A DNA stretch of 64,000 nucleotides from Aestuariivirga sp. (GTDB lineage Bacteria; Pseudomonadota; Alphaproteobacteria; Rhizobiales; Aestuariivirgaceae): assembly GCF_020252395.1 (NCBI RefSeq), contig NZ_JADCDB010000002.1, positions 186,001 through 250,000 of the forward strand, in the 5' to 3' direction. Below, in pieces: positions 1 through 64,000 of this stretch. A program made the position numbers and the translations under genes. Numbering within the stretch: the first letter of the stretch is position 1; each line of letters starts with the position of its first letter. The notes beneath the pieces are model-generated. The model had not been told where the DNA came from. It worked only from the letters and a program-made list of their open reading frames with translations, and ran no database searches.

Positions 1-204
1 GGAGATCACCGGGATGGAGCCGTCGATCCGCGGCAGGCCGGTGAGGATAATCTTTTCCGCCGCCTCGTCAGCCTCGGTCACCGGCGTCAGGTCGCCCTTT
101 TCCCTGGCGGAGAAACCGGTGGCGTAAACAGCCATGATCCCTGACCCGGCGCGGATCGACAAATCGATCAGCTGCTGCATGAGGCGGGAGGGGAGGGCGG
201 TCAT
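1..204 (-). CDS. cysQ: 3'(2'),5'-bisphosphate nucleotidase CysQ, N-terminal part
   Basis: The 68 visible codons match the start of the CysQ branch of the inositol-monophosphatase superfamily: an amphipathic first helix (LIDLSIRAGSGIMAVY), then the family segment SPVTEAD-like 'TPVTEADEAAEKII', and 'IPVIS' just before the window edge, where the metal-binding E of 'SEE' would follow. These enzymes remove the phosphate of PAP/PAPS made in sulfate assimilation. The gene is cut by the left edge, so the catalytic half is not seen. I chose the ATG at 204; an in-frame ATG at 243 would add 13 residues but has no ribosome binding site. Confidence 0.8.
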   Translation of the reverse strand, partial: MTALPSRLMQQLIDLSIRAGSGIMAVYATGFSAREKGDLTPVTEADEAAEKIILTGLPRIDGSIPVIS

Positions 205-299
205 TCGGCAGGGGTGCTCCGGCGCGTCGTCCGGGCGCTTCATGATCGCGAAATGGCGGGCCGTCAATGCGGAAAAATTTAAGGTCAGGTGGTACAACA

Positions 300-311
300 G
301 ACTCACGAATC
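300..311. promoter_or_regulatory. Tandem GANTC (CcrM) sites before chpT
   Basis: GACTC (300-304) and GAATC (307-311) lie two bases apart, 19-30 bases upstream of the chpT start. GANTC is the target of the cell-cycle methylase CcrM in most alphaproteobacteria, and methylation state at such promoters times transcription. That these two sites regulate chpT is inference from position. Confidence 0.45.
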
Positions 312-329
312 ACTGCCCAGGAAACACCC

Positions 330-971
330 ATGTCCGACCTTGCACCCGTGGACGCGAAACTCTCCGACCTCGATCTGGCGGCACTGCTGTGCAGCCGCGT
401 CTGCCATGACGTGATCTCGCCCGTTGGCGCCATCGCCAACGGTCTCGAACTGATCGACGACCCGGAGATGGACGCGGAGACCAAGGGAACCGCACTTGAC
501 ATGGTGCGGAGTTCCGCCAAGACGGCGTCCGCCAAGCTCAAGTTCTGCCGCATCGCCTTTGGCGCGGCGGGCTCTGCCGGGGCGGTGGTCGACATGGGCG
601 AGGCGGGCGAGATCGCCAGGGCCTTCGTCGGTGACGAGAAAGTGAAGCTCGAATGGAACGCCCCGCGCGAGAACCGGCCGAAGCAGCAGGTGAAGCTGGT
701 GCTGAACATGATGCTGATGGCGATGGCGGGAATCCCGCGCGGCGGGCTCGTCACTGTCACCGTCGAGGGTGACACCCTCACCGCGCGCGCCGCGGGCGAC
801 CGCGCCAAGGTGCCGGAGCCGGTGGCCGGCGTGCTGGCCGGCACGGTGGAGATGACGGCGCTCGACGCCCGCTTGGTGCAGCCTTACTACGCCCAGCAGC
901 TGGCGCGCTCGGCTGGCTTCACGCTCAGTATGGACATGGACGGCGCGGACGTCGTGGTGAAGGCGGCCTGA
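330..971 (+). CDS. chpT: Histidine phosphotransferase ChpT
   Basis: This 213-residue protein has the ChpT layout: a short helical N-terminus carrying the phosphorylated histidine in 'RVCHDVISPVGAIANGLEL' (His26) and a degenerate GHKL-like C-terminal half that does not bind ATP in the family. ChpT passes phosphate from the hybrid kinase CckA to CtrA and CpdR, so it is a core part of the cell-cycle circuit. The ATG at 330 is preceded by CAGGAA and gives the family's usual length; longer in-frame starts would overlap the GANTC pair. ctrA lies about 0.5 kb downstream in the opposite direction, with one small gene between. Confidence 0.93.
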   Translation: MSDLAPVDAKLSDLDLAALLCSRVCHDVISPVGAIANGLELIDDPEMDAETKGTALDMVRSSAKTASAKLKFCRIAFGAAGSAGAVVDMGEAGEIARAFVGDEKVKLEWNAPRENRPKQQVKLVLNMMLMAMAGIPRGGLVTVTVEGDTLTARAAGDRAKVPEPVAGVLAGTVEMTALDARLVQPYYAQQLARSAGFTLSMDMDGADVVVKAA

Positions 972-978
972 GGCCGCC
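962..978 (+). terminator. Hairpin with the chpT stop codon in its loop
   Basis: GGCGGCC (962-968) pairs perfectly with GGCCGCC (972-978), and the three-base loop is the chpT stop codon TGA. There is no T-run, so it may stabilise the mRNA end or lower read-through into the next gene rather than act as an intrinsic terminator. Confidence 0.3.
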
Positions 979-988
979 CCCTACGCCG

Positions 989-1324
989 ATGTTCAAATCC
1001 TATCTGCTGCTGGCGCTGGCGATCGTCTGCGAGGTGATTGCCACCACCGCGCTGGCGAGGTCCGGCAGCTTCACGCGGCTGGCGCCCAGCATCGTGGTGA
1101 TCGCCGGTTATGGCGCGGCCTTCTGGCTGCTGTCCTTCCCGATCCGCACCATTCCCGTGGGTATCGTCTATGCCGTCTGGTCCGGCATGGGCATCGTGCT
1201 GATCACGCTGGTGTCGTGGCTGTGGTTCCGCCAGGCGCTGGACGCAGCCGCCGTGTTTGGGCTGGCGCTGATCCTTGCGGGCGTGCTGGTGATCAACCTG
1301 TTCTCGAGCTCGGTCAGCCACTGA
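989..1324 (+). CDS. SMR-family multidrug efflux protein (EmrE/QacE type)
   Basis: This 111-residue protein has four predicted membrane helices and the small multidrug resistance family signature: the membrane-embedded glutamate in 'AIVCEVIATTALARS' that couples proton entry to drug export, and a 'YAVWSGMGIV' third helix. SMR proteins act as antiparallel or parallel dimers in the inner membrane and export quaternary ammonium compounds, guanidinium or similar cations. It starts 17 bases after chpT and may be read from the same transcript, with no functional link apparent. The subtype (Gdx or Qac) cannot be settled by eye. Confidence 0.88.
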   Translation: MFKSYLLLALAIVCEVIATTALARSGSFTRLAPSIVVIAGYGAAFWLLSFPIRTIPVGIVYAVWSGMGIVLITLVSWLWFRQALDAAAVFGLALILAGVLVINLFSSSVSH

Positions 1325-1445
1325 CCATCGGACGGGAACCGCCTACCACCGCAGGACCCTTTGGCCCGCAACGGCCCCTCGCGTGCGCCGGCCGTTATTG
1401 CCTCCCCTCATCTCCCCGTTGCGCCAGAAGAGAAGAAAGAAAAAA

Positions 1446-1464
1446 GGCCGCCCGGCGGGCAGCC
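1446..1464 (-). terminator. Rho-independent terminator of ctrA
   Basis: Read on the minus strand, a GC-rich stem (GGC-TGCCC with GGGC-GGCC, one mismatch) is followed by a run of T residues with few interruptions (1445 down to about 1430). It sits 22 bases beyond the ctrA stop codon. Confidence 0.75.
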
Positions 1465-1486
1465 TTTTGCATCAGGACCGTAATCC

Positions 1487-2197
1487 TTATGCGCTTTCGC
1501 GGATGTCTTCGCCCATCGAGGGAGCGTTCTCGCGCAGCACGTAGCCGCGGCCCCAGACGGTTTCGATGAAGTTCTTGCCGCCCGCCGCGTTGGCGAGCTT
1601 CTTCCTGAGCTTGCAGATGAACACGTCGATAATCTTGAGTTCGGGCTCGTCCATGCCGCCATAGAGGTGGTTGAGGAACATTTCCTTCGTCAGCGTGGTG
1701 CCCTTCCGGAGCGAAAGCAGCTCCAGCATCTGGTATTCCTTGCCGGTGAGGTGGAGGCGGGCGCCGCCCACTTCGACGGTCTTGGTGTCGAGGTTGACGC
1801 ACAGATCGCCCGTCACGATCACCGACTGGGCATGGCCCTTGGAGCGGCGCACCACGGCGTGAATTCGCGCCACCAGCTCGTCCTTGTGGAACGGCTTTGT
1901 CATATAGTCGTCGGCGCCGAAGCCCAGGCCCCGCACCTTGTCCTCGATGCCGGCGAGACCGGAGAGGATGAGGATCGGCGTGTTGACCTTCGCCACGCGC
2001 AGCGTCCTCAGCACTTCATAACCCGACATGTCCGGCAGGTTGAGGTCCAGCAGGATGATGTCGTAGTCGTAGAGCTTGCCGAGGTCGACGCCTTCTTCGC
2101 CCAGATCGGTCGTGTAAACGTTGAAGCCTTCAGACTTGAGCATCAGTTCGATGCTCTGGGCCGTCGCGGTGTCATCCTCGATCAGCAATACCCTCAT
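1487..2197 (-). CDS. ctrA: Cell-cycle response regulator CtrA
   Basis: This OmpR-family response regulator of 236 residues has a receiver domain (about 1-120) with acidic pocket residues E7, D8 and D9, phosphoacceptor Asp51 in '[13 protein letters not shown]' and Lys in 'MTKPF', followed by a winged-helix DNA-binding domain (about 125-225, '[16 protein letters not shown]' and 'GRGYVL'). The N-terminal 120 residues follow alphaproteobacterial CtrA almost word for word, including Asp51. Phosphorylated via CckA-ChpT, CtrA controls division, motility and replication genes. The start is the ATG at 2197, where the universal MRVLLIEDD begins. The C-terminus ends in Ser-Ala, where Caulobacter CtrA ends in the Ala-Ala used for ClpXP degradation. 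Confidence 0.97.
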
Positions 2198-2591
2198 CTC
2201 GAATCCCCTATGGTCCCCAGCCCTTCGCAGGGCAATCCGGCTGGAGCAGCGCAGGCCATGGCGCGGAACCAACCGTTAACGATGACGCTTAAGATAGGAC
2301 GGGAAAGGTTAACAAACCCTAATGCTGCAGCAGATTCCTGTTGACTCGTTAATCGGCATGTTATGACCGATTCCTCCCCGCCCGCTACTACTCGACGCCA
2401 ACCTTGGCACGACTGCGCAAGAACCCCTGTGGACCGGCGCGACTGGCCGGTAACTGCTCCTTAAGCCTACCCGGCTAATCATGCGAGTTGCGCGGCTGCC
2501 GGAATCTCTTGCGTAATTGATTCGGCGAATCGTGGGAAGGGGGCGCCTTAGGCGCCGTCCAAAGTGTTGTGAGTAGAGTAAGGGGTCCACT
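2198..2591. promoter_or_regulatory. ctrA-fliJ divergent control region rich in GANTC and TTAA
   Basis: This 394-base spacer holds the promoters of ctrA (minus) and fliJ (plus). Seven GANTC sites are present, starting at 2201, 2333, 2343, 2369, 2502, 2519 and 2527, against about one or two expected for this length and composition. TTAA tetramers, the core of the CtrA box, occur at 2276, 2289, 2309, 2349 and 2461. None forms an exact TTAA-N7-TTAA pair; the closest are TTAA-N9-TTAA (2276-2292) and TTAA-N7-TAAT (2309-2323). CcrM-dependent timing and CtrA self-regulation are inferred from the known biology of this promoter in Caulobacter. Confidence 0.65.
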
Positions 2592-2972
2592 ATGCGTTCA
2601 CGCGAGACGCTCCTCCGGTTGCACAGATTCCGCACCGAGGAAAAGCGGCGCCAGGTTGCCGACATCGAGTTCATGATCCAGGATTTCACCAGGAAGTTCG
2701 ACGACCTCGATGCCCAGGTGAAGTTCGAGGAAAGCCGCACCGGCGTCTCCGACCCCGCCCATTTCAACTATTCGCTGACCGCCAAGTCTGCCCGCGCCCG
2801 GCGCGACAACTTGATGCGCTCCATCGGCGAATTGAAGGACCAGAGCAACGAGGCGCAGCTGCTGCTGGCGCATGAAGAGCAGGAACTGCGACGCGCCGAA
2901 ATGCTGGCGGAAAAGGAAGCCACGGGTTTCGGCGGCGCCGCGCCGCTGCAGGCAGCCGCTTCGATGCGGTGA
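2592..2972 (+). CDS. fliJ: Flagellar export protein FliJ-like coiled coil
   Basis: This 126-residue, highly charged and almost wholly alpha-helical protein opens with 'RSRETLLRLHRFRTEEKRRQV', typical of alphaproteobacterial FliJ, the soluble stalk/chaperone of the flagellar type III export ATPase FliI. AAGGGG lies just upstream of the ATG. FliJ and ctrA are neighbours in many Rhizobiales, usually with fliI beside fliJ. Here fliI is absent and no other flagellar gene is in the window, so the protein is either an isolated part of a flagellar system encoded elsewhere or a relic. Confidence 0.75.
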   Translation: MRSRETLLRLHRFRTEEKRRQVADIEFMIQDFTRKFDDLDAQVKFEESRTGVSDPAHFNYSLTAKSARARRDNLMRSIGELKDQSNEAQLLLAHEEQELRRAEMLAEKEATGFGGAAPLQAAASMR

Positions 2973-2979
2973 AGGCTGG

Positions 2980-3050
2980 AGCATGATCTGGCGCAGGTTC
3001 TTATCGATAGGGTGATTCCACCTGATCGGAACATGCGCCAAGGGTTCAGT
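2980..3050. repeat. Dispersed intergenic repeat, GCATGATC type (probable)
   Basis: From about 2981 the sequence GCATGATCTGG ... CCACCTGATCGG ... CATGCGCC follows a pattern often seen as short, imperfectly palindromic intergenic repeats in Rhizobiales, beginning just after the fliJ stop codon. No second copy was found in this window, so the call rests on resemblance only. Confidence 0.3.
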
Positions 3051-3107
3051 GCTGAGAGACATGATCGCCGGGTTCGCCCCGGCGATTATTCTTTGCACTT
3101 CCCAAAT

Positions 3108-3190
3108 CGTCACCCCGGCGAATGCCGGGCCCGGCTTTGGTTCAGCATGCGCGGCGAGGAAACGGGGTCACGTCTTTTGCCGGGATGACG
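3108..3190. repeat. REP-like inverted repeat CGTCACCCCGGC...GCCGGGATGACG
   Basis: The 12-base arm at 3108-3119 (CGTCACCCCGGC) pairs with 3179-3190 (GCCGGGATGACG) at 11 of 12 positions, enclosing about 60 bases with further CCGGG-type matches. Elements of this kind are scattered between genes in alphaproteobacteria. A related short copy lies at 22251-22283. Confidence 0.55.
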
Positions 3191-3199
3191 GACTGAAAC

Positions 3200-3916
3200 T
3201 CAAAGTTTGTATCGTCTCAACCGCTCATAAAGCGGCCGCGCCTCGTCCGCGATCTTCCGGAGATGCGCCGCCAGTGGCGGCGGTTCCGGCGGTGTGGCGC
3301 CGAAGCCTGTCGAGGCCCAGGCGGCATTGTACCAGTGCGGCGCCCAGACTCCGTCGAAGGGCTTGGGTCCCTGGGGCCATGACAGCATTGCCCCGTCGAA
3401 GGCAATGCCGCAGGCGTTGCACAGCCGCGTGAGCGTAGCGCGCGGGTCCTTGAGAATATCCTCGGCGTCGACCACGGGCGGGGCGTGGCCCAGGTGATCG
3501 GCCACCATGTCGAAGATCTCCGCCTGCTCGGCGAAGCCAATGTCGCGCAGCGCGACGTCCGGCCACTTCTTGGTGTAGCTCGACAGCACGCGCTCCGGTG
3601 CGCGGATGAGGAAGGCATTGGAGAGACCCTTGATCCACGCCCTGTCCCAGCCCTTCAGCATGTGGTGCGTCATGTGCTTCTGGTAGAAGACGGGCTTTGC
3701 CGCGGGGGCAAGGCACCGGGCCACGAGGCTGTCCCAGCCGGAGCCGTCCGCCGCGATGATCTCGTCGCGCATCGGGTGGCTGTTGCCGTGGTGGACGAGC
3801 GAGAAGGCGTAGAAGGGCTCGTCCCAGGCCACGCAGTCCGGCCGGTTGCCGAAAGAATACATCATGGCGGTCGAGATGTTGCGCGGGCCCGACCACATGG
3901 CGATGTTGACGCTCAT
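3200..3916 (-). CDS. Sulfotransferase-family protein
   Basis: This 238-residue protein begins with a P-loop-like 5'-phosphosulfate-binding motif, 'MWSGPRNISTAMMYSF', followed by 'WDEPFYAF' and a later 'KDPRATLTRLCNACGI' segment as in bacterial PAPS-dependent sulfotransferases. Its start overlaps the end of the class IV aminotransferase gene by four bases, so the two are translationally coupled. Plants carry fused proteins with sulfotransferase-like and branched-chain-aminotransferase-like halves, which supports a shared pathway. The substrate is not known and sulfotransferase activity is unproven in this subgroup. Confidence 0.7.
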   Translation of the reverse strand: MSVNIAMWSGPRNISTAMMYSFGNRPDCVAWDEPFYAFSLVHHGNSHPMRDEIIAADGSGWDSLVARCLAPAAKPVFYQKHMTHHMLKGWDRAWIKGLSNAFLIRAPERVLSSYTKKWPDVALRDIGFAEQAEIFDMVADHLGHAPPVVDAEDILKDPRATLTRLCNACGIAFDGAMLSWPQGPKPFDGVWAPHWYNAAWASTGFGATPPEPPPLAAHLRKIADEARPLYERLRRYKL

Positions 3917-4860
3917 GTCCGGAGGCTCCTCCGCGCGTCCTTCACGCAGAGCTCCTTGTAGGCGGCGGAGAGGCGCTGGGAGATGGGGCCGGCGCCCGGC
4001 CAGTCCTCCGTGGACAGAGGATTGCGCACCGGGCGGCCGTCGATGACGCGCACCGGGACGAGGCCCGCGAAAGTGCCGGTGACGAAGGCCTCGTCTGCGC
4101 CATAGACGTCATAGAGCGAGAAGGGCTTCTCGAAGACGGGGATACCCAGCTCCTTCGCCAGCCCGATCATGTTGCCGCGCGTGATTCCGGGAATGCAGTA
4201 TTGCCCGGTCGATGTCCACAGCTCGCCCCTTCGCACGATGAAGAAATGCGTCGAGTTGCAGGTGGCGACGAAGCCGTGCGGATCGAGCATCAGCGCTTCG
4301 TCCGCCCCGGCATTGGCGGCCTGGATGCAGGCGGCGATGCAGTTGAGCTTCGAATGCGAGTTGAGCTTCTGGTCCTGCACGTCCGGATAGCCGCGGCGGA
4401 CGTTGACGGTGTGGAGCGACAGGCCCTTTTCCATTTTTTCCGGATTGGGCGTCTTGTATTCGGGGATGATGACGACGGTGGGCTTGCCGATCGTCACGCG
4501 CGGGTCCTGGTAGGGCGTGGACTTGACTCCGCGGGTGACCATGAGGCGGATGTGGACGCCATCTTCCATCCGGTTGGCGTCGAGGCAGTCGAAGAGGCGC
4601 TTCACCAACTCGTCCGGTGTGAGCCCGATGTCCATGAAGATGGCTTTGGCGCCTTCGTAGAGCCGCTCGATGTGCGCGAGCAGGAAGGGCACGCCGCCCT
4701 TCACCATGCGCAGGCCCTCCCACACGCCGTCACCCAGGATGAAGCCCGAGTCGAAGACGGAGACCATGGCTTCAGCCCGCGGCGTGAGCGTACCGTTGAC
4801 GGAAACAAGGATATCGAGATTGCGGGGGTCGATCCGGACGTCGTGGATGTTGTCTGCCAT
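3913..4860 (-). CDS. PLP class IV aminotransferase (BCAT / D-amino acid type)
   Basis: This 315-residue fold-type IV PLP enzyme has the family opening 'VSVFDSGFILGDGVWEGLRM', a lysine in 'KLNSHSKLNCIAA' as probable Schiff-base residue, 'GADEALMLDPHGFVATCNSTHFF' (the cofactor phosphate loop region) and 'DEAFVTGTFAGLVPV' near the C-terminus. These enzymes transaminate branched-chain or D-amino acids or act as lyases on aminodeoxychorismate. The asparagine-rich 'LNSHSKLN' differs from classical IlvE, so I leave the substrate open. It is first in an operon with the sulfotransferase-like gene. Confidence 0.8.
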   Translation of the reverse strand: MADNIHDVRIDPRNLDILVSVNGTLTPRAEAMVSVFDSGFILGDGVWEGLRMVKGGVPFLLAHIERLYEGAKAIFMDIGLTPDELVKRLFDCLDANRMEDGVHIRLMVTRGVKSTPYQDPRVTIGKPTVVIIPEYKTPNPEKMEKGLSLHTVNVRRGYPDVQDQKLNSHSKLNCIAACIQAANAGADEALMLDPHGFVATCNSTHFFIVRRGELWTSTGQYCIPGITRGNMIGLAKELGIPVFEKPFSLYDVYGADEAFVTGTFAGLVPVRVIDGRPVRNPLSTEDWPGAGPISQRLSAAYKELCVKDARRSLRT

Positions 4861-5060
4861 CGGGCTCTCACAGGACTTGCGCGAGGCTGTTTAGCGCGCG
4901 GGCGGCCCCAATGCATCCCCCTTATCTTCACCCGGCGCGAATTTGCTTGCCGTTCGGCCAGGGCATACCCATATCATTTGCACAGTTCCGACATTCTGAT
5001 GTTTCTCATGGCCGGCGGGAGCAATCTTGCCGAAGCGCGGGCGGCAACGCGCGTGTCGAT

Positions 5061-5082
5061 CTGCCGGCCATCCGGCCGGCAG
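5061..5082. terminator. Perfect hairpin upstream of small gene
   Basis: CTGCCGGCC (5061-5069) and GGCCGGCAG (5074-5082) form a nine-pair stem with a four-base loop, 24 bases before the start of the small gene at 5107. There is no T-run. It could be an attenuator or leader structure in that gene's mRNA. Confidence 0.3.
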
Positions 5083-5106
5083 CGGTTTCAGACAAGGACA
5101 ATTTCA

Positions 5107-5241
5107 ATGACCAAGATGACCAATATGATGAGCGCTCCCGAAGTGACCAAGCCGGCCGTTGCCCAGCCGAAGCCGGAGACGCCCGTTCCCAAGACGGACG
5201 AGGCGAAGCCCGCCGTGCACGCGCCTTCCACCAAGGCATAG
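5107..5241 (+). CDS. Small Pro/Lys/Ala-rich protein (hypothetical)
   Basis: A 44-codon reading frame starts at an ATG preceded by AAGGA (spacing about seven) and encodes a low-complexity, proline-, lysine- and alanine-rich peptide ('KPAVAQPKPETPVPKTDEAKP'). A strong hairpin follows eight bases after the stop codon. The ribosome binding site, stop and hairpin make a self-contained unit, but the composition gives no function and no family is recognised. Confidence 0.45.
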   Translation: MTKMTNMMSAPEVTKPAVAQPKPETPVPKTDEAKPAVHAPSTKA

Positions 5242-5248
5242 TCACGCC

Positions 5249-5282
5249 GCAGAGCCGGTCTGTTCTCGCTCTCCGGCTCTGC
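5249..5282 (+). terminator. Hairpin after small gene
   Basis: GCAGAGCCGG (5249-5258) pairs perfectly with CCGGCTCTGC (5273-5282) around a 14-base loop, followed by GACTTT. The T-run is short, so termination may be partial, letting some transcripts reach the next small gene. Confidence 0.55.
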
Positions 5283-5323
5283 GACTTTCCGCCTGAATTG
5301 CAACGCGAGTGAAGGAGGCACAT

Positions 5324-5587
5324 ATGCGCGCAACCCGTGACATGATCACGTTCGAACATCCCTTCACGCTCGGCGGCCTTGATGGGCTGCAACCCCCTGG
5401 CACCTATATGGTGATCACCGAGGAGGAGGAGATCACCGGCCTGTCGTTCCTCGCCTGGCGGCGCGTGTCCTCGCAGATCTACCTGCCCGCAATCGGCGCG
5501 CAGTCCGGCCGGGAGCAGGTCGCCACCATTGACCCCAAGGACCTCGCCAAGGCGCAGGCCCGCGACTGTGAGGAACAATTCCCATGA
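5324..5587 (+). CDS. Conserved small hypothetical protein
   Basis: This 87-residue soluble protein starts at the ATG at 5324 behind a near-consensus AAGGAGG. It reads as a short beta-rich domain ('DMITFEHPFTLGGLDGLQPPGTYMVITEEEEITGLSFLAWRR') of a type that recurs beside small genes in Rhizobiales; I know no function. The stop codon overlaps the start of a 28-residue membrane peptide, so the two are probably made together. Confidence 0.65.
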   Translation: MRATRDMITFEHPFTLGGLDGLQPPGTYMVITEEEEITGLSFLAWRRVSSQIYLPAIGAQSGREQVATIDPKDLAKAQARDCEEQFP

Positions 5588-5670
5588 CCCCGCTTCTGTT
5601 CTTCGCGCTGCTCTGCCTGTCCGGGGTGGGCTATCTGTTCTGGCTCCTCACGTCGCCGGATAAGGCCTGA
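5584..5670 (+). CDS. 28-residue single-pass membrane peptide
   Basis: The ATG at 5584 overlaps the stop codon of the preceding gene (ATGA). The 28 residues are one hydrophobic helix (about residues 4-22, 'LLFFALLCLSGVGYLFWLL') with a short polar tail. The overlap and composition argue for a real micro-protein. No homologue is recognised. Confidence 0.4.
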   Translation: MTPLLFFALLCLSGVGYLFWLLTSPDKA

Positions 5671-5735
5671 GGCCGCGCTCCCGCCGCCAGCGGGGCTTTC
5701 CATGATACGGTATTTCACGCAAGGACCTGGTGGCT

Positions 5736-7601
5736 TCACCCGGGCCTGCGCGGCGGCGTGTCCGGCGGCTCCCAGCCGTGGTCAGGCGCAAGCGGCGTGC
5801 CGCCCGCATCGGTGGCCAGCACGCGTTCGATTTCCTCGCTGCCCTGGCGGGCGAGGTCGATCAGGCGCTGCGTGTCACCCACGTGCTTTGCGGCGCTGCG
5901 GATGAGCTTCTCGTCATGCGCTTTGAAGCGTTGTGCCGCGCGGTGGGCCTCGAAGGGGTGGACTCCCAGCCGCACGAGCAGCTGCTCGCCCATGTCGACC
6001 GAGGAGGCGAAGACCTCGCGATAGACATCTTCTACGCCAGCGTTGAACAGGCGATAGGCATGCACGCGGTCGAAGGCGCGGGCGAGGATGCGGAGCCTGG
6101 GGAAGTGGCGGCGCGCGGTCTCGACGATCTTGAGGGCCTTCTCGCGGTCGTCGATGGCGATGACGAGGGCCAGGGCCTCGGCGGCCCCCGCCGCTTCGAG
6201 CAGGTCGGGCCGCGACGCGTCGCCATAATAGACCTTGTAGCCGAATTTGCGCAGCGCATCGATCTGCTCGGCGTCATGGTCGAGCACCACCGCACGTATG
6301 CCGCTGGCTTGCAGCAGGCGGCCCACCGTCATGCCATAGCGGCCGTGGCCGGCGATGATGACCCTGGCGCCGGACTCCTCGATCCTGTCATCTTCGCGGC
6401 GTTCGCCCCCGCCATCGAAGCGGGGCTGGATGACGCGCGCGTCGAAGATCATCAGCAACGGTGCGGCCGCCATGGACAAGGCGACCACGGCGACGAGCAG
6501 GCCTGCCTGTCCGGCGTTGAGCAGCGCAAGGCCCGCGGCGAAGGAGATGAGCACGAAGGCGAATTCGCCGCCCTGGGCCAGCGCGAATGCGAAGCGCGAG
6601 GCATCGGGCGTGGCCATGCCGAAGAGGCGGGCGAGCACGAAGAGCACCGAGAGCTTCACCGCGATGAAGCCGAGGACGAGGCCGAGGACCAGGAGCGGCT
6701 GGCTCATCAGCAGCGCGAAATTGATGCCGGCGCCCACAGCGATGAAAAACACCGCAAGCAGCAGGCCCTTGAAGGGCTCCAAATCCATCTCGAGTTCGTG
6801 GCGGTATTCGCTCTCGGCCAGCACCACGCCGGCGAGGAATGTGCCCAATGCGGCGGATAAGCCGACAAGCTGCATGAGCAGCGCGATGCCCACCACCATG
6901 ACGAGGGCGAGGCCGACGAAGACCTCGCGGATGCCGGTTTCGGCGACGAGGCGGAAGAGGGGCCGCGTGAGGAAGCGGCCCGCCAGCACGATGATGGCGA
7001 CCGCGCCCAGCACCGCGACCGTCTGGACCCAGCCGGGAAGGTCGCCGATCAGCGTCGCGCCATGCGCATAATGGGCCTGGGTGGCTGCCAACAGCGGCAG
7101 GAAGGCCAGGATGGGGATGACGGAGATGTCCTGAAACAGGAGGACCGAGAAGCAGGACTGGCCGGCCGTGGTCTTGAGAAGGCCGCGCTCGTTGAGGCTC
7201 TGCAGCACGATGGCCGTCGAGGACATCGCGAGGATGAGGCCGGTGGCGAGTGCCGCCTTCCCGTCGAAGCCCAACAGCAGCGCGCCGCCGCCGATCGCCG
7301 CGGCGGTGACCACCACCTGCAGCCCGCCCAGCCCGATGATGGGGTGGCGCAGCTCCCACAGCTTCGAGGGCTGAAGTTCGAGGCCGACGAGGAAGAGCAT
7401 GACGACGACGCCGAACTCGGCGAAGTGCATGACATTCTCGCCCTCCTGCCCGATGAGGCCCAGCACCGACGGGCCGACGATCATGCCGGCGATGAGATAA
7501 CCCAGCACCGAACCCAGCCCGAGCCGGGTGGCCAGCGGGGCCGCGATGACGGCGGCGGCAAGATAGATGAAGGCGCCGTGGAGCAGGTCCTGCGGGTTCA
7601 T
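5736..7601 (-). CDS. kefB: Glutathione-regulated-type K+ efflux antiporter (KefB/KefC family)
   Basis: This 621-residue protein has a CPA2 sodium/hydrogen-exchanger membrane domain (residues 1 to about 385, twelve or so helices, including 'AMSSTAIVLQSLNERGLL' and 'LGTFLAGVVLAESEYRHELE'). A cytosolic RCK/TrkA-N domain follows, with nucleotide motif 'VIIAGHGRYGMTVGRLL'. Members export K+ in exchange for H+ in response to electrophiles. The start overlaps the stop of the KefF-like gene upstream by four bases, so channel and activator are co-translated. The start at 7601 (MNPQDLLHGAFIYLAAAVI) puts the first helix at the usual place. Confidence 0.9.
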   Translation of the reverse strand: MNPQDLLHGAFIYLAAAVIAAPLATRLGLGSVLGYLIAGMIVGPSVLGLIGQEGENVMHFAEFGVVVMLFLVGLELQPSKLWELRHPIIGLGGLQVVVTAAAIGGGALLLGFDGKAALATGLILAMSSTAIVLQSLNERGLLKTTAGQSCFSVLLFQDISVIPILAFLPLLAATQAHYAHGATLIGDLPGWVQTVAVLGAVAIIVLAGRFLTRPLFRLVAETGIREVFVGLALVMVVGIALLMQLVGLSAALGTFLAGVVLAESEYRHELEMDLEPFKGLLLAVFFIAVGAGINFALLMSQPLLVLGLVLGFIAVKLSVLFVLARLFGMATPDASRFAFALAQGGEFAFVLISFAAGLALLNAGQAGLLVAVVALSMAAAPLLMIFDARVIQPRFDGGGERREDDRIEESGARVIIAGHGRYGMTVGRLLQASGIRAVVLDHDAEQIDALRKFGYKVYYGDASRPDLLEAAGAAEALALVIAIDDREKALKIVETARRHFPRLRILARAFDRVHAYRLFNAGVEDVYREVFASSVDMGEQLLVRLGVHPFEAHRAAQRFKAHDEKLIRSAAKHVGDTQRLIDLARQGSEEIERVLATDAGGTPLAPDHGWEPPDTPPRRPG

Positions 7602-8200
7602 CGGACGATTCCTTCCGCGAAATGCGGCGGCAGCGTGTAGCCAGGCGCCAGCCGCGACAGCGGGTCGATGCTGCCATCGCGCAGGCCGACAATGAGGTCG
7701 CGGTAGCTTTCGGTGGCGGCCGACAGCTGCGCCGGAGCCATGGCGCGCCCGGCATGGATCACGAAGGGGCTGAGCCAGGCCATGGAGCAGAGCCAGGCCG
7801 TCTGGTTGAAGGGGCTCAAGAGTTCGCCGATCTCGAAGCGGTTGCGGCCGCCATGCTGGTAGGCGGCCTCGGCGCCGCCGGTCGAGATCGCCGACATCAG
7901 GAAGCGGCCCGCCAGTTTCGTGCCGCCCGGGCCGTAGGCCCAGCCGTTTTCCAGCACCAGGTCCTGCCATTCCTTGATGATGGCGGGGGAGGAGTACCAA
8001 TAGAGGGGGTGCTGCAGGATGATGACGTCATGCGCCAGCAGGCGCCGTTGCTCGCGCGCCACGTCGATGTCGAGGGCCGGGTATTCGGCATAGAGGTCCA
8101 CGAGGCTGACCCCCTCGAGGCCGGAGAGAGCGTGCAGCATGGCGCGCTGGACGACGGAACTGGAGAGGCGCGGATGGGCGTGGAGAACGAGCAGCTTCAT
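7598..8200 (-). CDS. kefF: KefF/KefG-like NAD(P)H oxidoreductase, ancillary to KefB
   Basis: This 200-residue flavodoxin-fold quinone reductase starts with 'KLLVLHAHPRLSSSVVQRAML' (FMN phosphate loop) and has the family segments 'QHPLYWYSSPAIIKEWQDLVLENGWAYG' in part and 'GRFLMSAISTGG'. KefF and KefG bind Kef channels and are needed for full activity. Its four-base overlap with the antiporter gene supports that role. The ATG at 8200 gives the normal length. I cannot separate KefF from KefG by eye. Confidence 0.87.
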   Translation of the reverse strand: MKLLVLHAHPRLSSSVVQRAMLHALSGLEGVSLVDLYAEYPALDIDVAREQRRLLAHDVIILQHPLYWYSSPAIIKEWQDLVLENGWAYGPGGTKLAGRFLMSAISTGGAEAAYQHGGRNRFEIGELLSPFNQTAWLCSMAWLSPFVIHAGRAMAPAQLSAATESYRDLIVGLRDGSIDPLSRLAPGYTLPPHFAEGIVR

Positions 8201-8252
8201 GGCCGCACTGTGCCACATTGGCGCACAATAGAAAGGGGCACTCAACAAGAAC

Positions 8253-8277
8253 GGGGCCGGAGATCGCCTCCGGCCCC
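8253..8277 (-). terminator. Strong hairpin between sciP and kefF
   Basis: GGGGCCGGAG (8253-8262) pairs perfectly with CTCCGGCCCC (8268-8277), loop ATCGC. It lies 24 bases beyond the sciP stop codon and 52 bases before kefF. The downstream minus-strand sequence is only moderately T-rich. Confidence 0.6.
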
Positions 8278-8301
8278 GCGACTCGACCTTTTTGCAGGGG
8301 C

Positions 8302-8580
8302 TTAGTTCGCCCGGTAATCCTGGATGCGGGTGGTCCGCAGGCCAGCGAGCCCGTGGCGGTCGATCGACCGCTGCCAACTGAGATATTCTTCCACCGTCAG
8401 GACGTAGCGGTCGCAAGCTTCTTCCAAACTCAACAAACCACCCCGGACAGCCGCAACAACCTCCGCCTTGCGGCGGATCACCCAGCGCTGATTTCCGGGG
8501 GGCGGCAGATCGGCAACCGTCAGCGGGCTGCCATCGGGGCCGATCACGTAATTGACGCGGGAACGCAACTGACCGTTCAT
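8302..8580 (-). CDS. sciP: CtrA inhibitor SciP (DUF1153 family)
   Basis: This 92-residue protein carries the signature of Caulobacter SciP nearly intact: 'YVIGPDGSPLTVADLPPP', 'RWVIRRKAEVVAAVRGG', a helix-turn-helix in 'LLSLEEACDRYVLTVEEYLSWQ', and 'DRHGLAGLRTTR'. SciP binds CtrA and blocks its recruitment of RNA polymerase in early G1. I start at the ATG at 8580 because family members begin a few residues before YVIGPDG. An upstream GTG at 8607 with GGAGG 11 bases earlier, or a TTG at 8625, is possible. Confidence 0.92.
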   Translation of the reverse strand: MNGQLRSRVNYVIGPDGSPLTVADLPPPGNQRWVIRRKAEVVAAVRGGLLSLEEACDRYVLTVEEYLSWQRSIDRHGLAGLRTTRIQDYRAN

Positions 8581-8764
8581 GAACGTTTCAACCAACTCGA
8601 TACGCACCTTACTCACTGCCTCCAAGCCTATGCGCCGCCACTTAAAAAACGCCTAAGTAGGTCTGAAGATTTCCCAAACGCCGGGTCGCCGCCGGTGCCA
8701 TTTCGCTACAACCTGATGCCCCAGGCCGTTTACTTTCGGCGCGCCGTCCCCCATTTAGGCCGCC

Positions 8765-9913
8765 ATGATCGGACAGTCCCTCATCGATGGTGTGCGCGAA
8801 ACGGTTGGCCTCCCGGGCGATCCGTCGGGTGTCCGCGTGGTCTGCGCCATGTCGGGGGGTGTCGATTCCACCGTCACGGCGGCCCTTCTGAAGCAGGCCG
8901 GGTTCGACGTCGTCGGCATCACGCTGCAGCTTTACGACCATGGCGAGGCGATCAGGCGCAAGGGCGCGTGCTGTGCCGGCCAGGACATTCATGACGCGCG
9001 CCGGGCGGCCTCCGCCATCGGCATTCCGCATTACGTGCTCGACTTCGAATCCCGCTTCAAGGAAGCGGTGATCGACGATTTCGTGGAGAGCTATCTGGGG
9101 GGCGAGACGCCGATCCCCTGTGTCACCTGCAACCAGACGGTCAAGTTCGCCGATCTGCTGGCGAGGGCCAAGGATCTCGACGCGGCGGCGCTGGCCACCG
9201 GGCATTATGTGGAGAGCAGGCCGCGCGGCGATGGCTCGCCCAGGCGCGACATGTTCACACCCGCCGACCTTTCCCGCGATCAGAGCTATTTCCTGTTCGC
9301 CACCACGCAGGACCAGCTGGACTATCTGCGCTTTCCGCTGGGCACGCTCACCAAAGCGGAGACGCGGGCGATTGCGGCTGAGCTTGGCCTCGCGGTGGCG
9401 GACAAGCCGGACAGCCAGGACATCTGCTTCGTGCCCGACGGCGATTATGCCGCACTCATCCGAAAGCTCAGGCCCGAGGGCGTGGAACCCGGTGACATCG
9501 TGGACCTTGCGGGCCGCCTGCTGGGCCGGCACGAGGGCATCATCCATTACACGATCGGCCAGCGCCGGGGACTGGGCCTCGCCGGGGGTGAGCCGCTCTA
9601 TGTGGTGAAGATCGACGCAAAGGCGAAGCGCGTGGTGGTGGGGCCGCGCGAGGCGCTGCGGCAGGAGAATATTCGCGTGACCGGCCTTAACTGGCTGGGC
9701 GAGCCGCTCGACAGCAATCCACGATCGGTCTTCGCCAAGATCCGCTCGGCCCGGCCGCCGGTGCCGGCCGATATCAGGCGCTGCGGGCAGGGGCCTGTCA
9801 TCACCATCCGCGGCGGGGAATATGGCGTGTCGCCCGGCCAGGCCTGCGTGCTTTACGCGGGCGAGGGGCCCGGCCAGCGTGTGCTGGGCGGCGGTTTCAT
9901 CGCACGCGCCTGA
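8765..9913 (+). CDS. mnmA: tRNA-specific 2-thiouridylase MnmA
   Basis: MnmA adds sulfur to uridine 34 of tRNAs for Glu, Gln and Lys. The 382-residue product shows the ATP-binding PP-loop '[15 protein letters not shown]', the catalytic cysteine in '[16 protein letters not shown]', the second active cysteine in '[14 protein letters not shown]' and the tRNA-binding '[14 protein letters not shown]'. All catalytic elements are present. It stands alone between sciP and pcs. Confidence 0.96.
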
Positions 9914-10033
9914 AGCCCGCCACGCGCGTGGCGCATTGCGCCAGCCGAAGCGCCGATCCACAAGCAAGGCGAGACATTTGCCACCGGCATCCGGCTTTCC
10001 TATAGTCGGGCCTCACACGGGAGAATCCGCGCC

Positions 10034-10843
10034 TTGGCCAAGATCAACCTGCACCCCAACCTCGACCGCGAGGTAAAGAAGGGTGTCGCATGGGCGGTCC
10101 ATGCCTTCACCACTTGCGGCATCGTGCTTGGTTTCCTCGCCCTCGTTTCGGTGCTGAAGAACGATCCCGTGGCGGCCTTCATGTGGCTGGGCCTCGCCCT
10201 CTTCGTCGACGGTGTGGACGGCACGCTGGCGAGGAAGGCGCGCGTGCTCGAATACACCCCCAACGTCGACGGCCGGACGCTCGACAACGTCATCGACTTC
10301 TTCACCTACGTGGCGGTGCCGGCGCTGATGGTTTACTGGTTCGACATGACGCCGGTGGACTTCCTCTTTTCCGGCCAGACCTGGAGCCTGATCTCGGCGG
10401 CGGCGATCATGGCGGTGTCGTGCTACACCTTCGCCAATGTGGGCATGAAGTCGGACGATTATTATTTCGTCGGCTTCCCGGCGATCTGGAACGTGGTCGT
10501 TCTCTATTTCTTCATCCTGCAGACGGGGCCGCTCGCCAACATCATCACCATCGCCTTCCTCTGCGTGCTCACCTTCATCCCCATCAAGTTCGTGCACCCC
10601 TTGCGCGTGGCGCACTGGCGCGAAATCACCATTCCGATGACTGTGCTGTGGGCGGCCATGTCGCTCTCACTGATCATCCAGGCCAAGGACCGGGCAAGCT
10701 GGGGCAAGGTCGAGACCATCCAGCTCTGGGTGTGGATCGCCGCGAGCCTCTATTTCCTGTTCATATCGCTCTACCGCACCTTCATCCAGAAGGACCGGGG
10801 CCAGGATCACGACCACGATCACGAGGGCGAACACACGGCTTGA
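10034..10843 (+). CDS. pcs: Phosphatidylcholine synthase
   Basis: Pcs condenses choline directly with CDP-diacylglycerol to make phosphatidylcholine, a route characteristic of rhizobia, Brucella and relatives. The 269-residue protein has several membrane helices and a variant CDP-alcohol phosphotransferase motif spread over 'DGVDGTLARKARV' and 'DGRTLDNVID', the Pcs arrangement. The start is a TTG at 10034 behind GGGAGA. The C-terminus is a charged, histidine-rich tail (DHDHDHEGEH). The stop codon lies inside the -35 box of the tRNA promoter that follows. Confidence 0.93.
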   Translation: MAKINLHPNLDREVKKGVAWAVHAFTTCGIVLGFLALVSVLKNDPVAAFMWLGLALFVDGVDGTLARKARVLEYTPNVDGRTLDNVIDFFTYVAVPALMVYWFDMTPVDFLFSGQTWSLISAAAIMAVSCYTFANVGMKSDDYYFVGFPAIWNVVVLYFFILQTGPLANIITIAFLCVLTFIPIKFVHPLRVAHWREITIPMTVLWAAMSLSLIIQAKDRASWGKVETIQLWVWIAASLYFLFISLYRTFIQKDRGQDHDHDHEGEHTA

Positions 10844-10869
10844 CTTGCCGCCCGCCGCCGCCCTATACC
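10840..10869 (+). promoter_or_regulatory. Promoter of tRNA-Met
   Basis: TTGACT (10840-10845) and TATACC (10864-10869) are 18 bases apart, or 17 if CTATAC is taken as the -10 box, and the tRNA begins 13 bases further on. The -35 box contains the pcs stop codon. Confidence 0.7.
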
Positions 10870-10881
10870 CCGCGCCACCTT

Positions 10882-10958
10882 GGCGGGGTAGCTCAGTTGG
10901 TTAGAGCACGGGAATCATAATCCTGGGGTCGGGGGTTCAACTCCCTCTCCCGCTACCA
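10882..10958 (+). tRNA. tRNA-Met (CAU)
   Basis: The 77 bases fold as a complete tRNA: acceptor GGCGGGG/TCCCGCT, D arm GCTCAGTTGGTTAGAGC, anticodon stem CGGGA/TCCTG with loop ATCATAA (anticodon CAT), T arm with GGTTCAA, and an encoded CCA end. The paired first bases and overall sequence suggest elongator tRNA-Met. A tRNA-Ile with lysidine-modified CAU is less likely. Confidence 0.95.
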
Positions 10959-10968
10959 AGTTCCCAAA

Positions 10969-10998
10969 GCCGCCTGGCCGAAGGCCGGGCGGCGTTTT
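10969..10998 (+). terminator. Terminator of tRNA-Met
   Basis: GCCGCCTGGCC (10969-10979) pairs with GGCCGGGCGGC (10983-10993) around GAA with one mismatch, followed by GTTTTC. It begins 11 bases after the tRNA. Confidence 0.75.
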
Positions 10999-11099
10999 CG
11001 GTGGCGGCGCACGCTCCTTGGTTCTGCAAAACATCCGCTGAACGGAATGCCTGCTGCACCTTTGCGTCCAGCTGCCTTTGGCCGGAAAAGGGGCCGTCC

Positions 11100-11876
11100 T
11101 CACCTGACGAGGATGATGAAGCCGTGCGCCCTGAAGATGTCGTGCGCCTTGTCCGACTGGAGGAAAGCCAGGAATTCCGCCGCATCCGGAGACTTCGAGG
11201 CCGCCACAAGCGCTGCCGGATAGACGATCTCCGGATGCGTGTCCGGGGGGAAGGCGCCGAGCACCTTGACCTTCTTCTCCTCGTTGGCATCGGTCCGGTA
11301 GACGATGCCGGCCGGGGCCTCGCCGGCCGATACCAGTTTCAGCGCGGCGCGCACGTTTTCCGCCTGGGCTAGGCTGCCTTCCACCTTGTCCCACACGCCG
11401 AGCTTTTCCAGCGCGGCCTTGCCGTATTTGCCGGCCGGCACAGCCTTCACGTCGCAGATGGCGAGCTTGCCGCCCTTCAGCACGCCGGCGAGATCGAAGC
11501 CCGGCGCGATGGTGACGGCGGCCCTGGAACCGGCGGGGGCGACGAGGACCAGCGTGTTGCCGAGCAGCTTCACCATGCTGCTCTCGGCGATGAGCTTCTT
11601 GCCGGAGAGGTATTTCATCCAGTCGAGATCGGCGGAAATGAAGATGTCGGCCGGCGCGCCAGCCTCAATCTGCCTGGCCAGCGCCGAACTCGCGGCGAAG
11701 GTGTTGGCGGTTTCCTTGGACGAAGCGGCCTTCCAGGCGGCGCTCACCTCGTCCAGCGCATTCTTGAGGCTGGCGGCGGCGAAGACGTTCACCTTCCCTG
11801 CGGCCGAGACTGGAACAGGCAGAATCGCGGCAGCAGCGGACATAAGCCCCATGACGCATGCGCGGCGTGCGATCAC
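11100..11876 (-). CDS. modA: Molybdate ABC transporter substrate-binding protein ModA
   Basis: This 258-residue periplasmic protein has a signal peptide ending near 'ILPVPVSAAG' and ModA motifs: 'VNVFAAASLKNALDEV' (first oxyanion loop), 'FAASSALARQIEAGAPADIFISAD', and 'GEAPAGIVYRTDA'. ModA captures molybdate or tungstate for ModBC. The GTG at 11876, preceded by AAGGAGG, is the start; a longer frame would translate through the operator palindrome. No modB or modC follows, so ModA must work with a permease encoded elsewhere or has another role. Confidence 0.9.
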   Translation of the reverse strand: MIARRACVMGLMSAAAAILPVPVSAAGKVNVFAAASLKNALDEVSAAWKAASSKETANTFAASSALARQIEAGAPADIFISADLDWMKYLSGKKLIAESSMVKLLGNTLVLVAPAGSRAAVTIAPGFDLAGVLKGGKLAICDVKAVPAGKYGKAALEKLGVWDKVEGSLAQAENVRAALKLVSAGEAPAGIVYRTDANEEKKVKVLGAFPPDTHPEIVYPAALVAASKSPDAAEFLAFLQSDKAHDIFRAHGFIILVR

Positions 11877-11896
11877 CCCCGTCCTCCTTCCCACAT

Positions 11897-11920
11897 CGTT
11901 ATATCTGGCCAGATATAACG
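11897..11920. promoter_or_regulatory. Perfect 24-bp palindrome, ModE-box-like operator of modA
   Basis: The half-site CGTTATATCTGG (11897-11908) is followed at once by its exact reverse complement (11909-11920). Its centre is about 33 bases upstream of the modA start. The outer CGTTATAT...ATATAACG halves and 24-base span agree with the molybdate repressor (ModE) site of the E. coli mod operon. So repression by a molybdate-bound ModE-type protein is a well-founded inference, though no ModE gene is in the window. Confidence 0.8.
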
Positions 11921-11979
11921 ACTTCGTGCCGGAGTTCAAGCCTCAAGGACGGCCGGCTGGCATCGCCGGAGAAGAGAGG

Positions 11980-12333
11980 TCAGTCCCGCTTGGCCGCCAC
12001 CAGCTTCTGGGCTTCGCTGGACATTTTCGCATAGGTGCGGCGGGCAAGCGGGGTGAGCTGAACCTGCTTGGCGCGGCCGTCCCGCGGATCGGGCGCGTAC
12101 TTGATCCAGCCCGCCTTTTCCAGCACCGACAGACGGGAATAAACCGTGGGCGCCGTGCCGAAGCCCGGTCCCTTCACGACGTCCGAGACATTCAGCGTAC
12201 GTTGCTCGGCTTCGGCTTCGCCGATGAAACTGAGAATGCTGCGCGCCGAAATGTCGAGCTCGCCAAGCCCCGAGGTTGCCTCGATCGCGCGAACCGCGCG
12301 GTTGATGCGAAATATGAGCTGGTTCTTGTCCAC
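11980..12333 (-). CDS. MarR-like winged-helix transcriptional regulator
   Basis: This 117-residue protein fits a MarR-type dimer: N-terminal helices, a winged helix with recognition region 'GFGTAPTVYSRLSVLEKAGWIKYAPDPRDGRAKQVQLTPLA', and a C-terminal helix. The DxRxGR wing is the MarR hallmark. It reads in the same direction as modA, 103 bases upstream, with the palindromic operator between. The GTG at 12333 follows GGGAGG at a rather long spacing of 12. An inverted repeat 84-101 bases upstream may be its own operator. A ligand cannot be named. Confidence 0.72.
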   Translation of the reverse strand: MDKNQLIFRINRAVRAIEATSGLGELDISARSILSFIGEAEAEQRTLNVSDVVKGPGFGTAPTVYSRLSVLEKAGWIKYAPDPRDGRAKQVQLTPLARRTYAKMSSEAQKLVAAKRD

Positions 12334-12416
12334 GGTGACGTTTTTCCTCCCTTGCGAATCCGGCAGTCTGCCGCCTGGGCCATCGATTACCGGAGGCCCG
12401 CGAACAATACCACTTA

Positions 12417-12434
12417 ATATTGCCCGCACAATAT
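12417..12434. promoter_or_regulatory. Inverted repeat ATATTG-N6-CAATAT
   Basis: The perfect six-base arms (12417-12422, 12429-12434) lie in an AT-rich stretch upstream of the MarR-like gene, where autoregulators of this family often bind. Binding is inference. Confidence 0.4.
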
Positions 12435-12490
12435 AGATAAGGAAATTTGGGTGGAAACTTGTATTCGCTCTGGCGGGGTTGTAAGCTCGT

Positions 12491-12758
12491 GCGGCGCTCT
12501 CCCTGCAGTCGCACCGCTGGCGCGCCGGGCACTGGATCTTGGTGGAGGGGATCTTGGTGGAGGGCACGGCACGGGTCACGCTGGGCGGCAACGTGAACCT
12601 TGTGAACGGGAACCAGTCCGTCTACATCCCGATGGGCGAGAAGCACCGGCTGGAGAATCCCGGTCAAAGCAAAGTGGTGCTGACCGAGGCGCAGACCGGC
12701 AGTGATTTCGGCGAGGACGACATTGATCCGCTACAAGGACATCCATGCCCGCCGGTAG
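12491..12758 (+). pseudogene. manC: manC C-terminal remnant (mannose-1-phosphate guanylyltransferase / isomerase cupin)
   Basis: Translation from 12491 gives the end of the type II phosphomannose-isomerase cupin domain of ManC: 'LSLQSHRWRAGHWILVEG', then 'TARVTLGG', 'YIPMGEKHRLENPG' and 'GEDDI'. The gene is broken in four ways: the nucleotidyltransferase part is missing; TAA lies in frame at 12482; the 15-base ATCTTGGTGGAGGG-type segment is duplicated (about 12536-12565), adding ILVEG; and a frameshift near 12725 moves the normal ending IRYKDIHARR-stop (12726-12758) to another frame. The end overlaps the start of the phosphomannomutase gene, as in an intact manC-manB operon. Confidence 0.82.
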
Positions 12759-14208
12759 GCGCCTTGGCGATATTGCCGCCGGGGCGGGGGCTGGCTTCGG
12801 CACCAGCGGCGTGCGCGGCCTCGTCACCAGCCTCACGCCCGGCCTGTGCCGGGCCTATACCGGAGCCTTTCTCGCCATGCCCGGCAGTCTGCCGCTGGCG
12901 CTGCTGATCGGATACGACCTGCGTCCCAGCAGCCCGGCGATCGCGGCGGCCTGCCATGACGCCGCGCGGCGGCTCGGCATTCCCACGGTCAATGCCGGGG
13001 TGCTGCCCACGCCGGCGCTTGCCTTCGCGGCGGAAAAGCTCGGCGTTCCGGCCATCATGGTGACGGGCAGCCACATTCCCTTCGACCGCAACGGCCTGAA
13101 GTTCTACCGTGCCGAGGGCGAGATCTCGAAGCAGGACGAGGGGCTGATCCTAGCGGCGGAGGCGCCCTGGCCGCTCGACGACAGTTCACCGGCAGCCTTG
13201 CCGCCCGCCGACCCGGCACCACTGTCCCTTTATGCCGCGCGCTACCGGAGCGCCTTCGCGCCCGATGCGCTGTCCGGGATGCGCATCGGCATCTATGAGC
13301 ATTCCTCGGCGGCGCGCGACCTGCTGCATGAGCTGTTCCGCGCACTCGGCGCCGAGACGCTGCCGCTGGCCCGCAGCGAGGGTTTCGTGGCCATCGATAC
13401 CGAAGCGGTGCGCGATGAGGACAGGGCACTCGCCCTTGCCTGGGCCGCGGCCCACCGGCTTGACGCCATCGTCACCACCGATGGCGATGCCGACCGGCCG
13501 CTGATTGCCGACGAGACGGGGCGATGGCTGCGCGGCGACACCCTTGGCCTGCTCTGCGCCCGCGAGTTGAGGGCCGGAACGGTGGTGACGCCAGTCAACA
13601 GCACCACGGCGCTCGAATCCTGCGGGCTGTTTGCGGAGGTCAGGCGCACGCGCATCGGCTCGCCCCATGTGATTGCCGGCATGCAGGGCGCGCGCCACCA
13701 CCCGGTCGTGGGTTTCGAGGCGAATGGCGGCTTCCTGCTCGCCAGCCCCGCCAGCCTGGGGGCCGGCGTGCTGGATCCGCTGCCGACGCGCGATGCCGTG
13801 CTGCCCATGCTGCTGGTGCTGCAGGCCGCGCGCCGCCTGCATGTGCCACTGTCGCAGCTGCTGTCCGGACTGCCGGCCCGCTTCACCTTCAGCGGCCGGC
13901 TGCAGGACGTCGACCCCTCCGCCTGCCAGGCGCTGCTGGCCGCCGCCGAGGCCTCGGCTGCCGGCATGGAAAGGCTGTTCGGCGGAACGCCTGCCGCCAT
14001 CGACCGCAGCGATGGCCTGCGCGCCACCCTCGCCAGCGGCGACATTCTGCATATCAGGCTGTCGGGCAATGCACCCGAGCTGCGCTGCTATGCCGAGGCG
14101 GCATCCGCCGAAGCGGCTGAGCGGCTGTGCGGCTCGTGCCTGCAGCGGCTCGCCGGCCTGCTCAGCGGCACGCCGTCATCGCTGGCCTCGCCGCGCCTTA
14201 CCGGCTGA
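12745..14208 (+). CDS. manB: Phosphomannomutase / phosphoglucomutase
   Basis: This alpha-D-phosphohexomutase of 487 residues has all four family elements: the phosphoserine loop 'MVTGSHIPFDRNGLKFY', the metal loop 'TTDGDADRPLI', the sugar-specificity loop 'GFEANGGFLL' (GEMSG in many relatives) and the phosphate loop 'RLSGNAPELRCYAEA'. It converts mannose-6- to mannose-1-phosphate, the step before ManC. Its ATG lies inside the end of the manC remnant, so it has survived after its operon partner decayed. The last 11 bases overlap the convergent protease gene. Confidence 0.88.
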   Translation: MPAGRRLGDIAAGAGAGFGTSGVRGLVTSLTPGLCRAYTGAFLAMPGSLPLALLIGYDLRPSSPAIAAACHDAARRLGIPTVNAGVLPTPALAFAAEKLGVPAIMVTGSHIPFDRNGLKFYRAEGEISKQDEGLILAAEAPWPLDDSSPAALPPADPAPLSLYAARYRSAFAPDALSGMRIGIYEHSSAARDLLHELFRALGAETLPLARSEGFVAIDTEAVRDEDRALALAWAAAHRLDAIVTTDGDADRPLIADETGRWLRGDTLGLLCARELRAGTVVTPVNSTTALESCGLFAEVRRTRIGSPHVIAGMQGARHHPVVGFEANGGFLLASPASLGAGVLDPLPTRDAVLPMLLVLQAARRLHVPLSQLLSGLPARFTFSGRLQDVDPSACQALLAAAEASAAGMERLFGGTPAAIDRSDGLRATLASGDILHIRLSGNAPELRCYAEAASAEAAERLCGSCLQRLAGLLSGTPSSLASPRLTG

Positions 14209-16012
14209 CCGCGTCCACCATGGCCCTGGCGCGCACTGCCCCCGTGGCGCTGACGATCCGCGTCACGCCGTCCAGCCGGACCTGAGGCGTCCTCGAGGCG
14301 CTTGCCGCGGTAACCGAGATCTGCTTGGTGACGCCGGACCGGAGGCCGCTGTTGTCCACCACCGTCAGGCGGGCCGTGTAGAGGCCGGGATTCGCATAGG
14401 TCTTGGTGGGGGTCTGCAGCGTGCCGGAATTGTCCACCGTGCCGTCGCCGAAGTCCCAGTAGTAGAAGCGGACGGCGCCATCCTTGTCGGTCGATTGTCT
14501 GGCGTCGAAGCGGATGGCGGCGGGTGCGATGCCGGCGGTGTCGCTGGCGGCGAGCACCGCAGCCGGCGGCGCGCCGGCCGCGGCGGCATAGCGGGCGGTG
14601 AGGCGGAAATTGCCGGCCGACCCATAGTCGGAATAGCCGGTGGCCGCCGGGTCACCCTGGCCCGTGCCGCGCACCGCGATGAAATAGTTGCCTGACGCCG
14701 GAAGCTGGAAGCTCAGCGTGGCGCCGAGGGTGTTCTGCGGGCTGGCGGCGGCCAGCACCTCGCCCGCACCGTTGAGCAACGAGAGCGCGAGATCGGCGTT
14801 GCCGGAGCGGGTTGCCGGGGCGAGCGTTGCGCTGAACGCGCCGGCTCTGGCCGTGATCGCGAACATGTCCACGTCGCCAGCCCGCTCGATAACGCCATCC
14901 TGCAGGCCGCCGCTGAAGGGCGCCGCTGAGTACACGGTGCCGCCAAAGTCATCCGCGCGCAGCGGCAGGCCGAAGCTCTGCGCCACCGCGAAGTCATCTT
15001 CCTTGTTATTGGCGCCGGCGTATTCGCCCTTGCTGAACTGGACGAGCGGCTTGTAGTAGCCCACGCCCATGATCGGGGCCCAGGCCGTCAGCGGATCGGC
15101 GCCGTGGCCGCTGTAATAGCCCGCGCTGGCAGTGCCGTCGTGGCTCAGGCCCATGTTGTGGCCGGCTTCGTGCGAGATGGCTTCCGCCACCGGCTTCTCG
15201 TCGCCCCTGTTCAGCATGTTGTGGAAAACCAGTGCCGGCTTGAACCTTTCGGTCGTGCTGTTGAACACGCCGACATAGGCGATGCCGCCGCAGGTGCAGG
15301 TGTAGACTCCAGCGCTGTTGGTGATCAGCACGGTTGTGCCGAACACGGTGTCGGCGCTGTTGCTGCGCGCCAGCCGGTCGGGCGGGGGCGCTTGCGTCGT
15401 CACGTCGACGTCGAAGGGCGCATAGTCCTCGGCGACCCGCTGCCAGATGTACTGGATGCGCTGCAGCTCCGCCGCGGAGAAGGCGGTGTTCACCGCGCCA
15501 TCGATGTCGAAGGGCTTGGCGGTGATGGTCTTGCCGGCGGTGTTCCAGGCCGTTCCGGTCAGGGTGGCGCCGTCGAAGTCGAGGTAGATCGTGCGGTTGG
15601 AGCCGGGCTTCGAGTGGAGCCGGAAGGTCTGGGCGAGGGGCGCAAGCTGGCCGTCGCCTGTGCCGCGCTGCGCGCCCGGCGCCGCGGCCTGCAGCGGCGC
15701 ATCGAGTTCCTCGACGACGAACATGCGGCCTTCCTTGTCGAGGCGGACGCGGCGGTCGGTCAGCAGCAGGTTGCGCAGCTGATCGGCCGACTTGCCGTAC
15801 CAGCTCGCCACCTCCGGCAGGCGGGCTCCGAGACGGTCGACCGCGGTTCGGCCGGAGACATTATTTTCGGCGAATTTCAGGACTGGGAAGCTGGGGCGCA
15901 GCCGCTCGCGCTGGATCTCCTGCGCTTCAACGCCTGGGACGGCGGAAAACAGAGCGCCCGCCGCAAGTGTTGCCGTCAAAAGGCGCGTGGCGCGCCCGAT
16001 ACCCATGAACAT
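14198..16012 (-). CDS. Secreted metzincin-like metalloprotease with PKD domain
   Basis: This 604-residue exported protein has a signal peptide (cleavage near 'VPGVEAQ'). Its catalytic domain contains the zinc motif 'SHEAGHNMGLSHDG' (HExxHxxGxxHD, residues about 290-303) and a later 'IMGVGYY' Met-turn candidate. A pre-peptidase-like beta domain follows ('GDVDMFAITARAGAFSATLAP', 'ADLALSLLNGAGEVLA'), then a PKD repeat ('DARQSTDKDGAVRFYYWDFGDGT') and a short C-terminal segment. The order resembles other bacterial secreted proteases with adhesive C-terminal domains. Substrate unknown. Confidence 0.82.
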   Translation of the reverse strand: MFMGIGRATRLLTATLAAGALFSAVPGVEAQEIQRERLRPSFPVLKFAENNVSGRTAVDRLGARLPEVASWYGKSADQLRNLLLTDRRVRLDKEGRMFVVEELDAPLQAAAPGAQRGTGDGQLAPLAQTFRLHSKPGSNRTIYLDFDGATLTGTAWNTAGKTITAKPFDIDGAVNTAFSAAELQRIQYIWQRVAEDYAPFDVDVTTQAPPPDRLARSNSADTVFGTTVLITNSAGVYTCTCGGIAYVGVFNSTTERFKPALVFHNMLNRGDEKPVAEAISHEAGHNMGLSHDGTASAGYYSGHGADPLTAWAPIMGVGYYKPLVQFSKGEYAGANNKEDDFAVAQSFGLPLRADDFGGTVYSAAPFSGGLQDGVIERAGDVDMFAITARAGAFSATLAPATRSGNADLALSLLNGAGEVLAAASPQNTLGATLSFQLPASGNYFIAVRGTGQGDPAATGYSDYGSAGNFRLTARYAAAAGAPPAAVLAASDTAGIAPAAIRFDARQSTDKDGAVRFYYWDFGDGTVDNSGTLQTPTKTYANPGLYTARLTVVDNSGLRSGVTKQISVTAASASRTPQVRLDGVTRIVSATGAVRARAMVDAVSR

Positions 16013-16313
16013 GTTCGCACCGGCCTTTCTTCACGAGCAGCTTCGGCGCCCGGAGGGCTGCCGCAATCGGCGTTACGTTACGAATTCCGCACAGAACGAA
16101 ACGCCGCCGGGTTGCCCGCCCCGCCGCATTCCGGAAGAACTTACTCTGCGAAGTTCCGCGTGCTTACATATGGCACGCATTTCCGCGCCGGACAGCGGAA
16201 GCCGGAACCAGGGTTATTGCGGGCCGTTCGGATTCGATAAGAATTGAGCGAGTGCCGATGCCGCGCGAAACGTGTTCCAGCGCCGATGCGCTGAATCCTT
16301 GTGCGGCCAGGGT
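16013..16313. other. Gene-free stretch between protease and ArsR genes
   Basis: No reading frame here looks coding. It should contain the protease promoter. The only clear structure is the inverted repeat GCGTGC-N9-GCACGC at 16158-16178, whose loop includes CATATG. Confidence 0.4.
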
Positions 16314-16670
16314 TCAGGGGCGGCGGCGCGGCATGGGGTGGGCCTCGCCTTTCAGCATGTCGTGCAGGGTGGAGATCAGGCGCGAGGCATCTTTGCTGGC
16401 GATCGAATAGAAGATGCTGCGGCCCTCGCGCCGCGCGGTCACCAGCCCGTCGAGGCGCAGCCGCGCCAGCTGCTGCGACACGGCGGCCTGCGGCATGTCC
16501 ATCAATTCCTCGATTTCGGAAACCGACTTCTCGCCGCCGGACAGCATGCACAGGATCAGCAGCCGTCCCTCGTGCGACAGCGATTTGAGGATGCCGGTGG
16601 CGCGGCGGGCCTTGGCGAGCAAGAGCTTGCGCTCTTTGCGCGTGACGCTTGGGAAATCGAGGATGCTCAT
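16314..16670 (-). CDS. ArsR-family transcriptional regulator
   Basis: This 118-residue winged-helix repressor has the ArsR/SmtB core 'LKSLSHEGRLLILCMLSGGEKSVSEIEELMDMPQAAVSQQLARLRLDGLVTARREGRSIFYSI'. It resembles the sulfide/persulfide sensors BigR and SqrR, including a cysteine (Cys41) in the helix before the HTH. The second sensing cysteine of those proteins, near the C-terminus, is absent ('LISTLHDMLKG'), so dithiol sensing as described for BigR is unlikely. No arsenic or sulfur gene is adjacent; the arsenite pump is over 40 kb away. It likely controls its own promoter. Confidence 0.85.
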   Translation of the reverse strand: MSILDFPSVTRKERKLLLAKARRATGILKSLSHEGRLLILCMLSGGEKSVSEIEELMDMPQAAVSQQLARLRLDGLVTARREGRSIFYSIASKDASRLISTLHDMLKGEAHPMPRRRP

Positions 16671-16815
16671 CTATTCTCACTCGCTGGTTGGACACGTCGA
16701 TCAGCAACGGCAGGGCCGCCCTGCCGGCACAAGCCGGGCGGCAGCATGGTTGCCGCAAAGGCAATTGCGGAGGCTGGGGTTTGGCCAAACAGCCTCTCCG
16801 CCCGGTTTTGTCACG

Positions 16816-17379
16816 TCAATCGTAGGGGCTGTTGCAGCGGTGCTTGCGCCCGTCATAACCCATATAGGTGTTGGTCCGGACGTTGTAGCTGCGGTAGCGG
16901 CCTTGGCACCAGGCGACATGGCGCGCACGCGCGCCGCCGCCGGAGTAGCCGCCATAATAACCGTAATTGTCTCCGGCCGCCGGGTTCCAGCCGGTGCTCC
17001 ACCACGGCCAAGGATACCAGAAGCCGCCATAGAAGTAATTGTAACCGGAATAACGGTAAGCATAACGCGGGCCATACCACCGGCCGTTGCGGTACCAGTT
17101 CGGGTTCCAGCCGCCGTTCCAGCGGCCATTGTTCCAGCGGCCGTTGTAGGGTGGCCGTCCATTCCACCCGTGGCCGGGGCCTCCCTGCCAGCCGCCGCCG
17201 TGCCAGGCGCCGCCCATGTCGCCGAGGCCGTCGCGCATGCCGCCGCCTCCGATGCTGCCGTCCATCGGCGGAATCCAAATCGTCCCGCCGCCGCTGCGCG
17301 CTTGCGCGGGCAGGCTGGTCAGCAAGGTTGCGGCCGCAAGCATGGCCGCTGCCAGCAGGCCAAAGCCGAATTTTTTCAT
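16816..17379 (-). CDS. BA14K-family secreted protein, Gly/Trp/Asn-rich
   Basis: This 187-residue protein has a signal peptide ('FGLLAAAMLAAATLLTSLPAQA'), a long low-complexity middle rich in Gly, Trp, Asn and Tyr ('GRWNNGRWNGGWNPNW'), and the BA14K domain at the C-terminus ('HVAWCQGRYRSYNVRTNTYMG', ending 'KHRCNSPYD'), with two cysteines likely disulfide-bonded. The Brucella BA14K protein is an immunoreactive, lectin-like surface protein. The ATG at 17379 matches the signal peptide; a frame extending upstream lacks one. Function here is unknown. Confidence 0.85.
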   Translation of the reverse strand: MKKFGFGLLAAAMLAAATLLTSLPAQARSGGGTIWIPPMDGSIGGGGMRDGLGDMGGAWHGGGWQGGPGHGWNGRPPYNGRWNNGRWNGGWNPNWYRNGRWYGPRYAYRYSGYNYFYGGFWYPWPWWSTGWNPAAGDNYGYYGGYSGGGARARHVAWCQGRYRSYNVRTNTYMGYDGRKHRCNSPYD

Positions 17380-17618
17380 GCCGGTCGATCTCCCAGAAGG
17401 CGCCGCATCTGATCCAACAGGTTGCCGGAAACCCAAGCGTGCGGACGGCGGTGACACCGCCTCCCCGTCAAACGCGGACCACGCACGGAACAAGTTTTCC
17501 GGACTTCGGTTTCGGGTGAGAACGTGGCAGAATCGTGTTGAGCGAAGAACAATCGTGCCGCATCCGCCGCCCAAAGCGGCGCCACCGGCCGGTGGAGACG
17601 CCGGGCCTTCCGCTTACG

Positions 17619-20279
17619 TCAGAGGATCTGCAGCTGCCTTCCGCCCAGCGAGGCGAAGGAGCGGGCGCGGCAAGTGAGCACAATGACCTGCTGGTTCTTG
17701 CCGGCGCGGTTGAGCGCATCGAACATCTGCTCGATGCGGCCGTCATCCGAAAACACCAGCGCATCGTCGAGGATCACCGGCACGTCCGAGCCCCGCTCGC
17801 AGATCATGGCGCCCATGGCCAGCCGCACCAGCACCGCGATCTGCTCCTGCGTGCCGAGCGACAGGCGGCCGAAGAGTTCCGCCGCGGGGCCCGACCGGCT
17901 GAGGCCCGCGATGGCGAAGTTCTCGCCGAGCGCGATCTCGGCGCGCGGAAAGACGTCGTTGAGGAAAGGCTTGAGGTGGCGGCGCAGCGGCGCGTTCAGC
18001 TGCTCGCGGCGCTCGGCGTAGCTTTCGTCCACGGTCTTGCGCAGCAGCTTCAGCACCTCGACGCGCTCGGCGATGCGCGCCTCTTCGGCGAGCGTCATCT
18101 CCTGCTGCAGCTTCAGCGTGGCGGCGCGCTCGCCAAGCCCGTCGCCGCCCGCGACCTGCACCTCGCCCTCCAGCCTGGCCATGCGCTCGCGCAGCTGGTC
18201 GGCCTTGTCCTGCTGGCCCTTCAGCGCGGACTCGAGGCGTTCGGCGCGTGCCTTCAGGCGTTCGGCCTCGCCCTCCTCCGGCGCCTGCAGCTGCTTCTCC
18301 GCCAGCAGTGCGGCCTTGATGCGGTGGGCATCGCGGCGTTGGGCGAGCTCCGCCTCCTGCGCGGCGAGCAGCGCCTCACGCCTGTCGTCGGGAAGAAGCG
18401 CCAACTCCGAGGCGAGCTGCGCGTGGATCGCCTCCGTCTGGCCCTGCAGCGTAGCGCGCGACTGGACGAGGCGCGTCTCCGCCTCCTTCTGTGCATTCGC
18501 CTGCGCGTCGATGCCGCTGCGTTGGGCGCGCAGCTCGCCGCGGCGGCTGGCGGCCCGCTGCGTGCGAGCCTCGATCTCTGAGACCGCTGGCAGGGGTTGC
18601 GCCTCGTGCGCGCCGTGCTTCGCCTCGGCGTCGATCTCGCCTGCCGCCGCCTGCAGGCGCTCGATCTCGGCCGTGACGCTCTCTTTCACCGCAAGTGCGT
18701 TGCGCTCCGCCCGCAGTTCGCGGGCCTGCTCCTCCAGCACCACGCGTTCGGCGCGCAGCCGGCGGAGGTCCGCGGCATCCCGAGCACCGCAGGCCGAGAG
18801 CAGGGCCTTCAGCTTTTCGCGCTGGCCGGCCAGCGCCTTCTCCGCCGCATCGCGCGTCGCTTGCGGGGGTGTGATGGTAATTGACACGTCGCTGCCGACG
18901 GCGATGACCACTGCCTCCGTCACCGAGCGCGCCGAGACGCCGGCGACGCTCTTGCCGTCAATGCGCACATCCGCGCCGGGTCTCGCCTCGACGCTGATGC
19001 GCGGCGCGCCTGCCTCGAGGCGGGCGCGGAGCTTCGCTTCCTCCTGCTCCAGGGCTTCGAGGGATTTGAGCGCTGTCTCGTCGGCGCGCGCGGCCTTTAG
19101 CGCCGCGTCATTGGCAGCGGTCCGGCTGCGCAACTCGTCCAATTGTTTCAGCCGCGCGGCGAGCGTGGCGCGCTGGGCGAGTTTGGCGCTGAGCCCGGCC
19201 AAGCGGGCGAGTTCGCGTTCCTCGGCGTCAAGCGCATCGGCCTCCGCCTCGATCGCCACCTTGCGCAGGCGGAGCTCCTTCAGGGCCGCGGCGACGGCGG
19301 CCAACTGCTGGTCGATGGGCGAAAGCCGCGCCAGCAATTCGTCGAGCCGCGCCCGCTGGCCGTCGATGGCCGCCGCGCGGCGCTTCATCTCGTCCCGCTT
19401 TTCTTCCTGCGACCGGACGAGCTCGTGGGCCTGGCGCTCATCGTCGCGCAGCCGCTTCAGCTCCTCGCCCGCCTTCTCGGCGGCGGCGAGCTTCTGGCGC
19501 GCGCCGTCGAGATCGGCCTTCATCGCCTGCGCGGCGGCGGGGTCGCTGGCCAGGCGATAGTCGGCCCGCAGCCGCGCCAGCTCGTCAAGCTTGACGTCGA
19601 GGGCCGCAAGCCGTGCTTCGACGTCGAGGCGCTCTGCGGCGAGCCTGGCGTTGTCCTCGATCGCCGCATGGAGCGGGCCGCCGGTTCTGGCCTTGCCGCT
19701 GTCGGTCAAGTAGCGCGAGAGTTCATCCTTCACCGCGCCCAGCAGCTGGCGGGCGCGCTCGCCGCCCACAAGGGCGCCCACCTCCTGCTGGATCACCGCA
19801 TTGAGCTGGCTCGCCGCCGCTTCCGATGGCTCAGGCAGCGCGAAGGAGTGGCCCTGCTGCACCCAGAGCAGGCCATAGCTCGCCTCGTCCAGCGCGCGCG
19901 CCGATTTGGGCGCGATTCCGAGCAGGTCCCACACCTGCTCGTCGGCTTCCGCATTGCGCGCGATCTCCACGCCATCGCGCGTGAGGCTCGCCGACTTGCT
20001 TTTGAGGAAGGACTTGGCGATCTCGTAGCGCCTGCCACCATGTTCGAAGCCAACCCTGATTACAACAGGAAGTGACAGGCCGTCGGTGGCCAGGGTCGCT
20101 ATGTCTTTCGTCACCGAGGAGTGGCGCTCGAACAGGCAGGTACGGATGGCGCGGAACAGGGTGGACTTGCCGGCTTCATTGCGCGCCGCGAGAATGTTCA
20201 CGCCCGGGCCGAAGCCCTCGATCCTCGCCGATGTGCCGAAGCGGCCGCAGCCTTCGACGGACACATGGAGAAGCTTCAT
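17619..20279 (-). CDS. SbcC/YhaN-like coiled-coil ATPase
   Basis: This 886-residue SMC-type ATPase has an N-terminal Walker A ('NILAARNEAGKSTLFRAI'), two long coiled coils (about 180-420 and 475-780), a compact beta-rich insertion at the turn (about residues 425-470, 'ISVEARPGADVRIDGKSVAG') and C-terminal signature 'GRLSLGTQEQIAVLVRLA' plus Walker B 'VPVILDDALVF'. No CxxC zinc hook is present, which separates it from classical SbcC/Rad50. Its ATG overlaps the stop codon of the nuclease gene (ATGA), the arrangement of SbcDC and YhaON pairs. A role in processing DNA ends is inferred. Confidence 0.85.
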   Translation of the reverse strand: MKLLHVSVEGCGRFGTSARIEGFGPGVNILAARNEAGKSTLFRAIRTCLFERHSSVTKDIATLATDGLSLPVVIRVGFEHGGRRYEIAKSFLKSKSASLTRDGVEIARNAEADEQVWDLLGIAPKSARALDEASYGLLWVQQGHSFALPEPSEAAASQLNAVIQQEVGALVGGERARQLLGAVKDELSRYLTDSGKARTGGPLHAAIEDNARLAAERLDVEARLAALDVKLDELARLRADYRLASDPAAAQAMKADLDGARQKLAAAEKAGEELKRLRDDERQAHELVRSQEEKRDEMKRRAAAIDGQRARLDELLARLSPIDQQLAAVAAALKELRLRKVAIEAEADALDAEERELARLAGLSAKLAQRATLAARLKQLDELRSRTAANDAALKAARADETALKSLEALEQEEAKLRARLEAGAPRISVEARPGADVRIDGKSVAGVSARSVTEAVVIAVGSDVSITITPPQATRDAAEKALAGQREKLKALLSACGARDAADLRRLRAERVVLEEQARELRAERNALAVKESVTAEIERLQAAAGEIDAEAKHGAHEAQPLPAVSEIEARTQRAASRRGELRAQRSGIDAQANAQKEAETRLVQSRATLQGQTEAIHAQLASELALLPDDRREALLAAQEAELAQRRDAHRIKAALLAEKQLQAPEEGEAERLKARAERLESALKGQQDKADQLRERMARLEGEVQVAGGDGLGERAATLKLQQEMTLAEEARIAERVEVLKLLRKTVDESYAERREQLNAPLRRHLKPFLNDVFPRAEIALGENFAIAGLSRSGPAAELFGRLSLGTQEQIAVLVRLAMGAMICERGSDVPVILDDALVFSDDGRIEQMFDALNRAGKNQQVIVLTCRARSFASLGGRQLQIL

Positions 20280-21400
20280 GCCGCCTCTCCCCGCCCGTCC
20301 CGCGTGAGGAGATAGAGCTGCACCAGCGCCTCTTCGGCGCGGCGGCGCTCCACCGGACTCGCGGCCTCATTCTCCGCCTGCTGCCGCAGTTTTTCGGCGG
20401 CCTCGCGCAGCACGCCGTCGAAATCGATCGTCTCGAGGTCGGCCAGGGTGGGGCGCACATGCAACGCCGCCAGATCGGGCTCGCACCAGAACATGGCGGC
20501 CTCAAGCGACGCAAGGCGGCGCGCGAGTCCGGCGCGCGCCGTCAGATCCAGCGTGCCGGCGAGGTGAAGCCGCAACACGAGGCTCGAGAGATCGGGGAGC
20601 GCGCGCAACCGCGCCTCGAGGCCGTCCAGACCGGCGGCGTCCGACAGATGCTCCGTCTGAGTGAGCCAGCGATAGACGCCGGTGCGATGCGGCGTTACCT
20701 TGGCGGGAGCGCCAGGGCCTGCGATGTCCACCAGCAGGACCTGCCCCATTTCCTGGCTGTTGAAGCGGTCGGCCTCGGGTGTTCCGGCATACCAGGTGGT
20801 GGGACTGATCTGCAGCGTGCCGTGCCAGTCGCCCAGTGCGAGGTATTCGAGGCGCGCGCGCTTCGCCCGGTCCGCGGCGATCGGGTTGTTCGCTTCGCCC
20901 GGGTCGAAGCCATGGACCGAGCCATGGGCGAGGCCGATGCGGATCTTGCCGGCAGCACTTTCCGCCCGGTCCATCCATTCGGTGAGGTCGTTCACCTCGC
21001 TCTTGCGGCGCAAGGGGGCGGGAAGCAGCACGGCATCATCGCCCAGTGGCGCAACCTCCGGCGTGAGGTGAAGCAGGACGTTCTCCGGCAGGCCGAGCGC
21101 GCGGGCGCGGTCCCACAGACCGTTGCCGCGGTGATAGTCGTGGTTGCCGGAAATCACGTGCCAGAAAACGGCGGGGAAATTGCGCATGCGCTCCAGGGGT
21201 TCCAGCAGGGTCTTCGGCGCCGGAGCCTCGTTGTCATAGAGGTCGCCCGCCACCAGAACATGGGCGGCGCCCTCGGCCAGCGCCAGGCGGCCGATCGTTT
21301 CGATAGCGGAAAGCCGCGCCTGGCGCAGCACGCTCTCCTTCTCGCCGAAGTTCCGGAAGGGCTTGCCGATCTGCCAGTCCGCCGTGTGGATGAATCGCAT
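20276..21400 (-). CDS. SbcD/YhaO-like DNA repair exonuclease
   Basis: This 374-residue calcineurin-like phosphoesterase has the Mre11/SbcD motifs in order: 'FIHTADWQIGKPF' (D, H), 'VLVAGDLYDNEAP' (GD), 'VISGNHDYHRG' (GNHD), 'GLAHGSVHG' and 'LALGDWHGT' (GDxH). A C-terminal helical region probably docks on the ATPase. The gene overlaps the SbcC-like gene by four bases. The start at 21400 puts the first metal motif where it belongs. Confidence 0.87.
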   Translation of the reverse strand: MRFIHTADWQIGKPFRNFGEKESVLRQARLSAIETIGRLALAEGAAHVLVAGDLYDNEAPAPKTLLEPLERMRNFPAVFWHVISGNHDYHRGNGLWDRARALGLPENVLLHLTPEVAPLGDDAVLLPAPLRRKSEVNDLTEWMDRAESAAGKIRIGLAHGSVHGFDPGEANNPIAADRAKRARLEYLALGDWHGTLQISPTTWYAGTPEADRFNSQEMGQVLLVDIAGPGAPAKVTPHRTGVYRWLTQTEHLSDAAGLDGLEARLRALPDLSSLVLRLHLAGTLDLTARAGLARRLASLEAAMFWCEPDLAALHVRPTLADLETIDFDGVLREAAEKLRQQAENEAASPVERRRAEEALVQLYLLTRDGRGEAA

Positions 21401-21557
21401 TGGGTCAGCATGGAAGCCCCGGCGCCGGGGGTCAACCGCCACTCTCCGGCGCATGTTCCGGCCAGGTGATTCAACCTGACCGGCACAGGCGCGAGATTCC
21501 GCTGGCGAAACGACGCGCAACTCCCCATATCGCTGACCGGGATCTAAGGAGGTTGCC

Positions 21558-21986
21558 ATGTCCCTGCTGTTGAACATCGTCTGGATCCTGCTGGGCGGCG
21601 CCTGGATGGCGCTGGGCTGGCTGGTCGCCGCTGTGATCATGACGGTGACGATCGTGGGAATCCCGTGGGCGCGGGCCGCCGTCAACATCGCGCTCTATAC
21701 GCTGATGCCCTTCGGCTACACCGCCGTGCCGCGAGACCGGCACACGGGGCAGGAAGACATCGGCACCGGCGCGCTTGGCGCCATCGGCAATATCCTGTGG
21801 TTGGTTTTCGCCGGATGGTGGCTGGCGCTGATGCACCTGTTCTGGGCTGTGCTCTATGCCGTCACCATCATCGGCATTCCTTTTGCCTGGGCGCACCTGA
21901 AGCTCGCCGGCATTGCGTTGTGGCCGATCGGCAAGATGATCGTGCCGAAGGACGAGGCGGGCACGCCACTGCGCCCACGCATCTGA
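21558..21986 (+). CDS. yccF: YccF-family inner membrane protein
   Basis: This 142-residue protein holds two copies of the YccF domain: 'LLLNIVWILLGGAWMALGWL...TIVGIPWARAAVNIALYTLMPFG' and 'AIGNILWLVFAGWWLALMHL...TIIGIPFAWAHLKLAGIALWPIG'. Each has a hydrophobic pair and the motif T-I-x-G-I-P-x-A. AAGGAGG precedes the ATG. Function is not established in any organism I can cite. Confidence 0.88.
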   Translation: MSLLLNIVWILLGGAWMALGWLVAAVIMTVTIVGIPWARAAVNIALYTLMPFGYTAVPRDRHTGQEDIGTGALGAIGNILWLVFAGWWLALMHLFWAVLYAVTIIGIPFAWAHLKLAGIALWPIGKMIVPKDEAGTPLRPRI

Positions 21987-22090
21987 TCAGGACACACGCT
22001 TCCCGCGGAACGCGTCCACCGCGCGCATCACGCCATGCCGGCTCAAGCCCGCCGGACGTCCTGCCGAAACCCATCGAAGGAAGAAAGTCC

Positions 22091-22119
22091 TTGACAGCGC
22101 GCGCTCGATGTGCTAGAAA
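22091..22119 (+). promoter_or_regulatory. Near-consensus sigma70 promoter without an obvious gene
   Basis: TTGACA (22091-22096), a 17-base GC-rich spacer, then TAGAAA (22114-22119) predict a start near 22126. It is one of the best promoter matches in the window, yet no protein gene of normal size follows on this strand. Confidence 0.6.
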
Positions 22120-22250
22120 GGCGCATACTCCAGAAATAGGCAACGATGTCGAACGCCCGGGGCTTCATTGCCTGACGGGCCGGAGGTTTTGGTGGAGATG
22201 GGCGCGCTTTTCCGGATGTTGTGGGCCGCGGTGCTGTTCGCAGGTGTGCG

Positions 22251-22283
22251 CAGCCGGATGCCAGCTTTCGCCGGCATGACGGC
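22251..22283. repeat. Second copy of REP-like repeat
   Basis: GCCGGATGCCAGC...CGCCGGCATGACGG resembles, in the other orientation, the arms of the 3108-3190 element (CGTCA-CCGGCG...CCGG). Such elements are usually intergenic, as here. Confidence 0.45.
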
Positions 22284-22302
22284 GGAGTGGGTGATGGAAA
22301 GG

Positions 22303-22331
22303 AAAATGCCCGGGACAATTCCGGGCATTTT
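22303..22331. terminator. Bidirectional terminator
   Basis: AAAATGCCCGGG (22303-22314) and CCGGGCATTTT (22321-22331) form a stem with A-run and T-run on both sides, so it can stop the candidate small RNA from the left and the ABC transporter operon (ending at 22357) from the right. Confidence 0.85.
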
Positions 22332-22356
22332 GCTGTTCGAGAGGTGGCTTTGCCGC

Positions 22357-23232
22357 CTATTGCGTGGGCGGGAAGGCGGCCTGGGGTTGGTCGCGGCCGG
22401 CGGCTTCGGCCTTGGCCACCTGCTCCTTGGTTCCGGCGCGCGCGGCGAGGGCCTTTTCCTTGCGGCGGCGGGCGAACTCGACATAGAGCATGATGACCAG
22501 CGTCACCACGATGAGGATCAAAGCGAGCGCGTTGATGGTGGGCGTGATGCCGCTTCTGACCTTCGAGAAGACATAGACCGTCAGCGTGTCATAGGTGCCG
22601 CGGGTGAAGAGCGTGGTGTTGAAGTTCTCGATCGACTGGAAGAAGGCAATGGCCGCGCCCGCGCCGAGCGCCGGATAGAGGTGCGGCAGCAGGATGCGGC
22701 GGACCACCTGGCTGTAGTTGGCGCCGAGGTCGAGGGCGGCTTCCTCAAGCCCGCGGTCGAAGCTCTGCAGGCGGGCGAGCACCATCAGCATGACGAAGGC
22801 CGAGATGTAGGACGCCTGGCCGAGTGCCGAAAGGTGGAGGCCGGCGCTGACGCCGAACTCGTTCCAGAACAGCAGCGTCGAGATGCCAATGACCGCACCC
22901 GGCGTAAGGATGGGCGCCACCATGAGGGCGTAGAGCACGGTGCGCGTCTTTCCGGCGAGGCTGTTGATGAGGATCGCCGCCGCGGTGCCGATGGGCACCG
23001 AGATGATGACCACCGCAATTGCCACCAGGATGGTGTTGCGGAAAGCTTCCCACATCCGCTTGTCCTGGAACAGTTCGATGAACCAGCGGCCGGTGAGGCC
23101 GGCCCACGGGTAGACCGAGGGGAAGGCGGAATCGTTGAGCGCCGCACCACCCATGACCGCCAGCGGCAGCAGCATGTAGAGCAGGAAGATGAAGATGTAG
23201 AGGTTGAACAGCCAGTTGGACTTCGCGTTCAT
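22357..23232 (-). CDS. ABC transporter permease, PotC type
   Basis: This 291-residue inner-membrane permease has six helices and the EAA loop 'LEEAALDLGANYSQVVRRILLPHLYPAL', which docks on the ATPase. The sequence fits the PotC subfamily of polyamine/opine-type importers. The C-terminus is an unusually long charged tail rich in Ala, Lys and Gln. It is the last gene of the operon, six bases after the partner permease. Confidence 0.9.
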   Translation of the reverse strand: MNAKSNWLFNLYIFIFLLYMLLPLAVMGGAALNDSAFPSVYPWAGLTGRWFIELFQDKRMWEAFRNTILVAIAVVIISVPIGTAAAILINSLAGKTRTVLYALMVAPILTPGAVIGISTLLFWNEFGVSAGLHLSALGQASYISAFVMLMVLARLQSFDRGLEEAALDLGANYSQVVRRILLPHLYPALGAGAAIAFFQSIENFNTTLFTRGTYDTLTVYVFSKVRSGITPTINALALILIVVTLVIMLYVEFARRRKEKALAARAGTKEQVAKAEAAGRDQPQAAFPPTQ

Positions 23233-23238
23233 GGACCC

Positions 23239-24186
23239 TTACCTCGCAATGTCCGAGAGCTTGACGCGGAACACCCGCATCATGCCGATGACGAAGACCG
23301 TGCAGGTGACGAGCAGCATGAAGGCGTAAGCCGAGCCCGTGTTCCAGTCCTGCGACTCGAACATGGCCTGCTGGATGATTTCCGTGAACCAGCGCGACTG
23401 GGTGGAGGCCAGGAGCGTGGGCACCAGGATGGAGCCGGCGGCCAGCATGAACACCATGACGCAGCCCGACGCGATGCCGGGCTTGGAATGCGGGATAATG
23501 ACGCGCCAGTGGGTGCGCCAGCTCGATGCGCCAAGGTCCTTGGCCGCCTCTATCTGGTTGGTGTCAAGCGACTGGATGGCATTGTAGATCGGCAGCAGCA
23601 TGAACAGCAGGTAGACGTAGATGAGGCCGAAGGTGACGCTGTTGAAGCCGGTGATCCAGCGGATGGGCGTGTCGATGATGCCCATGTTCACGAGGGCCAT
23701 GTTCAGCGGGCCCTTGAAGGCGAGAATGATGAACCATGCGAAGGCGCGCAGGATTTCCGACACCCACATCGGCACCAGCAGTCCGACGAAGAGCAGCGGC
23801 ACGTTGCGGGGGTTGGCCACCTTGGCCAGATAGAAGGCGACCGGATAGCAGAGAATGAGGGTGATGACGGTTGTGACCGTGCTGTAGACCAGGGTGTGGA
23901 CGAAGACCTGAATGCGGATCGGCGCCTCGAAAGGCAGGATGACCGGCTTCCACGCGAAGGGCAGCCAGAACTTCCATTCGGTGGGCTGCTCGAAGGCGGA
24001 ACGGTAGTTGGCGAGCGTGTAGACGTCCTTCGGACCGCCGATGTCGGCGAGCGGCAGGTAGAGGCGGAAGCTCTCCTCCAGCAGGTAGAGCTGCGGCAGG
24101 ATCACCAGCAAGAGCAGCCAGAAGGCGGTGAGGGCCACGAAGGTCCAGGTGAGGGTGTGGCCGTAGCGGCGGAAGAGCTCGCTCAT
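23239..24186 (-). CDS. ABC transporter permease, PotB type
   Basis: This 315-residue permease has the EAA loop 'IEAAKDLGASSWRTHWRVIIPHSKPGI' and a large periplasmic loop between helices one and two (about 50-105, 'DIGGPKDVYTLANYRSAFEQPTEW'). Its ATG at 24186 overlaps the ATPase stop codon by four bases. It forms the membrane channel with the PotC-type partner. Confidence 0.9.
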   Translation of the reverse strand: MSELFRRYGHTLTWTFVALTAFWLLLLVILPQLYLLEESFRLYLPLADIGGPKDVYTLANYRSAFEQPTEWKFWLPFAWKPVILPFEAPIRIQVFVHTLVYSTVTTVITLILCYPVAFYLAKVANPRNVPLLFVGLLVPMWVSEILRAFAWFIILAFKGPLNMALVNMGIIDTPIRWITGFNSVTFGLIYVYLLFMLLPIYNAIQSLDTNQIEAAKDLGASSWRTHWRVIIPHSKPGIASGCVMVFMLAAGSILVPTLLASTQSRWFTEIIQQAMFESQDWNTGSAYAFMLLVTCTVFVIGMMRVFRVKLSDIAR

Positions 24187-25286
24187 TCGTCGATGCCCGG
24201 GTCTTTCATGCCCTGGTCGGCGAGGACGCGGGCCGTGGCGGCCTCGAAGCACAGATATTGCGCGCTGCCGATGGCGGGCAGCGTGACCGAACCGTCGTTG
24301 CGGGTCTCGACTGTCAGGTGACGGCCGGTCTTGTCGGCGGCGTGGACGTGGATGAAATTGCCCTCGAAGCTGATGTCGGTCACCGTCACGGGAATGCTGT
24401 TGGCCCCTTCGGCGGGCGCCGCCTGCAGCTTCGAATATTCGGGGCGGACATAGAGGCGGGCGATAGTCGAGGCATCGACGGCAGGGCCGAGCGTGGCGGT
24501 GAAGGCGCCGGCGTCCGTCTCGAAGCTGCACTTCGATCCGTCGACCTGCTTCACCTTGCCCTTGAAGATGTTGTTCTCGCCCACGAAGGAGGCGACGAAG
24601 CCGTTGACCGGCGTGTTGTAAATCTCCTGCGGGGTGGAGATCTGCTGGATCTTGCCTTGGCTCATGACGGCGACGCGGTCCGACATGGCGAGCGCCTCGC
24701 CCTGGTCATGGGTGATGTAGATGAAGGTGACGTTGGTGCGCTTCTGGATGGCGCGCAACTCGGCGCGCATGTGCTGGCGGAGCTTGAGATCGAGCGCCGA
24801 AAGCGGCTCGTCGAGCAGCATGACAGAAGGTTCGACGGCAAGCGCGCGGGCAATCGCCACGCGCTGCTTCTGGCCGCCCGAGAGCTGCGAGATCGCCTTG
24901 TCGGCCGAGTCATGCAGATCGACGAGCTTCAAGAGCTCTTCCGCCTTGGCGCGGCGGACGTCCTTCGAGGCGCCGCGCACCTCGAGGCCGAAGGAAATAT
25001 TTTCCCACACCGGCATCAAGGGGAAGAGGGCGAGGTTCTGGAAGATCAGCGCGGTGGGGCGCTTGTTGGGGCGGATGCCGGCCATGTCCTGGCCGCCGAT
25101 CTTGATCTGGCCCTCGGAGGGATCGATGAAGCCGGACACCATGCGAAGGATCGTGGTCTTGCCGCAGCCCGAAGGACCGAGGAAGGAGAAGAACTCGCCG
25201 GGCTTAATGGAGACATTGGCCTTGTCGACGGCGCGGAACTTGCCGAAGTCGCAGGACACATTTTGCAAGTCGACGCCAGCACTCAT
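24183..25286 (-). CDS. ABC transporter ATPase, PotA type
   Basis: This 367-residue ATPase has Walker A 'LGPSGCGKTTILRM', signature 'LSGGQKQRVAIARAL', Walker B 'VMLLDEPLSALD' and the switch histidine 'ITHDQGEA', then a C-terminal TOBE regulatory domain (about 280-355). The order SBP-ATPase-PotB-PotC with overlapping or close genes is that of spermidine/putrescine and related cationic-substrate importers. The actual substrate is not evident. Confidence 0.92.
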   Translation of the reverse strand: MSAGVDLQNVSCDFGKFRAVDKANVSIKPGEFFSFLGPSGCGKTTILRMVSGFIDPSEGQIKIGGQDMAGIRPNKRPTALIFQNLALFPLMPVWENISFGLEVRGASKDVRRAKAEELLKLVDLHDSADKAISQLSGGQKQRVAIARALAVEPSVMLLDEPLSALDLKLRQHMRAELRAIQKRTNVTFIYITHDQGEALAMSDRVAVMSQGKIQQISTPQEIYNTPVNGFVASFVGENNIFKGKVKQVDGSKCSFETDAGAFTATLGPAVDASTIARLYVRPEYSKLQAAPAEGANSIPVTVTDISFEGNFIHVHAADKTGRHLTVETRNDGSVTLPAIGSAQYLCFEAATARVLADQGMKDPGIDE

Positions 25287-25340
25287 CGGCGCGTTACTCC
25301 CCGGGACGGATTTTCTTGGTTAGGCACATCTTAAAGCGAA

Positions 25341-25365
25341 CCGCCGGGTTTATTCAACCCGGCGG
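25341..25365 (-). terminator. Hairpin between substrate-binding protein and ATPase genes
   Basis: CCGCCGGGTT (25341-25350) pairs with AACCCGGCGG (25356-25365), a perfect ten-pair stem, followed on the minus strand by TTCGCTTTAAG. Such hairpins after the binding-protein gene often give partial termination or protect its mRNA, giving more binding protein than membrane parts. Confidence 0.6.
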
Positions 25366-25388
25366 CCCAGAGATCGCTGGAAAGTGGC

Positions 25389-26549
25389 TTATGCCGCCTT
25401 CCACTTGTCGGCATATTCGCCGCGCAGCTTGATGAACCAGCCTGCCTGGGCCGGCCACCACCACAGCTTCGACAGCGCGTCGCCCGGATAGGCAGCGTTG
25501 TAGAAGGCCTTGACGGCCTCGTCGGCGAGCTCCGGCCCGCCCTTGCCCACGGCGTTTGCCTTGAAGGCCGAGGCCCAGGCAGCCGAGCCCTTGGCCGTCG
25601 ACACCCACTTGGCGAATTCGGTCGCCTGCTCGGTGTTCTTGGCGTTGGACATGAGCACGAAGCCCTGGTTCCAGGCGAAGGCGCCTTCCTTGGGCGCCAC
25701 GAAGCCGAAGCCGTCCGGCGCGAGGTTGAAGCCGGTCGAATCCCAGTTCAGGCCGAGGATCGCGCCATTGGTGCGGAAAGCGGCCTGCGCCTCGTTCTCG
25801 CCCGACCAGAACTGCACGACATTGGCCTTGTGCTTGATGGCTTCCGCGAGAGCGATGTCCCACAGCTGCTTCATCGTGGCTTCGTCCTTGTAGCTGTCGA
25901 GCCAGGGCTTCGGCAGCTTGCCTTCAGAGTCCAGCCAGCGGCCCATGGCGGCGAGCGAGGAGTGGGCGCGGATGCAGATCTTGCCATCGAGGTTGTCACC
26001 CCAGAGGTCGCCCAGCGAGGCCTTGCCGTATTCGGTCGGGAAGTCCTTCTTGGAATAGACGATGGCTTCGGTGCCCCAAACGGACGGAACGATCATGCGC
26101 TTGCCGTCGACGGTGGCCATTTCCCCGGCCTTGCCGTCGGCGAGACCCGGGAGATAGTTGTCCATGGCGAGCTTGTTGGTATCCCAACCCTGCACGAGGC
26201 CGTCAGCGGCCCAGCCGCCGACGCGGTCGCCCGTGGGCTCCACCACGTCATAGGCAGCGGTCTGCAGCGACAGCTTGGCCTGCGCGTACATATCGTCCTG
26301 GCTGGCCTGCTCGGTGAAGTTCACCTTGATGCCGGTGTCCGCGGTGAAGGCCGGGAACACCTTGGCGGCGAGATCGGGATAACCGGCCCAGCCCATGAAG
26401 TTCACTTCGCCGGACGAGGCGAGCGACGACTTCACATAAAGCGGACCAGCGAGGCCCACCGCGCCCAGGGCGGCGGCGGACTTGAGCAGGGTGCGGCGCG
26501 ACAGCGCGGCGGCGCGCATGGTTTCCTGCGAGGATATAAACTTCTTCAT
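25389..26549 (-). CDS. ABC transporter substrate-binding protein, PotD type (Tat-exported)
   Basis: This 386-residue periplasmic protein has a twin-arginine signal ('LSRRTLLKSAAALGAVGLAG') rather than a plain Sec signal. The mature part follows bacterial type 2 binding proteins of the PotD group: 'EVNFMGWAGYPD', 'IVPSVWGTEAIVYSKKDFP', 'GLNWDSTGFNLAPDGFGFVAPKEG' and 'WNQGFVLMSNAKN'. It leads the operon. Tat export suggests folding in the cytoplasm before export. Confidence 0.9.
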   Translation of the reverse strand: MKKFISSQETMRAAALSRRTLLKSAAALGAVGLAGPLYVKSSLASSGEVNFMGWAGYPDLAAKVFPAFTADTGIKVNFTEQASQDDMYAQAKLSLQTAAYDVVEPTGDRVGGWAADGLVQGWDTNKLAMDNYLPGLADGKAGEMATVDGKRMIVPSVWGTEAIVYSKKDFPTEYGKASLGDLWGDNLDGKICIRAHSSLAAMGRWLDSEGKLPKPWLDSYKDEATMKQLWDIALAEAIKHKANVVQFWSGENEAQAAFRTNGAILGLNWDSTGFNLAPDGFGFVAPKEGAFAWNQGFVLMSNAKNTEQATEFAKWVSTAKGSAAWASAFKANAVGKGGPELADEAVKAFYNAAYPGDALSKLWWWPAQAGWFIKLRGEYADKWKAA

Positions 26550-26863
26550 TCGGTAACGTCCTCCGTGTTCGCACCAGCGCCAGTGCCGGTGCTTGATTGT
26601 GTGACCGGTCCGGTTTCAATTCCGGCTTCTAAAGTCTTTTCAAGACAATATGACGATCATGCAACAGCGTGCAACGGGATTGTGGGAACAGCCGATTGAG
26701 TTCGTTTTGCAGGTGGTTTTAGTTTGGGCCGGACGCCCGCGGGGGGCAGCCGCCTTTGCCCTAAGGGCAGTTTCCGGCGGCTTCCTTGCAGGGGCGGACT
26801 GAGAATAGGAATTGGCCCATGTCACGCGCGCCGCCATGAAAGCGGCCGCATCCGCCTGACGGG
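26550..26863. promoter_or_regulatory. Upstream region of the ABC importer operon, with palindrome GTCTT-TTC-AAGAC
   Basis: This 314-base stretch has no gene. It must carry the promoter of the importer operon and the 3' end of the GGDEF gene. The clearest feature is the inverted repeat GTCTT (26634-26638) / AAGAC (26642-26646), about 85 bases before the first gene, a plausible operator for a GntR- or LacI-type regulator encoded elsewhere. Confidence 0.35.
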
Positions 26864-27871
26864 CTACGCCGCCACGCGGTTGCGGCCGCCCTGTTTGGCC
26901 TCGTAGAGCTTGGCGTCGGCCCTCGAGACCAGCGCCGAGGTGCCTTCGGAGCCCTCAAGCTGGGCGACGCCGAAGCTGGCTGTTACCCGGAGCAAGGTGT
27001 TGGGTGCGCCGGGTTTCTGCCAGAACTGCGCCTCAAGCTGGGCCTTGATCTGGGAGGCGATCTTGAAGGCGTTGTCGACGGGCGTCGCCGGCAGCACGAT
27101 GGCGAACTCCTCGCCGCCGTAGCGCGCCACCGTGTCGCGGCCCTTGACGTTGCTCGACAGGATGCGGCCGAACCATTTCAGAACGTCGTCGCCCGCGGGG
27201 TGGCCGTAGCGGTCGTTGATCGCTTTGAAGTGGTCGATGTCGGCGATGATGAGGGAGAGCGGCTGGCCGCCATTCCGGGCGGTGGCGAGATGGGAGGCCA
27301 GAACCACGTCGAAGCCTCTCCGGTTCTTGAGGCCGGTCAGAGGATCGCTCAGCCCCTGCGCCTCCGCATTGGCGAGGTTGGTCTTGAGCTTCTCGATCTG
27401 GCGCTGCGAGTTTTCGAGGCTTGCCTGCAGGTTGGAGGTGCGGGCCTTCATGTTGTCGTTCTCGATCATCAGGTAGGAGATGATGATGCGCACCTGCTCG
27501 GTCTTCAGGCTTTCGTGCAGCTCCTCCTTGGCGCGCTCCAGCACGGTGGAGAAGTTCTCGTTCGCCTCGGCATGCTGGCGCAACAGCGAGAGGAGCTTGG
27601 CGACCTCCGTCTGCACGGGGTCGGCGGCGGCGGAGGAGGAGTCCGGAGCGTCAGGCTCCGCCGGCGCGGCGGCCGCCCCGGGCGGGGATTTCTGGGCGCG
27701 CAGCGTGTCCCACACGGTGCTGAGCAGCGTTGCGGCGATGAGGACAACAACCGCGCCCAGCTCCCAGGCCTTGGCATTGGGGATGCTGCCGGGACTGCGG
27801 ATCAGATACAGCGCCAAGAGCCCTGCGGCGGCGGAAACGGCGGCAAGCACGATGCGCGGGATCGAGGTCAT
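26864..27871 (-). CDS. Membrane-anchored diguanylate cyclase (GGDEF)
   Basis: This 335-residue protein has two N-terminal membrane helices (about 5-25 and 36-55) and an Ala/Pro-rich linker. A coiled-coil segment (about 85-160) leads into a GGDEF domain with 'DPLTGLKNRRGFD', 'IIADIDHFKAINDRYGH' and active-site 'RYGGEEF'. It should make cyclic di-GMP. The inhibitory I-site RxxD is changed to KGRD, so product feedback may be weak. No other signal domain is present. Confidence 0.88.
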   Translation of the reverse strand: MTSIPRIVLAAVSAAAGLLALYLIRSPGSIPNAKAWELGAVVVLIAATLLSTVWDTLRAQKSPPGAAAAPAEPDAPDSSSAAADPVQTEVAKLLSLLRQHAEANENFSTVLERAKEELHESLKTEQVRIIISYLMIENDNMKARTSNLQASLENSQRQIEKLKTNLANAEAQGLSDPLTGLKNRRGFDVVLASHLATARNGGQPLSLIIADIDHFKAINDRYGHPAGDDVLKWFGRILSSNVKGRDTVARYGGEEFAIVLPATPVDNAFKIASQIKAQLEAQFWQKPGAPNTLLRVTASFGVAQLEGSEGTSALVSRADAKLYEAKQGGRNRVAA

Positions 27872-28023
27872 GGTGCGTGTCCTCCGCCAGGTTGGTTTGC
27901 GTGGAAGGCTAGACCCTGCCGCTTGCGGCAAACTTGCATGGCCCGCCTGCCCAAACTTACGCGTGACGGATAGGGTGAGGCCCGGTAGCCTTGGGCCAAA
28001 TCCAGCGCCCCAGGGAGGCCCTT

Positions 28024-28959
28024 TTGCGCAAGAAGAACAAGACTATCATCACCTGTGCCATCACCGGCTCGATCCACACGCCGTCAATGTCGCCGCACCT
28101 CCCCGTCACGCCGGACGAAATCGCCACCCAGGCGGTGGAGGCCGCGGAGGCGGGTGCGGCGATCCTGCATCTTCATGCGCGCGACCCGGAGAACGGCAAG
28201 CCGTCGGGCGATCCCGGCACCTACAACCAGTTCCTGCCGCGCATCAAGCAGGGTTGCGACGCCATCGTGAACATCACCACCGGCGGCGGCCAGGGTATGA
28301 GCATCGACGAGCGCATCAAGGCGGCGGAGGCCTTCTCGCCCGAGATGACGTCCCTCAACATGGGCTCGATGAACTTCGGCCTCTACCCGATGCTCAACCG
28401 CTATTCCGCCTTCGAGCATGAGTGGGAGCGGGCACACCTCGAGAATTCCAGGGACTTCATCTTCCGCAATACATTCGGCGACATCGAGAAGATCCTGGAA
28501 CGCCTGGGCAGGGGCCATGGCGTGAAGTTCGAGTTCGAATGCTACGACGTGGGCCACCTCTATACGCTCGCCCATTTCCTCGACCGCAAGCTGGTGACGC
28601 CACCGCTCTTCGTGCAGACGATCTTCGGCATTTTGGGCGGCATCGGGCCGGACCCGCAGAACGTCATGGTCATGCGCGAGACGGCGGAGCGGCTGTTCGG
28701 CGAGCAGTATTACTGGTCGGTGCTGGCGGCGGGCCGCTTCCAGCTGCCCTTCACCACCATGGCGGCGACGATGGGGGCGAACGTCCGCGTCGGGCTGGAG
28801 GACAATCTCTATCTCGGTAAAGGCCAGCTGGCGCCGTCCAACGCGGCGCTGGTGGCGAAGATCCGGCATATTCTGGAAGAGCTGTCGATTGACATCGCGA
28901 GCGCCGATGAAGCGCGCGCCATGCTGGAGACCAAGGGTGCGGCGGGCGTGAAGTTCTGA
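28024..28959 (+). CDS. BKACE-family beta-keto acid cleavage enzyme (DUF849)
   Basis: This 311-residue TIM-barrel protein is of the 3-keto-5-aminohexanoate cleavage (Kce/BKACE) family, which splits beta-keto acids with acetyl-CoA using Zn. Motifs include 'ITCAITGSIHTPSMSPHLPVTPDEIA', metal ligands in 'LHLHARDP', 'NITTGGG' and 'GLEDNLYLGKG' near the end. The start is a TTG at 28024 behind GGGAGG. It opens a tightly packed five-gene operon with an FAD oxidoreductase three bases downstream. The family has many substrates (for example dehydrocarnitine, 5-hydroxy- or 5-amino-3-keto acids); which one applies here is unknown. Confidence 0.88.
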   Translation: MRKKNKTIITCAITGSIHTPSMSPHLPVTPDEIATQAVEAAEAGAAILHLHARDPENGKPSGDPGTYNQFLPRIKQGCDAIVNITTGGGQGMSIDERIKAAEAFSPEMTSLNMGSMNFGLYPMLNRYSAFEHEWERAHLENSRDFIFRNTFGDIEKILERLGRGHGVKFEFECYDVGHLYTLAHFLDRKLVTPPLFVQTIFGILGGIGPDPQNVMVMRETAERLFGEQYYWSVLAAGRFQLPFTTMAATMGANVRVGLEDNLYLGKGQLAPSNAALVAKIRHILEELSIDIASADEARAMLETKGAAGVKF

Positions 28960-28961
28960 AC

Positions 28962-30035
28962 ATGCCAAAACGGATCATCGTCATCGGGTCGGGAATCATC
29001 GGGGCGTCCATCGCCTGGCACCTGGCGAAGGCTGGGGCGGAGGTGACGGTGATCGAGGCGGGCGGCACGGGTGGCCTCGCCACGCGGGCGAGCTGGGCCT
29101 GGATCAACGCGAGCTGGGGGAACCCCGAGCCCTATTTCCGCCTGCGCATCCGCTCCATCGAGCACTGGCACAAGATGCAATCCGAGATCCGTGAGCTCGC
29201 CATCGACTGGTGTGGCGGGTTGATCTGGGATCTGCCGCCCGCCGAACTCGACGCCTATGCCGCCGAACGGGCGGCGTGGGGTCAGCCGCTGAGGAAGGTG
29301 GGGCGGGAGGAAATCCATGCCATCGAGCCGAACCTCAGGCAGCTTCCCGATTACGGCTACTTCGCGCCGGGCGAGGGCATGCTGGAGCCGCTGGCCACCG
29401 CCGAGGTTCTGCTCAGCGCCGCCAGGGCGCGGGGGGCGGAGGTTCTGGCCGGGACGCCGGTCAAGTGGCTGGCAGAGGAGCATGGCAGGGTCGTCGGCGT
29501 GATGACGGACGAGGGCGTGATCCATGCCGACGAAACGGTGGTGGCGGCGGGCGCCAATACCGCGCAGCTGCTCGACAGTGTGGGGCTCACCCTGAAGATG
29601 AATGCGCCGGCCGGCCTCCTTTCCCATTCCAAACCCGCGCCCAAACTGCTGAACGGCCTCGTCATGACTCCTGGCCTCCACCTCCGCCAGACGGCGGAGG
29701 GGCGAATCGTGGCGGGCGCCGATTTCGCCGGAGCCGACCCCGAGGGCGATGCGGAAGAACTCGCCGCCGAACTCCAGGCCAAGGTGGAGGCGATGGTCGA
29801 GGGGGCGGAGGGGCTGGGCCTCGACTTCTTCACCGCCGGCTACCGGCCTACGCCGGCGGATGGCTTCTCGGCCATCGGCCGGCCGCACAGCAAGAACGGG
29901 CTCTATCTCGTCGTCACTCATTCGGGCGTGACGCTGGCCGCGGCCCTCGGACTGTTCGCGGCGCAGGAGCTTGCCACCGGCCAGCGCGACCCGCTGCTTG
30001 CCACCTTCTCGCCCGACCGGCCCAGCCTCGCATGA
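28962..30035 (+). CDS. FAD-dependent amino acid oxidase-type oxidoreductase (DAO family)
   Basis: This 357-residue flavoprotein has an N-terminal FAD-binding motif 'IIVIGSGIIGASIAWHLAKAGAEVTVIEAG', the DAO-family 'SWAWINASWGNP' stretch and a C-terminal second nucleotide-contact region 'GYRPTPADGFSAIGRP...LVVTHSGVTLAA'. Relatives oxidise D-amino acids, glycine or sarcosine. Two overlaps make it part of the BKACE operon, so it may supply or remove an amino or keto group for the lyase. Confidence 0.85.
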   Translation: MPKRIIVIGSGIIGASIAWHLAKAGAEVTVIEAGGTGGLATRASWAWINASWGNPEPYFRLRIRSIEHWHKMQSEIRELAIDWCGGLIWDLPPAELDAYAAERAAWGQPLRKVGREEIHAIEPNLRQLPDYGYFAPGEGMLEPLATAEVLLSAARARGAEVLAGTPVKWLAEEHGRVVGVMTDEGVIHADETVVAAGANTAQLLDSVGLTLKMNAPAGLLSHSKPAPKLLNGLVMTPGLHLRQTAEGRIVAGADFAGADPEGDAEELAAELQAKVEAMVEGAEGLGLDFFTAGYRPTPADGFSAIGRPHSKNGLYLVVTHSGVTLAAALGLFAAQELATGQRDPLLATFSPDRPSLA

Positions 30036-30838
30036 CCATGCAGCCCCTCGCACAGGCCCCGCGCGCCCTTCTCGCTGGCGTGAAGGCGGTGCTCACCGAC
30101 ATCGACGACACGCTCACTCTTCATGGCAGACTTCCGGCGGAAGCCTATGACGCGCTGTGGAAATTGCGCCGCGCCGGCATCAAGGCCGTGCCCATCACGG
30201 GAAGGCCCGCCGGATGGTGCGACCTGATCGCGCGGCAATGGCCGGTCGATGGCGTGGTGGGCGAAAACGGCGCCTTCTACTTCCGTTATGACGAGGCGGC
30301 CAAGAAGATGATCCGCGTCTATGCCCAGACAGCCGAGGTGCGGCGTGCCAATACCGAGAGGCTATGGAAGATCGCGCGTCGGGTGCTGAGGGATTTCCCC
30401 GGCACGGCGATCGCCTCCGACCAGGCCTATCGCGAGATCGATGTCGCCATCGACTTCTGCGAAGACGTGCCGCCGCTGCCGCTGGCCACCGCGCAGAAGA
30501 TTGCCGGGGCGTTCCACGCCGAAGGTGCCGCGGCGAAGGTATCGTCGATCCATGTGAACGCCTGGTTCGGCGATCATGACAAGCTCACGATGAGCAAGAG
30601 GTTCCTGGCCGAATCGTTCGATATCAGAATCCAAACGGAATTAGATCGAATCGCCTATTGCGGCGACTCGCCCAATGATGCGCCGATGTTTGCGGTGTTC
30701 CCGCTGGGGATCGGTGTCGCCAATATCCGTCCCTATGCGAAACTGATGGCGCATCTGCCGAATTATGTGACGGCGGGCGAGTGCGGCCATGGCTTCGCCG
30801 AATTCGTGGACGCGGTGCTGATGGCGCGCCATGCGTGA
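30032..30838 (+). CDS. HAD-superfamily phosphatase, Cof/type IIB-like
   Basis: This 268-residue protein has the HAD nucleophile motif 'LTDIDDTLT', motif II 'PITGRP', a lysine region 'DHDKLTMSK' and motif IV 'YCGDSPNDAPMF', with a C2-type cap between as in sucrose- and mannosyl-3-phosphoglycerate phosphatases. It overlaps the oxidoreductase gene by four bases and the next gene by eight. Substrate unknown. Confidence 0.82.
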   Translation: MTMQPLAQAPRALLAGVKAVLTDIDDTLTLHGRLPAEAYDALWKLRRAGIKAVPITGRPAGWCDLIARQWPVDGVVGENGAFYFRYDEAAKKMIRVYAQTAEVRRANTERLWKIARRVLRDFPGTAIASDQAYREIDVAIDFCEDVPPLPLATAQKIAGAFHAEGAAAKVSSIHVNAWFGDHDKLTMSKRFLAESFDIRIQTELDRIAYCGDSPNDAPMFAVFPLGIGVANIRPYAKLMAHLPNYVTAGECGHGFAEFVDAVLMARHA

Positions 30839-31874
30839 CACCGCCGCCGGTCTGCTGATCGGCGCCGCCGGCGGACTGGCCTTCTGGCTGCTGGGAATCC
30901 CCGCGCCGTGGCTGGCGGGCAGCATGATGGCGGCCATCGCCGCGGTCTTCTCGCACGTGAAGATCGGCATGCCGGACTGGCTGCGCGCCGTGGCCTTCAT
31001 CTTTCTCGGCATCCAGACCGGCACGGCCGTTTCTTGGGAGACGGTCGACCGGGCGATCCACTGGCCGGTCTCCATTGCCTTCCTGTGCCTGACCGTCGTC
31101 GCCGTCACCTGGGCCTGCATGGCTTATTACATCCGGCGGCATGACTGGGACGTGCCGACCGCACTCTTCGCCAGCCTGCCGGGCGCGCTGTCGCTCACGC
31201 TGCTGCTGGCCAGCAGCACCACGGCCGATATGCGGCGGGTGACCATCGCGCAATGCATCAGGCTGTTCTTCCTCGTGGCGGCGCTGCCCACCGTCATCAC
31301 TTGGCTGAAGCCGCCGCAGGACCACCTGACGATGACGCTCGCCCAGATCGGCGGGGTGTGGGACATCCTCCTGGTGGTCGCCGTGTCGGCGGCGGCGGGC
31401 TATGCGCTGGAATGGCTGAAGGCGCCGGCCGGGCTGATGCTGGGGCCGATGCTGGCGAGCGCGGGGCTGGAGCTTTCGGGCTGGATCGCCGGGGCCGCGC
31501 CGATGTCGATCCTGATTCCGGCCAATGTCGTATTGGGCGTCATGATCGGGTGCCGCTTCTCGCATTTCACGTTTGCCGAGTTCCGCGCGGCCCTTGCCGA
31601 AGGCTTCTCGGGCTTCATCATCGCGCTGGCGATCGCCATGGCAGGGGCGGCGCTGGCGGCCTGGTTCTCCAAGCTGCCCTTTGCGCTCACCCTGCTGGCC
31701 TTCTCGCCGGGAGGCCTCGACGCCATGACCATCATGGCCTTTTCGCTGAACCTCGACCCCGCCTATGTCGGCGCCCACCAGATGGCGCGTTACATCGGGC
31801 TTGCCCTGCTGATGCCGGCGGCGACGGCCTATGTGCTGAAGCGCATGGGGGCTTATGGCGGGAGCCGGGCGTGA
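30831..31874 (+). CDS. AbrB-family (ammonia-monooxygenase-like) membrane protein
   Basis: This 347-residue integral membrane protein of about ten helices contains two internal repeats, each with a Pro/Gly-rich hairpin ('GIPAPWLAGSMMAA' and 'KAPAGLMLGPMLAS'), the mark of the Pfam 'AbrB' membrane family (often called putative ammonia monooxygenase, a name without support here). The repeat structure suggests a transporter. Coupled to its neighbours by overlaps on both sides, it may move the operon's substrate. Confidence 0.78.
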   Translation: MRDTAAGLLIGAAGGLAFWLLGIPAPWLAGSMMAAIAAVFSHVKIGMPDWLRAVAFIFLGIQTGTAVSWETVDRAIHWPVSIAFLCLTVVAVTWACMAYYIRRHDWDVPTALFASLPGALSLTLLLASSTTADMRRVTIAQCIRLFFLVAALPTVITWLKPPQDHLTMTLAQIGGVWDILLVVAVSAAAGYALEWLKAPAGLMLGPMLASAGLELSGWIAGAAPMSILIPANVVLGVMIGCRFSHFTFAEFRAALAEGFSGFIIALAIAMAGAALAAWFSKLPFALTLLAFSPGGLDAMTIMAFSLNLDPAYVGAHQMARYIGLALLMPAATAYVLKRMGAYGGSRA

Positions 31875-32638
31875 TGGACCAGCTCTCGGCCCTTCTCGCC
31901 TACAAGATCCTCGCTGTGCTCGGCTGGCTGGTGCTGTTGCTCGGGCTGGAGCGCCTGTTTCCGCTGGCCAAGGTGGTGGGGGGCTTTAAGCGGGTGGCGA
32001 AGAACCTCTCGCTCGCCGGTGTCAATGCGCTGCTGTCGCCCCTGATCGTGGTGCCGGTTTCGGCCTTCGCCGCGTCGCATGCGCTGGGCTGGCGGCCTGA
32101 CTGGTGGGCCGGCTGGACGGGGCTGGTGCTGGACATTCTGGTGCTCGACCTATGGATCTACTGGTGGCACCGGGCGAACCATGAATGGCCGCTCCTGTGG
32201 CGCTTCCACGAGGTGCATCACCTCGACGAGTTCCTCGATGCGAGTTCGGCGCTGCGCTTCCATTTCGGCGAGGTGCTGATCTCCTCGCTGGTGCGGGCCG
32301 CAGTGATCCTGCTGCTCGGCGTGCCGCTGCTGAGTGTGGTGGTGTTCGAGACGCTGCTCGCCTTCAACACCATGTTCCACCATTCGGACGTTAAGCTGCC
32401 GCCGAGGCTGGAGCGTGCGCTGTCATGGATCATCGTCACGCCGTCGATCCACTGGGTGCACCACCATGCGATCCGGCGCGACACGGATTCGAACTATGCC
32501 TCGCTGCTTTCCGTTTGGGACCGGCTCTTCGGCAGCCGCAGCGGAACGGTGCGCACGCCGGGGATGGAGATCGGCGCCGAGGGGCTGAAGGACCGCAGCT
32601 TTGCGGAATTGCTCGCAAGACCCTTCGAAGAGCGGTAG
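31874..32638 (+). CDS. Sterol desaturase / fatty acid hydroxylase family protein
   Basis: This 254-residue membrane di-iron enzyme has the three histidine clusters in order: 'HRANH', 'HEVHHLDEF' and 'HWVHHHAIRRDTDSN', on four or so helices. The family hydroxylates or desaturates lipids and sterols and includes sphinganine C4-hydroxylase. Its start shares one base with the preceding stop (TGATG), so it ends the BKACE operon; but it also lies 1 kb upstream of the ceramide locus, making a sphingoid-lipid substrate possible. Confidence 0.85.
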   Translation: MDQLSALLAYKILAVLGWLVLLLGLERLFPLAKVVGGFKRVAKNLSLAGVNALLSPLIVVPVSAFAASHALGWRPDWWAGWTGLVLDILVLDLWIYWWHRANHEWPLLWRFHEVHHLDEFLDASSALRFHFGEVLISSLVRAAVILLLGVPLLSVVVFETLLAFNTMFHHSDVKLPPRLERALSWIIVTPSIHWVHHHAIRRDTDSNYASLLSVWDRLFGSRSGTVRTPGMEIGAEGLKDRSFAELLARPFEER

Positions 32639-32824
32639 CGCAACGGACCTCAGGCGCCCCGCGCTTGAGGGCGGAAAGCTGCGCCAGCTTCGACTCCGGA
32701 GCGTCCTTGGCATCGCAAGCGAGTTCACGCGCGCGCGCGATGCTCTGACGGTCCTCTTGCCTCTTGCGTCCGACTGCAGGGCGGGGAATGCTTGGAGTGC
32801 GTCCATCAGACACTGGCATGGGGC

Positions 32825-33439
32825 ATGCAAGGGCTGCCCGGATGGGACCAGCCCCGGTTCCGCCGTGCCGCCCTGGCACAGGCGAGGGAAGGTGAGGAGT
32901 GTGCTGGCGTGGCGAAGCCCGCGGCGAGACAGGATTGGCATGGCCTTGCGGAAGCCCTCCGCGAGGCACGGCTCGCCGAGGCGGCGCATTTGGAGGCGGC
33001 CCTCGACCTGCGCGACTCCAAGACGCTGCGCCTGCAGATACTGAAGGACGCGCTGCTGCCCGCGGTGCAGTCGACGCCGGAAGCACGCGATCTGTTCGAC
33101 CTCGCGCTGCTACCGGGGGACCCGCCCAGGCTGTGGCTTGACCTGACCGCCTATGTCGTCATGGAGCCGGACCACCGCACCTACCGCGTGCTGCAGGACC
33201 GGCAGGACAGCCGCGACATTCTGTTCGAGGGCGCGGGCGCTGAGCAGGCGGCCGCCGCAATCCGCCGTCACATGGCGCACCGCCTGGTGGCGCGCGAACG
33301 CCGCGGTGCCCTGTCTGGGCCCGTCCCGCAGCTGGGATATAGCTCGGCCACGCTCATCCTGGCGTGGGTTTCGGGCGTTGCCTTCGGGCCCCTGGCGCTG
33401 GTCGCCGCTGCGCTCTATATGGGTCTTCTAAAATATTGA
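32825..33439 (+). CDS. Hypothetical protein with C-terminal membrane helix
   Basis: This protein of about 204 residues begins at the ATG at 32825; a TTG at 32792 is possible, and no good ribosome binding site supports either. The body is charged and mostly helical ('WHGLAEALREARLAEAAHLEAALDLRDSKTLRLQILKDALLP'). It then shows a short segment resembling a conserved core ('LWLDLTAYVVMEPDHRTYRVLQD') and ends in a hydrophobic helix ('LILAWVSGVAFGPLALVAAALYMGLL'). This suggests a tail-anchored membrane protein. I recognise no family. Confidence 0.6.
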   Translation: MQGLPGWDQPRFRRAALAQAREGEECAGVAKPAARQDWHGLAEALREARLAEAAHLEAALDLRDSKTLRLQILKDALLPAVQSTPEARDLFDLALLPGDPPRLWLDLTAYVVMEPDHRTYRVLQDRQDSRDILFEGAGAEQAAAAIRRHMAHRLVARERRGALSGPVPQLGYSSATLILAWVSGVAFGPLALVAAALYMGLLKY

Positions 33440-33607
33440 TTCGTATCGATTATTTTTGATTATCCACCGGCCGTTACAAACTGAAACAACAATTGATTTC
33501 CACGGACTCGTCACCGCTGTTACGAAAAAATTATCTGAAGCTGCCGGTTACTGTGTGGTTTGAACGGCTTCGCGGCAAGAAATTGGGATTTGCAGGGTAG
33601 CGATTGC
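33440..33607 (+). promoter_or_regulatory. AT-rich promoter region of the ceramide synthesis operon
   Basis: This 168-base gap is much more AT-rich than its surroundings (for example AAATATTGATTCGTATCG around 33432) and precedes the four-gene operon. It contains a GANTC site at 33438-33442. A single best promoter cannot be chosen by eye. Confidence 0.45.
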
Positions 33608-35407
33608 ATGCAGAGCGCTTTGAAGCGGAGCACTGAAGCCGGAACGGCCGGATCGGTTACGCCGACCTCAAACCGCAGCCTCGCCCAGAATCTGGGCGGC
33701 TTCGGCACGCTCGCCGAAGGCCTGGATTATGCAGCCAAGGGCGTCACCGGTTTCAATTTCTATTCTCCGCGCGGCCAGTTGCAAAGTGTGCTGTCCTATG
33801 CCGAGCTGCGCCGGCAGTCGATGTCCACGGCGCGCAAGCTGCTCTCGCTCGGCCTCAAGCGCGGCGACCGTGTTGCCGTGGTCGCCGAGACGGGGCCCGA
33901 ATTCATGGCAGTGTTCTTCGGCTGCCAGTATGCCGGTCTCATTGCCTGCCCGATGCCCTACACCATGTATATCGGCGGCAAGGATTCCTACATCGGCCGC
34001 GTGGCCGGCATGATTGCCGCGGCCAAGGCGCAGACCGTGGTGACGGGCGAAGACCTGCTCGGCCACATCAGCGAGGGTGCGGCCCGTGCGGGCGCCGGCC
34101 GCGTTCTGACCCATGCCGAGCTGCAGGCGCTGCCCGAGGCCGCTGCCAAGCTCGAGCCCTTCAGGGCGAATGAAGACGCCTATATCCAGTATTCCTCGGG
34201 CTCGACGTCGAGCCCCAAGGGCGTGCTGATCTCGCAGAAGGCGATCATGTCCAACACGCGCGGCATTCTGCGCGACGGCATGCGCATCACCCCCGAGGAT
34301 CGCGCCTTCTCCTGGCTGCCGCTCTACCATGACATGGGTCTCGTCGGCCTCTGCCTGTCGGCCGCGATGGGGCAGGTGAGCGTCGATTTCCTGGCAACTG
34401 CGTCCTTCGCACGCCGCCCGGCCCTGTGGCTGAAGCTGATGTCGGACAACAAGTCAACGATCACCTATTCGCCGAGCTTCGGCTATGACCTCGCCGCCCG
34501 CCGCATCAATGGCGAGGCGGTGACGCTCGATCTTTCGCGCCTGCGCATTGCCGGCATCGGCGGTGACATGGTGCGCGCCGACGTGCTGGAAGGCTTCGCG
34601 GCGCATCTCTCCGTCGCCGGCTTCCGCTCGGACGCCTTCCTGCCGAGCTATGGCATGGCCGAGACGACACTGGCCATTTCCTTCATCGACCCGGACAAGC
34701 CGATCCGCGTCGATACAATCGACCGCCATGCGCTGAAGCATGAGGGCCGCGCCGTTCCCGCGCGGGGGTCCCATGCGCGCAGCTTCGTGGTGTGCGGCCG
34801 CCCGATGGAAGGATCGACCGTCGAAATCCGTGACGAGCACGGCGCCGTTCTCGGCCCCCGCGCCGTTGGCCGCATCTTCGTCAACACGCCGAGCCTGATG
34901 ACCGGCTACTACAACAATGATGAGGCGACCGCCGCCGTCGTCGGCCAGGACGGATTCCTCGATACCGGCGACATGGGCTATTGGCTCGACGGCGAGATCG
35001 TGATCACCGGCCGCGCCAAGGACCTGATTCTGCATAATGGCCGCAACATCTGGCCTCAGGACATCGAATGGGCGGCCGAGCAGATCGAGCCGCTGCGCGA
35101 TGGCGATGTCGCCGCATTCGCCGTCGAGAATGACGCGGGCGAAGACGAGGTGACCGTGCTGGTGCAGTGCCGCGCGCGGGACCTGGCCACGGTCGAGGCG
35201 CTGCGGCATGAGGTGTCCGCCGCCGTGCACCGCTCGGCGGGTGTCGAATGCAGGGTTGTCATGGTGCCGCCGAAGAGCCTGCCCTTCACCTCCTCCGGCA
35301 AGCTGTCGCGCGCCGCCGCCAAGCAGAAATTCCTGTCGGGCGAGATCGCCGAATTGTCCCTGCTGACGCTGGCCGCCGGTTCGGACAGCCTCGAAGCCGT
35401 CCACTGA
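33608..35407 (+). CDS. Fatty acyl-AMP ligase / acyl-ACP synthetase for ceramide synthesis
   Basis: This 599-residue ANL-superfamily enzyme is of the fatty acyl-AMP ligase type: P-loop 'YIQYSSGSTSSPKGVLIS', 'WLPLYHDMGLVG', adenine motif 'YGMAETTL', 'DTGDMGYWLDGEIVITGRAKDLIL' and C-terminal lysine in 'TSSGKLSR'. It probably loads a long-chain fatty acid on the carrier protein two genes on. This is the role assigned to the acyl-ACP synthetase in the Caulobacter ceramide cluster, where the same four functions are neighbours. The ATG at 33608 is preferred over a TTG at 33560. Confidence 0.87.
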   Translation: MQSALKRSTEAGTAGSVTPTSNRSLAQNLGGFGTLAEGLDYAAKGVTGFNFYSPRGQLQSVLSYAELRRQSMSTARKLLSLGLKRGDRVAVVAETGPEFMAVFFGCQYAGLIACPMPYTMYIGGKDSYIGRVAGMIAAAKAQTVVTGEDLLGHISEGAARAGAGRVLTHAELQALPEAAAKLEPFRANEDAYIQYSSGSTSSPKGVLISQKAIMSNTRGILRDGMRITPEDRAFSWLPLYHDMGLVGLCLSAAMGQVSVDFLATASFARRPALWLKLMSDNKSTITYSPSFGYDLAARRINGEAVTLDLSRLRIAGIGGDMVRADVLEGFAAHLSVAGFRSDAFLPSYGMAETTLAISFIDPDKPIRVDTIDRHALKHEGRAVPARGSHARSFVVCGRPMEGSTVEIRDEHGAVLGPRAVGRIFVNTPSLMTGYYNNDEATAAVVGQDGFLDTGDMGYWLDGEIVITGRAKDLILHNGRNIWPQDIEWAAEQIEPLRDGDVAAFAVENDAGEDEVTVLVQCRARDLATVEALRHEVSAAVHRSAGVECRVVMVPPKSLPFTSSGKLSRAAAKQKFLSGEIAELSLLTLAAGSDSLEAVH

Positions 35408-35435
35408 GGCGGGTGCGCCCGCCGCAGCGGAATTC

Positions 35436-36404
35436 ATGAGCAAGACCATCGCCATCACCGGCGCCTCCGGATTCGCCGGACGGCACGCCGTTGCCGAACT
35501 TCTGCCGCGCGGCCACCGCCTGCGCGCGCTGCTGCGCAGCCCGGAAACGGCGGGGCTGCCCTCCGCCGTCGAGACGGTGAAGGGCGATCTTGCCGACGCA
35601 GGCGCACTGGCGCGGCTGACGGCGGGGGCGGATGCGGTTGTCCATCTTGCCGGTGCGCTCGCCGCGCTGACCCGCGCGGACTATTTCAAGGTCAACGAAC
35701 AGGGCACGCGGGCGCTGGCCGATGCGGCTCGGGAGGCGGGCGTGCCCCGCTTCGTGCACATCTCCTCGCTCGCCGCGCGCGAGCCGCAGCTTTCGGGCTA
35801 TGCCGACAGCAAACGAGCCGGGGAAGAGATCGTGCTTTCCCGCATGGATGTGCTCAACGCCATCCTCATCCGCCCGCCAGCCGTTTATGGCCCTGGCGAC
35901 AGGGGCACACTGCCGCTGATCAAGGAATTGACCCGGCCCGTGGCCGCCATTCCGGGGCTGGCCGCCGCGCGCTTCTCGCTGATCCACGGGCGCGACCTGG
36001 CCCGCCTGATCGCGCAGGCGGTGGAGGGCGATGCGCAGGGCGTGCACGAGGTGAGCGACGGCAAGCAGGGCGGTTATGGCTGGCCGGATTTGATCCGCAC
36101 GGCGTCCGCCTTCCGTGGCGGCCCGGTGCGGGCCATCTTCCTGCCGCGGGCCGTGCCAGCCGCGGTGGCCACAGTGGCGGAAGGGCTGGCGCGCCTCTCC
36201 GGCAGGGCCTCCATGATCAACCGCGGCAAGATCGCCGAACTCTACCACACTGACTGGGTGGCGCGGCTGGGCGGCCTCGCGCTTCCCGATCCCACCCCGT
36301 TCGACACAGGATTTGCCGAAACCGTGACTTGGTACCGCAAGGCCGGGTGGTTGCCTCCGGGGCGCGGCGCCGATAGAAGAACCGCTAGTTCAAGGACGCC
36401 GTAA
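35436..36404 (+). CDS. cerR: Ceramide reductase CerR-like NAD(P)-dependent epimerase/dehydrogenase
   Basis: This 322-residue extended short-chain dehydrogenase has 'ITGASGFAGRHAVAELL' for NAD(P), a 'VKGDLAD' acidic turn, and catalytic Tyr/Lys in 'SGYADSKRAGEEI'. In Caulobacter the matching gene in the ceramide cluster reduces the 3-keto group of the acylated sphingoid base. The function is transferred from context plus family, since the fold alone would also fit sugar epimerases. It shares one base with the carrier-protein gene (TAATG). Confidence 0.82.
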   Translation: MSKTIAITGASGFAGRHAVAELLPRGHRLRALLRSPETAGLPSAVETVKGDLADAGALARLTAGADAVVHLAGALAALTRADYFKVNEQGTRALADAAREAGVPRFVHISSLAAREPQLSGYADSKRAGEEIVLSRMDVLNAILIRPPAVYGPGDRGTLPLIKELTRPVAAIPGLAAARFSLIHGRDLARLIAQAVEGDAQGVHEVSDGKQGGYGWPDLIRTASAFRGGPVRAIFLPRAVPAAVATVAEGLARLSGRASMINRGKIAELYHTDWVARLGGLALPDPTPFDTGFAETVTWYRKAGWLPPGRGADRRTASSRTP

Positions 36405-36643
36405 TGACCGATACCGTCTCCCAGCTGTGCACGCTGCTCGAACCGTTCAACACCAACGGCACGGCGCTGTCAGCCGCGACCGACATCTCGGCCGACCTCA
36501 ACATCGACTCCGTCACCGTCATGGACTTCGTGATGGAGGTGGAGGATCATTTCGACATCGAGATTCCGCTCAACGTGCTGTCGGAAACGCGGACCGTCGC
36601 TGACCTCGCAAAGGTCGTCGAGGCGCGAACCAGGAAGGGTTAA
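36404..36643 (+). CDS. Specialised acyl carrier protein
   Basis: This 79-residue four-helix carrier has the phosphopantetheine serine in 'DLNIDSVTVMDFVMEVEDHFDIEIP' (DSV instead of the usual DSL). It is placed between the reductase and serine palmitoyltransferase genes, as in Caulobacter, so it most likely presents the fatty acyl chain to serine palmitoyltransferase rather than serving general fatty acid synthesis. Confidence 0.9.
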   Translation: MTDTVSQLCTLLEPFNTNGTALSAATDISADLNIDSVTVMDFVMEVEDHFDIEIPLNVLSETRTVADLAKVVEARTRKG

Positions 36644-36646
36644 GGC

Positions 36647-37855
36647 ATGGACCTGCTCGCCAAGCTCGAAGCGATTGCCCAACGTCATGCCCGCATGAAG
36701 GCGCTGGGCGGCGACGCCGTGGGCGTGGTGAACGAGAAGATCCTCTCGCCCACCCGCGCCATCATCGATGGCCGCGAGACGATCCTCGCCGGCACCAACA
36801 ACTACATGGGCATCACCTTCGATGCCGAGTGCATCGCGGCGGGGCAGAAGGCGCTGGCCGAGTTCGGCACCGGCACCACCGGCTCGCGCATCGCCAACGG
36901 GTCCTATGCGCTGCACACGGAACTGGAGCGGGAATTCGCCCGCTTCCTCGGCCGCAAGCACTGCATCGTCTTCAGCACCGGCTATCAGGCGAATCTCGGC
37001 ATGATGTCGGGTCTCGCGGGCCCGCGCGACACGATCTACCTCGACGCGGACTCGCACAGCTCGATCTATGACGGCTGCACGCTGTCGGGCGCCAAGCTGG
37101 TGCGCTTCCGCCACAATGACGCGGCCGATCTCGACAAGCGTCTGTCGCGGGCCGAGGAGGATGGCGGCGGCAAGCTGGTGGTGCTGGAAGGCATCTATTC
37201 GATGATGGGCGACCGCGCCCCGCTGGCCGATTTCATCGCGGTGAAGAAGAAGCACGGCTTCCAGCTGCTCGTCGACGAGGCGCACAGCTTCGGCGTGCTG
37301 GGCCCCCACGGCCGCGGCCTGGCGGATGAGGCGGGCCTCGAGGACGACGTCGACTTCGTGGTCGGCACCTTCTCCAAAAGCGTGGGCGCCATCGGCGGTT
37401 TCGGCGCGGGCGACCATCCCTATTTCGAATATCTGCGCTTCGCAATGCGGCCATACATGTTCACCGCCTCGTCTTCGCCGGCCTCGATCGCCACCTCGAT
37501 CGCGGCAATCCGCAAGCTCGCCGCCGAGCCGCAGCGGCGCAGGAAACTGGCGGAGAATTCGGCGCGGCTGTTTGAGGGCTTCAAGGCGCTGGGCCTCGAA
37601 CTGGGTTGCGCCGAGGCGAGCCCGGTCGTCGCGGTGCGCTGCCCGGACGAGCCCTCGACCATTGCCATGTGGAATGCGCTGCTGAAAGCGGGCGTCTATG
37701 TCAACATCGCGCTGCCGCCCGGCACGCCCAACAAGCTCTGCCTGCTGCGCTGCTCGGTGTCCGCCGCGCACTCCGGCGCCGACCTCGACCGCATCATCGA
37801 ACTTTTCGGCGCCGTAGTGGCGCAGGGCCATGGCAAGAAGGTGGTGAACGGCTGA
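36647..37855 (+). CDS. spt: Serine palmitoyltransferase
   Basis: This 402-residue alpha-oxoamine synthase has 'GTNNYMGI', 'GTGTTGSRIANGSYALHTELE', cofactor-binding 'DEAHSFGVLGPHGRG' and Schiff-base lysine in 'GTFSKSVGAIGGFGAG'. The 'GTFSKSVG' form and the acyl-carrier-protein and ligase neighbours point to serine palmitoyltransferase (serine plus acyl thioester to 3-keto-sphinganine), not to KBL or AONS. It is last in the operon and converges with the lipid kinase gene, six bases apart. Confidence 0.9.
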   Translation: MDLLAKLEAIAQRHARMKALGGDAVGVVNEKILSPTRAIIDGRETILAGTNNYMGITFDAECIAAGQKALAEFGTGTTGSRIANGSYALHTELEREFARFLGRKHCIVFSTGYQANLGMMSGLAGPRDTIYLDADSHSSIYDGCTLSGAKLVRFRHNDAADLDKRLSRAEEDGGGKLVVLEGIYSMMGDRAPLADFIAVKKKHGFQLLVDEAHSFGVLGPHGRGLADEAGLEDDVDFVVGTFSKSVGAIGGFGAGDHPYFEYLRFAMRPYMFTASSSPASIATSIAAIRKLAAEPQRRRKLAENSARLFEGFKALGLELGCAEASPVVAVRCPDEPSTIAMWNALLKAGVYVNIALPPGTPNKLCLLRCSVSAAHSGADLDRIIELFGAVVAQGHGKKVVNG

Positions 37856-37861
37856 CGCCCG

Positions 37862-38830
37862 TCAGCCGCGGATGAAGGTGAAGAGCGGACCCTTCTCCAG
37901 CCTGAGCGGTTCGCCCGCCGGCGGCGGAAAGAACTCGCCGTCAATGACGAACATCACGTCAGAGGCGACCTCCAGCGCCTCGGCGCAGAAGCTCACCGTG
38001 CCCGGAGGCTTGGCGCCGGTTTCCCCGCCATACATCACCGGCAGGATCCAGCGCAGCACCGGGGGCACGGGGTAGGGAATGACCGTTGTCCGGATCGGCC
38101 CGGTCTTGCCGCCCCAGAAGGGGCTGCAGTTGAGCAGCAGCGTGTCGAGCGTCGTCGACATCTGGAGCAGTTGGGCGCCTTCCGTCATGCGGCGCCCGCC
38201 GGCAGCGACGGCAATCGCATAGGGGCGGTCGAAGCGTTCCGGGTCATCTGCGTCTGGCGCCGCGAAGTGATACTTGCCCACCGCGGTCAGCAGCGTCTTG
38301 GCTACTGCCCACTGGCCCTTCACGCCGCGGTCGTTGAGCGCCTGCTGACAGTGCTGCGTGGCCACCGCAATGGCGCCGGTGCCCACGAACATGCCGTGCC
38401 GCACCTTGCCGTCTCCGGGATTGGCGCAGCGGATGGTGTGGCGCGTGACCAGCGCGGAGGCATTGAGGCTACGTACAAAATCCGACTGCGCGGCAATTGA
38501 GTGGCTGCGGAAGCCCAGGTCGTTGGCGCTGAGGTTGGTGGTGCCATGCGGCAGGAGGCAGATGCGGGGCAGCGCCCGGAATCCGCCGCCCTCGGCGATC
38601 AGCGTCAGGATTTCCTGCGCCGTCCCGTCGCCGGAGCTGATGAACAGGTCCGTCACGCCGTCCCGCGCCATGCGCCCGATCACGTCTTCAAGGTGCTCGA
38701 AGCGATCGAGCAGGCAGAGCGATACGCCGGCGCAGCCGCGCAGCCTCTCGGCCAGCACCTGGCCTTTCCCGTTGCCCCGGCCGGACAGCGGATTGACGAT
38801 CACCCCCGCATGGCGCGGACCCGCCGTCAC
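37862..38830 (-). CDS. Lipid kinase of the DAGK/LCB5 family, probable ceramide kinase
   Basis: This 322-residue protein has a diacylglycerol-kinase catalytic domain: 'GVIVNPLSGRGNGKG' at the start, nucleotide loop 'FISSGDGTAQEIL' (GGDGT in most), 'LLPHGTTNLSANDLG', and a C-terminal beta domain with 'FVIDGEFF'. The start is a GTG at 38830 overlapping the LptG stop codon by four bases. Caulobacter makes ceramide phosphate with a kinase of this family encoded beside its spt genes, so ceramide is the likely substrate; diacylglycerol remains possible. Confidence 0.82.
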   Translation of the reverse strand: MTAGPRHAGVIVNPLSGRGNGKGQVLAERLRGCAGVSLCLLDRFEHLEDVIGRMARDGVTDLFISSGDGTAQEILTLIAEGGGFRALPRICLLPHGTTNLSANDLGFRSHSIAAQSDFVRSLNASALVTRHTIRCANPGDGKVRHGMFVGTGAIAVATQHCQQALNDRGVKGQWAVAKTLLTAVGKYHFAAPDADDPERFDRPYAIAVAAGGRRMTEGAQLLQMSTTLDTLLLNCSPFWGGKTGPIRTTVIPYPVPPVLRWILPVMYGGETGAKPPGTVSFCAEALEVASDVMFVIDGEFFPPPAGEPLRLEKGPLFTFIRG

Positions 38831-39903
38831 ACCGTCTCCGACCGGAGCGTCATGACCACGGCCAGCGAGCCGAAGGCGAGGATCGGCAGCCACGCGGCCA
38901 GCCAAGGCTTGACGAAGCCGAGTTCGCCCATGGTGAGCGCTATTCCGTCGACGATGAAATAGACGAAGCCGAGGCCCACCCCCACCGCGAAGAGTGCGCC
39001 CAGCCCGCCGCCGCGGCGGAAGCGCGTGGCGAGCGGAATGCACAGCCCCATCATCAGGAGGCTGGAAAAGAACAGCGAAATGCGTTTGTTGGCCCATGTC
39101 TGGTAAACCCAAACGGGACGGATGCCGAATCCCTGATTGTCGATGAAGTAGAGGAGCTCCGTCAGCGCCATGTCCTCCGGCGCGCCGGAGCGTGCACCGG
39201 CCTGCGCCGGTTTCATGTTGCCGGAATAGACGAGGGCCGCCAGCCGCGACGGCTGAAGATTGTCGCGGTAGTAGACGAGCACGCCGGTCAGCGTCCAGCG
39301 GCCGTCCGCGAGTTCGGCGCTCCTGGCGTAGATCTGTTCGTGCAGCAGACCCTGACCGTCGCGCCGGAAAATGATGACGTTGTCGAGTTTGGTCGAGTCG
39401 GCATTGGCGCCGGCGGCGCGCAGAATGTCCGGACCGGCGCGCATCCAGATCGGGTCCTTCTCGCCCATCTTCAGTTTCTCCACGCCATAATCGCCGATGC
39501 CCCAGTCGCGCAGCTGCGGCGTGGTTGCGGGAATGGCGGAGTCCGACAACACAAAGTTGATGCCGCCCGCCAGGAAGGCCAGCGGCAGCAGCATGGCGAT
39601 GAGGCGCCCCGGCGACACGCCCGCCGCCCACATTGCCGCCATCTCGTTGCGGTAGCTCAGTTCGGTAAGGCTGAGCAGCATGGCGAGCAGCATGGAAATG
39701 CCCATGTAGTTCACCAGCACGCCGGGCGCGCGGTAGAGCATGTACTTCAGCAGGATCGTCATGTCGCCAGGGCGCAGCGCCTGCAGGTCCTTGGCGTTGG
39801 TGAGCACGTCCAGCGACAGCACGAAGAACGAGATGCCGAGCAGGATGCCGAAGAAGCGGATCGCCACCATGCGGTTAAGCATCCAGCCGAGGATTTTCAT
39901 CAT
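38827..39903 (-). CDS. lptG: LptG-family permease
   Basis: This 358-residue protein has the LptF/LptG layout: transmembrane helices at about 8-30, 55-80 and 95-120, a periplasmic beta-jellyroll (about 130-265), then three helices. Family segments include 'YMGISMLLAMLLSLTELSYRNEMAAMWAAGVSPGRL' and 'LCIPLATRF'. With LptF and LptB it extracts lipopolysaccharide from the inner membrane. Here it is coupled by overlaps to LptF upstream and a lipid kinase downstream, which suggests a paralogue serving the sphingolipid made by this locus. Confidence 0.85.
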   Translation of the reverse strand: MMKILGWMLNRMVAIRFFGILLGISFFVLSLDVLTNAKDLQALRPGDMTILLKYMLYRAPGVLVNYMGISMLLAMLLSLTELSYRNEMAAMWAAGVSPGRLIAMLLPLAFLAGGINFVLSDSAIPATTPQLRDWGIGDYGVEKLKMGEKDPIWMRAGPDILRAAGANADSTKLDNVIIFRRDGQGLLHEQIYARSAELADGRWTLTGVLVYYRDNLQPSRLAALVYSGNMKPAQAGARSGAPEDMALTELLYFIDNQGFGIRPVWVYQTWANKRISLFFSSLLMMGLCIPLATRFRRGGGLGALFAVGVGLGFVYFIVDGIALTMGELGFVKPWLAAWLPILAFGSLAVVMTLRSETV

Positions 39904-41120
39904 GTCGAGGCTCCCCATCCGAGGCGGCGCACCAAGAAATGGCGCAGGCTCCCGAGGAAGTCTCCCGTCCGGTCGATGACGGCGCCCACCGGGTCGTTGC
40001 GCAGCGTGAAGCAGGCGTCAAAGTAGCGCCACGCGGCAAACAGCGCCAGCAGCAGGCACGGCAGCCACATGGTGATCAGCGGCGATGCAACGCCTTGGTT
40101 GGCGAGCGACGCGCCGTGGTGGATGATCTCGTTGTAGACGACGATCAACACCAGCGCGACGCCGGTGCGGAAGCCGCGCGCGCTGCGCCGGTTGCCCACC
40201 GCGAAGGGAATGGCGAGATAGGGCAGGATGAGGATGCTCACAGCCATCACCAGCCGCTCGCTGAGCTCCGATCTGACATTCTCGCGGTTGGCCTTGGGCG
40301 GCGGATTGTCGAGCGCGGAGACGAGTTCGGTCAGCGTCAGCTCGCGCTCGTCCTCGCCGCGCGGGCGGAAGATGTCCTTCGAGATGCGGCCGAGCGGCGT
40401 GTCGGCGAGCGCGAACTCGGTCGCCTCGCCGATGGCCGGATCGGCCGCGCCGGCATCGGGCGCCGTCTTGAAGGTGAGGCGGTGGCCATCCTCAAGGTGG
40501 AGCGTGGGGCGCTGGCCCGCCGGGCTCTCGAGCAGGCGGCCGCGTGAGGCGGTGACAGTGTCGGAGCCGTTGTCGCCCTTGTTCTCGTAGATGAAGACGT
40601 GTTCGAAGGAGTTGGCGGCGCGGTCGAGTTTGTCGATGATGAATGTGCGGCCGCCCGCCTGCATGAACACGCCTTCCTCGGCGAGGTAGAAGACCTCGAC
40701 GTTCTGCACGTCGAAGACCACCGAGCGGTAGGCATAGCGGGCATAGGGCTGGAGCCAGCCCATGACGACGAGCGAAATCAGGCTGATGGCCACGCCCATC
40801 AGGATCACCGGCCTTGCCATGCGGTTCAGGCCGATGCCGGAGGCCATGAAGGCGTCGGTCTCGGAATTGGCTGACATCTTGCCGAAGCCCAGCAGCAGGC
40901 CGAGGAAAAGCGCGGCGGGCAGTGCGGTGCCGAGATAGTGCGGCACCAGGTAGGCCAGCATCTCGAAAACCACGGAAAAGGAGTTCTTCTTGCCCAGCGT
41001 AGTGTCGAGCAGGCGCACCATGCGGTCGGCCAGCAGCATCAGCAAGCCGATCACCAGTGCCCCGGCGAGGGGCAGCGACACTTGCCGCATGACGTGCCTG
41101 TCGACGATGGGGAGCAGCAA
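39900..41120 (-). CDS. lptF: LptF-family permease
   Basis: This 406-residue partner of LptG has six helices and a periplasmic jellyroll (about 135-265, 'VEVFYLAEEGVFMQAGGRTFIID'). 'GFGKMSANSETDAFMASGIGLNRMARPV' is the LptF cytoplasmic coupling loop toward LptB. It overlaps lptG by four bases. The start is a TTG with GGAAG 11 bases before it. In most relatives lptFG sit next to lptD, surA, pdxA and ksgA, none of which is here. Confidence 0.85.
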   Translation of the reverse strand: MLLPIVDRHVMRQVSLPLAGALVIGLLMLLADRMVRLLDTTLGKKNSFSVVFEMLAYLVPHYLGTALPAALFLGLLLGFGKMSANSETDAFMASGIGLNRMARPVILMGVAISLISLVVMGWLQPYARYAYRSVVFDVQNVEVFYLAEEGVFMQAGGRTFIIDKLDRAANSFEHVFIYENKGDNGSDTVTASRGRLLESPAGQRPTLHLEDGHRLTFKTAPDAGAADPAIGEATEFALADTPLGRISKDIFRPRGEDERELTLTELVSALDNPPPKANRENVRSELSERLVMAVSILILPYLAIPFAVGNRRSARGFRTGVALVLIVVYNEIIHHGASLANQGVASPLITMWLPCLLLALFAAWRYFDACFTLRNDPVGAVIDRTGDFLGSLRHFLVRRLGWGAST

Positions 41121-41185
41121 GATGTTTTCAGCTTCCGGAGGGGAGGTTACGCATCAAAGTCTGCAACTTAGCCACCCCCCGCTCA

Positions 41186-42109
41186 CTAAGAAAGGGCGAA
41201 TTCGGCGAGCGGCGCCACCTCCCGGCTGGCCGGGTCATAGCCGCGGATCGAGACGTCGATCTGCCATTTTCCCGCCTGGCGCTGGATGCGGTAGAGATTC
41301 CAGGCGGCCAGCGGGTGGCGCCGGTTCTGAGCCGCCGAGGCCGAGGGCACGCCCAGCACATGCACCACGCCGAAACGGGAAAGGAAGCTATTTGCCATGT
41401 GCTGGTGGTTGTGGCCGTGAAGCACCAGCTCCGCACCTTGGTCCTCCAGCACGGCGCGCAGGAGGCTTGAGTCGATCAGCGCCTTGCGCGGTTGGGCGAG
41501 GCCGGGGAGCGGCGGGTGGTGGATCATCACCACCCGGGCATAACCGCGTTCGCGCAGGTCCCGCAGCAGTTGAGAAAGCGAATTCAGCTGCGTGCCGCCA
41601 AGCTGGCCCGCAGCGCGGTGCAGCGGCTGCGGCACGCCGGTCGACAGGCCGATCAGCGCCACGTTGCGCCGGAGACGCACATAGGGGAAGGGTGTCAGGA
41701 TCTGCGGCGTCTCCTGGGTGAGGTTCACCCGCATGTCGCCCTGCATATAGGGCTCGAGGTGCGAGAGACCGTGTTCCCAGGCCATACGCACGTAGCAATC
41801 ATGGTTGCCCGGCACGAAGCTGATCCAGTCGGCCGCGCCGAAGGTCTTCATCCAGCGCGCCGCGGCGGCGAACTCCGCGCGCGCAGCGACGTTCACGAGA
41901 TCGCCCGTGACAGCAACGTGGTCGGGCGCACTGCGCACGATGTCGGCGGCGATGGCGAGCGCCACGGCGGGGCTGTGCACGCGGTGGCGCCTGAGCCGCC
42001 AGTTCATCACGCCGATGGCGCGCTTGAAGGCAAAATGACGGTGCGCCGCGCCCGCCGGCAGGGGCCCAAGATGCAGGTCGGAGAGATGGGCGAGGGAAAA
42101 CACGGACAC
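41186..42109 (-). CDS. Calcineurin-like metallophosphoesterase
   Basis: This 307-residue phosphoesterase has all metal motifs: 'LAHLSDLHLGPL', 'VTGDLVN', 'VPGNHDC', 'IHHPPL' and 'LHGHNHQH'. The family covers UDP-diacylglucosamine hydrolases, cyclic-nucleotide phosphodiesterases and lipid phosphatases. Its place between LptF and the ceramide synthase homologue makes a phosphorylated or nucleotide-linked lipid a fair guess, nothing more. The GTG at 42109 follows GGAAG at six bases. Confidence 0.82.
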   Translation of the reverse strand: MSVFSLAHLSDLHLGPLPAGAAHRHFAFKRAIGVMNWRLRRHRVHSPAVALAIAADIVRSAPDHVAVTGDLVNVAARAEFAAAARWMKTFGAADWISFVPGNHDCYVRMAWEHGLSHLEPYMQGDMRVNLTQETPQILTPFPYVRLRRNVALIGLSTGVPQPLHRAAGQLGGTQLNSLSQLLRDLRERGYARVVMIHHPPLPGLAQPRKALIDSSLLRAVLEDQGAELVLHGHNHQHMANSFLSRFGVVHVLGVPSASAAQNRRHPLAAWNLYRIQRQAGKWQIDVSIRGYDPASREVAPLAEFALS

Positions 42110-42174
42110 GGCGGACTTCCGGCTGACGGACAAATGTTAAGGCGCAGCGCCCCGCTGCCTGATGCGGGTAGCGC

Positions 42175-43317
42175 CTAACCGATTAACTTCTCATAAATCC
42201 GGTAGGTCTTGTAGGGCCGGCCGCCAAAGCTCTCGATCATGCGGCGCATCGGCATGTTGTCCTCGAGGATCCACGAGGCCTCGCCACGCCTGGTGCCGCG
42301 GCCGGCGTGATAGGACCAGACCCGCGCGATCGCCGCCATGCCGAGCACCGCCCCCAGCGCCGTGCCGTGATACTTCCGGCGCAGCCCCATCAGCGGCATG
42401 CGAACAGACCGGGGCGGCCTGGCGAACAGCTGCCAGGCCAGCTTGGCCCAGCCGAAGGGCAGCAGCCGGCCATTGAGGCCGGCGATCCAGTCGTTGATGT
42501 TGGGCAGCGTGATGGCCATGGCCGCCGGCTCACCCTTGTATTCGGCGATCGCAATGTAGTCGCCCGTCACCAGCATCTTGAGATTGTTGGCGAGCGCCGT
42601 CATCTCCTCCCTGGTCCAGGGCACGAAGCCCCAGTTGCCGGACCACGCGTCGTTGGCGATGGAGACGACGATCTCCAGCTCCTTCATGAGCTGCTTCTTG
42701 TCGAGCGGGCGCAGCACCACGTCGGGGTCAGCCATCGCCTTGTCATGGGCCGACGCGAGGGCGCGCGGCATGCCGCCCTGGCCGATGAAGTCGTAGGCGA
42801 TTATGTCCTTCGCCTTGACGAAGCCCGTCTCCTCGAGGCGCGGGCCGTAATAGGGCAGGGCGTGGCTCATCATCACCGAGGGTGGCGTATCGAAGCCTTC
42901 GATCAGCAGGCCCGTCTCGTCGTTGATCGAGAAGCTGAACGGGCCCTGGATAGCCGTGGCGCCGCGCTGCTTCAGCCAGGCCTCCGCCGCATCGAATAGC
43001 GCGGCGAACACCGCCGGATCGTCCTCCGCTTCGAGAAAGCCGAACTGCCCGACGCCATCCCTGTAGCGTTCGCTGCGCAGGCGGCTCAGCTGCGCCGAGA
43101 TGCGGCCCACCGGCCTGCCGCCGCGCAGCGCGAGGAAGAGCTCAACCTCGGCATGGCGGAAATAGGGATTCTTCTTTGGGTCGAGATGCTCAAGGCGCTC
43201 CAGGTGGAGTGGCGCAACCCAGTTCGGGTCACCGGCGTAGAGCGCGAACGGCAAGCCAAGGAAGGCCTTGAGGTCTTCCTTGCCGCGGGCCGGGCGCACG
43301 GTGACGGATGAATCCAT
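42175..43317 (-). CDS. Bacterial ceramide synthase homologue (GNAT-fold acyltransferase)
   Basis: This 380-residue protein resembles the large GNAT-related acyltransferase shown in Caulobacter to N-acylate the sphingoid base. Visible segments are 'DPNWVAPLHLERLEHLDPKKNPYFRHAEVELFLALR' in part, 'GPFSFSINDETGLLIEGFDTPPSVMMSHALPYY', and 'ASWILEDNMPMRRMIESFGGRPYKTYRIYEK', the last being the acyl-CoA-binding end of GNAT folds. It completes the ceramide pathway. The ATG at 43317 is chosen; ATG 43344 and TTG 43353 also lie in frame, none with a clear ribosome site. Confidence 0.78.
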   Translation of the reverse strand: MDSSVTVRPARGKEDLKAFLGLPFALYAGDPNWVAPLHLERLEHLDPKKNPYFRHAEVELFLALRGGRPVGRISAQLSRLRSERYRDGVGQFGFLEAEDDPAVFAALFDAAEAWLKQRGATAIQGPFSFSINDETGLLIEGFDTPPSVMMSHALPYYGPRLEETGFVKAKDIIAYDFIGQGGMPRALASAHDKAMADPDVVLRPLDKKQLMKELEIVVSIANDAWSGNWGFVPWTREEMTALANNLKMLVTGDYIAIAEYKGEPAAMAITLPNINDWIAGLNGRLLPFGWAKLAWQLFARPPRSVRMPLMGLRRKYHGTALGAVLGMAAIARVWSYHAGRGTRRGEASWILEDNMPMRRMIESFGGRPYKTYRIYEKLIG

Positions 43318-43390
43318 GTCACAAGGCTTAACAAGCGCCACCATGGAACTCAAGCTTGGCGGGAGGCGCGCCAGGCGCTAACCACATGCT

Positions 43391-43870
43391 ATGGCCGAGA
43401 GACTGAAGCGCGTGGCGTTCCGCGCGTTGAAACCTGTCCTGCGCGCCGTCTACCGCCAGACGCGGGGGATGACGCTGGGAACGCGCGTTGTGGTGCTGAA
43501 GGAACAGGCAGGCGAGGTGCTGCTGGTGCGTCACGGCTATGCGCCGGGCTGGCTGCTGCCGGGCGGTGGCGTGGAGCGCGGCGAGGCGCTGGCCCAGTCG
43601 GCGGTGCGCGAGGTGCGCGAGGAGGCAGGGATCGTGGCCGAGGAGGAGCCCGTGCTGCATGGCATCTTCCTGAACGATGCCCAGTTCAAGGGCGATCACG
43701 TGGCCTGCTACGTGCTCCGCCGGTTCCGGGCGGAGGGCTTCACGCCCAACGGCGAAATCGCCGAGGCGCGCTTTTTTCCGCTCACGGCGCTGCCCGATGG
43801 TACGACGCCGGGCACCCGCCGACGCCTGTGCGAGGTGCTGGAGGGGGCGCCGGTTCCGGCCATATGGTGA
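43391..43870 (+). CDS. Nudix hydrolase
   Basis: This 159-residue enzyme has a complete Nudix box, 'GGVERGEALAQSAVREVREEAGI' (G-x5-E-x7-REVREEAG). An N-terminal basic helix ('KRVAFRALKPVLRAVYRQTRG') might lie on the membrane. It diverges from the ceramide synthase homologue with 73 bases between. It could trim a nucleotide-linked lipid precursor, but the substrate cannot be told from sequence. Confidence 0.85.
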   Translation: MAERLKRVAFRALKPVLRAVYRQTRGMTLGTRVVVLKEQAGEVLLVRHGYAPGWLLPGGGVERGEALAQSAVREVREEAGIVAEEEPVLHGIFLNDAQFKGDHVACYVLRRFRAEGFTPNGEIAEARFFPLTALPDGTTPGTRRRLCEVLEGAPVPAIW

Positions 43871-43901
43871 GGCTAACCCAGCGTGAAACGTTTAGGTCAT
43901 C

Positions 43902-43930
43902 TTGACGTACCGTCCGTCACCCGCTATGCC
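43902..43930 (+). promoter_or_regulatory. Possible promoter before GNAT gene
   Basis: TTGACG (43902-43907) and TATGCC (43925-43930) are separated by 17 bases, upstream of the acetyltransferase gene with about 160 bases of leader. Confidence 0.4.
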
Positions 43931-44099
43931 GCAACCTATGACTATACCGCGCATTATCGGACTGCGACGACGGGTCCACGCCGCGCGCGGCAGCGCACGC
44001 GCCTGAACGCGTCCGGCCATCCCTTCCACGCGACGCGAGAGTCCAGCGTTCCGGGGGTCCGGGCGCCCTTTGCAGCTCTGATTGCCCGAGAGACCAGCC

Positions 44100-44663
44100 A
44101 TGCGTGGCCCCATCGCCCTTCACGACACCACCTCCGCGGACCATGATACGATTGAACTCCTGCTCGACCTCGCTTTCGGCTCCGGCCGGCGCGGCAAAAC
44201 AACCTATCGCCTGCGCGAGGCGAACAGCCCGGTCCCCGGCCTGTCACTGGTGACGCGGGACAAGGGCGTGGACGTCTCCGGCACCATCAGCTTCTGGCCG
44301 CTGGCGATCGGCGACAAGCGGTCGCCCGCCCTGCTGCTGGGGCCGCTTGCCGTGCACCCAGACCGGCAGGGGCTGGGCATCGGACTCAGCCTGATGCAGG
44401 AGGGGCTCGCCCGCGCGAGGGCCCAGGGCCATGGCCTCGTGCTGCTGGTGGGTGATGAGCCCTATTATGCCAAGGTGGGCTTCGCAAAGCTGCCGGAGGG
44501 GCTGATCAGCCTGCCGGGGCCGGTCGATCCGGCACGATTTCTCTATCTGGAGCTCACGCCCGGTGCGCTTCGGGGCGTCCAGGGCCTGGCGCAGGCGCCG
44601 GGCTTAGCGGCCCTCGCGGTACCACATGCCGCCCAGAGCCAGCAGCAGCGCTGCGAGGCTTAG
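44100..44663 (+). CDS. GNAT N-acetyltransferase, YhbS type
   Basis: This 187-residue acetyltransferase has the acetyl-CoA loop 'LAVHPDRQGLGIGLSLM' and the YhbS hallmark 'VLLVGDEPYYAKVGF'. The ATG at 44100 fits the family start. Its last 60 bases overlap the convergent membrane-protein gene, an unusually deep overlap that may reflect a lost stop codon and a C-terminal extension ('AQSQQQRCEA'). Confidence 0.8.
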   Translation: MRGPIALHDTTSADHDTIELLLDLAFGSGRRGKTTYRLREANSPVPGLSLVTRDKGVDVSGTISFWPLAIGDKRSPALLLGPLAVHPDRQGLGIGLSLMQEGLARARAQGHGLVLLVGDEPYYAKVGFAKLPEGLISLPGPVDPARFLYLELTPGALRGVQGLAQAPGLAALAVPHAAQSQQQRCEA

Positions 44664-46664
44664 CAGCGTCGCGAAGAGCGGCGTGTCAGACACGGCGAGC
44701 ACCCGAAAGCTATTATTGGCGCGCAGCCCGATCCAGCCGGAGCCCGCCATCTGGCGGGCCGCCTCCACCTTGACAAGCTGCGGCATGCCGTCCTCAAGCC
44801 ACGCGGTGCTGCCGCCGGTCGCCTTCGCCACGGGGGCCAGAACCGCAGTGGTTGCAAGCAGGTTCCCCATCTCACGCGCATCGCCGTTGCCGGTGGCGGC
44901 CACCGAGACGAGCTCGCCGTCGGTCAAGCGATGGAGCCCCGCTTCGGTCACCGGCAGCGCGCCCTGGAAACGGCCGGGGGACACCTGGTTCAGCGTCACC
45001 GTCGCGGTCTTGCCCGAGGGCAGCGTCACCTCGACGGGCTCCGCGCTGTCGGCCATGGTGCGGCGTTCGATCGTCAGGTTGTTGCCCTGCTGCTTCGCCG
45101 TCAGTGCCTCTTCCTCGAGGTCGGGCTCCTCCATCAGCCAGTGGGCGAGACGGCGCAGGAGTTCGGTCTGCGGCCCTCCGCCTTCGAAGCCTCGCGCCCA
45201 CAGCCAGCCCTGGTCGGAGAGGAGCTGCGCCACACGGCCCTTGTCCTGGCGCGAGAGCACGAGCAGCGGCTTGCCCGCCGGACCCGACATCAAGGTCTCG
45301 CCCGATTGGGTGGTGATGGTATCGACCAGACGGAACCAGCGGCCCCATGTCGGGCTGCTGCCGGCAGAGTCGGGCAGGTCCTTGGTGACGGGGTGTTTCT
45401 GGCCCTGTCCGGTGAGCTCCGGCCTGAAGGGACTCTCCACCACGTTGCCCGTCGGGATCGCCGCCATGATGTCGGAGAGCGGTGTCGAATAGAGCCCGTC
45501 ATCGGCCGCGAGGTCGGGCCCCGAGGCGATCAGCACCGCGCCGCCGTTCCTCACATATTGCGCGATGTTGAACATATAGGCTTCGGGCAGCACCGACTGG
45601 CGGCGATAGCGGTCGAAGATCACGAGATCGAACTGGTCGAGCTTGTCGACGAACAGCTCGCGCGTCGGGAAGGCGATGAGCGCCAGTTCCTTGGTCGGCG
45701 TCCCGTCCTGCTTTTCTGGAGGGCGGAGAATGGTGAAGTGCACGAGATCAACAGAGGCATCGGCTTTCAGCAGATTGCGCCAGGTGCGCTCGCCCGGGTG
45801 CGGCTCGCCCGAGACAAGCAATACGCGCAGCCGGTCGCGCACGCCCTCGATGACGGCGACGGCGCGGTTGTTCTGGAACGAGATCTCGCCATCGAGCGGG
45901 GGTGCTGCGATCTCCACGATGTTCTGTCCGGCATGATCGACATTGACGGGCACATCGATGGTTTCGCCGGGCGAGACGTCGACTGTCACCGGCGCTCCGC
46001 CGCCTGCCGAGATGGCAACGGGCACTGGCTGGCCCGGTCCATTCGTTTCGTCGAGGCGGAAGGAGATCGTCTGCTGCTGGCCCACCATGCCGAAGCGCGG
46101 CGCCTTTTCGATGACAATTCGGCGGTCCTTCTCGGACTTCGAGCCGGTGATCAGCGCATGAAGCGGTCCGCCGATGCCGCTCTTGGAGGGAACCTGCGGC
46201 ACGTCATGCACTTCGCCGTCGGTGATCATGATGGCGCCGGCAAAGCGGTTGGGCGCAATGTCGGCGAGCGCGCGGTTCAGCACGTCGAAGGCGCGCGTGC
46301 CCTCATCCCCGCTGCTGGCGCTCGACGTCACCTCGACGGTTCGGATCTCGGTGTTTGGCAGCCGCCCGATGGCCTGGTTCAGCGCCGCGAGGGCCTCATC
46401 GGTGCGCCTGGTCCGGGCTTCGCTCCCCTGGCTTAATGAGCGGTCGACGACCGCCACGGCGATGTCGGGAAGCGGTTGGCGCTCCTCGCTGCGGATCACC
46501 GGGTTGGCGAGCGCCGCCAGCAGCAGCGCGAAGGACAGCGCGCGCAGAAGCGTGCCCCGGGCGCGCGCCGCCGCGAGCGCCGCGATCAGCGCGCAGCCCA
46601 GCATGGCGGCGGCCGCGATCACCGCCGAGGGCAGCACGGGTTCTAAGGCGAGGCTCCAGTCCAT
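44604..46664 (-). CDS. Large membrane protein with VWA-like and amidotransferase-like parts
   Basis: This 686-residue protein has two N-terminal helices (about 14-32, 39-55), a degenerate von Willebrand A-like region ('IAVAVVDRSLS', 'GAIMITDGEVHDVP') and a central Rossmann-like region resembling class I glutamine amidotransferases ('LVIFDRYRRQSVLPEAY', 'GGAVLIASGPD') without a catalytic cysteine. A final transmembrane helix ('LFATLLSLAALLLALGGMW') ends it. It is last in the MoxR-DUF58-DUF4159 operon and shares one base with the gene before it. These operons occur in many alphaproteobacteria; their role is unclear. Confidence 0.75.
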   Translation of the reverse strand: MDWSLALEPVLPSAVIAAAAMLGCALIAALAAARARGTLLRALSFALLLAALANPVIRSEERQPLPDIAVAVVDRSLSQGSEARTRRTDEALAALNQAIGRLPNTEIRTVEVTSSASSGDEGTRAFDVLNRALADIAPNRFAGAIMITDGEVHDVPQVPSKSGIGGPLHALITGSKSEKDRRIVIEKAPRFGMVGQQQTISFRLDETNGPGQPVPVAISAGGGAPVTVDVSPGETIDVPVNVDHAGQNIVEIAAPPLDGEISFQNNRAVAVIEGVRDRLRVLLVSGEPHPGERTWRNLLKADASVDLVHFTILRPPEKQDGTPTKELALIAFPTRELFVDKLDQFDLVIFDRYRRQSVLPEAYMFNIAQYVRNGGAVLIASGPDLAADDGLYSTPLSDIMAAIPTGNVVESPFRPELTGQGQKHPVTKDLPDSAGSSPTWGRWFRLVDTITTQSGETLMSGPAGKPLLVLSRQDKGRVAQLLSDQGWLWARGFEGGGPQTELLRRLAHWLMEEPDLEEEALTAKQQGNNLTIERRTMADSAEPVEVTLPSGKTATVTLNQVSPGRFQGALPVTEAGLHRLTDGELVSVAATGNGDAREMGNLLATTAVLAPVAKATGGSTAWLEDGMPQLVKVEAARQMAGSGWIGLRANNSFRVLAVSDTPLFATLLSLAALLLALGGMWYREGR

Positions 46665-49450
46665 TACTGCCCAAGCCTTTCGAGAAGGTCGGGCACATGC
46701 ACCTGGTCGGCCTTGTAGTTGCCGGTCAGCGCATACATCACGATGTTGATGCCGGTGCGGAAAGCGAACTCACGTTGCCGGTCGGTTCCGGGAACCGCAG
46801 CGTAGAGCGGGTCGCCGTTCACGTCCATCGCCCAGGCGGCGGCATAGTCGTTGTAGCCGATGATGATGCCGCTCACGCCATCGGTGTTGCCGGTGGCCGC
46901 ACCCTCACTGTCGGACCTTTCGACCCACAGCTTGCCGCCGTCATAGCGGCCGGGGAAGCGATCCAGCAGGTAGAAGCTCTTGGTCAGCACGTGTGAGGGC
47001 GGCACGGGCTCGAGCGGCGGAATGTCGAGCTTGTCGAGGATGCGGCGCAGCGCCTCCGAGGCCGCGGTGGCGCCCCCCGACAGCGCGTCGCTGCTGGCGC
47101 CATCATCGCGCAGGTCGAAGAAGATGGTGCCGCCGCCTTTCATGTACGCGTCCATCTTGGCCAGCGCCGCATCGGATGGCACGGTGGCCTCAGCGCGCAC
47201 CGGCCAATAGAGCAACGGGAAAAAGACGAGTTCATCCTTCTCGATATTGATTCCGGTGGGATCGCCGACATTGACCGAGGTGCGCTCGCGCAGCATTTCG
47301 CCCAGGCCCTTTAGGCCTTCCTCGCTGATGCCGTCGATCCCGGCATCGCCGGTCTTCACATAGGCAAGGTGCGTCTCCAGCGCGCCCCGCATGGCGAAAT
47401 CGTCGCTTGCCTGCGCGCGCAGCGGCTGCCAGCTGGCGGCAAGGGCAAGCGCCATGAGCGCGGCGGTGGCCGCGCGGCGCTGGCGGAGCCGCGCCAGGCC
47501 GCCGCCAAGCAACAGTGCGGCACAGCAGTCGGCGAGGAAGGCCAGCATGGCCAGCGCGAAGGCATAAGGCGCAAGCGGCAGGGCGGGCAGCGGTTCCAGC
47601 GCGCGCTGCGCGATGCCCGCGGGCAGTGCGGAGATGGCGGCAAGCCCCGTTCCCTCCTGCGTCAGGTTGATGGCGCGTTCCTGTTCGCCGCGGCGGTAAA
47701 GGCCGGGCGGTGTTGCCGGCGACGGGTTCAGCTTGTCGATCTGTGCTGCCGGGATCGGCCGGGTGTCGGGCGAGGGGCTGATGAGTTCGCCGAAGCCATC
47801 GAGCGCTTGGAAGGGCGCAAAGGCCTGTGCATCGGAACTGGCCTCGGTCTTGATGCCGCTTCCTGCCGCGGGTGCGAGGTCCAGCACCCGGCGCAGCATT
47901 TCGACGAAGAGGCCGGAGACCGGCAAGTTCGACCAGTCGGCATTGGCGGTAACGTGGAACAGCACAACAAGCCCCTTGCCATCCCTCCTGGCGGTGACCA
48001 GGGGCGTGCCGTCGCCGAGGCTCGCCCACACCCTGCCGGGAAGGTCCGAGTCGGGTTCGGCCAGGACCTGCCGGACCACCTTCACCGAGGGATCGGATGC
48101 GAGGCCCGCGAAGGGCCCCTTCCCGGGGAAGGGCTGCATGGGCTGCGGCGTTTCCCAGCTCAGCGCGCTGCCGAGCGAGCGGTCGCCCGCGCGTAGCGTC
48201 ACCGGCACGAGCGAATCTTGCGCGCCTGCAAAGCGCGGACCGGCGAAGCGAAGGAGCACGCCGCCCTTCCCGACCCAGCGCGCGATCATCTCCTGCTGCT
48301 CGCCCGGCAGCACGCCGATGTCGGCGAGCACCAGCATGGACAGGCCCTGATCGAGCAGGCTCTTCAGCGCCGCCGTGTCCTTCGGCTGGCTCAGTTCGGC
48401 ATAGGGTTCTAGCGCGCGCGAGACATAGTAAAGAGGAGCCAGCAGCGGCTCCGCCCCCTCGGCGGTAGTGCCGGACATGAGGCCCACGGTCTTCCGCCGC
48501 CAGCGGTCATCCATGAGGAATGTGGTTGCGGCATTGTGTTCGTCCTTCACGCTGATGCGGCTCACCTCATTGCGCAGTTCGGTCGGCAGTTCGATCATGC
48601 CCCCGGCGGAAGTGGCGCCCGCGGCAAAATTCACTGTCACGTCGCCGAAGCTGCGGCCATTGCCGGCGGTTGCGGCGACCGGCACGGACCGGGCGGCCCC
48701 ACCAGGCGCCCGCAGCACGGTGACCTTGATGCTGCCGCCCTCGAAGCGCGGCGCGGCGAGCGCCATGGGAAGCTGCGCCATTGACGGCATGATCGCCTCA
48801 ACGGTGGCGGAGCCTTTGGCGAGTTTCTTGAGCCCCGCCGCGAAATCCTGCGCCTTGCCGTCATCGATGCCGTCGGCGATCCACACCACGTGCAGCGCGT
48901 CCTGCTGGCCGAAGGCCTGGTCGAGCCGCTGCAGCAGGCCCGTGCGATCGGGGCCGAAGGCACGCGGCTGCAGAGCTGCGGCGCGGCTCTGAAGGTCGGC
49001 CGCGGACTTGGGCTCCAGCGCCTGCGGCCGGAGTTCGGGGGTGGAGGTGGCGAGCGTTACCGTGGCGCCGCCCGCGGCGGCATCGTCCAGCACTTCGGCC
49101 ATCACCGCGAGACGCTGGTCCCAGTCCTTCGCGGCCGCCCAGCTGTCATCGACCACGAGCAGCACCGGCGTCCTGGTGAGCGCGCCTGTGCGGCCTGGCG
49201 CATAGAGCGGATGCGACACGCCGATGATAACGAGAGCGGCCAGCGCAAGCCGCAGCAGCAGCAGCCACCACGGCGTCTTGTCCGGCTGTTCCTCGCGGTT
49301 CCTGAGGCCCAGCAGCAGGCGGATCGCCGGGAAGCGCACCGTCTCTGGCCTGGGCGGCGTGAAGCGCAAAAGCCACCAGATCACCGGCAGCAGCAGCAGA
49401 GCGGCAAGTGCCAGTGGCGTGCCGAAGGTTATGGCGCTGAGCATGCTCAT
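46664..49450 (-). CDS. BatA/DUF4159-domain membrane protein
   Basis: This 928-residue protein has an N-terminal BatA-type membrane segment ('LALAALLLLPVIWWLLRFTPPRPETVRFPAI'), then a second helix. A VWA-like domain follows ('VLLVVDDSWAAAKDW', 'VVWIADGIDDG'), then a long beta-rich middle, helices near 635-690, and a C-terminal DUF4159 domain (about 700-925, 'FFPLLYWPVRAEA', 'GGTIFFDLRDDG'). The VWA metal motif DxSxS is reduced to DDSWA. It overlaps the DUF58 gene by four bases. Confidence 0.82.
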   Translation of the reverse strand: MSMLSAITFGTPLALAALLLLPVIWWLLRFTPPRPETVRFPAIRLLLGLRNREEQPDKTPWWLLLLRLALAALVIIGVSHPLYAPGRTGALTRTPVLLVVDDSWAAAKDWDQRLAVMAEVLDDAAAGGATVTLATSTPELRPQALEPKSAADLQSRAAALQPRAFGPDRTGLLQRLDQAFGQQDALHVVWIADGIDDGKAQDFAAGLKKLAKGSATVEAIMPSMAQLPMALAAPRFEGGSIKVTVLRAPGGAARSVPVAATAGNGRSFGDVTVNFAAGATSAGGMIELPTELRNEVSRISVKDEHNAATTFLMDDRWRRKTVGLMSGTTAEGAEPLLAPLYYVSRALEPYAELSQPKDTAALKSLLDQGLSMLVLADIGVLPGEQQEMIARWVGKGGVLLRFAGPRFAGAQDSLVPVTLRAGDRSLGSALSWETPQPMQPFPGKGPFAGLASDPSVKVVRQVLAEPDSDLPGRVWASLGDGTPLVTARRDGKGLVVLFHVTANADWSNLPVSGLFVEMLRRVLDLAPAAGSGIKTEASSDAQAFAPFQALDGFGELISPSPDTRPIPAAQIDKLNPSPATPPGLYRRGEQERAINLTQEGTGLAAISALPAGIAQRALEPLPALPLAPYAFALAMLAFLADCCAALLLGGGLARLRQRRAATAALMALALAASWQPLRAQASDDFAMRGALETHLAYVKTGDAGIDGISEEGLKGLGEMLRERTSVNVGDPTGINIEKDELVFFPLLYWPVRAEATVPSDAALAKMDAYMKGGGTIFFDLRDDGASSDALSGGATAASEALRRILDKLDIPPLEPVPPSHVLTKSFYLLDRFPGRYDGGKLWVERSDSEGAATGNTDGVSGIIIGYNDYAAAWAMDVNGDPLYAAVPGTDRQREFAFRTGINIVMYALTGNYKADQVHVPDLLERLGQ

Positions 49451-50325
49451 CGGCCGGCCTCGCCGGAGATCAGCGCATGCAGCGCGAGCAGCGTGGCTGT
49501 AGGCGGCTCATCCGTGCGGTGGATGACGAAGCTCCAGCCGATGCGCTGGCAGAGTTCCTTCAGCGCCGCGCGATGCCCGGCGAGCTCTTGCATATAGGCC
49601 TCGCGCAGCGTCTCGGCCTTGGACGAGAGGAACTTGAGCGGCCCCGTCATCTCGTGGAACTCGACGCGGCCGGCATAGGGCAGCGTTTCTTCCGCGGGGT
49701 CCACCACCTGCACGAGATGGCCCCTGACGCCGGTCTCCGCGAGCGGCGTGATGGCGCGTGCAATGTCATCGATCGTCTCGAAGAAGTCGCTGACCAGCAC
49801 CGCGCCTGAGAAGCGCGGCATGCGGGTGAAGCTCGGAAGCGTGGAGCCCTCCGCCTTCATGAACCACTGCGCGAGCTTGACCAGCTGAGCCCGTGTGTGG
49901 TCGGGCGCGTGGGGAGACCCCAGCGCACTCACCCGCTCATTCGCCCGCACCGCGAGCGAGGCGATTGCGAGTGCCAGGAGCTGCGCGCGCTCGCGCTTCG
50001 TCACCTGGGCGAGGTGCGACTTAAAGGTCATGGAGATCGACGGCGATGACCAGACCCACAGCGTGTTTGCCGCTTCCCACTCGTTTTCGCGGATATAGAC
50101 ATGGCTCGATCGCGCCGACTTGTGCCAGTCGATGCGCTGGGTCGAGTCTCCGAAGCTGTAATGGCGGTATTGCCAGAAGCTCTCGCCAGGGCCTGCGCGC
50201 TTGCGGCCGTGCTCGCCCAGGATCACCGTCGCGGCGATACGCTCCGCTTCGACCAGAAGCGGCGGCAGCGCGCGGGAGACTGCCGCAGCGCGGTCGGCGA
50301 GGGTGAGGGCCGGGGCGGTGGACAT
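49447..50325 (-). CDS. DUF58-domain protein
   Basis: This 292-residue protein contains the DUF58 signature around 'GESFWQYRHYSFGDSTQRIDWHKSARS' and 'YIRENEWE', a VWA-like fold usually encoded beside MoxR ATPases. The ATG at 50325 is preferred; a longer frame has no support. It lies four bases after the MoxR gene. Confidence 0.88.
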   Translation of the reverse strand: MSTAPALTLADRAAAVSRALPPLLVEAERIAATVILGEHGRKRAGPGESFWQYRHYSFGDSTQRIDWHKSARSSHVYIRENEWEAANTLWVWSSPSISMTFKSHLAQVTKRERAQLLALAIASLAVRANERVSALGSPHAPDHTRAQLVKLAQWFMKAEGSTLPSFTRMPRFSGAVLVSDFFETIDDIARAITPLAETGVRGHLVQVVDPAEETLPYAGRVEFHEMTGPLKFLSSKAETLREAYMQELAGHRAALKELCQRIGWSFVIHRTDEPPTATLLALHALISGEAGR

Positions 50326-50329
50326 CAGA

Positions 50330-51328
50330 TCAGGCGATGAGGCCGGAGAGACGCTCGATCGTGCCGTCGATGGTGTGGCCATCGGCGCGCGCCGTGAAGT
50401 TCAGCGCCATGCGGTGGCGGAACACCGGGCCCATCAGCGCCTGCACGTCATCGAGCGACGGGGAGAGGCGGCCCTGCAGCATGGCCCGCGCGCGCGCGCC
50501 CACCATAAGCGCCTGTGATGCGCGCGGCGAGGGCCCCCAGGCGACGTTGCGGTTCACGTAGTCGTCGGCCTCGGGGCCGGGGCGCGCGGCGCGGACCACG
50601 CGGAGGATGACTTCCGCCACCTGTTCGCCCACCGGGATCAGGCGGGTCAAACGCTGGGCATTCAGCAGTTCAGTGGTGGAGAGCACCGTCTCGGCCTCGG
50701 CGTCGGTAGCGCCGGTGGTGGCAAACAGCATGCGGCGCTCGGCGTCGAGCGAAGGATAGGGCACGTCGATCTGCACCAGGAAGCGGTCAAGCTGCGCTTC
50801 GGGCAGCGGATAGGTGCCTTCCTGCTCGATCGGGTTCTGTGTGGCGAGCACGTGGAAGGGCCGCGGCAGGTCATGGCGTTGGCCGGCCACCGTCACATGG
50901 TGCTCCTGCATCGCCTGCAGCAGGGCCGACTGGGTGCGCGGCGAGGCGCGGTTGATCTCGTCCGCCATCATCAGCTGGCAGAAGACGGGGCCCTGCAGGA
51001 AACGGAACTGGCGGCGGCCCGTCTCGTCCTCGTCGAGGACCTCGGAGCCCACGATATCCGCCGGCATCAGGTCAGGCGTGAACTGCACGCGCTTTTCGTC
51101 GAGGCCGAGAACGCGGCCCAGCGTGGTGGCAAGCTTGGTCTTGGCAAGGCCGGGGGCACCCACCAGCAGGGCATGGCCACCGCCGAGGATGGCGATCAGC
51201 ACCTGCTCGATCACCTCGTCCTGCCCGAAGATGACCCGGCCTATGGCGGCCCTAGCCTTGCCCAGCCGCTCCGTGGCCCCCTCGATGTCTGAAACGATCT
51301 GGCGGTCTGCTTCGTTGATGCTGGCCAT
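50330..51328 (-). CDS. MoxR-type AAA+ ATPase
   Basis: This 332-residue AAA+ protein has Walker A 'LLVGAPGLAKTKLA', Walker B 'MMADEINRASP', sensor 1 'LATQNPIEQEGTYPLPEAQLDRF' and a C-terminal lid. MoxR ATPases act as chaperones with VWA and DUF58 partners, here encoded just downstream. It heads the four-gene operon. Confidence 0.93.
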   Translation of the reverse strand: MASINEADRQIVSDIEGATERLGKARAAIGRVIFGQDEVIEQVLIAILGGGHALLVGAPGLAKTKLATTLGRVLGLDEKRVQFTPDLMPADIVGSEVLDEDETGRRQFRFLQGPVFCQLMMADEINRASPRTQSALLQAMQEHHVTVAGQRHDLPRPFHVLATQNPIEQEGTYPLPEAQLDRFLVQIDVPYPSLDAERRMLFATTGATDAEAETVLSTTELLNAQRLTRLIPVGEQVAEVILRVVRAARPGPEADDYVNRNVAWGPSPRASQALMVGARARAMLQGRLSPSLDDVQALMGPVFRHRMALNFTARADGHTIDGTIERLSGLIA

Positions 51329-51450
51329 GGCACTCACTAGAGTAAGATTCGGCCCCCGGCGGGCCCGTTCAATTGATTTGATCCTTGCCGGGCGAGAATG
51401 GCCTAAAAGAGGCGCGAAGGACAGTCCGACTCAACTGTAATGACGCGAAA

Positions 51451-52032
51451 ATGAACACGGATCCGCGCGATGCCAGCAACCCCCTCAAGGGGCTTGGAGA
51501 GGTGTCAAAGGCCAAGGGGCCGCCGCCCCTCCACCTGTGGAATCCGCCCTTCTGCGGCGACATCGACATGCGCATCGCCCAGGACGGCACCTGGTTTTAC
51601 ATGAATTCGCCGATCGGGCGGAAACCGCTGGTCCAGCTTTTCGCCTCGGTGCTGCGGCTGGATGCGGACGGGAAGTACTATCTCGTCACCCCTGTGGAAA
51701 AGGTGGGGATCCAGGTCGATGACGCACCCTTCACCGCGATCCGCATGCGGGTGGAGGGCGAAGGGAAGAGCCAGATCCTGCATTTCGAGACCAATGTGGA
51801 TGAGGAGGTCGCGATCGATGACGCACATCCCTTACGCTTTGCCGAGGAGCAGGGCACGGGTGGCCTCAAGCCCTATGTGCTGGTCAGGGTCAATCTCGAG
51901 GCGCTGGTGAGCCGCGCCCTGTTCTATGAGCTGGCTTCGGCGGGCGTGGTGGAGGAGGGCTGGTTCGGCGTCTGGTCGTCTGGCCGCTTCTACCCCATGC
52001 AGAAGGCCACCGAGATCGGGCTCGCCTCTTGA
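51451..52032 (+). CDS. DUF1285 family protein
   Basis: This 193-residue soluble protein contains the DUF1285 features 'PPPLHLWNPPFCGDIDMRIAQDGTWFYMNSPIGRKPLVQLFASVLR' in part and 'YYLVTPVEKVGIQVDDAPF'. No function is established for this family. It begins a plus-strand operon and overlaps the Nudix gene by four bases. Confidence 0.85.
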   Translation: MNTDPRDASNPLKGLGEVSKAKGPPPLHLWNPPFCGDIDMRIAQDGTWFYMNSPIGRKPLVQLFASVLRLDADGKYYLVTPVEKVGIQVDDAPFTAIRMRVEGEGKSQILHFETNVDEEVAIDDAHPLRFAEEQGTGGLKPYVLVRVNLEALVSRALFYELASAGVVEEGWFGVWSSGRFYPMQKATEIGLAS

Positions 52033-52658
52033 GCGCTATTGACGAGGCGGCGTTCCGGGTGCTGGCGGCCCGGCGGCTTCATGCCGAAGCACCGCCCCAG
52101 CACAGCTTCAGCGACGACGACCTGAACCCCACCGCGCGGATGATCCCCGCCACCGAGCAGCCGAAGCCCGCCGCCGTACTGGTGCCGCTGGTGCAGCGCG
52201 AGGACGGCCTCAACCTGCTCCTAACCGAGCGTCAGCCCCACCTGCGCCGCCATGCCGGGCAGATCGCCTTTCCCGGCGGGCGCATTGACGAAAAGGATGC
52301 CAATGCCGTCGCCGCAGCACTCCGCGAGACGGAGGAGGAGACGGGTATCGCGCCCAGCTTCGTGGAACCCATCGGCTTCCTCGACGCCTATCTGACCTCA
52401 ACGAACTACCGCGTCGTGCCAGTGGTGGCCGTGCTGCACCCCGGCTTCACCGTGGCGCCGCAAGAGGCGGAGGTGAAGGACGTCTTCGAGGTGCCGCTCG
52501 CCTTCCTCATGGACCCAGCCCATCACGTGCTCCATTCGCGCGACTGGCAGGGCCAGACCCGCTATTACTATGCCATGCCGTGGCAGGAGCGTTATATCTG
52601 GGGCGCAACCGCCGGCATGATCCGCAATCTCTACCGCCTGATGTATGAAACGCCATGA
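52029..52658 (+). CDS. CoA pyrophosphatase-type Nudix hydrolase (NudL-like)
   Basis: This 209-residue Nudix protein has the CoA-specific arrangement 'LTERQPHLRRHAGQIAFPGGRIDEKDANAVAAALRETEEETGI', in which the UPF0035 motif precedes the Nudix box. It should hydrolyse CoA or CoA-like pyrophosphates. The start is a TTG inside the stop codon of DUF1285 (TTGA). Confidence 0.88.
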   Translation: MSAIDEAAFRVLAARRLHAEAPPQHSFSDDDLNPTARMIPATEQPKPAAVLVPLVQREDGLNLLLTERQPHLRRHAGQIAFPGGRIDEKDANAVAAALRETEEETGIAPSFVEPIGFLDAYLTSTNYRVVPVVAVLHPGFTVAPQEAEVKDVFEVPLAFLMDPAHHVLHSRDWQGQTRYYYAMPWQERYIWGATAGMIRNLYRLMYETP

Positions 52659-53836
52659 GCAAGCTTCCCTCCCTCGCCGCTGAAGCGTGGCTCCAGGAGC
52701 CCGCGCTGCAGCGCCTGTTCGCGGTGCTGGCCACGGCAGGCGGCGAGGGCCGCGTGGCGGGAGGCGCCGTGCGCAACGCGCTGCTGGGCGAGCAGGTGAC
52801 GGAGGTCGACGTCGCCACCAACCTCTCGCCCGAGCAGGTGACGGCGGCCTGCTCGGCTGCCGGTATGGCCGTCCATCCCACCGGCATCGACCACGGCACG
52901 GTCACTGCCGTTGTCGACCATCACCCTTACGAAGTGACCACACTGCGCCATGATCTTGAGACCGACGGCCGCCGCGCCAAGGTGAAGTTTACCGGCGACT
53001 GGGAGACGGACGCCCAGCGGCGCGACTTCACGATGAACGCGCTCTACTGCGATGCGCAGGGCAGGATCTATGATTACGTCAATGGCTGGGCGGACGTGCA
53101 GGCACGCCGCGTCATCTTTGTGGGCGATGCGGAGCAGCGCATCACGGAGGACTATCTCCGCATCCTGCGCTTCTTCCGCTTCCATGCGCGCTATGGCCAC
53201 GGCGCGCCTGATGCCGCGGGTCTTCAAGCCTGCATGCGCCTCAAGTCAGGCCTCGATAGCCTCTCGGCGGAGCGTATCCGTCAGGAGGTGTTCAAGCTCA
53301 TGGCCGCCCCCGGCGCCGTCGCCACGCTGCAGCTGATGGCGGCGCAAGGCATTCTCGCCCATCTTCTTCCGTATACGGAAGACTGGTCTGTGCTCGAGCG
53401 CTTGCCGCCCGATGCGGTGCTGAGGCTCGCCGCCTTGGCCAGCAATCCGCTGGCCATGACGTCGCGCTGGCGTCTCTCCAACGAGGAGGGCGCGAGGCTC
53501 CGCAACATGGTTTCGCATGTGCCGCCTTCGCCCACGCTGCGCCCGGCCGAGCAGCGCATCATTCTCTACCAGTTGGGCGCTGGCGCGTGGCGCGATCTCG
53601 TCCTGCTCGCCTGGGCGCGGTCCGCTGCGCCGATGGAGGATGCTGGCTGGCAGGCGCTTCTGGACCTGCCGCTGCGCTGGACCATTCCCGCGCTGCCCGT
53701 CACCGGGCACGATCTTCTTGCCGCGGGCATGAAGCCCGGACCGGACATCGGCATCGTGCTGAAGAAGCTTGAAGACTGGTGGGCCGCCTCCGATTTCGAG
53801 CCAACGCGCGACGAGCTGCTGAAACGACTGACATAG
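52655..53836 (+). CDS. CCA tRNA nucleotidyltransferase / poly(A) polymerase family
   Basis: This 393-residue class II nucleotidyltransferase has 'VAGGAVRNALLG', catalytic acidic pair in 'EVDVATNL', 'KFTGDWETDAQRRDFTMNAL' and 'ITEDYLRILRFFRFHARYG'. In alphaproteobacteria this type usually repairs the CCA end of tRNAs. It overlaps the Nudix gene by four bases. Confidence 0.9.
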   Translation: MSKLPSLAAEAWLQEPALQRLFAVLATAGGEGRVAGGAVRNALLGEQVTEVDVATNLSPEQVTAACSAAGMAVHPTGIDHGTVTAVVDHHPYEVTTLRHDLETDGRRAKVKFTGDWETDAQRRDFTMNALYCDAQGRIYDYVNGWADVQARRVIFVGDAEQRITEDYLRILRFFRFHARYGHGAPDAAGLQACMRLKSGLDSLSAERIRQEVFKLMAAPGAVATLQLMAAQGILAHLLPYTEDWSVLERLPPDAVLRLAALASNPLAMTSRWRLSNEEGARLRNMVSHVPPSPTLRPAEQRIILYQLGAGAWRDLVLLAWARSAAPMEDAGWQALLDLPLRWTIPALPVTGHDLLAAGMKPGPDIGIVLKKLEDWWAASDFEPTRDELLKRLT

Positions 53837-53847
53837 AGGAACGAGAC

Positions 53848-54219
53848 ATGGCCGATATTCTGGTGATGAAGAGCAAGGGCAAGCATGCCCCAGAGCCCGA
53901 GAAGGGCAAGCCCGGCGCCGAAAAGCTGGTCAGGGGCAAGTACCGCACCACGACCTGGAACCATTTCACCGGCGAGGATGACCGCCTCTACTGCGGCATC
54001 TGGGAATCGACGCCCGGCAAGGTGAAGATCGACTATTCCGAGTGGGAGTTCTGCCATTTCATCGAGGGCAAGGCGATCCTCACCAATGAGGACGGCAAGA
54101 CCTGGACGCTGAAGAAGGGCGATGCCTTCATCATTCCCGCGGGCTTCAAGGGCACGTGGGAGACGGTGAAGAAGGTGAGGAAGCATTACGTCATCCTGCT
54201 GCCGAAGCCATCGGCATGA
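53848..54219 (+). CDS. Small cupin protein (Cupin_3)
   Basis: This 123-residue single-domain cupin has 'YCGIWESTPGKVKIDYSEWEFCHFIEGKAILTNEDG' in part and 'KKGDAFIIPAGFKGTWE', the two cupin motifs. The metal-binding histidines of classical cupins are only partly kept, as in the Cupin_3 (ureidoglycine aminohydrolase-like) group. It overlaps folM by four bases. Function unknown. Confidence 0.82.
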   Translation: MADILVMKSKGKHAPEPEKGKPGAEKLVRGKYRTTTWNHFTGEDDRLYCGIWESTPGKVKIDYSEWEFCHFIEGKAILTNEDGKTWTLKKGDAFIIPAGFKGTWETVKKVRKHYVILLPKPSA

Positions 54220-54971
54220 AGAGGTCGGTTCTTGTCACGGGATCGGCCAGGCGCATCGGGCGCCGGCTGGCGCTCGATCTTGCCCAGGACGGTTGGGATG
54301 TGGCCGTCCACTGCAACGCCTCGATCGCCGAAGCCGGGGAGGTGGCGGGCTTGATCCGCGCCATGGGCCGCAACACGGTGATCGTGCGCGGCAACCTGTC
54401 GGAGGCCGACGTGCCGGACCGGCTGATCGCCGAAGCCTCCGCGGCGCTGGGCGGCCTCACCTGCCTCATCAACAATGCCTCGCTGTTCGAGCCCGACGAG
54501 GTGGGCGCCATCACCAAGGCGAGCTGGGCCGACCATCTCGACACCAACCTGCGGGCACCCGTCTTCCTCTCCCAGGCCTTCGCCCGGCAACTGCCGGAGG
54601 GCGAAGAGGGCAACATTATCTCCATCATCGACCAGCGCGTGTGGAAGTTGAACCCGAAGTTCTTCTCCTATACCACCTCTAAGTCGGGCCTGTGGACGGC
54701 CACCCGCACGCTGGCCCAGGCGCTGGCGCCCAATATCCGCGTCAATGCCATCGGCCCTGGTCCCGCCCTTCCGTCAGCGCGCATGGACCAGGCGGAGTTC
54801 GACAAGCAGGCGAAACTGACGCTTCTGGGCCGCGGCACGTCGCCGGAGGAGATTTCCGCCGCCGTCAAATTCATATTGTCACAACCGTCACTGACGGGGC
54901 AGATGATCGCGCTGGACGGTGGCCAGCATCTTGTCTGGCAGACGCCGGACGTCGTCGAGGTCAATGAATGA
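54216..54971 (+). CDS. folM: FolM-like dihydromonapterin/dihydrofolate reductase (SDR)
   Basis: This 251-residue short-chain dehydrogenase has the pteridine-reductase signature 'VTGSARRIGRRLALDLAQDGW' (arginines where other SDRs have Gly-rich sequence), 'LINNASLFEPD' and catalytic Tyr/Lys in 'FSYTTSKSGLWTATR'. FolM and PTR1 reduce dihydrobiopterin, dihydromonapterin or dihydrofolate. The four-base overlap with folB downstream strongly supports a pterin role. Confidence 0.85.
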   Translation: MKRSVLVTGSARRIGRRLALDLAQDGWDVAVHCNASIAEAGEVAGLIRAMGRNTVIVRGNLSEADVPDRLIAEASAALGGLTCLINNASLFEPDEVGAITKASWADHLDTNLRAPVFLSQAFARQLPEGEEGNIISIIDQRVWKLNPKFFSYTTSKSGLWTATRTLAQALAPNIRVNAIGPGPALPSARMDQAEFDKQAKLTLLGRGTSPEEISAAVKFILSQPSLTGQMIALDGGQHLVWQTPDVVEVNE

Positions 54972-55366
54972 AGAAGCCGATGATCAGCCATCACGTGGCG
55001 AGCGCCACATCGGGCCTCCGCCACGTTTTCGTGCGCGACCTGGACCTGATGGCGCTGATCGGCATCTACGCGCATGAAAAGACCGATCCGCAGCGCATCA
55101 TCGTCAACATCGACCTTTCGGTTCAGGAAGGCGAGGGCCCGCAGGACGACGACATCGGCCACGTCGTGTCCTACGAGATCGTGGTGAAAAAGGTGGAACA
55201 GATCATCGCCGGGGGCCACATCAATCTGGTCGAGACGCTGTGCGAGAAAATCGCCGCCGCCTGTCTGCGCGACAAGCGCGTGGTGGCCGCGCGCGTGCGG
55301 GTCGAGAAGCCTGACATTATCAAGAATGCCCGCAGCGTGGGCGTGGAGATCGAGCGCCAGAGATAG
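54968..55366 (+). CDS. folB: Dihydroneopterin aldolase FolB
   Basis: This 132-residue protein follows FolB: 'VFVRDLDLMALIGIYAHEKTDPQRIIVNIDL', 'SYEIVVKKVEQII', 'LVETLCEKIAAACL' and 'VEKPDI'. FolB epimerises or cleaves dihydroneopterin in folate synthesis. It is coupled to folM. An N-terminal extension of about 18 residues precedes the usual start. Confidence 0.88.
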   Translation: MKKPMISHHVASATSGLRHVFVRDLDLMALIGIYAHEKTDPQRIIVNIDLSVQEGEGPQDDDIGHVVSYEIVVKKVEQIIAGGHINLVETLCEKIAAACLRDKRVVAARVRVEKPDIIKNARSVGVEIERQR

Positions 55367-55409
55367 CAGGGCGCTTTGCCGCACCGCGCTGCGGATGTAG
55401 AAAGCCGTC

Positions 55410-57320
55410 ATGACGTCCGAGCCCGCCCAAGCGCCCGATGAGTCGCCCATCCCTGACGCAAGGGGAACAGACCTCATCCGCGATTTCGTCACCAGGCTGC
55501 CGCCCAAGCCCGGTGTCTACCGCATGTATGACGCCAAGGGCGATGTCATCTATGTGGGCAAGGCGCGCAACCTGAAGAACCGCGTCTCGAACTACACCCG
55601 CGCCTGGGGCCACACGGCGCGGATTGCCACCATGATCTCGCTCACCGCCAACATGGAGTTCGTGACGACGGCGACCGAGGCGGAGGCGCTACTGCTCGAA
55701 GCCAACCTCATCAAGAAGCTGAAGCCGCGCTTCAACGTGATCCTCAGGGACGACAAGTCCTTCCCCTATATCCTCATCGCCAGGGATCATAACGTGGCGC
55801 AACTGGTGAAGCACCGTGGTGCGCGCAACCGCAAGGGAAGCTATTTCGGCCCCTTCGCCTCGGCGGGCGCTGTGAACCGCGCCATCAACACGCTGCAAAA
55901 GGCGTTTCTTCTGCGCACCTGCACCGACAGCGTCTATGCCAACCGCACCAGGCCGTGCTTGCTCTACCAGATCAAGCGGTGTTCGGCTCCTTGCGTCAAC
56001 TACATCACGCCCGAGGCCTATGCCGAGCTCGCCAAGGAGGCGGAGGCCTTCCTTAATGGCAAGAGCCAGACGGTGAAGGCCGAGCTCGCCAAGCAGATGG
56101 AGGAAGCCGCCGAGAACCTCGATTTCGAGCGCGCCGCCACCTACCGCGACCGCATCCAGGCCATGAGTTTCGTCACCCAGATGCAGGGCATCAACCCGCA
56201 GGGCGTGGAGGAGGCGGATGTTTTCGGCTTGAGCCAAGAGGGCGGGCAGACCTGCATCCAGGTGTTCTTCTTCCGCTCCTTCCAGAACTGGGGCAACCGC
56301 GCCTATTACCCGAAGGCCGACAAGAGCCACGAAGCGCCGGAGATCATGGCCTCCTTTCTCGCCCAGTTCTATGACGACAAGCCCATTCCCGGCCTCGTGC
56401 TGCTGTCGCATGACGTGGAGGAGCGTGAGCTGCTCGAGGAAGCCCTCTCCACCCATGCCGGCCGCAAGATCGAAGTCGCGGCGCCGCAGCGCGGCGAGAA
56501 GAAGACCCTCGTCGAGCATGCCGTCACCAATGCCCGCGAGGCGCTGGGCCGCCGCATGGCCGAAACCTCGTCGCAGACGAAGCTGCTCGAAGGCGTGCAG
56601 AAGGTGTTTGACCTTCCGGAAGTGCCGCGCCGCATCGAGGTCTATGACAACTCGCATATCCAGGGCGCGAACCCGGTGGGTGGCATGATCGTGGCGGGGC
56701 CGGACGGCTTCATCAAGCCGCAGTACCGCAAGTTCAATATCCGGTCCGAGGAGATCGGATCGGACGACTTCGCCATGATGCGTGAGGTGCTGACCCGGCG
56801 CTTCAGCCGCCTTCTCAAGGAGGAGGCGGAAACCCGCGGGGAGGAACAGGCGAAAGACGTGCAGGCCTGGCCGGACCTCGTCCTGATCGACGGCGGCCAG
56901 GGCCAGCTTTCCGCCGCCAAGGCCGTGCTGGACGAGCTGGGCCTCTCCGACCTGCCCGTGGCGGGCGTCGCCAAAGGGCCGGACCGCGACGCGGGGCGCG
57001 AGCATTTCTATGTGCCGGGCCGGGCCTCGTTTATGCTCGAGGCTAGGGACCCGGTGCTTTACTACATCCAGCGCCTGCGGGATGAGGCGCACAGGTTTGC
57101 CATCGGCTCGCACCGGGCCCGGCGCTCCCGGGCCATCGGGGTCAACCCGCTGGACGAGGTTCCGGGCATAGGGCCCTTGCGTAAGAAAGCCTTGCTGCAG
57201 GCCTTCGGTTCGGCCAAAGCGGTGTCAAGGGCGAGCGTCACCGGCCTTGCCGCGGTGGAAGGGGTGAGCCACGCCCTCGCGCAGGCTATTTACGACCACT
57301 TCCACGACAGTGCAGAATGA
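55410..57320 (+). CDS. uvrC: Excinuclease ABC subunit C
   Basis: UvrC makes both incisions in nucleotide excision repair. The 636-residue product shows the GIY-YIG nuclease ('[28 protein letters not shown]'), a UVR domain for UvrB binding ('[19 protein letters not shown]'), the RNase H-like C-terminal nuclease ('[18 protein letters not shown]', '[12 protein letters not shown]') and a helix-hairpin-helix end. All domains are complete. Confidence 0.97.
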
Positions 57321-57925
57321 GCGCCGGAATGAATCAGTCGGAGACAGGCAAGGCAGCGGCTTTTTCGAAGGTGTGGAACCTTCCGAACATCCTCACCTAT
57401 GGCCGCATCGTGGCGGTGCCCGTGGTGGCAGGGCTGCTGCTGTGGGGCGGCAACGACGCACGCTGGGCCGCACTCGCCATCTATCTGCTGGCCGCCGTCA
57501 GCGACTTCCTGGATGGTTATCTCGCCCGGCGCTGGCAGCAGCAGTCATCCCTCGGCCGCATGCTGGACCCGATCGCCGACAAGGTGCTGGTCGCCGTCGT
57601 GCTGCTCGTGCTCTGTGCCGATGACATTCTGCGCGGCGGCCACATCTGGGCGGCCATCATCATCCTGTCGCGCGAGGTGCTGGTCTCAGGGCTTCGCGAA
57701 TATCTGGGCGAGCTGCAGGTTTCGGTGCCGGTCACGAGGATCGCCAAGTGGAAGACCGCGGTGCAGATGATCGCCATTGGCCTCCTCATCGCCGGTCCCG
57801 CGGGCGATACGGTAATCCCGCATACGACGGCCGCGGGCATCGCCATGCTGTGGGTTGCCGCGGCACTGACGCTTTACACCGGCTATGATTATTTCCGCGC
57901 CGGCATCCGGCACGTTGTCGATTGA
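57317..57925 (+). CDS. pgsA: CDP-diacylglycerol-glycerol-3-phosphate phosphatidyltransferase
   Basis: PgsA makes phosphatidylglycerol phosphate. The 202-residue membrane protein has the full CDP-alcohol phosphotransferase motif '[28 protein letters not shown]' (DG-x2-AR-x8-G-x3-D-x3-D) and a C-terminal helical bundle. It overlaps uvrC by four bases, a pair conserved in alphaproteobacteria. Confidence 0.95.
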
Positions 57926-58176
57926 TGAAGATCCTCTATTTCGCCCGCATCCGGCAGATCGCCGGCAAGAGCGCCGAAGACGTGGAGGTGCCCGCCTCCG
58001 TCGCAACAGTCGCTGACCTCATCGATCATCTGAGCGCAGTTGACGAAGCCGTAGCCGCCGCGCTGGCCGAACGCCGCACGCTGCGCGCCGCGGTGGACCA
58101 GACCCATGTGGCGCTCGACGCCCCGGTTAGGGGCGCGCGCGAGGTGGCCTTCTTCCCGCCCGTCACGGGCGGCTGA
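57925..58176 (+). CDS. moaD: Molybdopterin synthase small subunit MoaD
   Basis: This 83-residue ubiquitin-like sulfur carrier ends in the required Gly-Gly ('FFPPVTGG'). It donates sulfur to make molybdopterin. The ATG at 57925 shares one base with the pgsA stop; a TTG at 57922 is also possible. The large subunit gene moaE usually follows, but here the next gene is a pseudouridine synthase. Confidence 0.9.
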   Translation: MKILYFARIRQIAGKSAEDVEVPASVATVADLIDHLSAVDEAVAAALAERRTLRAAVDQTHVALDAPVRGAREVAFFPPVTGG

Positions 58177-58934
58177 TGCGCCTCAACGTCTATCTCCAGA
58201 AGGCTGGAGCAGGCTCTCGCCGCGAGGCGGAGCGGCTGGTGGCCGGCGGCCGCGTCTCGGTCAACGGCAGCAAGGCCACGCCGACGACGCCGGTGGAGGA
58301 GGGCGACACCGTGCTGATCGACGGCCGCCCCGTGGCGCCGGAGACGAAGCTCTTGCCGCGCCTCTTCCTGCTCAACAAGCCGGTCGACGTGCTGGTCACC
58401 CACCGCGACCACAAGGGCCGCAAGACGATCTTCGATTTGCCGGCGCTGAACCCGCCGCAATGGACCGGCCGCCACCCGCGGGTGATGAATGTCGGACGGC
58501 TGGACGTCAACAGCGAGGGCCTGCTGGTGCTCTCCTCCGACGGCCCGCTGGCCCAGGCCATGATGAGCCCGGAAATGGCCCTGTCGCGGCTCTACCGCGT
58601 GCGGGTGAGGGGCCAGTTGAATCCCGCCGAGATCGAGGCCATCGCCCAAGGCATCGCCATCGACGGCGTCGAATACCGCGGCGCGGAATTCGTCGAGGAA
58701 TATGGCCAGGGCGAGCGCGCCAACCGCTGGTACCGCTGCGTGCTGACGGAAGGCAAGAACCGCGAGATCCGCAAGCTCTTCGATCACTTCGGCTGCGTGG
58801 TGAACCGCCTGGTGCGCCTGCAATATGGTCCCTTCACATTGGGCGGCATGGAGCCCGGCGAAGTCCGCGAGGCGCCGGCTGCCCAGGTGAAGGCGCTGAT
58901 GGACGAGCTGGCGAAGAAGGGTGCGAAGCTCTGA
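58176..58934 (+). CDS. Pseudouridine synthase, RsuA/RluB/RluF type
   Basis: This 252-residue enzyme has an N-terminal S4 RNA-binding domain ('RLNVYLQKAGAGSRREAERLVAGGRVSVNG') and a catalytic domain with the active-site aspartate in 'NVGRLDVNSEGLLVL', then 'GKNREIRKLF'. It modifies uridine in ribosomal RNA; the target site is not clear. It shares one base with moaD. Confidence 0.9.
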   Translation: MRLNVYLQKAGAGSRREAERLVAGGRVSVNGSKATPTTPVEEGDTVLIDGRPVAPETKLLPRLFLLNKPVDVLVTHRDHKGRKTIFDLPALNPPQWTGRHPRVMNVGRLDVNSEGLLVLSSDGPLAQAMMSPEMALSRLYRVRVRGQLNPAEIEAIAQGIAIDGVEYRGAEFVEEYGQGERANRWYRCVLTEGKNREIRKLFDHFGCVVNRLVRLQYGPFTLGGMEPGEVREAPAAQVKALMDELAKKGAKL

Positions 58935-59015
58935 CCCTGTTCTTTCCCCGGCCCCACGCAGTGGGGCAGCGGAGTGCGGACGTGCCCGGTCCGCCGTCCC
59001 GGGCAGCCGCGCTTT

Positions 59016-59546
59016 TCATCGCGGCCTGATCTCGACACGCGCGGCAGACAGGCGATCGAGGAGAGCGATCCGCTTCCTGATTGGCCACCAGTCATAAAGG
59101 AAGATCTCGAGCGGCCGCCACAAGGCCACCCATCCAAGGATGAACAGACCCTGTTCGGTCATCTGGGCGAAGGTCGAGCTTCCGCCCGAATGCCCCAGCA
59201 GATGGATGATGAGCGTGCAGAGACCGAGAACCGCCAGTCCGATGGCGAGCGACAGGCGGCCGATCCGGAACAGGTCCCTCAGCTGATAGCGCGCCTGCGT
59301 TGCGCGGTAGCGGAAGGAATTGCTCAAGGCCGTGGGAAGGTCTTGCGAAAGGCCCCGCTCTGCCTCGCTTCGCGGCAGTTCGATGACCAGCAGCAGCGGG
59401 TTTGCCGATCCCACCTCTTCGGCGGATTCGATAATGTATTCGGCTGCCCTGTCATCCAGGTCGCGGATGTGGAACGGAGACGGATCGAACGAGTTCAGAA
59501 TCTGCTCCGGTGAGTTGATCTTGATTTCGATCACGGGGTCATCCAA
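59016..59546 (-). CDS. Hypothetical membrane protein
   Basis: This protein of about 176 residues has a soluble N-terminal part (about 1-85, 'FHIRDLDDRAAEYIIESAEEVGSANPLLLVIELP'), two membrane helices (about 97-118 and 130-148) and a basic C-terminus. Its start is either TTG 59546 or GTG 59534. No family recognised. Confidence 0.65.
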   Translation of the reverse strand: MDDPVIEIKINSPEQILNSFDPSPFHIRDLDDRAAEYIIESAEEVGSANPLLLVIELPRSEAERGLSQDLPTALSNSFRYRATQARYQLRDLFRIGRLSLAIGLAVLGLCTLIIHLLGHSGGSSTFAQMTEQGLFILGWVALWRPLEIFLYDWWPIRKRIALLDRLSAARVEIRPR

Positions 59547-59690
59547 TCGCGGCGCGTGAAAAATAACATGGGGTCTGCTCCTCCAGTCCCTTGGAGCATG
59601 ATCCTCCTTTTCCGTCCAGCCCGCCGGGCCTTCATCAATCGGTCACATGTCCGCATTATGAGCGACAGGTCTGCAATTTAGGCGCCCCGC

Positions 59691-60737
59691 ATGCCGTTGT
59701 TCGAACGCTATCTCACCGTCTGGGTGTTGCTGTGCATCCTCGCCGGCATTGCGCTGGGGCAGATGATGCCGGGGGTGTTCGAGGCGATCAGCGCCATGGA
59801 GGTGGCGAAGGTCAACCTGCCGGTTGCCGTGCTCATCTGGGCGATGATCGTGCCGATGCTGGTGAAGATCGACTTCGCGGCGCTGTCCGAGGTCACCCGC
59901 CACTGGCGCGGCATCGGCGTTACGCTGTTCATCAACTGGGCGGTGAAGCCTTTTTCCATGGCGCTGCTGGGCTGGATCTTCATCGGCTGGCTGTTCCGGC
60001 CATGGCTCCCCGCGGACCAGATCGACAGCTACATCGCCGGCCTTATCCTGCTCGCCGCCGCGCCCTGCACTGCCATGGTCTTCGTGTGGAGCAACCTCAC
60101 AAGGGGCGAGCCGCATTTCACGCTCTCGCAGGTGGCCCTCAACGACGCGATCATGATCGTCGCCTTCGCGCCACTGGTCGCCTTTCTGCTCGGAATCTCG
60201 GCCATCGCCGTGCCGTGGGAGACGCTGATCCTGTCGGTGGCGCTCTACATCGTCGTTCCGGTCATCGCAGCACAGCTGATCCGCCGCAGGGTGCTGGCGT
60301 CGGGCGGCGAGGCGGCCCTGCAAGGCCTGCTGAAGCGGCTTCAGCCCATCTCGCTGGCGGCGCTGCTCGCCACGCTCGTGCTGCTCTTCGCCTTCCAGGG
60401 GCCGCAGATCATCGCCCAGCCGATGGTCATCGCCCTTCTTGCCGTGCCTATTCTCATCCAGGTCTATTTCAACGCCGGCCTCGCCTATCTGCTCAACCGC
60501 TGGAGCGGCGAACAGCATTGCGTGGCGGGGCCCTCGGCGCTCATCGGCGCTTCGAATTTCTTCGAGCTCGCGGTCGCTGCCGCCATCAGCCTCTTCGGTC
60601 TCCACTCGGGTGCGGCACTCGCCACCGTGGTGGGCGTGCTCATCGAGGTGCCGGTCATGCTGTCGGTGGTGAAGATCGTCAATGCCAGCAAGGGCTGGTA
60701 CGAGGCAGGCCTGCGCCACGGGCGCGCCAGGCCGTGA
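59691..60737 (+). CDS. acr3: Arsenite efflux transporter ACR3
   Basis: This 348-residue member of the bile-acid/ACR3 transporter superfamily has ten helices and the ACR3 hallmark 'LLAAAPCTAMVFVWSNLTRGEPHFTLSQVALND', with the essential cysteine in 'APCTAMVFVWS'. A second marker is 'FNAGLAYLLNRW'. It exports arsenite. The arsenate reductase gene overlaps its end by four bases. No arsR lies next to it. Confidence 0.92.
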   Translation: MPLFERYLTVWVLLCILAGIALGQMMPGVFEAISAMEVAKVNLPVAVLIWAMIVPMLVKIDFAALSEVTRHWRGIGVTLFINWAVKPFSMALLGWIFIGWLFRPWLPADQIDSYIAGLILLAAAPCTAMVFVWSNLTRGEPHFTLSQVALNDAIMIVAFAPLVAFLLGISAIAVPWETLILSVALYIVVPVIAAQLIRRRVLASGGEAALQGLLKRLQPISLAALLATLVLLFAFQGPQIIAQPMVIALLAVPILIQVYFNAGLAYLLNRWSGEQHCVAGPSALIGASNFFELAVAAAISLFGLHSGAALATVVGVLIEVPVMLSVVKIVNASKGWYEAGLRHGRARP

Positions 60738-61153
60738 GCGCCGTCATTCACCACAACCCGGATTGCGGCACCTCGCGCAACGTGCTGGCGATCGTCGAGG
60801 CGGCGGGTTACCGCCCCATCATCATCGAATACCTGCAAACCGGCTGGACTCGGGCGCAGCTGCTCGGCCTCTTCGCCGCCGCGGGATTGACGCCGCGCAC
60901 CGCGCTGCGCACCTCGAAATCGCCCGCCGCTGGACTGGGCCTGCTCGGCGAGGACGTGAGCGGCGAGACGATCCTTGCCGCCATGATCGAGCACCCTGTG
61001 CTGGTCAACCGTCCCATCGTCTGCACGGCCAAAGGCGTGCGCCTGTGCCGGCCCAGCGAAACGGTGCTCGACCTTCTGGAGCGCTGGCCGCCCGGCCCCT
61101 TCCTCAAGGAAGACGGCAGCCTGCTGATCGACGCCGCCGGAAACCGCGCATGA
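60734..61153 (+). CDS. arsC: Arsenate reductase ArsC, glutaredoxin-coupled type
   Basis: This 139-residue ArsC of the Spx/ArsC fold has catalytic Cys11 in 'HHNPDCGTSRNVL' and 'HPVLVNRPIVCTAKGVRLCRPSE' with the arginines that hold arsenate. It reduces arsenate to arsenite for export by the coupled ACR3 pump. The start is a GTG overlapping the acr3 stop (GTGA). Confidence 0.93.
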   Translation: MSAVIHHNPDCGTSRNVLAIVEAAGYRPIIIEYLQTGWTRAQLLGLFAAAGLTPRTALRTSKSPAAGLGLLGEDVSGETILAAMIEHPVLVNRPIVCTAKGVRLCRPSETVLDLLERWPPGPFLKEDGSLLIDAAGNRA

Positions 61154-61156
61154 AAA

Positions 61157-61177
61157 GCGGCCGGGTTGCCCGGCCGC
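61157..61177. terminator. Hairpin terminator between arsC and creA (convergent)
   Basis: GCGGCCGGG (61157-61165) pairs with CCCGGCCGC (61169-61177), loop TTG. On the minus strand it is followed by TTTTC, so it best serves creA; on the plus strand it starts three bases after the arsC stop codon. Confidence 0.7.
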
Positions 61178-61204
61178 CCCTTCAGCGGAAGAATCCTTGA
61201 GGCC

Positions 61205-61729
61205 TCACGGATTCACGAAATCCCCGCACTTCGGCGCCTGCTCGTTGCCCCATGGCATCACCGGCACGGTGGAGGTGGAGTTCTGCGGCGAGCCTTCAAT
61301 CAGCCGGTCGGTGTAGGAGAGATAGACCAGCACGTTGCGCTGGGCGTCGCAGCCCCTCACGATCTGCATCTTCTTCCAGAACAGCGAACGGCGCTCGCGG
61401 TAGATTTCCTCGCCCTGGGAGAACTTCGAGGTGATCTTGATCGGCCCCACCTGGCGGCAGGCGATGGAAGTGACGGAGCTCTCGTCGGCGAAGCCCGCCC
61501 AACCCTTCCAGCCGCCCACCCGCGGCAGGGTGAAGTAGCAGGCAACGCCCTCGACGAGCGGATCGTCGATCACAAAGGTGTCCAGCGTGGCGTTGGGCGA
61601 GAGCATCCGCCACACGGTGGTCTTCTGGAAAATCAGCTGCGGGTCATCCGCCAGCTGCTGGGCAATGGCGGGGGCGGATATCCCCAGAACGGCCATCAAG
61701 GCTGCAAGAAACCGAAAAATTCGCGTCAT
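61205..61729 (-). CDS. creA: CreA family periplasmic protein
   Basis: This 174-residue protein has a signal peptide ('FRFLAALMAVLGISAPAIAQ') and the CreA core: 'IDDPLVEGVACYFTLPRVGGWKGWAGFADESS', 'SIACRQVGPI' and 'LVYLSYTDRLIEGSPQNSTSTVPV'. Four cysteines could form disulfides. GGAGGG precedes the ATG at 61729. No molecular function is known for CreA. Confidence 0.9.
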   Translation of the reverse strand: MTRIFRFLAALMAVLGISAPAIAQQLADDPQLIFQKTTVWRMLSPNATLDTFVIDDPLVEGVACYFTLPRVGGWKGWAGFADESSVTSIACRQVGPIKITSKFSQGEEIYRERRSLFWKKMQIVRGCDAQRNVLVYLSYTDRLIEGSPQNSTSTVPVMPWGNEQAPKCGDFVNP

Positions 61730-61770
61730 GGAACCCTCCAAACCCCGATATAGGAACGAAATCCGATTTT

Positions 61771-62949
61771 TCAAGAGGCGGAATTCAGCGCCTTGAAGCC
61801 TTCCGCAAGGTCGGCCTTGAGATCGTCCGGATTCTCGAGTCCGATGTGCAGGCGCAGCGACCAGCCCTCCGGCTGCCAGCGCGTGGCTGTGCGGTGCGGC
61901 TTGAACGGCACCACAAGGCTCTCATAGCCGCCCCAGCTATAACCCATGCCGAACAGTTGCAGCTTGTCGAGGAAGGCCGCCGTGGCTGTCTCCGAGCAGG
62001 GTTTCAGCACCACCGAGAATAACCCGCAGGCGCCGCGGAAATCGCGCTTCCACAGTTCGTGCCCGGGCGCGTTGGACAGGGCAGGGTAGAGCACGGTGTC
62101 GACCTCCGCCCGGCCGCGGAGCCACTCGGCCACGTTCATCGCGTTCTTCATGTGGCGCTCGAGGCGCACGTCGAGGGTGTGGATGCCGCGCAGGGTGAGG
62201 TACATGTCATCGGGCCCGGCGAACTGGCCCATTTCCTCATAGGCGTGGCGGAAGGTCTCCCACGTCTCCTTCGTGCAGGTGACGGTGCCCATCATCGCAT
62301 CGGAGTGGCCGACGAGATATTTCGTGGCCGCCTGGATCGAGACATCCGCGCCATGCTCGAAGGCCTTGAAATAGTGGCCAGCCCCCCAGGTATTGTCGAT
62401 GAAGACGAGGACGCCTGCCTTGTGCGCGGCCTCCGCTATGGCCGGAATGTCCTGCACCTCCATGGTCTGCGAACCGGGGCTCTCGGCATAGACCACGCGG
62501 GTGTTGGGCCTGATCAGGCTAGCGATGCCGCGGCCAATCAGCGGATCGTAATAGGTGGTCTCGACACCCAGCCCCTTCAGCAGCCCGTCGCAGAACTGGC
62601 GGGCCGGCTGGTAGACGGTGTCGACCATCAGCAGGTGGTCACCGGCCTTCAGGAAGGCGAGGAGGGCGGTGGAGATGGCGGCAAGGCCCGAGGGCAGCAT
62701 TTTGGCATTGTGCCCACCCTCGACGAGGGCCACGGCTTCCTCCACCGCGCGCGAGGTTGGCGTGCCGCGCCGGCCATAGACATAGGCCTGCGTGCGGTCC
62801 TTGAGGGCTGCGGTATCCGGGAACAGCACGGTGGAGCCGTGGTAGACCGCCGGATTGACGAAACCGTGCTCGGCATAGTCGCGGCCCGCCGCCACCAGGC
62901 GGGTCTCGGGCGACAGGGCGGACAGATCGGGTTTCGATTTCGACATCAT
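61771..62949 (-). CDS. metC: Cystathionine beta-lyase
   Basis: This 392-residue trans-sulfuration PLP enzyme has the Schiff-base lysine in 'IQAATKYLVGHSD', 'YGRRGTPTSRAVEEAVALVEGG' and 'FIDNTWGAGHYFKAFEHGADV'. The WGAG after DNT is typical of the MetC-type lyases in proteobacteria. It makes homocysteine for methionine synthesis. Starts at ATG 62949 or 62946; no clear ribosome binding site. Confidence 0.9.
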   Translation of the reverse strand: MMSKSKPDLSALSPETRLVAAGRDYAEHGFVNPAVYHGSTVLFPDTAALKDRTQAYVYGRRGTPTSRAVEEAVALVEGGHNAKMLPSGLAAISTALLAFLKAGDHLLMVDTVYQPARQFCDGLLKGLGVETTYYDPLIGRGIASLIRPNTRVVYAESPGSQTMEVQDIPAIAEAAHKAGVLVFIDNTWGAGHYFKAFEHGADVSIQAATKYLVGHSDAMMGTVTCTKETWETFRHAYEEMGQFAGPDDMYLTLRGIHTLDVRLERHMKNAMNVAEWLRGRAEVDTVLYPALSNAPGHELWKRDFRGACGLFSVVLKPCSETATAAFLDKLQLFGMGYSWGGYESLVVPFKPHRTATRWQPEGWSLRLHIGLENPDDLKADLAEGFKALNSAS

Positions 62950-63024
62950 CACACGCCAATGTTAGGCTTGAGGGGCTAGCATGCGGGGCCGCGAGGGGGA
63001 ACCCCCGGCCATTGAAAGGGTCCC

Positions 63025-63243
63025 ATGTCGCCACTCGCCATCCTCGTCATGAAGGTCCTGCGCTGGGGCGTGCTGGGTGTTTCCGGCTTCCTGTGCCTCG
63101 TGCTTTTCATCGAGGCGTGGAAGCACGGTTGGGACCTGAAGGCCGTCAATTGGGGCTTCATGGCCGTGGTTGGGCTGCTCGCCGTGGCCGCCCTGTGGCT
63201 GGCCCGTTCCATCGGCCGGGAACTGGCCAAGCACGGGTCTTGA
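63025..63243 (+). CDS. Small membrane protein (hypothetical)
   Basis: This 72-residue protein is mostly two membrane helices ('WGVLGVSGFLCLVLFIEAW' and 'WGFMAVVGLLAVAALWLARSI'). It lies 47 bases before gatB and probably shares its transcript. No family recognised. Confidence 0.6.
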   Translation: MSPLAILVMKVLRWGVLGVSGFLCLVLFIEAWKHGWDLKAVNWGFMAVVGLLAVAALWLARSIGRELAKHGS

Positions 63244-63290
63244 ACCCGGGCTCCCGAGTGGCTACCAAGGCGCCAGATTGAGGTGAGAAG

Positions 63291-64000
63291 ATGCTGGATT
63301 CCGCGAAACGCGTGGCCGAGAAGAAGGACTGGATCAAGGGAGCGACCGGGGACTGGGAAGTCGTCCTCGGCCTCGAGGTCCATGCCCAGGTGCTTGCCAA
63401 GTCCAAGCTGTTCTCCGGCGCCTCGGCCGAATTCGGCGGCGCCCCCAACGACCACGTCTCCCTCGTCGATGCCGCCATGCCGGGCATGCTGCCGGTGATC
63501 AATGAATTCTGCGTCGAGCAGGCAGTAAGGACCGGTCTCGGCCTCAAGGCCCGGATCAACAAGCGCTCGGTCTTCGACCGCAAGAACTATTTCTACCCCG
63601 ATCTGCCGCAGGGCTACCAGATCTCGCAATACAAGCAGCCCGTGGTGGGCGAGGGCTCGGTGCATGTGGACGTCGACGGCCGTGCCGTCAAGGTCGGCAT
63701 CGAGCGGCTGCACCTGGAGCAGGACGCCGGCAAGTCGCTCCACGACCAGCATCCCAGCATGAGCTTCGTCGATTTGAACCGCTCCGGCTGCGCCCTGATG
63801 GAAATCGTGTCCAAGCCCGACATGCGCTCGGCGGAGGAGGCCAAGGCCTATGTGACGAAGCTCCGGCAGATCATGCGCTACTTAGGCACCTGCGACGGCA
63901 ACATGGAGCAGGGCTCGCTGCGCGCCGACGTCAACGTGTCAGTCCGCCGCCCGGGGGCTGAATTCGGCACCCGCTGCGAGATCAAGAACGTCAATTCAAT
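63291..64000 (+). CDS. gatB: Aspartyl/glutamyl-tRNA amidotransferase subunit B, N-terminal part
   Basis: The visible 236 codons contain the GatB landmarks '[24 protein letters not shown]', '[19 protein letters not shown]', '[13 protein letters not shown]', '[20 protein letters not shown]' and '[15 protein letters not shown]'. GatCAB amidates Glu-tRNA(Gln) and Asp-tRNA(Asn). The ATG at 63291 follows AGGTGAGAAG. The gene runs off the right edge with roughly half of the usual length shown. Confidence 0.95.

Follow-up and report, generated by a model that had tools for sequence, protein, structure and literature searches.

Nine open reading frames were confirmed at positions 33608–43353 of the window (the whole 64,000-nucleotide stretch of an Aestuariivirga genome analysed here). 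They form an aasR-cerR-acpR-spt series on the plus strand and a convergent cerS-phosphoesterase-lptF-lptG-lipid kinase series on the minus strand, and adjoining genes within the block overlap or lie 3–65 bases apart. The features, including a small frame that precedes the block, are as follows:

32945..33439, plus strand: conserved small open frame just upstream of aasR (first base taken from the start of the alignment)
33608..35407, plus strand: AasR-like fatty acyl-AMP ligase (acyl-ACP synthetase); NF006624, 750 bits, cut-off 600
35436..36404, plus strand: CerR-like NAD(P)-dependent reductase (NAD-dependent epimerase type); PF01370, 95.9 bits
36404..36643, plus strand: AcpR-like acyl carrier protein; PF00550, 39.8 bits; DSV site at residue 35
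36647..37855, plus strand: Spt, serine palmitoyltransferase; NF047599, 588.6 bits, cut-off 500
37862..38845, minus strand: CpgB-like lipid kinase (DAGK_cat), probable ceramide kinase; PF00781, 48.3 bits; SGDGT motif
38827..39918, minus strand: LptG-family permease of the ceramide locus; PF03739, 193.5 bits
39900..41120, minus strand: LptF-family permease of the ceramide locus; PF03739, 226.5 bits
41186..42133, minus strand: metallophosphoesterase, CC_1158 type by family and by position in related clusters; PF00149, 47.5 bits
42175..43353, minus strand: CerS, bacterial ceramide synthase homologue, by homology and a modelled tandem GNAT fold

The plus-strand acyl-AMP ligase, CerR-like reductase, DSV-type acyl carrier protein and serine palmitoyltransferase had been named in the original prediction, as had the convergent DAGK-type kinase, LptG, LptF, phosphoesterase and GNAT-fold CerS, and all were found as open frames. 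All five genes of the rhodobacterial ceramide set (aasR, cerR, acpR, spt and cerS) are present, acpR immediately before spt. Because cerS is convergent with the other four and on the opposite strand, it belongs to a separate transcription unit, which is a stated feature of the rhodobacterial set (PMC11324152, available in excerpts).

The comparison with Caulobacter was made by proxy, through Phenylobacterium loci L085 and L088, and together with the Escherichia coli BL21 cluster, for which the SPT and the ACP have been tested experimentally (excerpts of PMC9386255), these references yielded the homologues that the original prediction had expected from a Caulobacter-type set. The matches in the BL21 cluster are its fatty acyl-AMP ligase for AasR (42% identity, 468 bits), its reductase for CerR (38%, 179 bits) and its ACP for AcpR (42%, 50 bits), the last assignment being based on Pfam, the motif and tblastn. 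CerS shares 44% identity (326 bits) with YghO of E. coli BL21 and 47% (330 bits) with Phenylobacterium CerS. It has no match in Pfam or NCBIfam, and a sequence search of the PDB returned no relative up to E 1 besides the designed protein 7on7, a match of 33 residues only that was dropped; its predicted structure (pLDDT 82.8) matches tandem GNAT structures. For Spt, the nearest solved chain is 2x8u, a serine palmitoyltransferase (451 bits), a TFSK motif is found at residue 241, and the bioF model gives 316.6 bits, under its cut-off of 426. In a phylogenetic tree, Spt falls inside an SPT clade (support 100/100) that leaves out BioF, Kbl and two paralogues from the same genome; BioF and one of these paralogues drew long-branch warnings. 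On the tree and the NCBIfam scores we rejected a Kbl/AONS enzyme, an assignment that would have counted against the original prediction. Spt also places the genome in Aestuariivirga, and so in the Hyphomicrobiales. With the curated SPT model, this tree, the CerS homology and tandem-GNAT model and the Caulobacter-like gene set, the prediction that this genome has a complete ceramide locus is supported, and the gene identities, made by comparison, are well supported.

The claim that all these functions are needed for ceramide in Caulobacter holds for five genes; in the available parts of PMC11324152, only five of these nine gene types are ceramide genes, the kinase and phosphoesterase serve headgroup formation, and LptFG has a role in transport by proposal. 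The window's kinase adjoins lptG and aligns with the kinases of related clusters at 22–78% identity (by sequence it finds only weak relatives in the PDB, E 0.037), and is probably a ceramide kinase. The phosphoesterase displays DLH, GDLVN, GNHD and HGHNH motifs and 43% identity (204 bits) to that of the Phenylobacterium cluster, with weak PDB relatives only (E 6e-5). A further claim, that the genome has Pcs, stands in part: a Pcs-like gene at 10034–10843 best matches the phosphatidylcholine synthase model, at 212 bits, below the curated cut-off of 300.

The small upstream frame is 52% identical over 166 aa to L024:6284-6802 and has matches in 42 of the 93 loci searched; a Pfam search of the window frame 32792–33439 and of the L024 homologue gave no match, and only its position ties it to the locus. 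Recurrence of the block itself was assessed in 80 named Spt loci, in 59 of which the sequence beyond Spt on the downstream side covers 7 kb or more; the window's 58-row Spt clade accounts for 43 of the 59. LptG, phosphoesterase and CerS follow Spt in 35 of the 43, five more have LptG and phosphoesterase with no CerS within 10 kb, and the set is missing from L032, L040 and L063. Judging by these loci, the block recurs far beyond chance.

The locus type is already known, from Caulobacter. The Caulobacter crescentus locus CC_1168–CC_1152 also has aasR, cerR, acpR and spt together, a separate cerS unit, second copies of LptF/LptG, and genes for a ceramide kinase and a phosphoesterase (PMC11324152, in the excerpts). 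The E. coli BL21(DE3) spt cluster (L002; PMC9386255, in part) likewise has the five ceramide genes and lptF-lptG annotated in one stretch, but this stretch has no kinase or phosphoesterase homologue, and the window's LptF and LptG find no match in it at 1e-4. Sphingomonas wittichii has its genes scattered over six distant regions (excerpts of PMC11324152), in contrast to the single 10 kb block described here, which occurs in another bacterial order.

The full ceramide-diphosphoglycerate cluster of the Caulobacter type is found in many relatives. Throughout the window's clade, however, the locus lacks cpgC, cpgA, the HIT gene (CC_1157 type), cpgD and the CC_1153-type nucleotidyltransferase gene, and the kinase gene is retained. 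By comparison with cluster members, neither CpgC nor CpgA is encoded in the window's genome: a genome-wide search for CpgC gave no match, and one for CpgA gave no orthologue, its short hits reaching no more than 35.6 bits, versus 496–711 for cluster members. These searches exclude relocation of either gene elsewhere in the genome. Within the window, CpgD and the CC_1153-type nucleotidyltransferase gave no match below E 0.01. From this gene content we infer a headgroup other than diphosphoglycerate.

The kinase gene was not found in some relatives. At E 1e-8, 8 of the 37 Aestuariivirga genomes gave no kinase match; all eight lack LpxC and six have a completeness of 90% or more, so that phosphorylation is not needed everywhere. 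Among the 59 well-flanked loci, 9 are without the kinase although LptG, phosphoesterase and CerS are present. It may therefore be that ceramide is made and receives a sugar or another group as its final headgroup, from enzymes encoded elsewhere, with the kinase on a side branch; Sphingomonas, where glycosphingolipids stand in the place of LPS, offers a precedent (excerpts of PMC11087976). We regard this as rather unlikely, given that the kinase gene is kept beside lptG in the window and in every one of the nine named loci that belong to its clade, where five other cluster genes are gone.

Comparison across the order indicates that three lipid A/Kdo families are absent from all 37 Aestuariivirga genomes: LpxC, which 22 of the order's 24 other families have (at 312–349 bits), and LpxB and WaaA, each present in 19 of 24. 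The control genome Caulobacter vibrioides (which we take to be one species with C. crescentus) and E. coli are LpxC-positive, unlike Aestuariivirga. One absent family is no proof of LPS loss because LpxC-positive genomes can also miss LpxB (three) or WaaA (three). An assembly gap in one genome was rejected as the cause, since the absence holds for three families in 37/37 genomes of 66–100% completeness. On these three families, the genus appears to have lost LPS. This apparent loss, the missing LptFG beside LptD (see below) and the missing ceramide-phosphoglycerate genes go beyond the original prediction.

The Lpt bridge, on the other hand, is largely kept: LptD is found in 37/37 genomes of the genus (60 of 61 overall) and LptC in 35/37. 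This retention would fit continued synthesis of LPS by divergent or unrecognised enzymes, an explanation that we find very improbable in view of the three families missing in every genome of the genus, of the LpxC scores obtained in the other families, and of the concurrent loss of the LptFG pair beside LptD. In LPS-positive relatives the gene order is pepA|lptF-lptG-lptD-surA, and by comparison with it this lptFG is missing in the window's genome, where the sole adjacent lptF-lptG pair is that of the ceramide locus. As read by eye from match positions, 18 of 22 LpxC-positive genomes have an LptFG pair no more than 5 kb from LptD (G043, with just one of the two genes at that place, is not counted), against 0 of 39 LpxC-negative ones. 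Two genomes with both Spt and LpxC (G042 and G055) have one pair beside LptD and a second near Spt.

The LptF of the locus is 33% identical to that of the Phenylobacterium cluster versus 22–23% to canonical LptF of two relatives and, on these identities, is nearer to the cluster-type LptF2 than to canonical LptF. The LptG of the locus is 22–26% identical to its counterparts in two LPS-positive relatives and scores 77 bits against LptG from the Phenylobacterium cluster. The BL21 cluster LptFG give 43–47 bits with the window pair and are no nearer to it than canonical LptFG. The picture of a single permease is not uniform across the genus. In the window's genome another contig bears a third LptF-like gene, unpaired (L095:6029-7162), which is nearer to the window LptF (174 bits) than Phenylobacterium LptF is (157); G036 has a pair, but its Spt lies on a different contig; G050 has four matches; G003, G013, G016, G020–G023 and G033 have only unpaired matches on different contigs; and in G006 a lone LptF-like gene adjoins a second LptD. 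Such genes outside the ceramide locus, and the fact that sphingolipid transport to the outer membrane is called unknown in the Caulobacter work (excerpts of PMC11324152), would suit a locus LptFG that exports a non-sphingolipid and is linked to ceramide by mere genomic neighbourhood. This seems improbable to us, because the genes are co-located with cerS in Phenylobacterium and Stella clusters, an lptF-lptG pair is annotated in the E. coli BL21 cluster, and the locus pair stays where the lipid A genes and the LptD-side pair are gone.

We therefore consider it likely, although not certain, that a ceramide-1-phosphate-type sphingolipid replaces LPS and is exported by a dedicated Lpt permease of the locus. 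AasR would load a fatty acid onto AcpR, Spt would condense it with serine, CerS would add the second acyl chain and CerR would reduce the keto group to yield dihydroceramide, which the CpgB-like kinase would phosphorylate to ceramide-1-phosphate; we infer these activities, the order of acylation and reduction, and export by the permease from the genes. The phosphorylated ceramide would take the place of lipid A in the outer membrane, and the retained LptC and LptD would carry it, fed by the LptF-LptG encoded beside cerS and the kinase gene. A sphingolipid in the place of LPS would have a parallel in Sphingomonas (PMC11087976, in part). A broader scenario, which we put forward tentatively and hold to be somewhat less than an even prospect, is that the Aestuariivirga Lpt bridge switched substrate: lipid A synthesis, Kdo transfer and the LPS-specific LptFG would have been lost, the sphingolipid-specific LptFG would feed LptC/LptD, a minimal ceramide-1-phosphate-type lipid, devoid of diphosphoglycerate as its headgroup, would support an LPS-free outer membrane, and the ceramide locus would permit repeated LPS loss across the class.

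Among 387 Alphaproteobacteria, in a survey that in one step scored at most four candidates per genome, 33 of the 56 genomes with Spt lack LpxC, against 14 of the 331 without Spt (Fisher value 6e-22, for counts not corrected for kinship). A better control is provided by contrasts within families f50, f91 and f104, in which Spt-positive members lack LpxC and other members have it. In other families, e.g., f48, f54, f68 and f134, Spt-positive members keep LpxC; since 23 of the 56 Spt-positive genomes do so, Spt alone is no predictor of its loss.

In an apparently LPS-free genome, Lpt traffic cannot be that of LPS; where, in addition, the ceramide locus contains the only adjacent LptF-LptG pair, the question of sphingolipid export stands isolated from that of LPS. 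The uneven loss of headgroup genes within one genus points to parts of the lipid that an LPS-free outer membrane can spare. In the open-licence literature searched we found no account of sphingolipids or of LPS loss for Aestuariivirga, one soil community study mentioning 'Aestuariivirga' and 'sphingolipid' once each; the accessible part of PMC8555084 mentions neither LPS, lipid A, sphingo-, ceramide nor phosphatidylcholine. A cultured close relative, A. litoralis KCTC 52945, is represented by locus L015.

All nine genes that the original prediction placed in a ceramide locus are present in the window (aasR-cerR-acpR-spt on the plus strand and, convergently, cerS-phosphoesterase-lptF-lptG-kinase on the minus strand), and this reading is correct, the locus itself being of an already known kind. 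What is added is the setting: the genus is apparently free of LPS and a close relative is in culture, the sphingolipid genes are accompanied by genes for a permease pair, and the headgroup pathway is reduced. The genome (G000) measures 3.49 Mb in 46 contigs, the window being on contig 12. The nearest named Spt loci are those of Aestuariivirga sp. (L027, 94%), Aestuariivirga litoralis KCTC 52945 (L015, 93%) and a MAG (L016, 93%), which, judged on Spt, puts the organism in Aestuariivirga or close beside it. Spt scores 588.6 bits, above the curated family cut-off of 500, and is below the BioF and Kbl model cut-offs; an 86-sequence tree groups it with the serine palmitoyltransferases and leaves E. 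coli BioF, E. coli Kbl and two paralogs from the same genome outside that clade (support 100/100; the program flags long branches for BioF and one paralog). CerS has no Pfam or NCBIfam matches and shares 44% identity with E. coli YghO and 47% with a Phenylobacterium homolog. The closest structural matches of its predicted model (mean pLDDT 82.8, pTM 0.83) are tandem GNAT acetyltransferases (Foldseek E 6e-14; TM 0.52–0.60, normalized to the query, over the first 15 hits), in support of the proposed GNAT fold. Comparison establishes gene content and order, sequence-based family membership, tree position and missing matches to named families; the enzymatic activities of the locus proteins are predicted ones.

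According to PMC11087976, the order of acylation and reduction is disputed and Caulobacter CerR is assigned to the periplasm. The N-terminus of CerR in the window (35436–36404, plus strand) begins directly at the NAD-binding glycine motif and a simple hydropathy scan of the protein finds no strongly hydrophobic stretch; its sequence does not obviously fit the reported site.

Judged on LpxC, LpxB and WaaA, the genus appears to have lost LPS. Among 61 genomes (G000, 36 of the same genus and 24 from other families of the order), all three markers are missing from all 37 genus genomes. Outside the genus, 22 of the 24 genomes have LpxC (G040 and G050 do not), 19 have LpxB (missing in G040, G042, G045, G050 and G052) and 19 have WaaA (missing in G040, G041, G043, G050 and G059). 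In G042, G045 and G052, LpxC is found and the LpxB model is silent, suggestive of an assembly gap or a different LpxB. LptD is found in 60 of the 61 genomes, including the entire genus, and LptC in 35 of the 37. Spt is above the cut-off in 33 genus genomes, the other four either carrying Spt fragments (G033, G010) or being genomes 79% and 74% complete (G012, G035); outside the genus, it passes only in G040, G042 and G050, with 467 bits in G055.

Of 387 alphaproteobacterial genomes that are 90% complete or better, 56 are Spt-positive (E ≤ 1e-110, at most four candidates scored per genome), 47 are without LpxC and 33, spread over 12 families, are both (Fisher p = 6e-22, uncorrected for kinship); statuses were paired by eye, 27 of the 47 LpxC-negatives being deduced as genomes missing among the 340 listed positives. 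Families f50, f91 and f104 each split the same way: LpxC is missing from their Spt-positive members (1, 2 and 1) and present in their Spt-negative ones (1, 3 and 4). Because 23 Spt-positive genomes retain LpxC, the ceramide locus may permit LPS loss without compelling it.

Neighborhoods of LptFG and LptD were compared by eye with LpxC status. Of the 22 LpxC-positive relatives, 18 have an LptFG pair no more than 5 kb from LptD, the exceptions being G043 (a single gene near LptD), G041 and G045 (LptFG and LptD on separate contigs) and G059 (neither matched). In none of the 39 LpxC-negative genomes is the pair beside LptD, although a single LptF-like gene adjoins a second LptD in G006. The order in G037 and G042 is pepA, lptF, lptG, lptD, surA, pdxA, ksgA; G000 has pepA, lptD, surA, pdxA, ksgA, with the pair missing, as does G050 up to the contig end, and in G040 pepA is also missing from the stretch compared. 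By sequence, the window LptF is closer to the Phenylobacterium cluster type (33%, 157 bits) than to the canonical LptF of two relatives (22–23%, 49–63 bits); LptG shows a slight difference (77 versus 63–64 bits), and the E. coli BL21 cluster LptFG is no closer to the window pair than the canonical ones (43–47 bits). G042 and G055, with both Spt and LpxC, have one LptFG pair beside LptD and a second near Spt. We propose that two lipids are served by two permeases, such that loss of LPS would take the LPS-specific pair along; the LptFG of the locus would export sphingolipid, which would probably reside in the outer membrane. This picture is blurred by a single third LptF-like gene in G000 (L095:6029-7162, contig 28; 32% identity, 174 bits to the window LptF), by G036, where a pair is off the Spt contig, by G050, with four LptFG matches, and by genus genomes with only unpaired matches on different contigs (G003, G013, G016, G020–G023, G033). 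The third gene sits between a gene for EPSP synthase and a 331-aa frame with no family assignment.

In Caulobacter, as described in PMC11324152, PMC10331486 and PMC12275187, dihydroceramide depends on five genes, CC_1160 (CpgB) is a ceramide kinase, CC_1161 is required for ceramide phosphoglycerate, addition of the second phosphoglycerate requires CC_1159, CC_1153 and CC_1152, and CC_1158 (phosphoesterase domain) contributes to the headgroup pathway; CC_1156 and CC_1155 are second LptF and LptG copies, with sphingolipid movement a proposal only. Phenylobacterium loci stand in for Caulobacter sequence in our comparisons, and Cpg and CC_ names were assigned from family, gene order and published description rather than from Caulobacter sequence. 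Among 80 named Spt loci (59 extending at least 7 kb past Spt), many from Hyphomicrobiales carry the Caulobacter-type set: CpgC, kinase, CpgA (CDP-alcohol transferase), HIT protein, phosphoesterase, CpgD and CC_1153-type nucleotidyltransferase. The window and nine named loci (L015–L019, L021, L022, L027, L075) form a compact-locus clade (99/95), at whose loci CpgC, CpgA, HIT, CpgD and CC_1153 are unmatched; the sister locus L020 has all five. A single loss at the base of the clade would be the simplest account. Genome-wide, G000 has no match to CpgC and none to CpgA above 490 bits, each found in 14 of the 37 genus genomes; the kinase is found in 29, G000 among them. Phosphorylated ceramide is predicted as a main product, the most likely alternative being a headgroup added by glycosylation genes elsewhere in the genome. 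The kinase is missing from nine of the 59 longer loci, which retain LptG, phosphoesterase and CerS. All 37 genus genomes are without LpxC irrespective of headgroup gene content; provided that diphosphoglycerate ceramide requires CpgA and CpgC, as in Caulobacter, this headgroup would be dispensable for LPS-free life here, whereas PMC12275187 gives it a part in LPS-depleted Caulobacter. In G034, a second kinase gene adjoins CpgC (contig 13:56828-58639), away from the ceramide locus (contig 69), and the genome has no CpgA ortholog. Downstream of Spt in L045, L046, L051, L055 and L057, LptG is present, with LptF and kinase unmatched.

Other genes of the window include:
32945–33439, plus strand, short conserved reading frame with its end 168 bases upstream of aasR
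44604–51337, minus strand, MoxR AAA, DUF58, BatA/DUF4159 and 686-aa genes in a row, adjoining the ceramide locus
10034–10843, plus strand, phosphatidylcholine synthase-like gene (best model match, below the curated cut-off)
57338–57925, plus strand, PgsA, after uvrC
59691–60737, plus strand, ACR3 arsenite efflux gene

The small frame has no Pfam match and is matched in 42 of 93 loci, the L024 homolog having a hydrophobic stretch at its end; it is a possible further partner in the pathway. The 686-aa gene and a 928-aa gene adjoin the ceramide locus in many relatives too.
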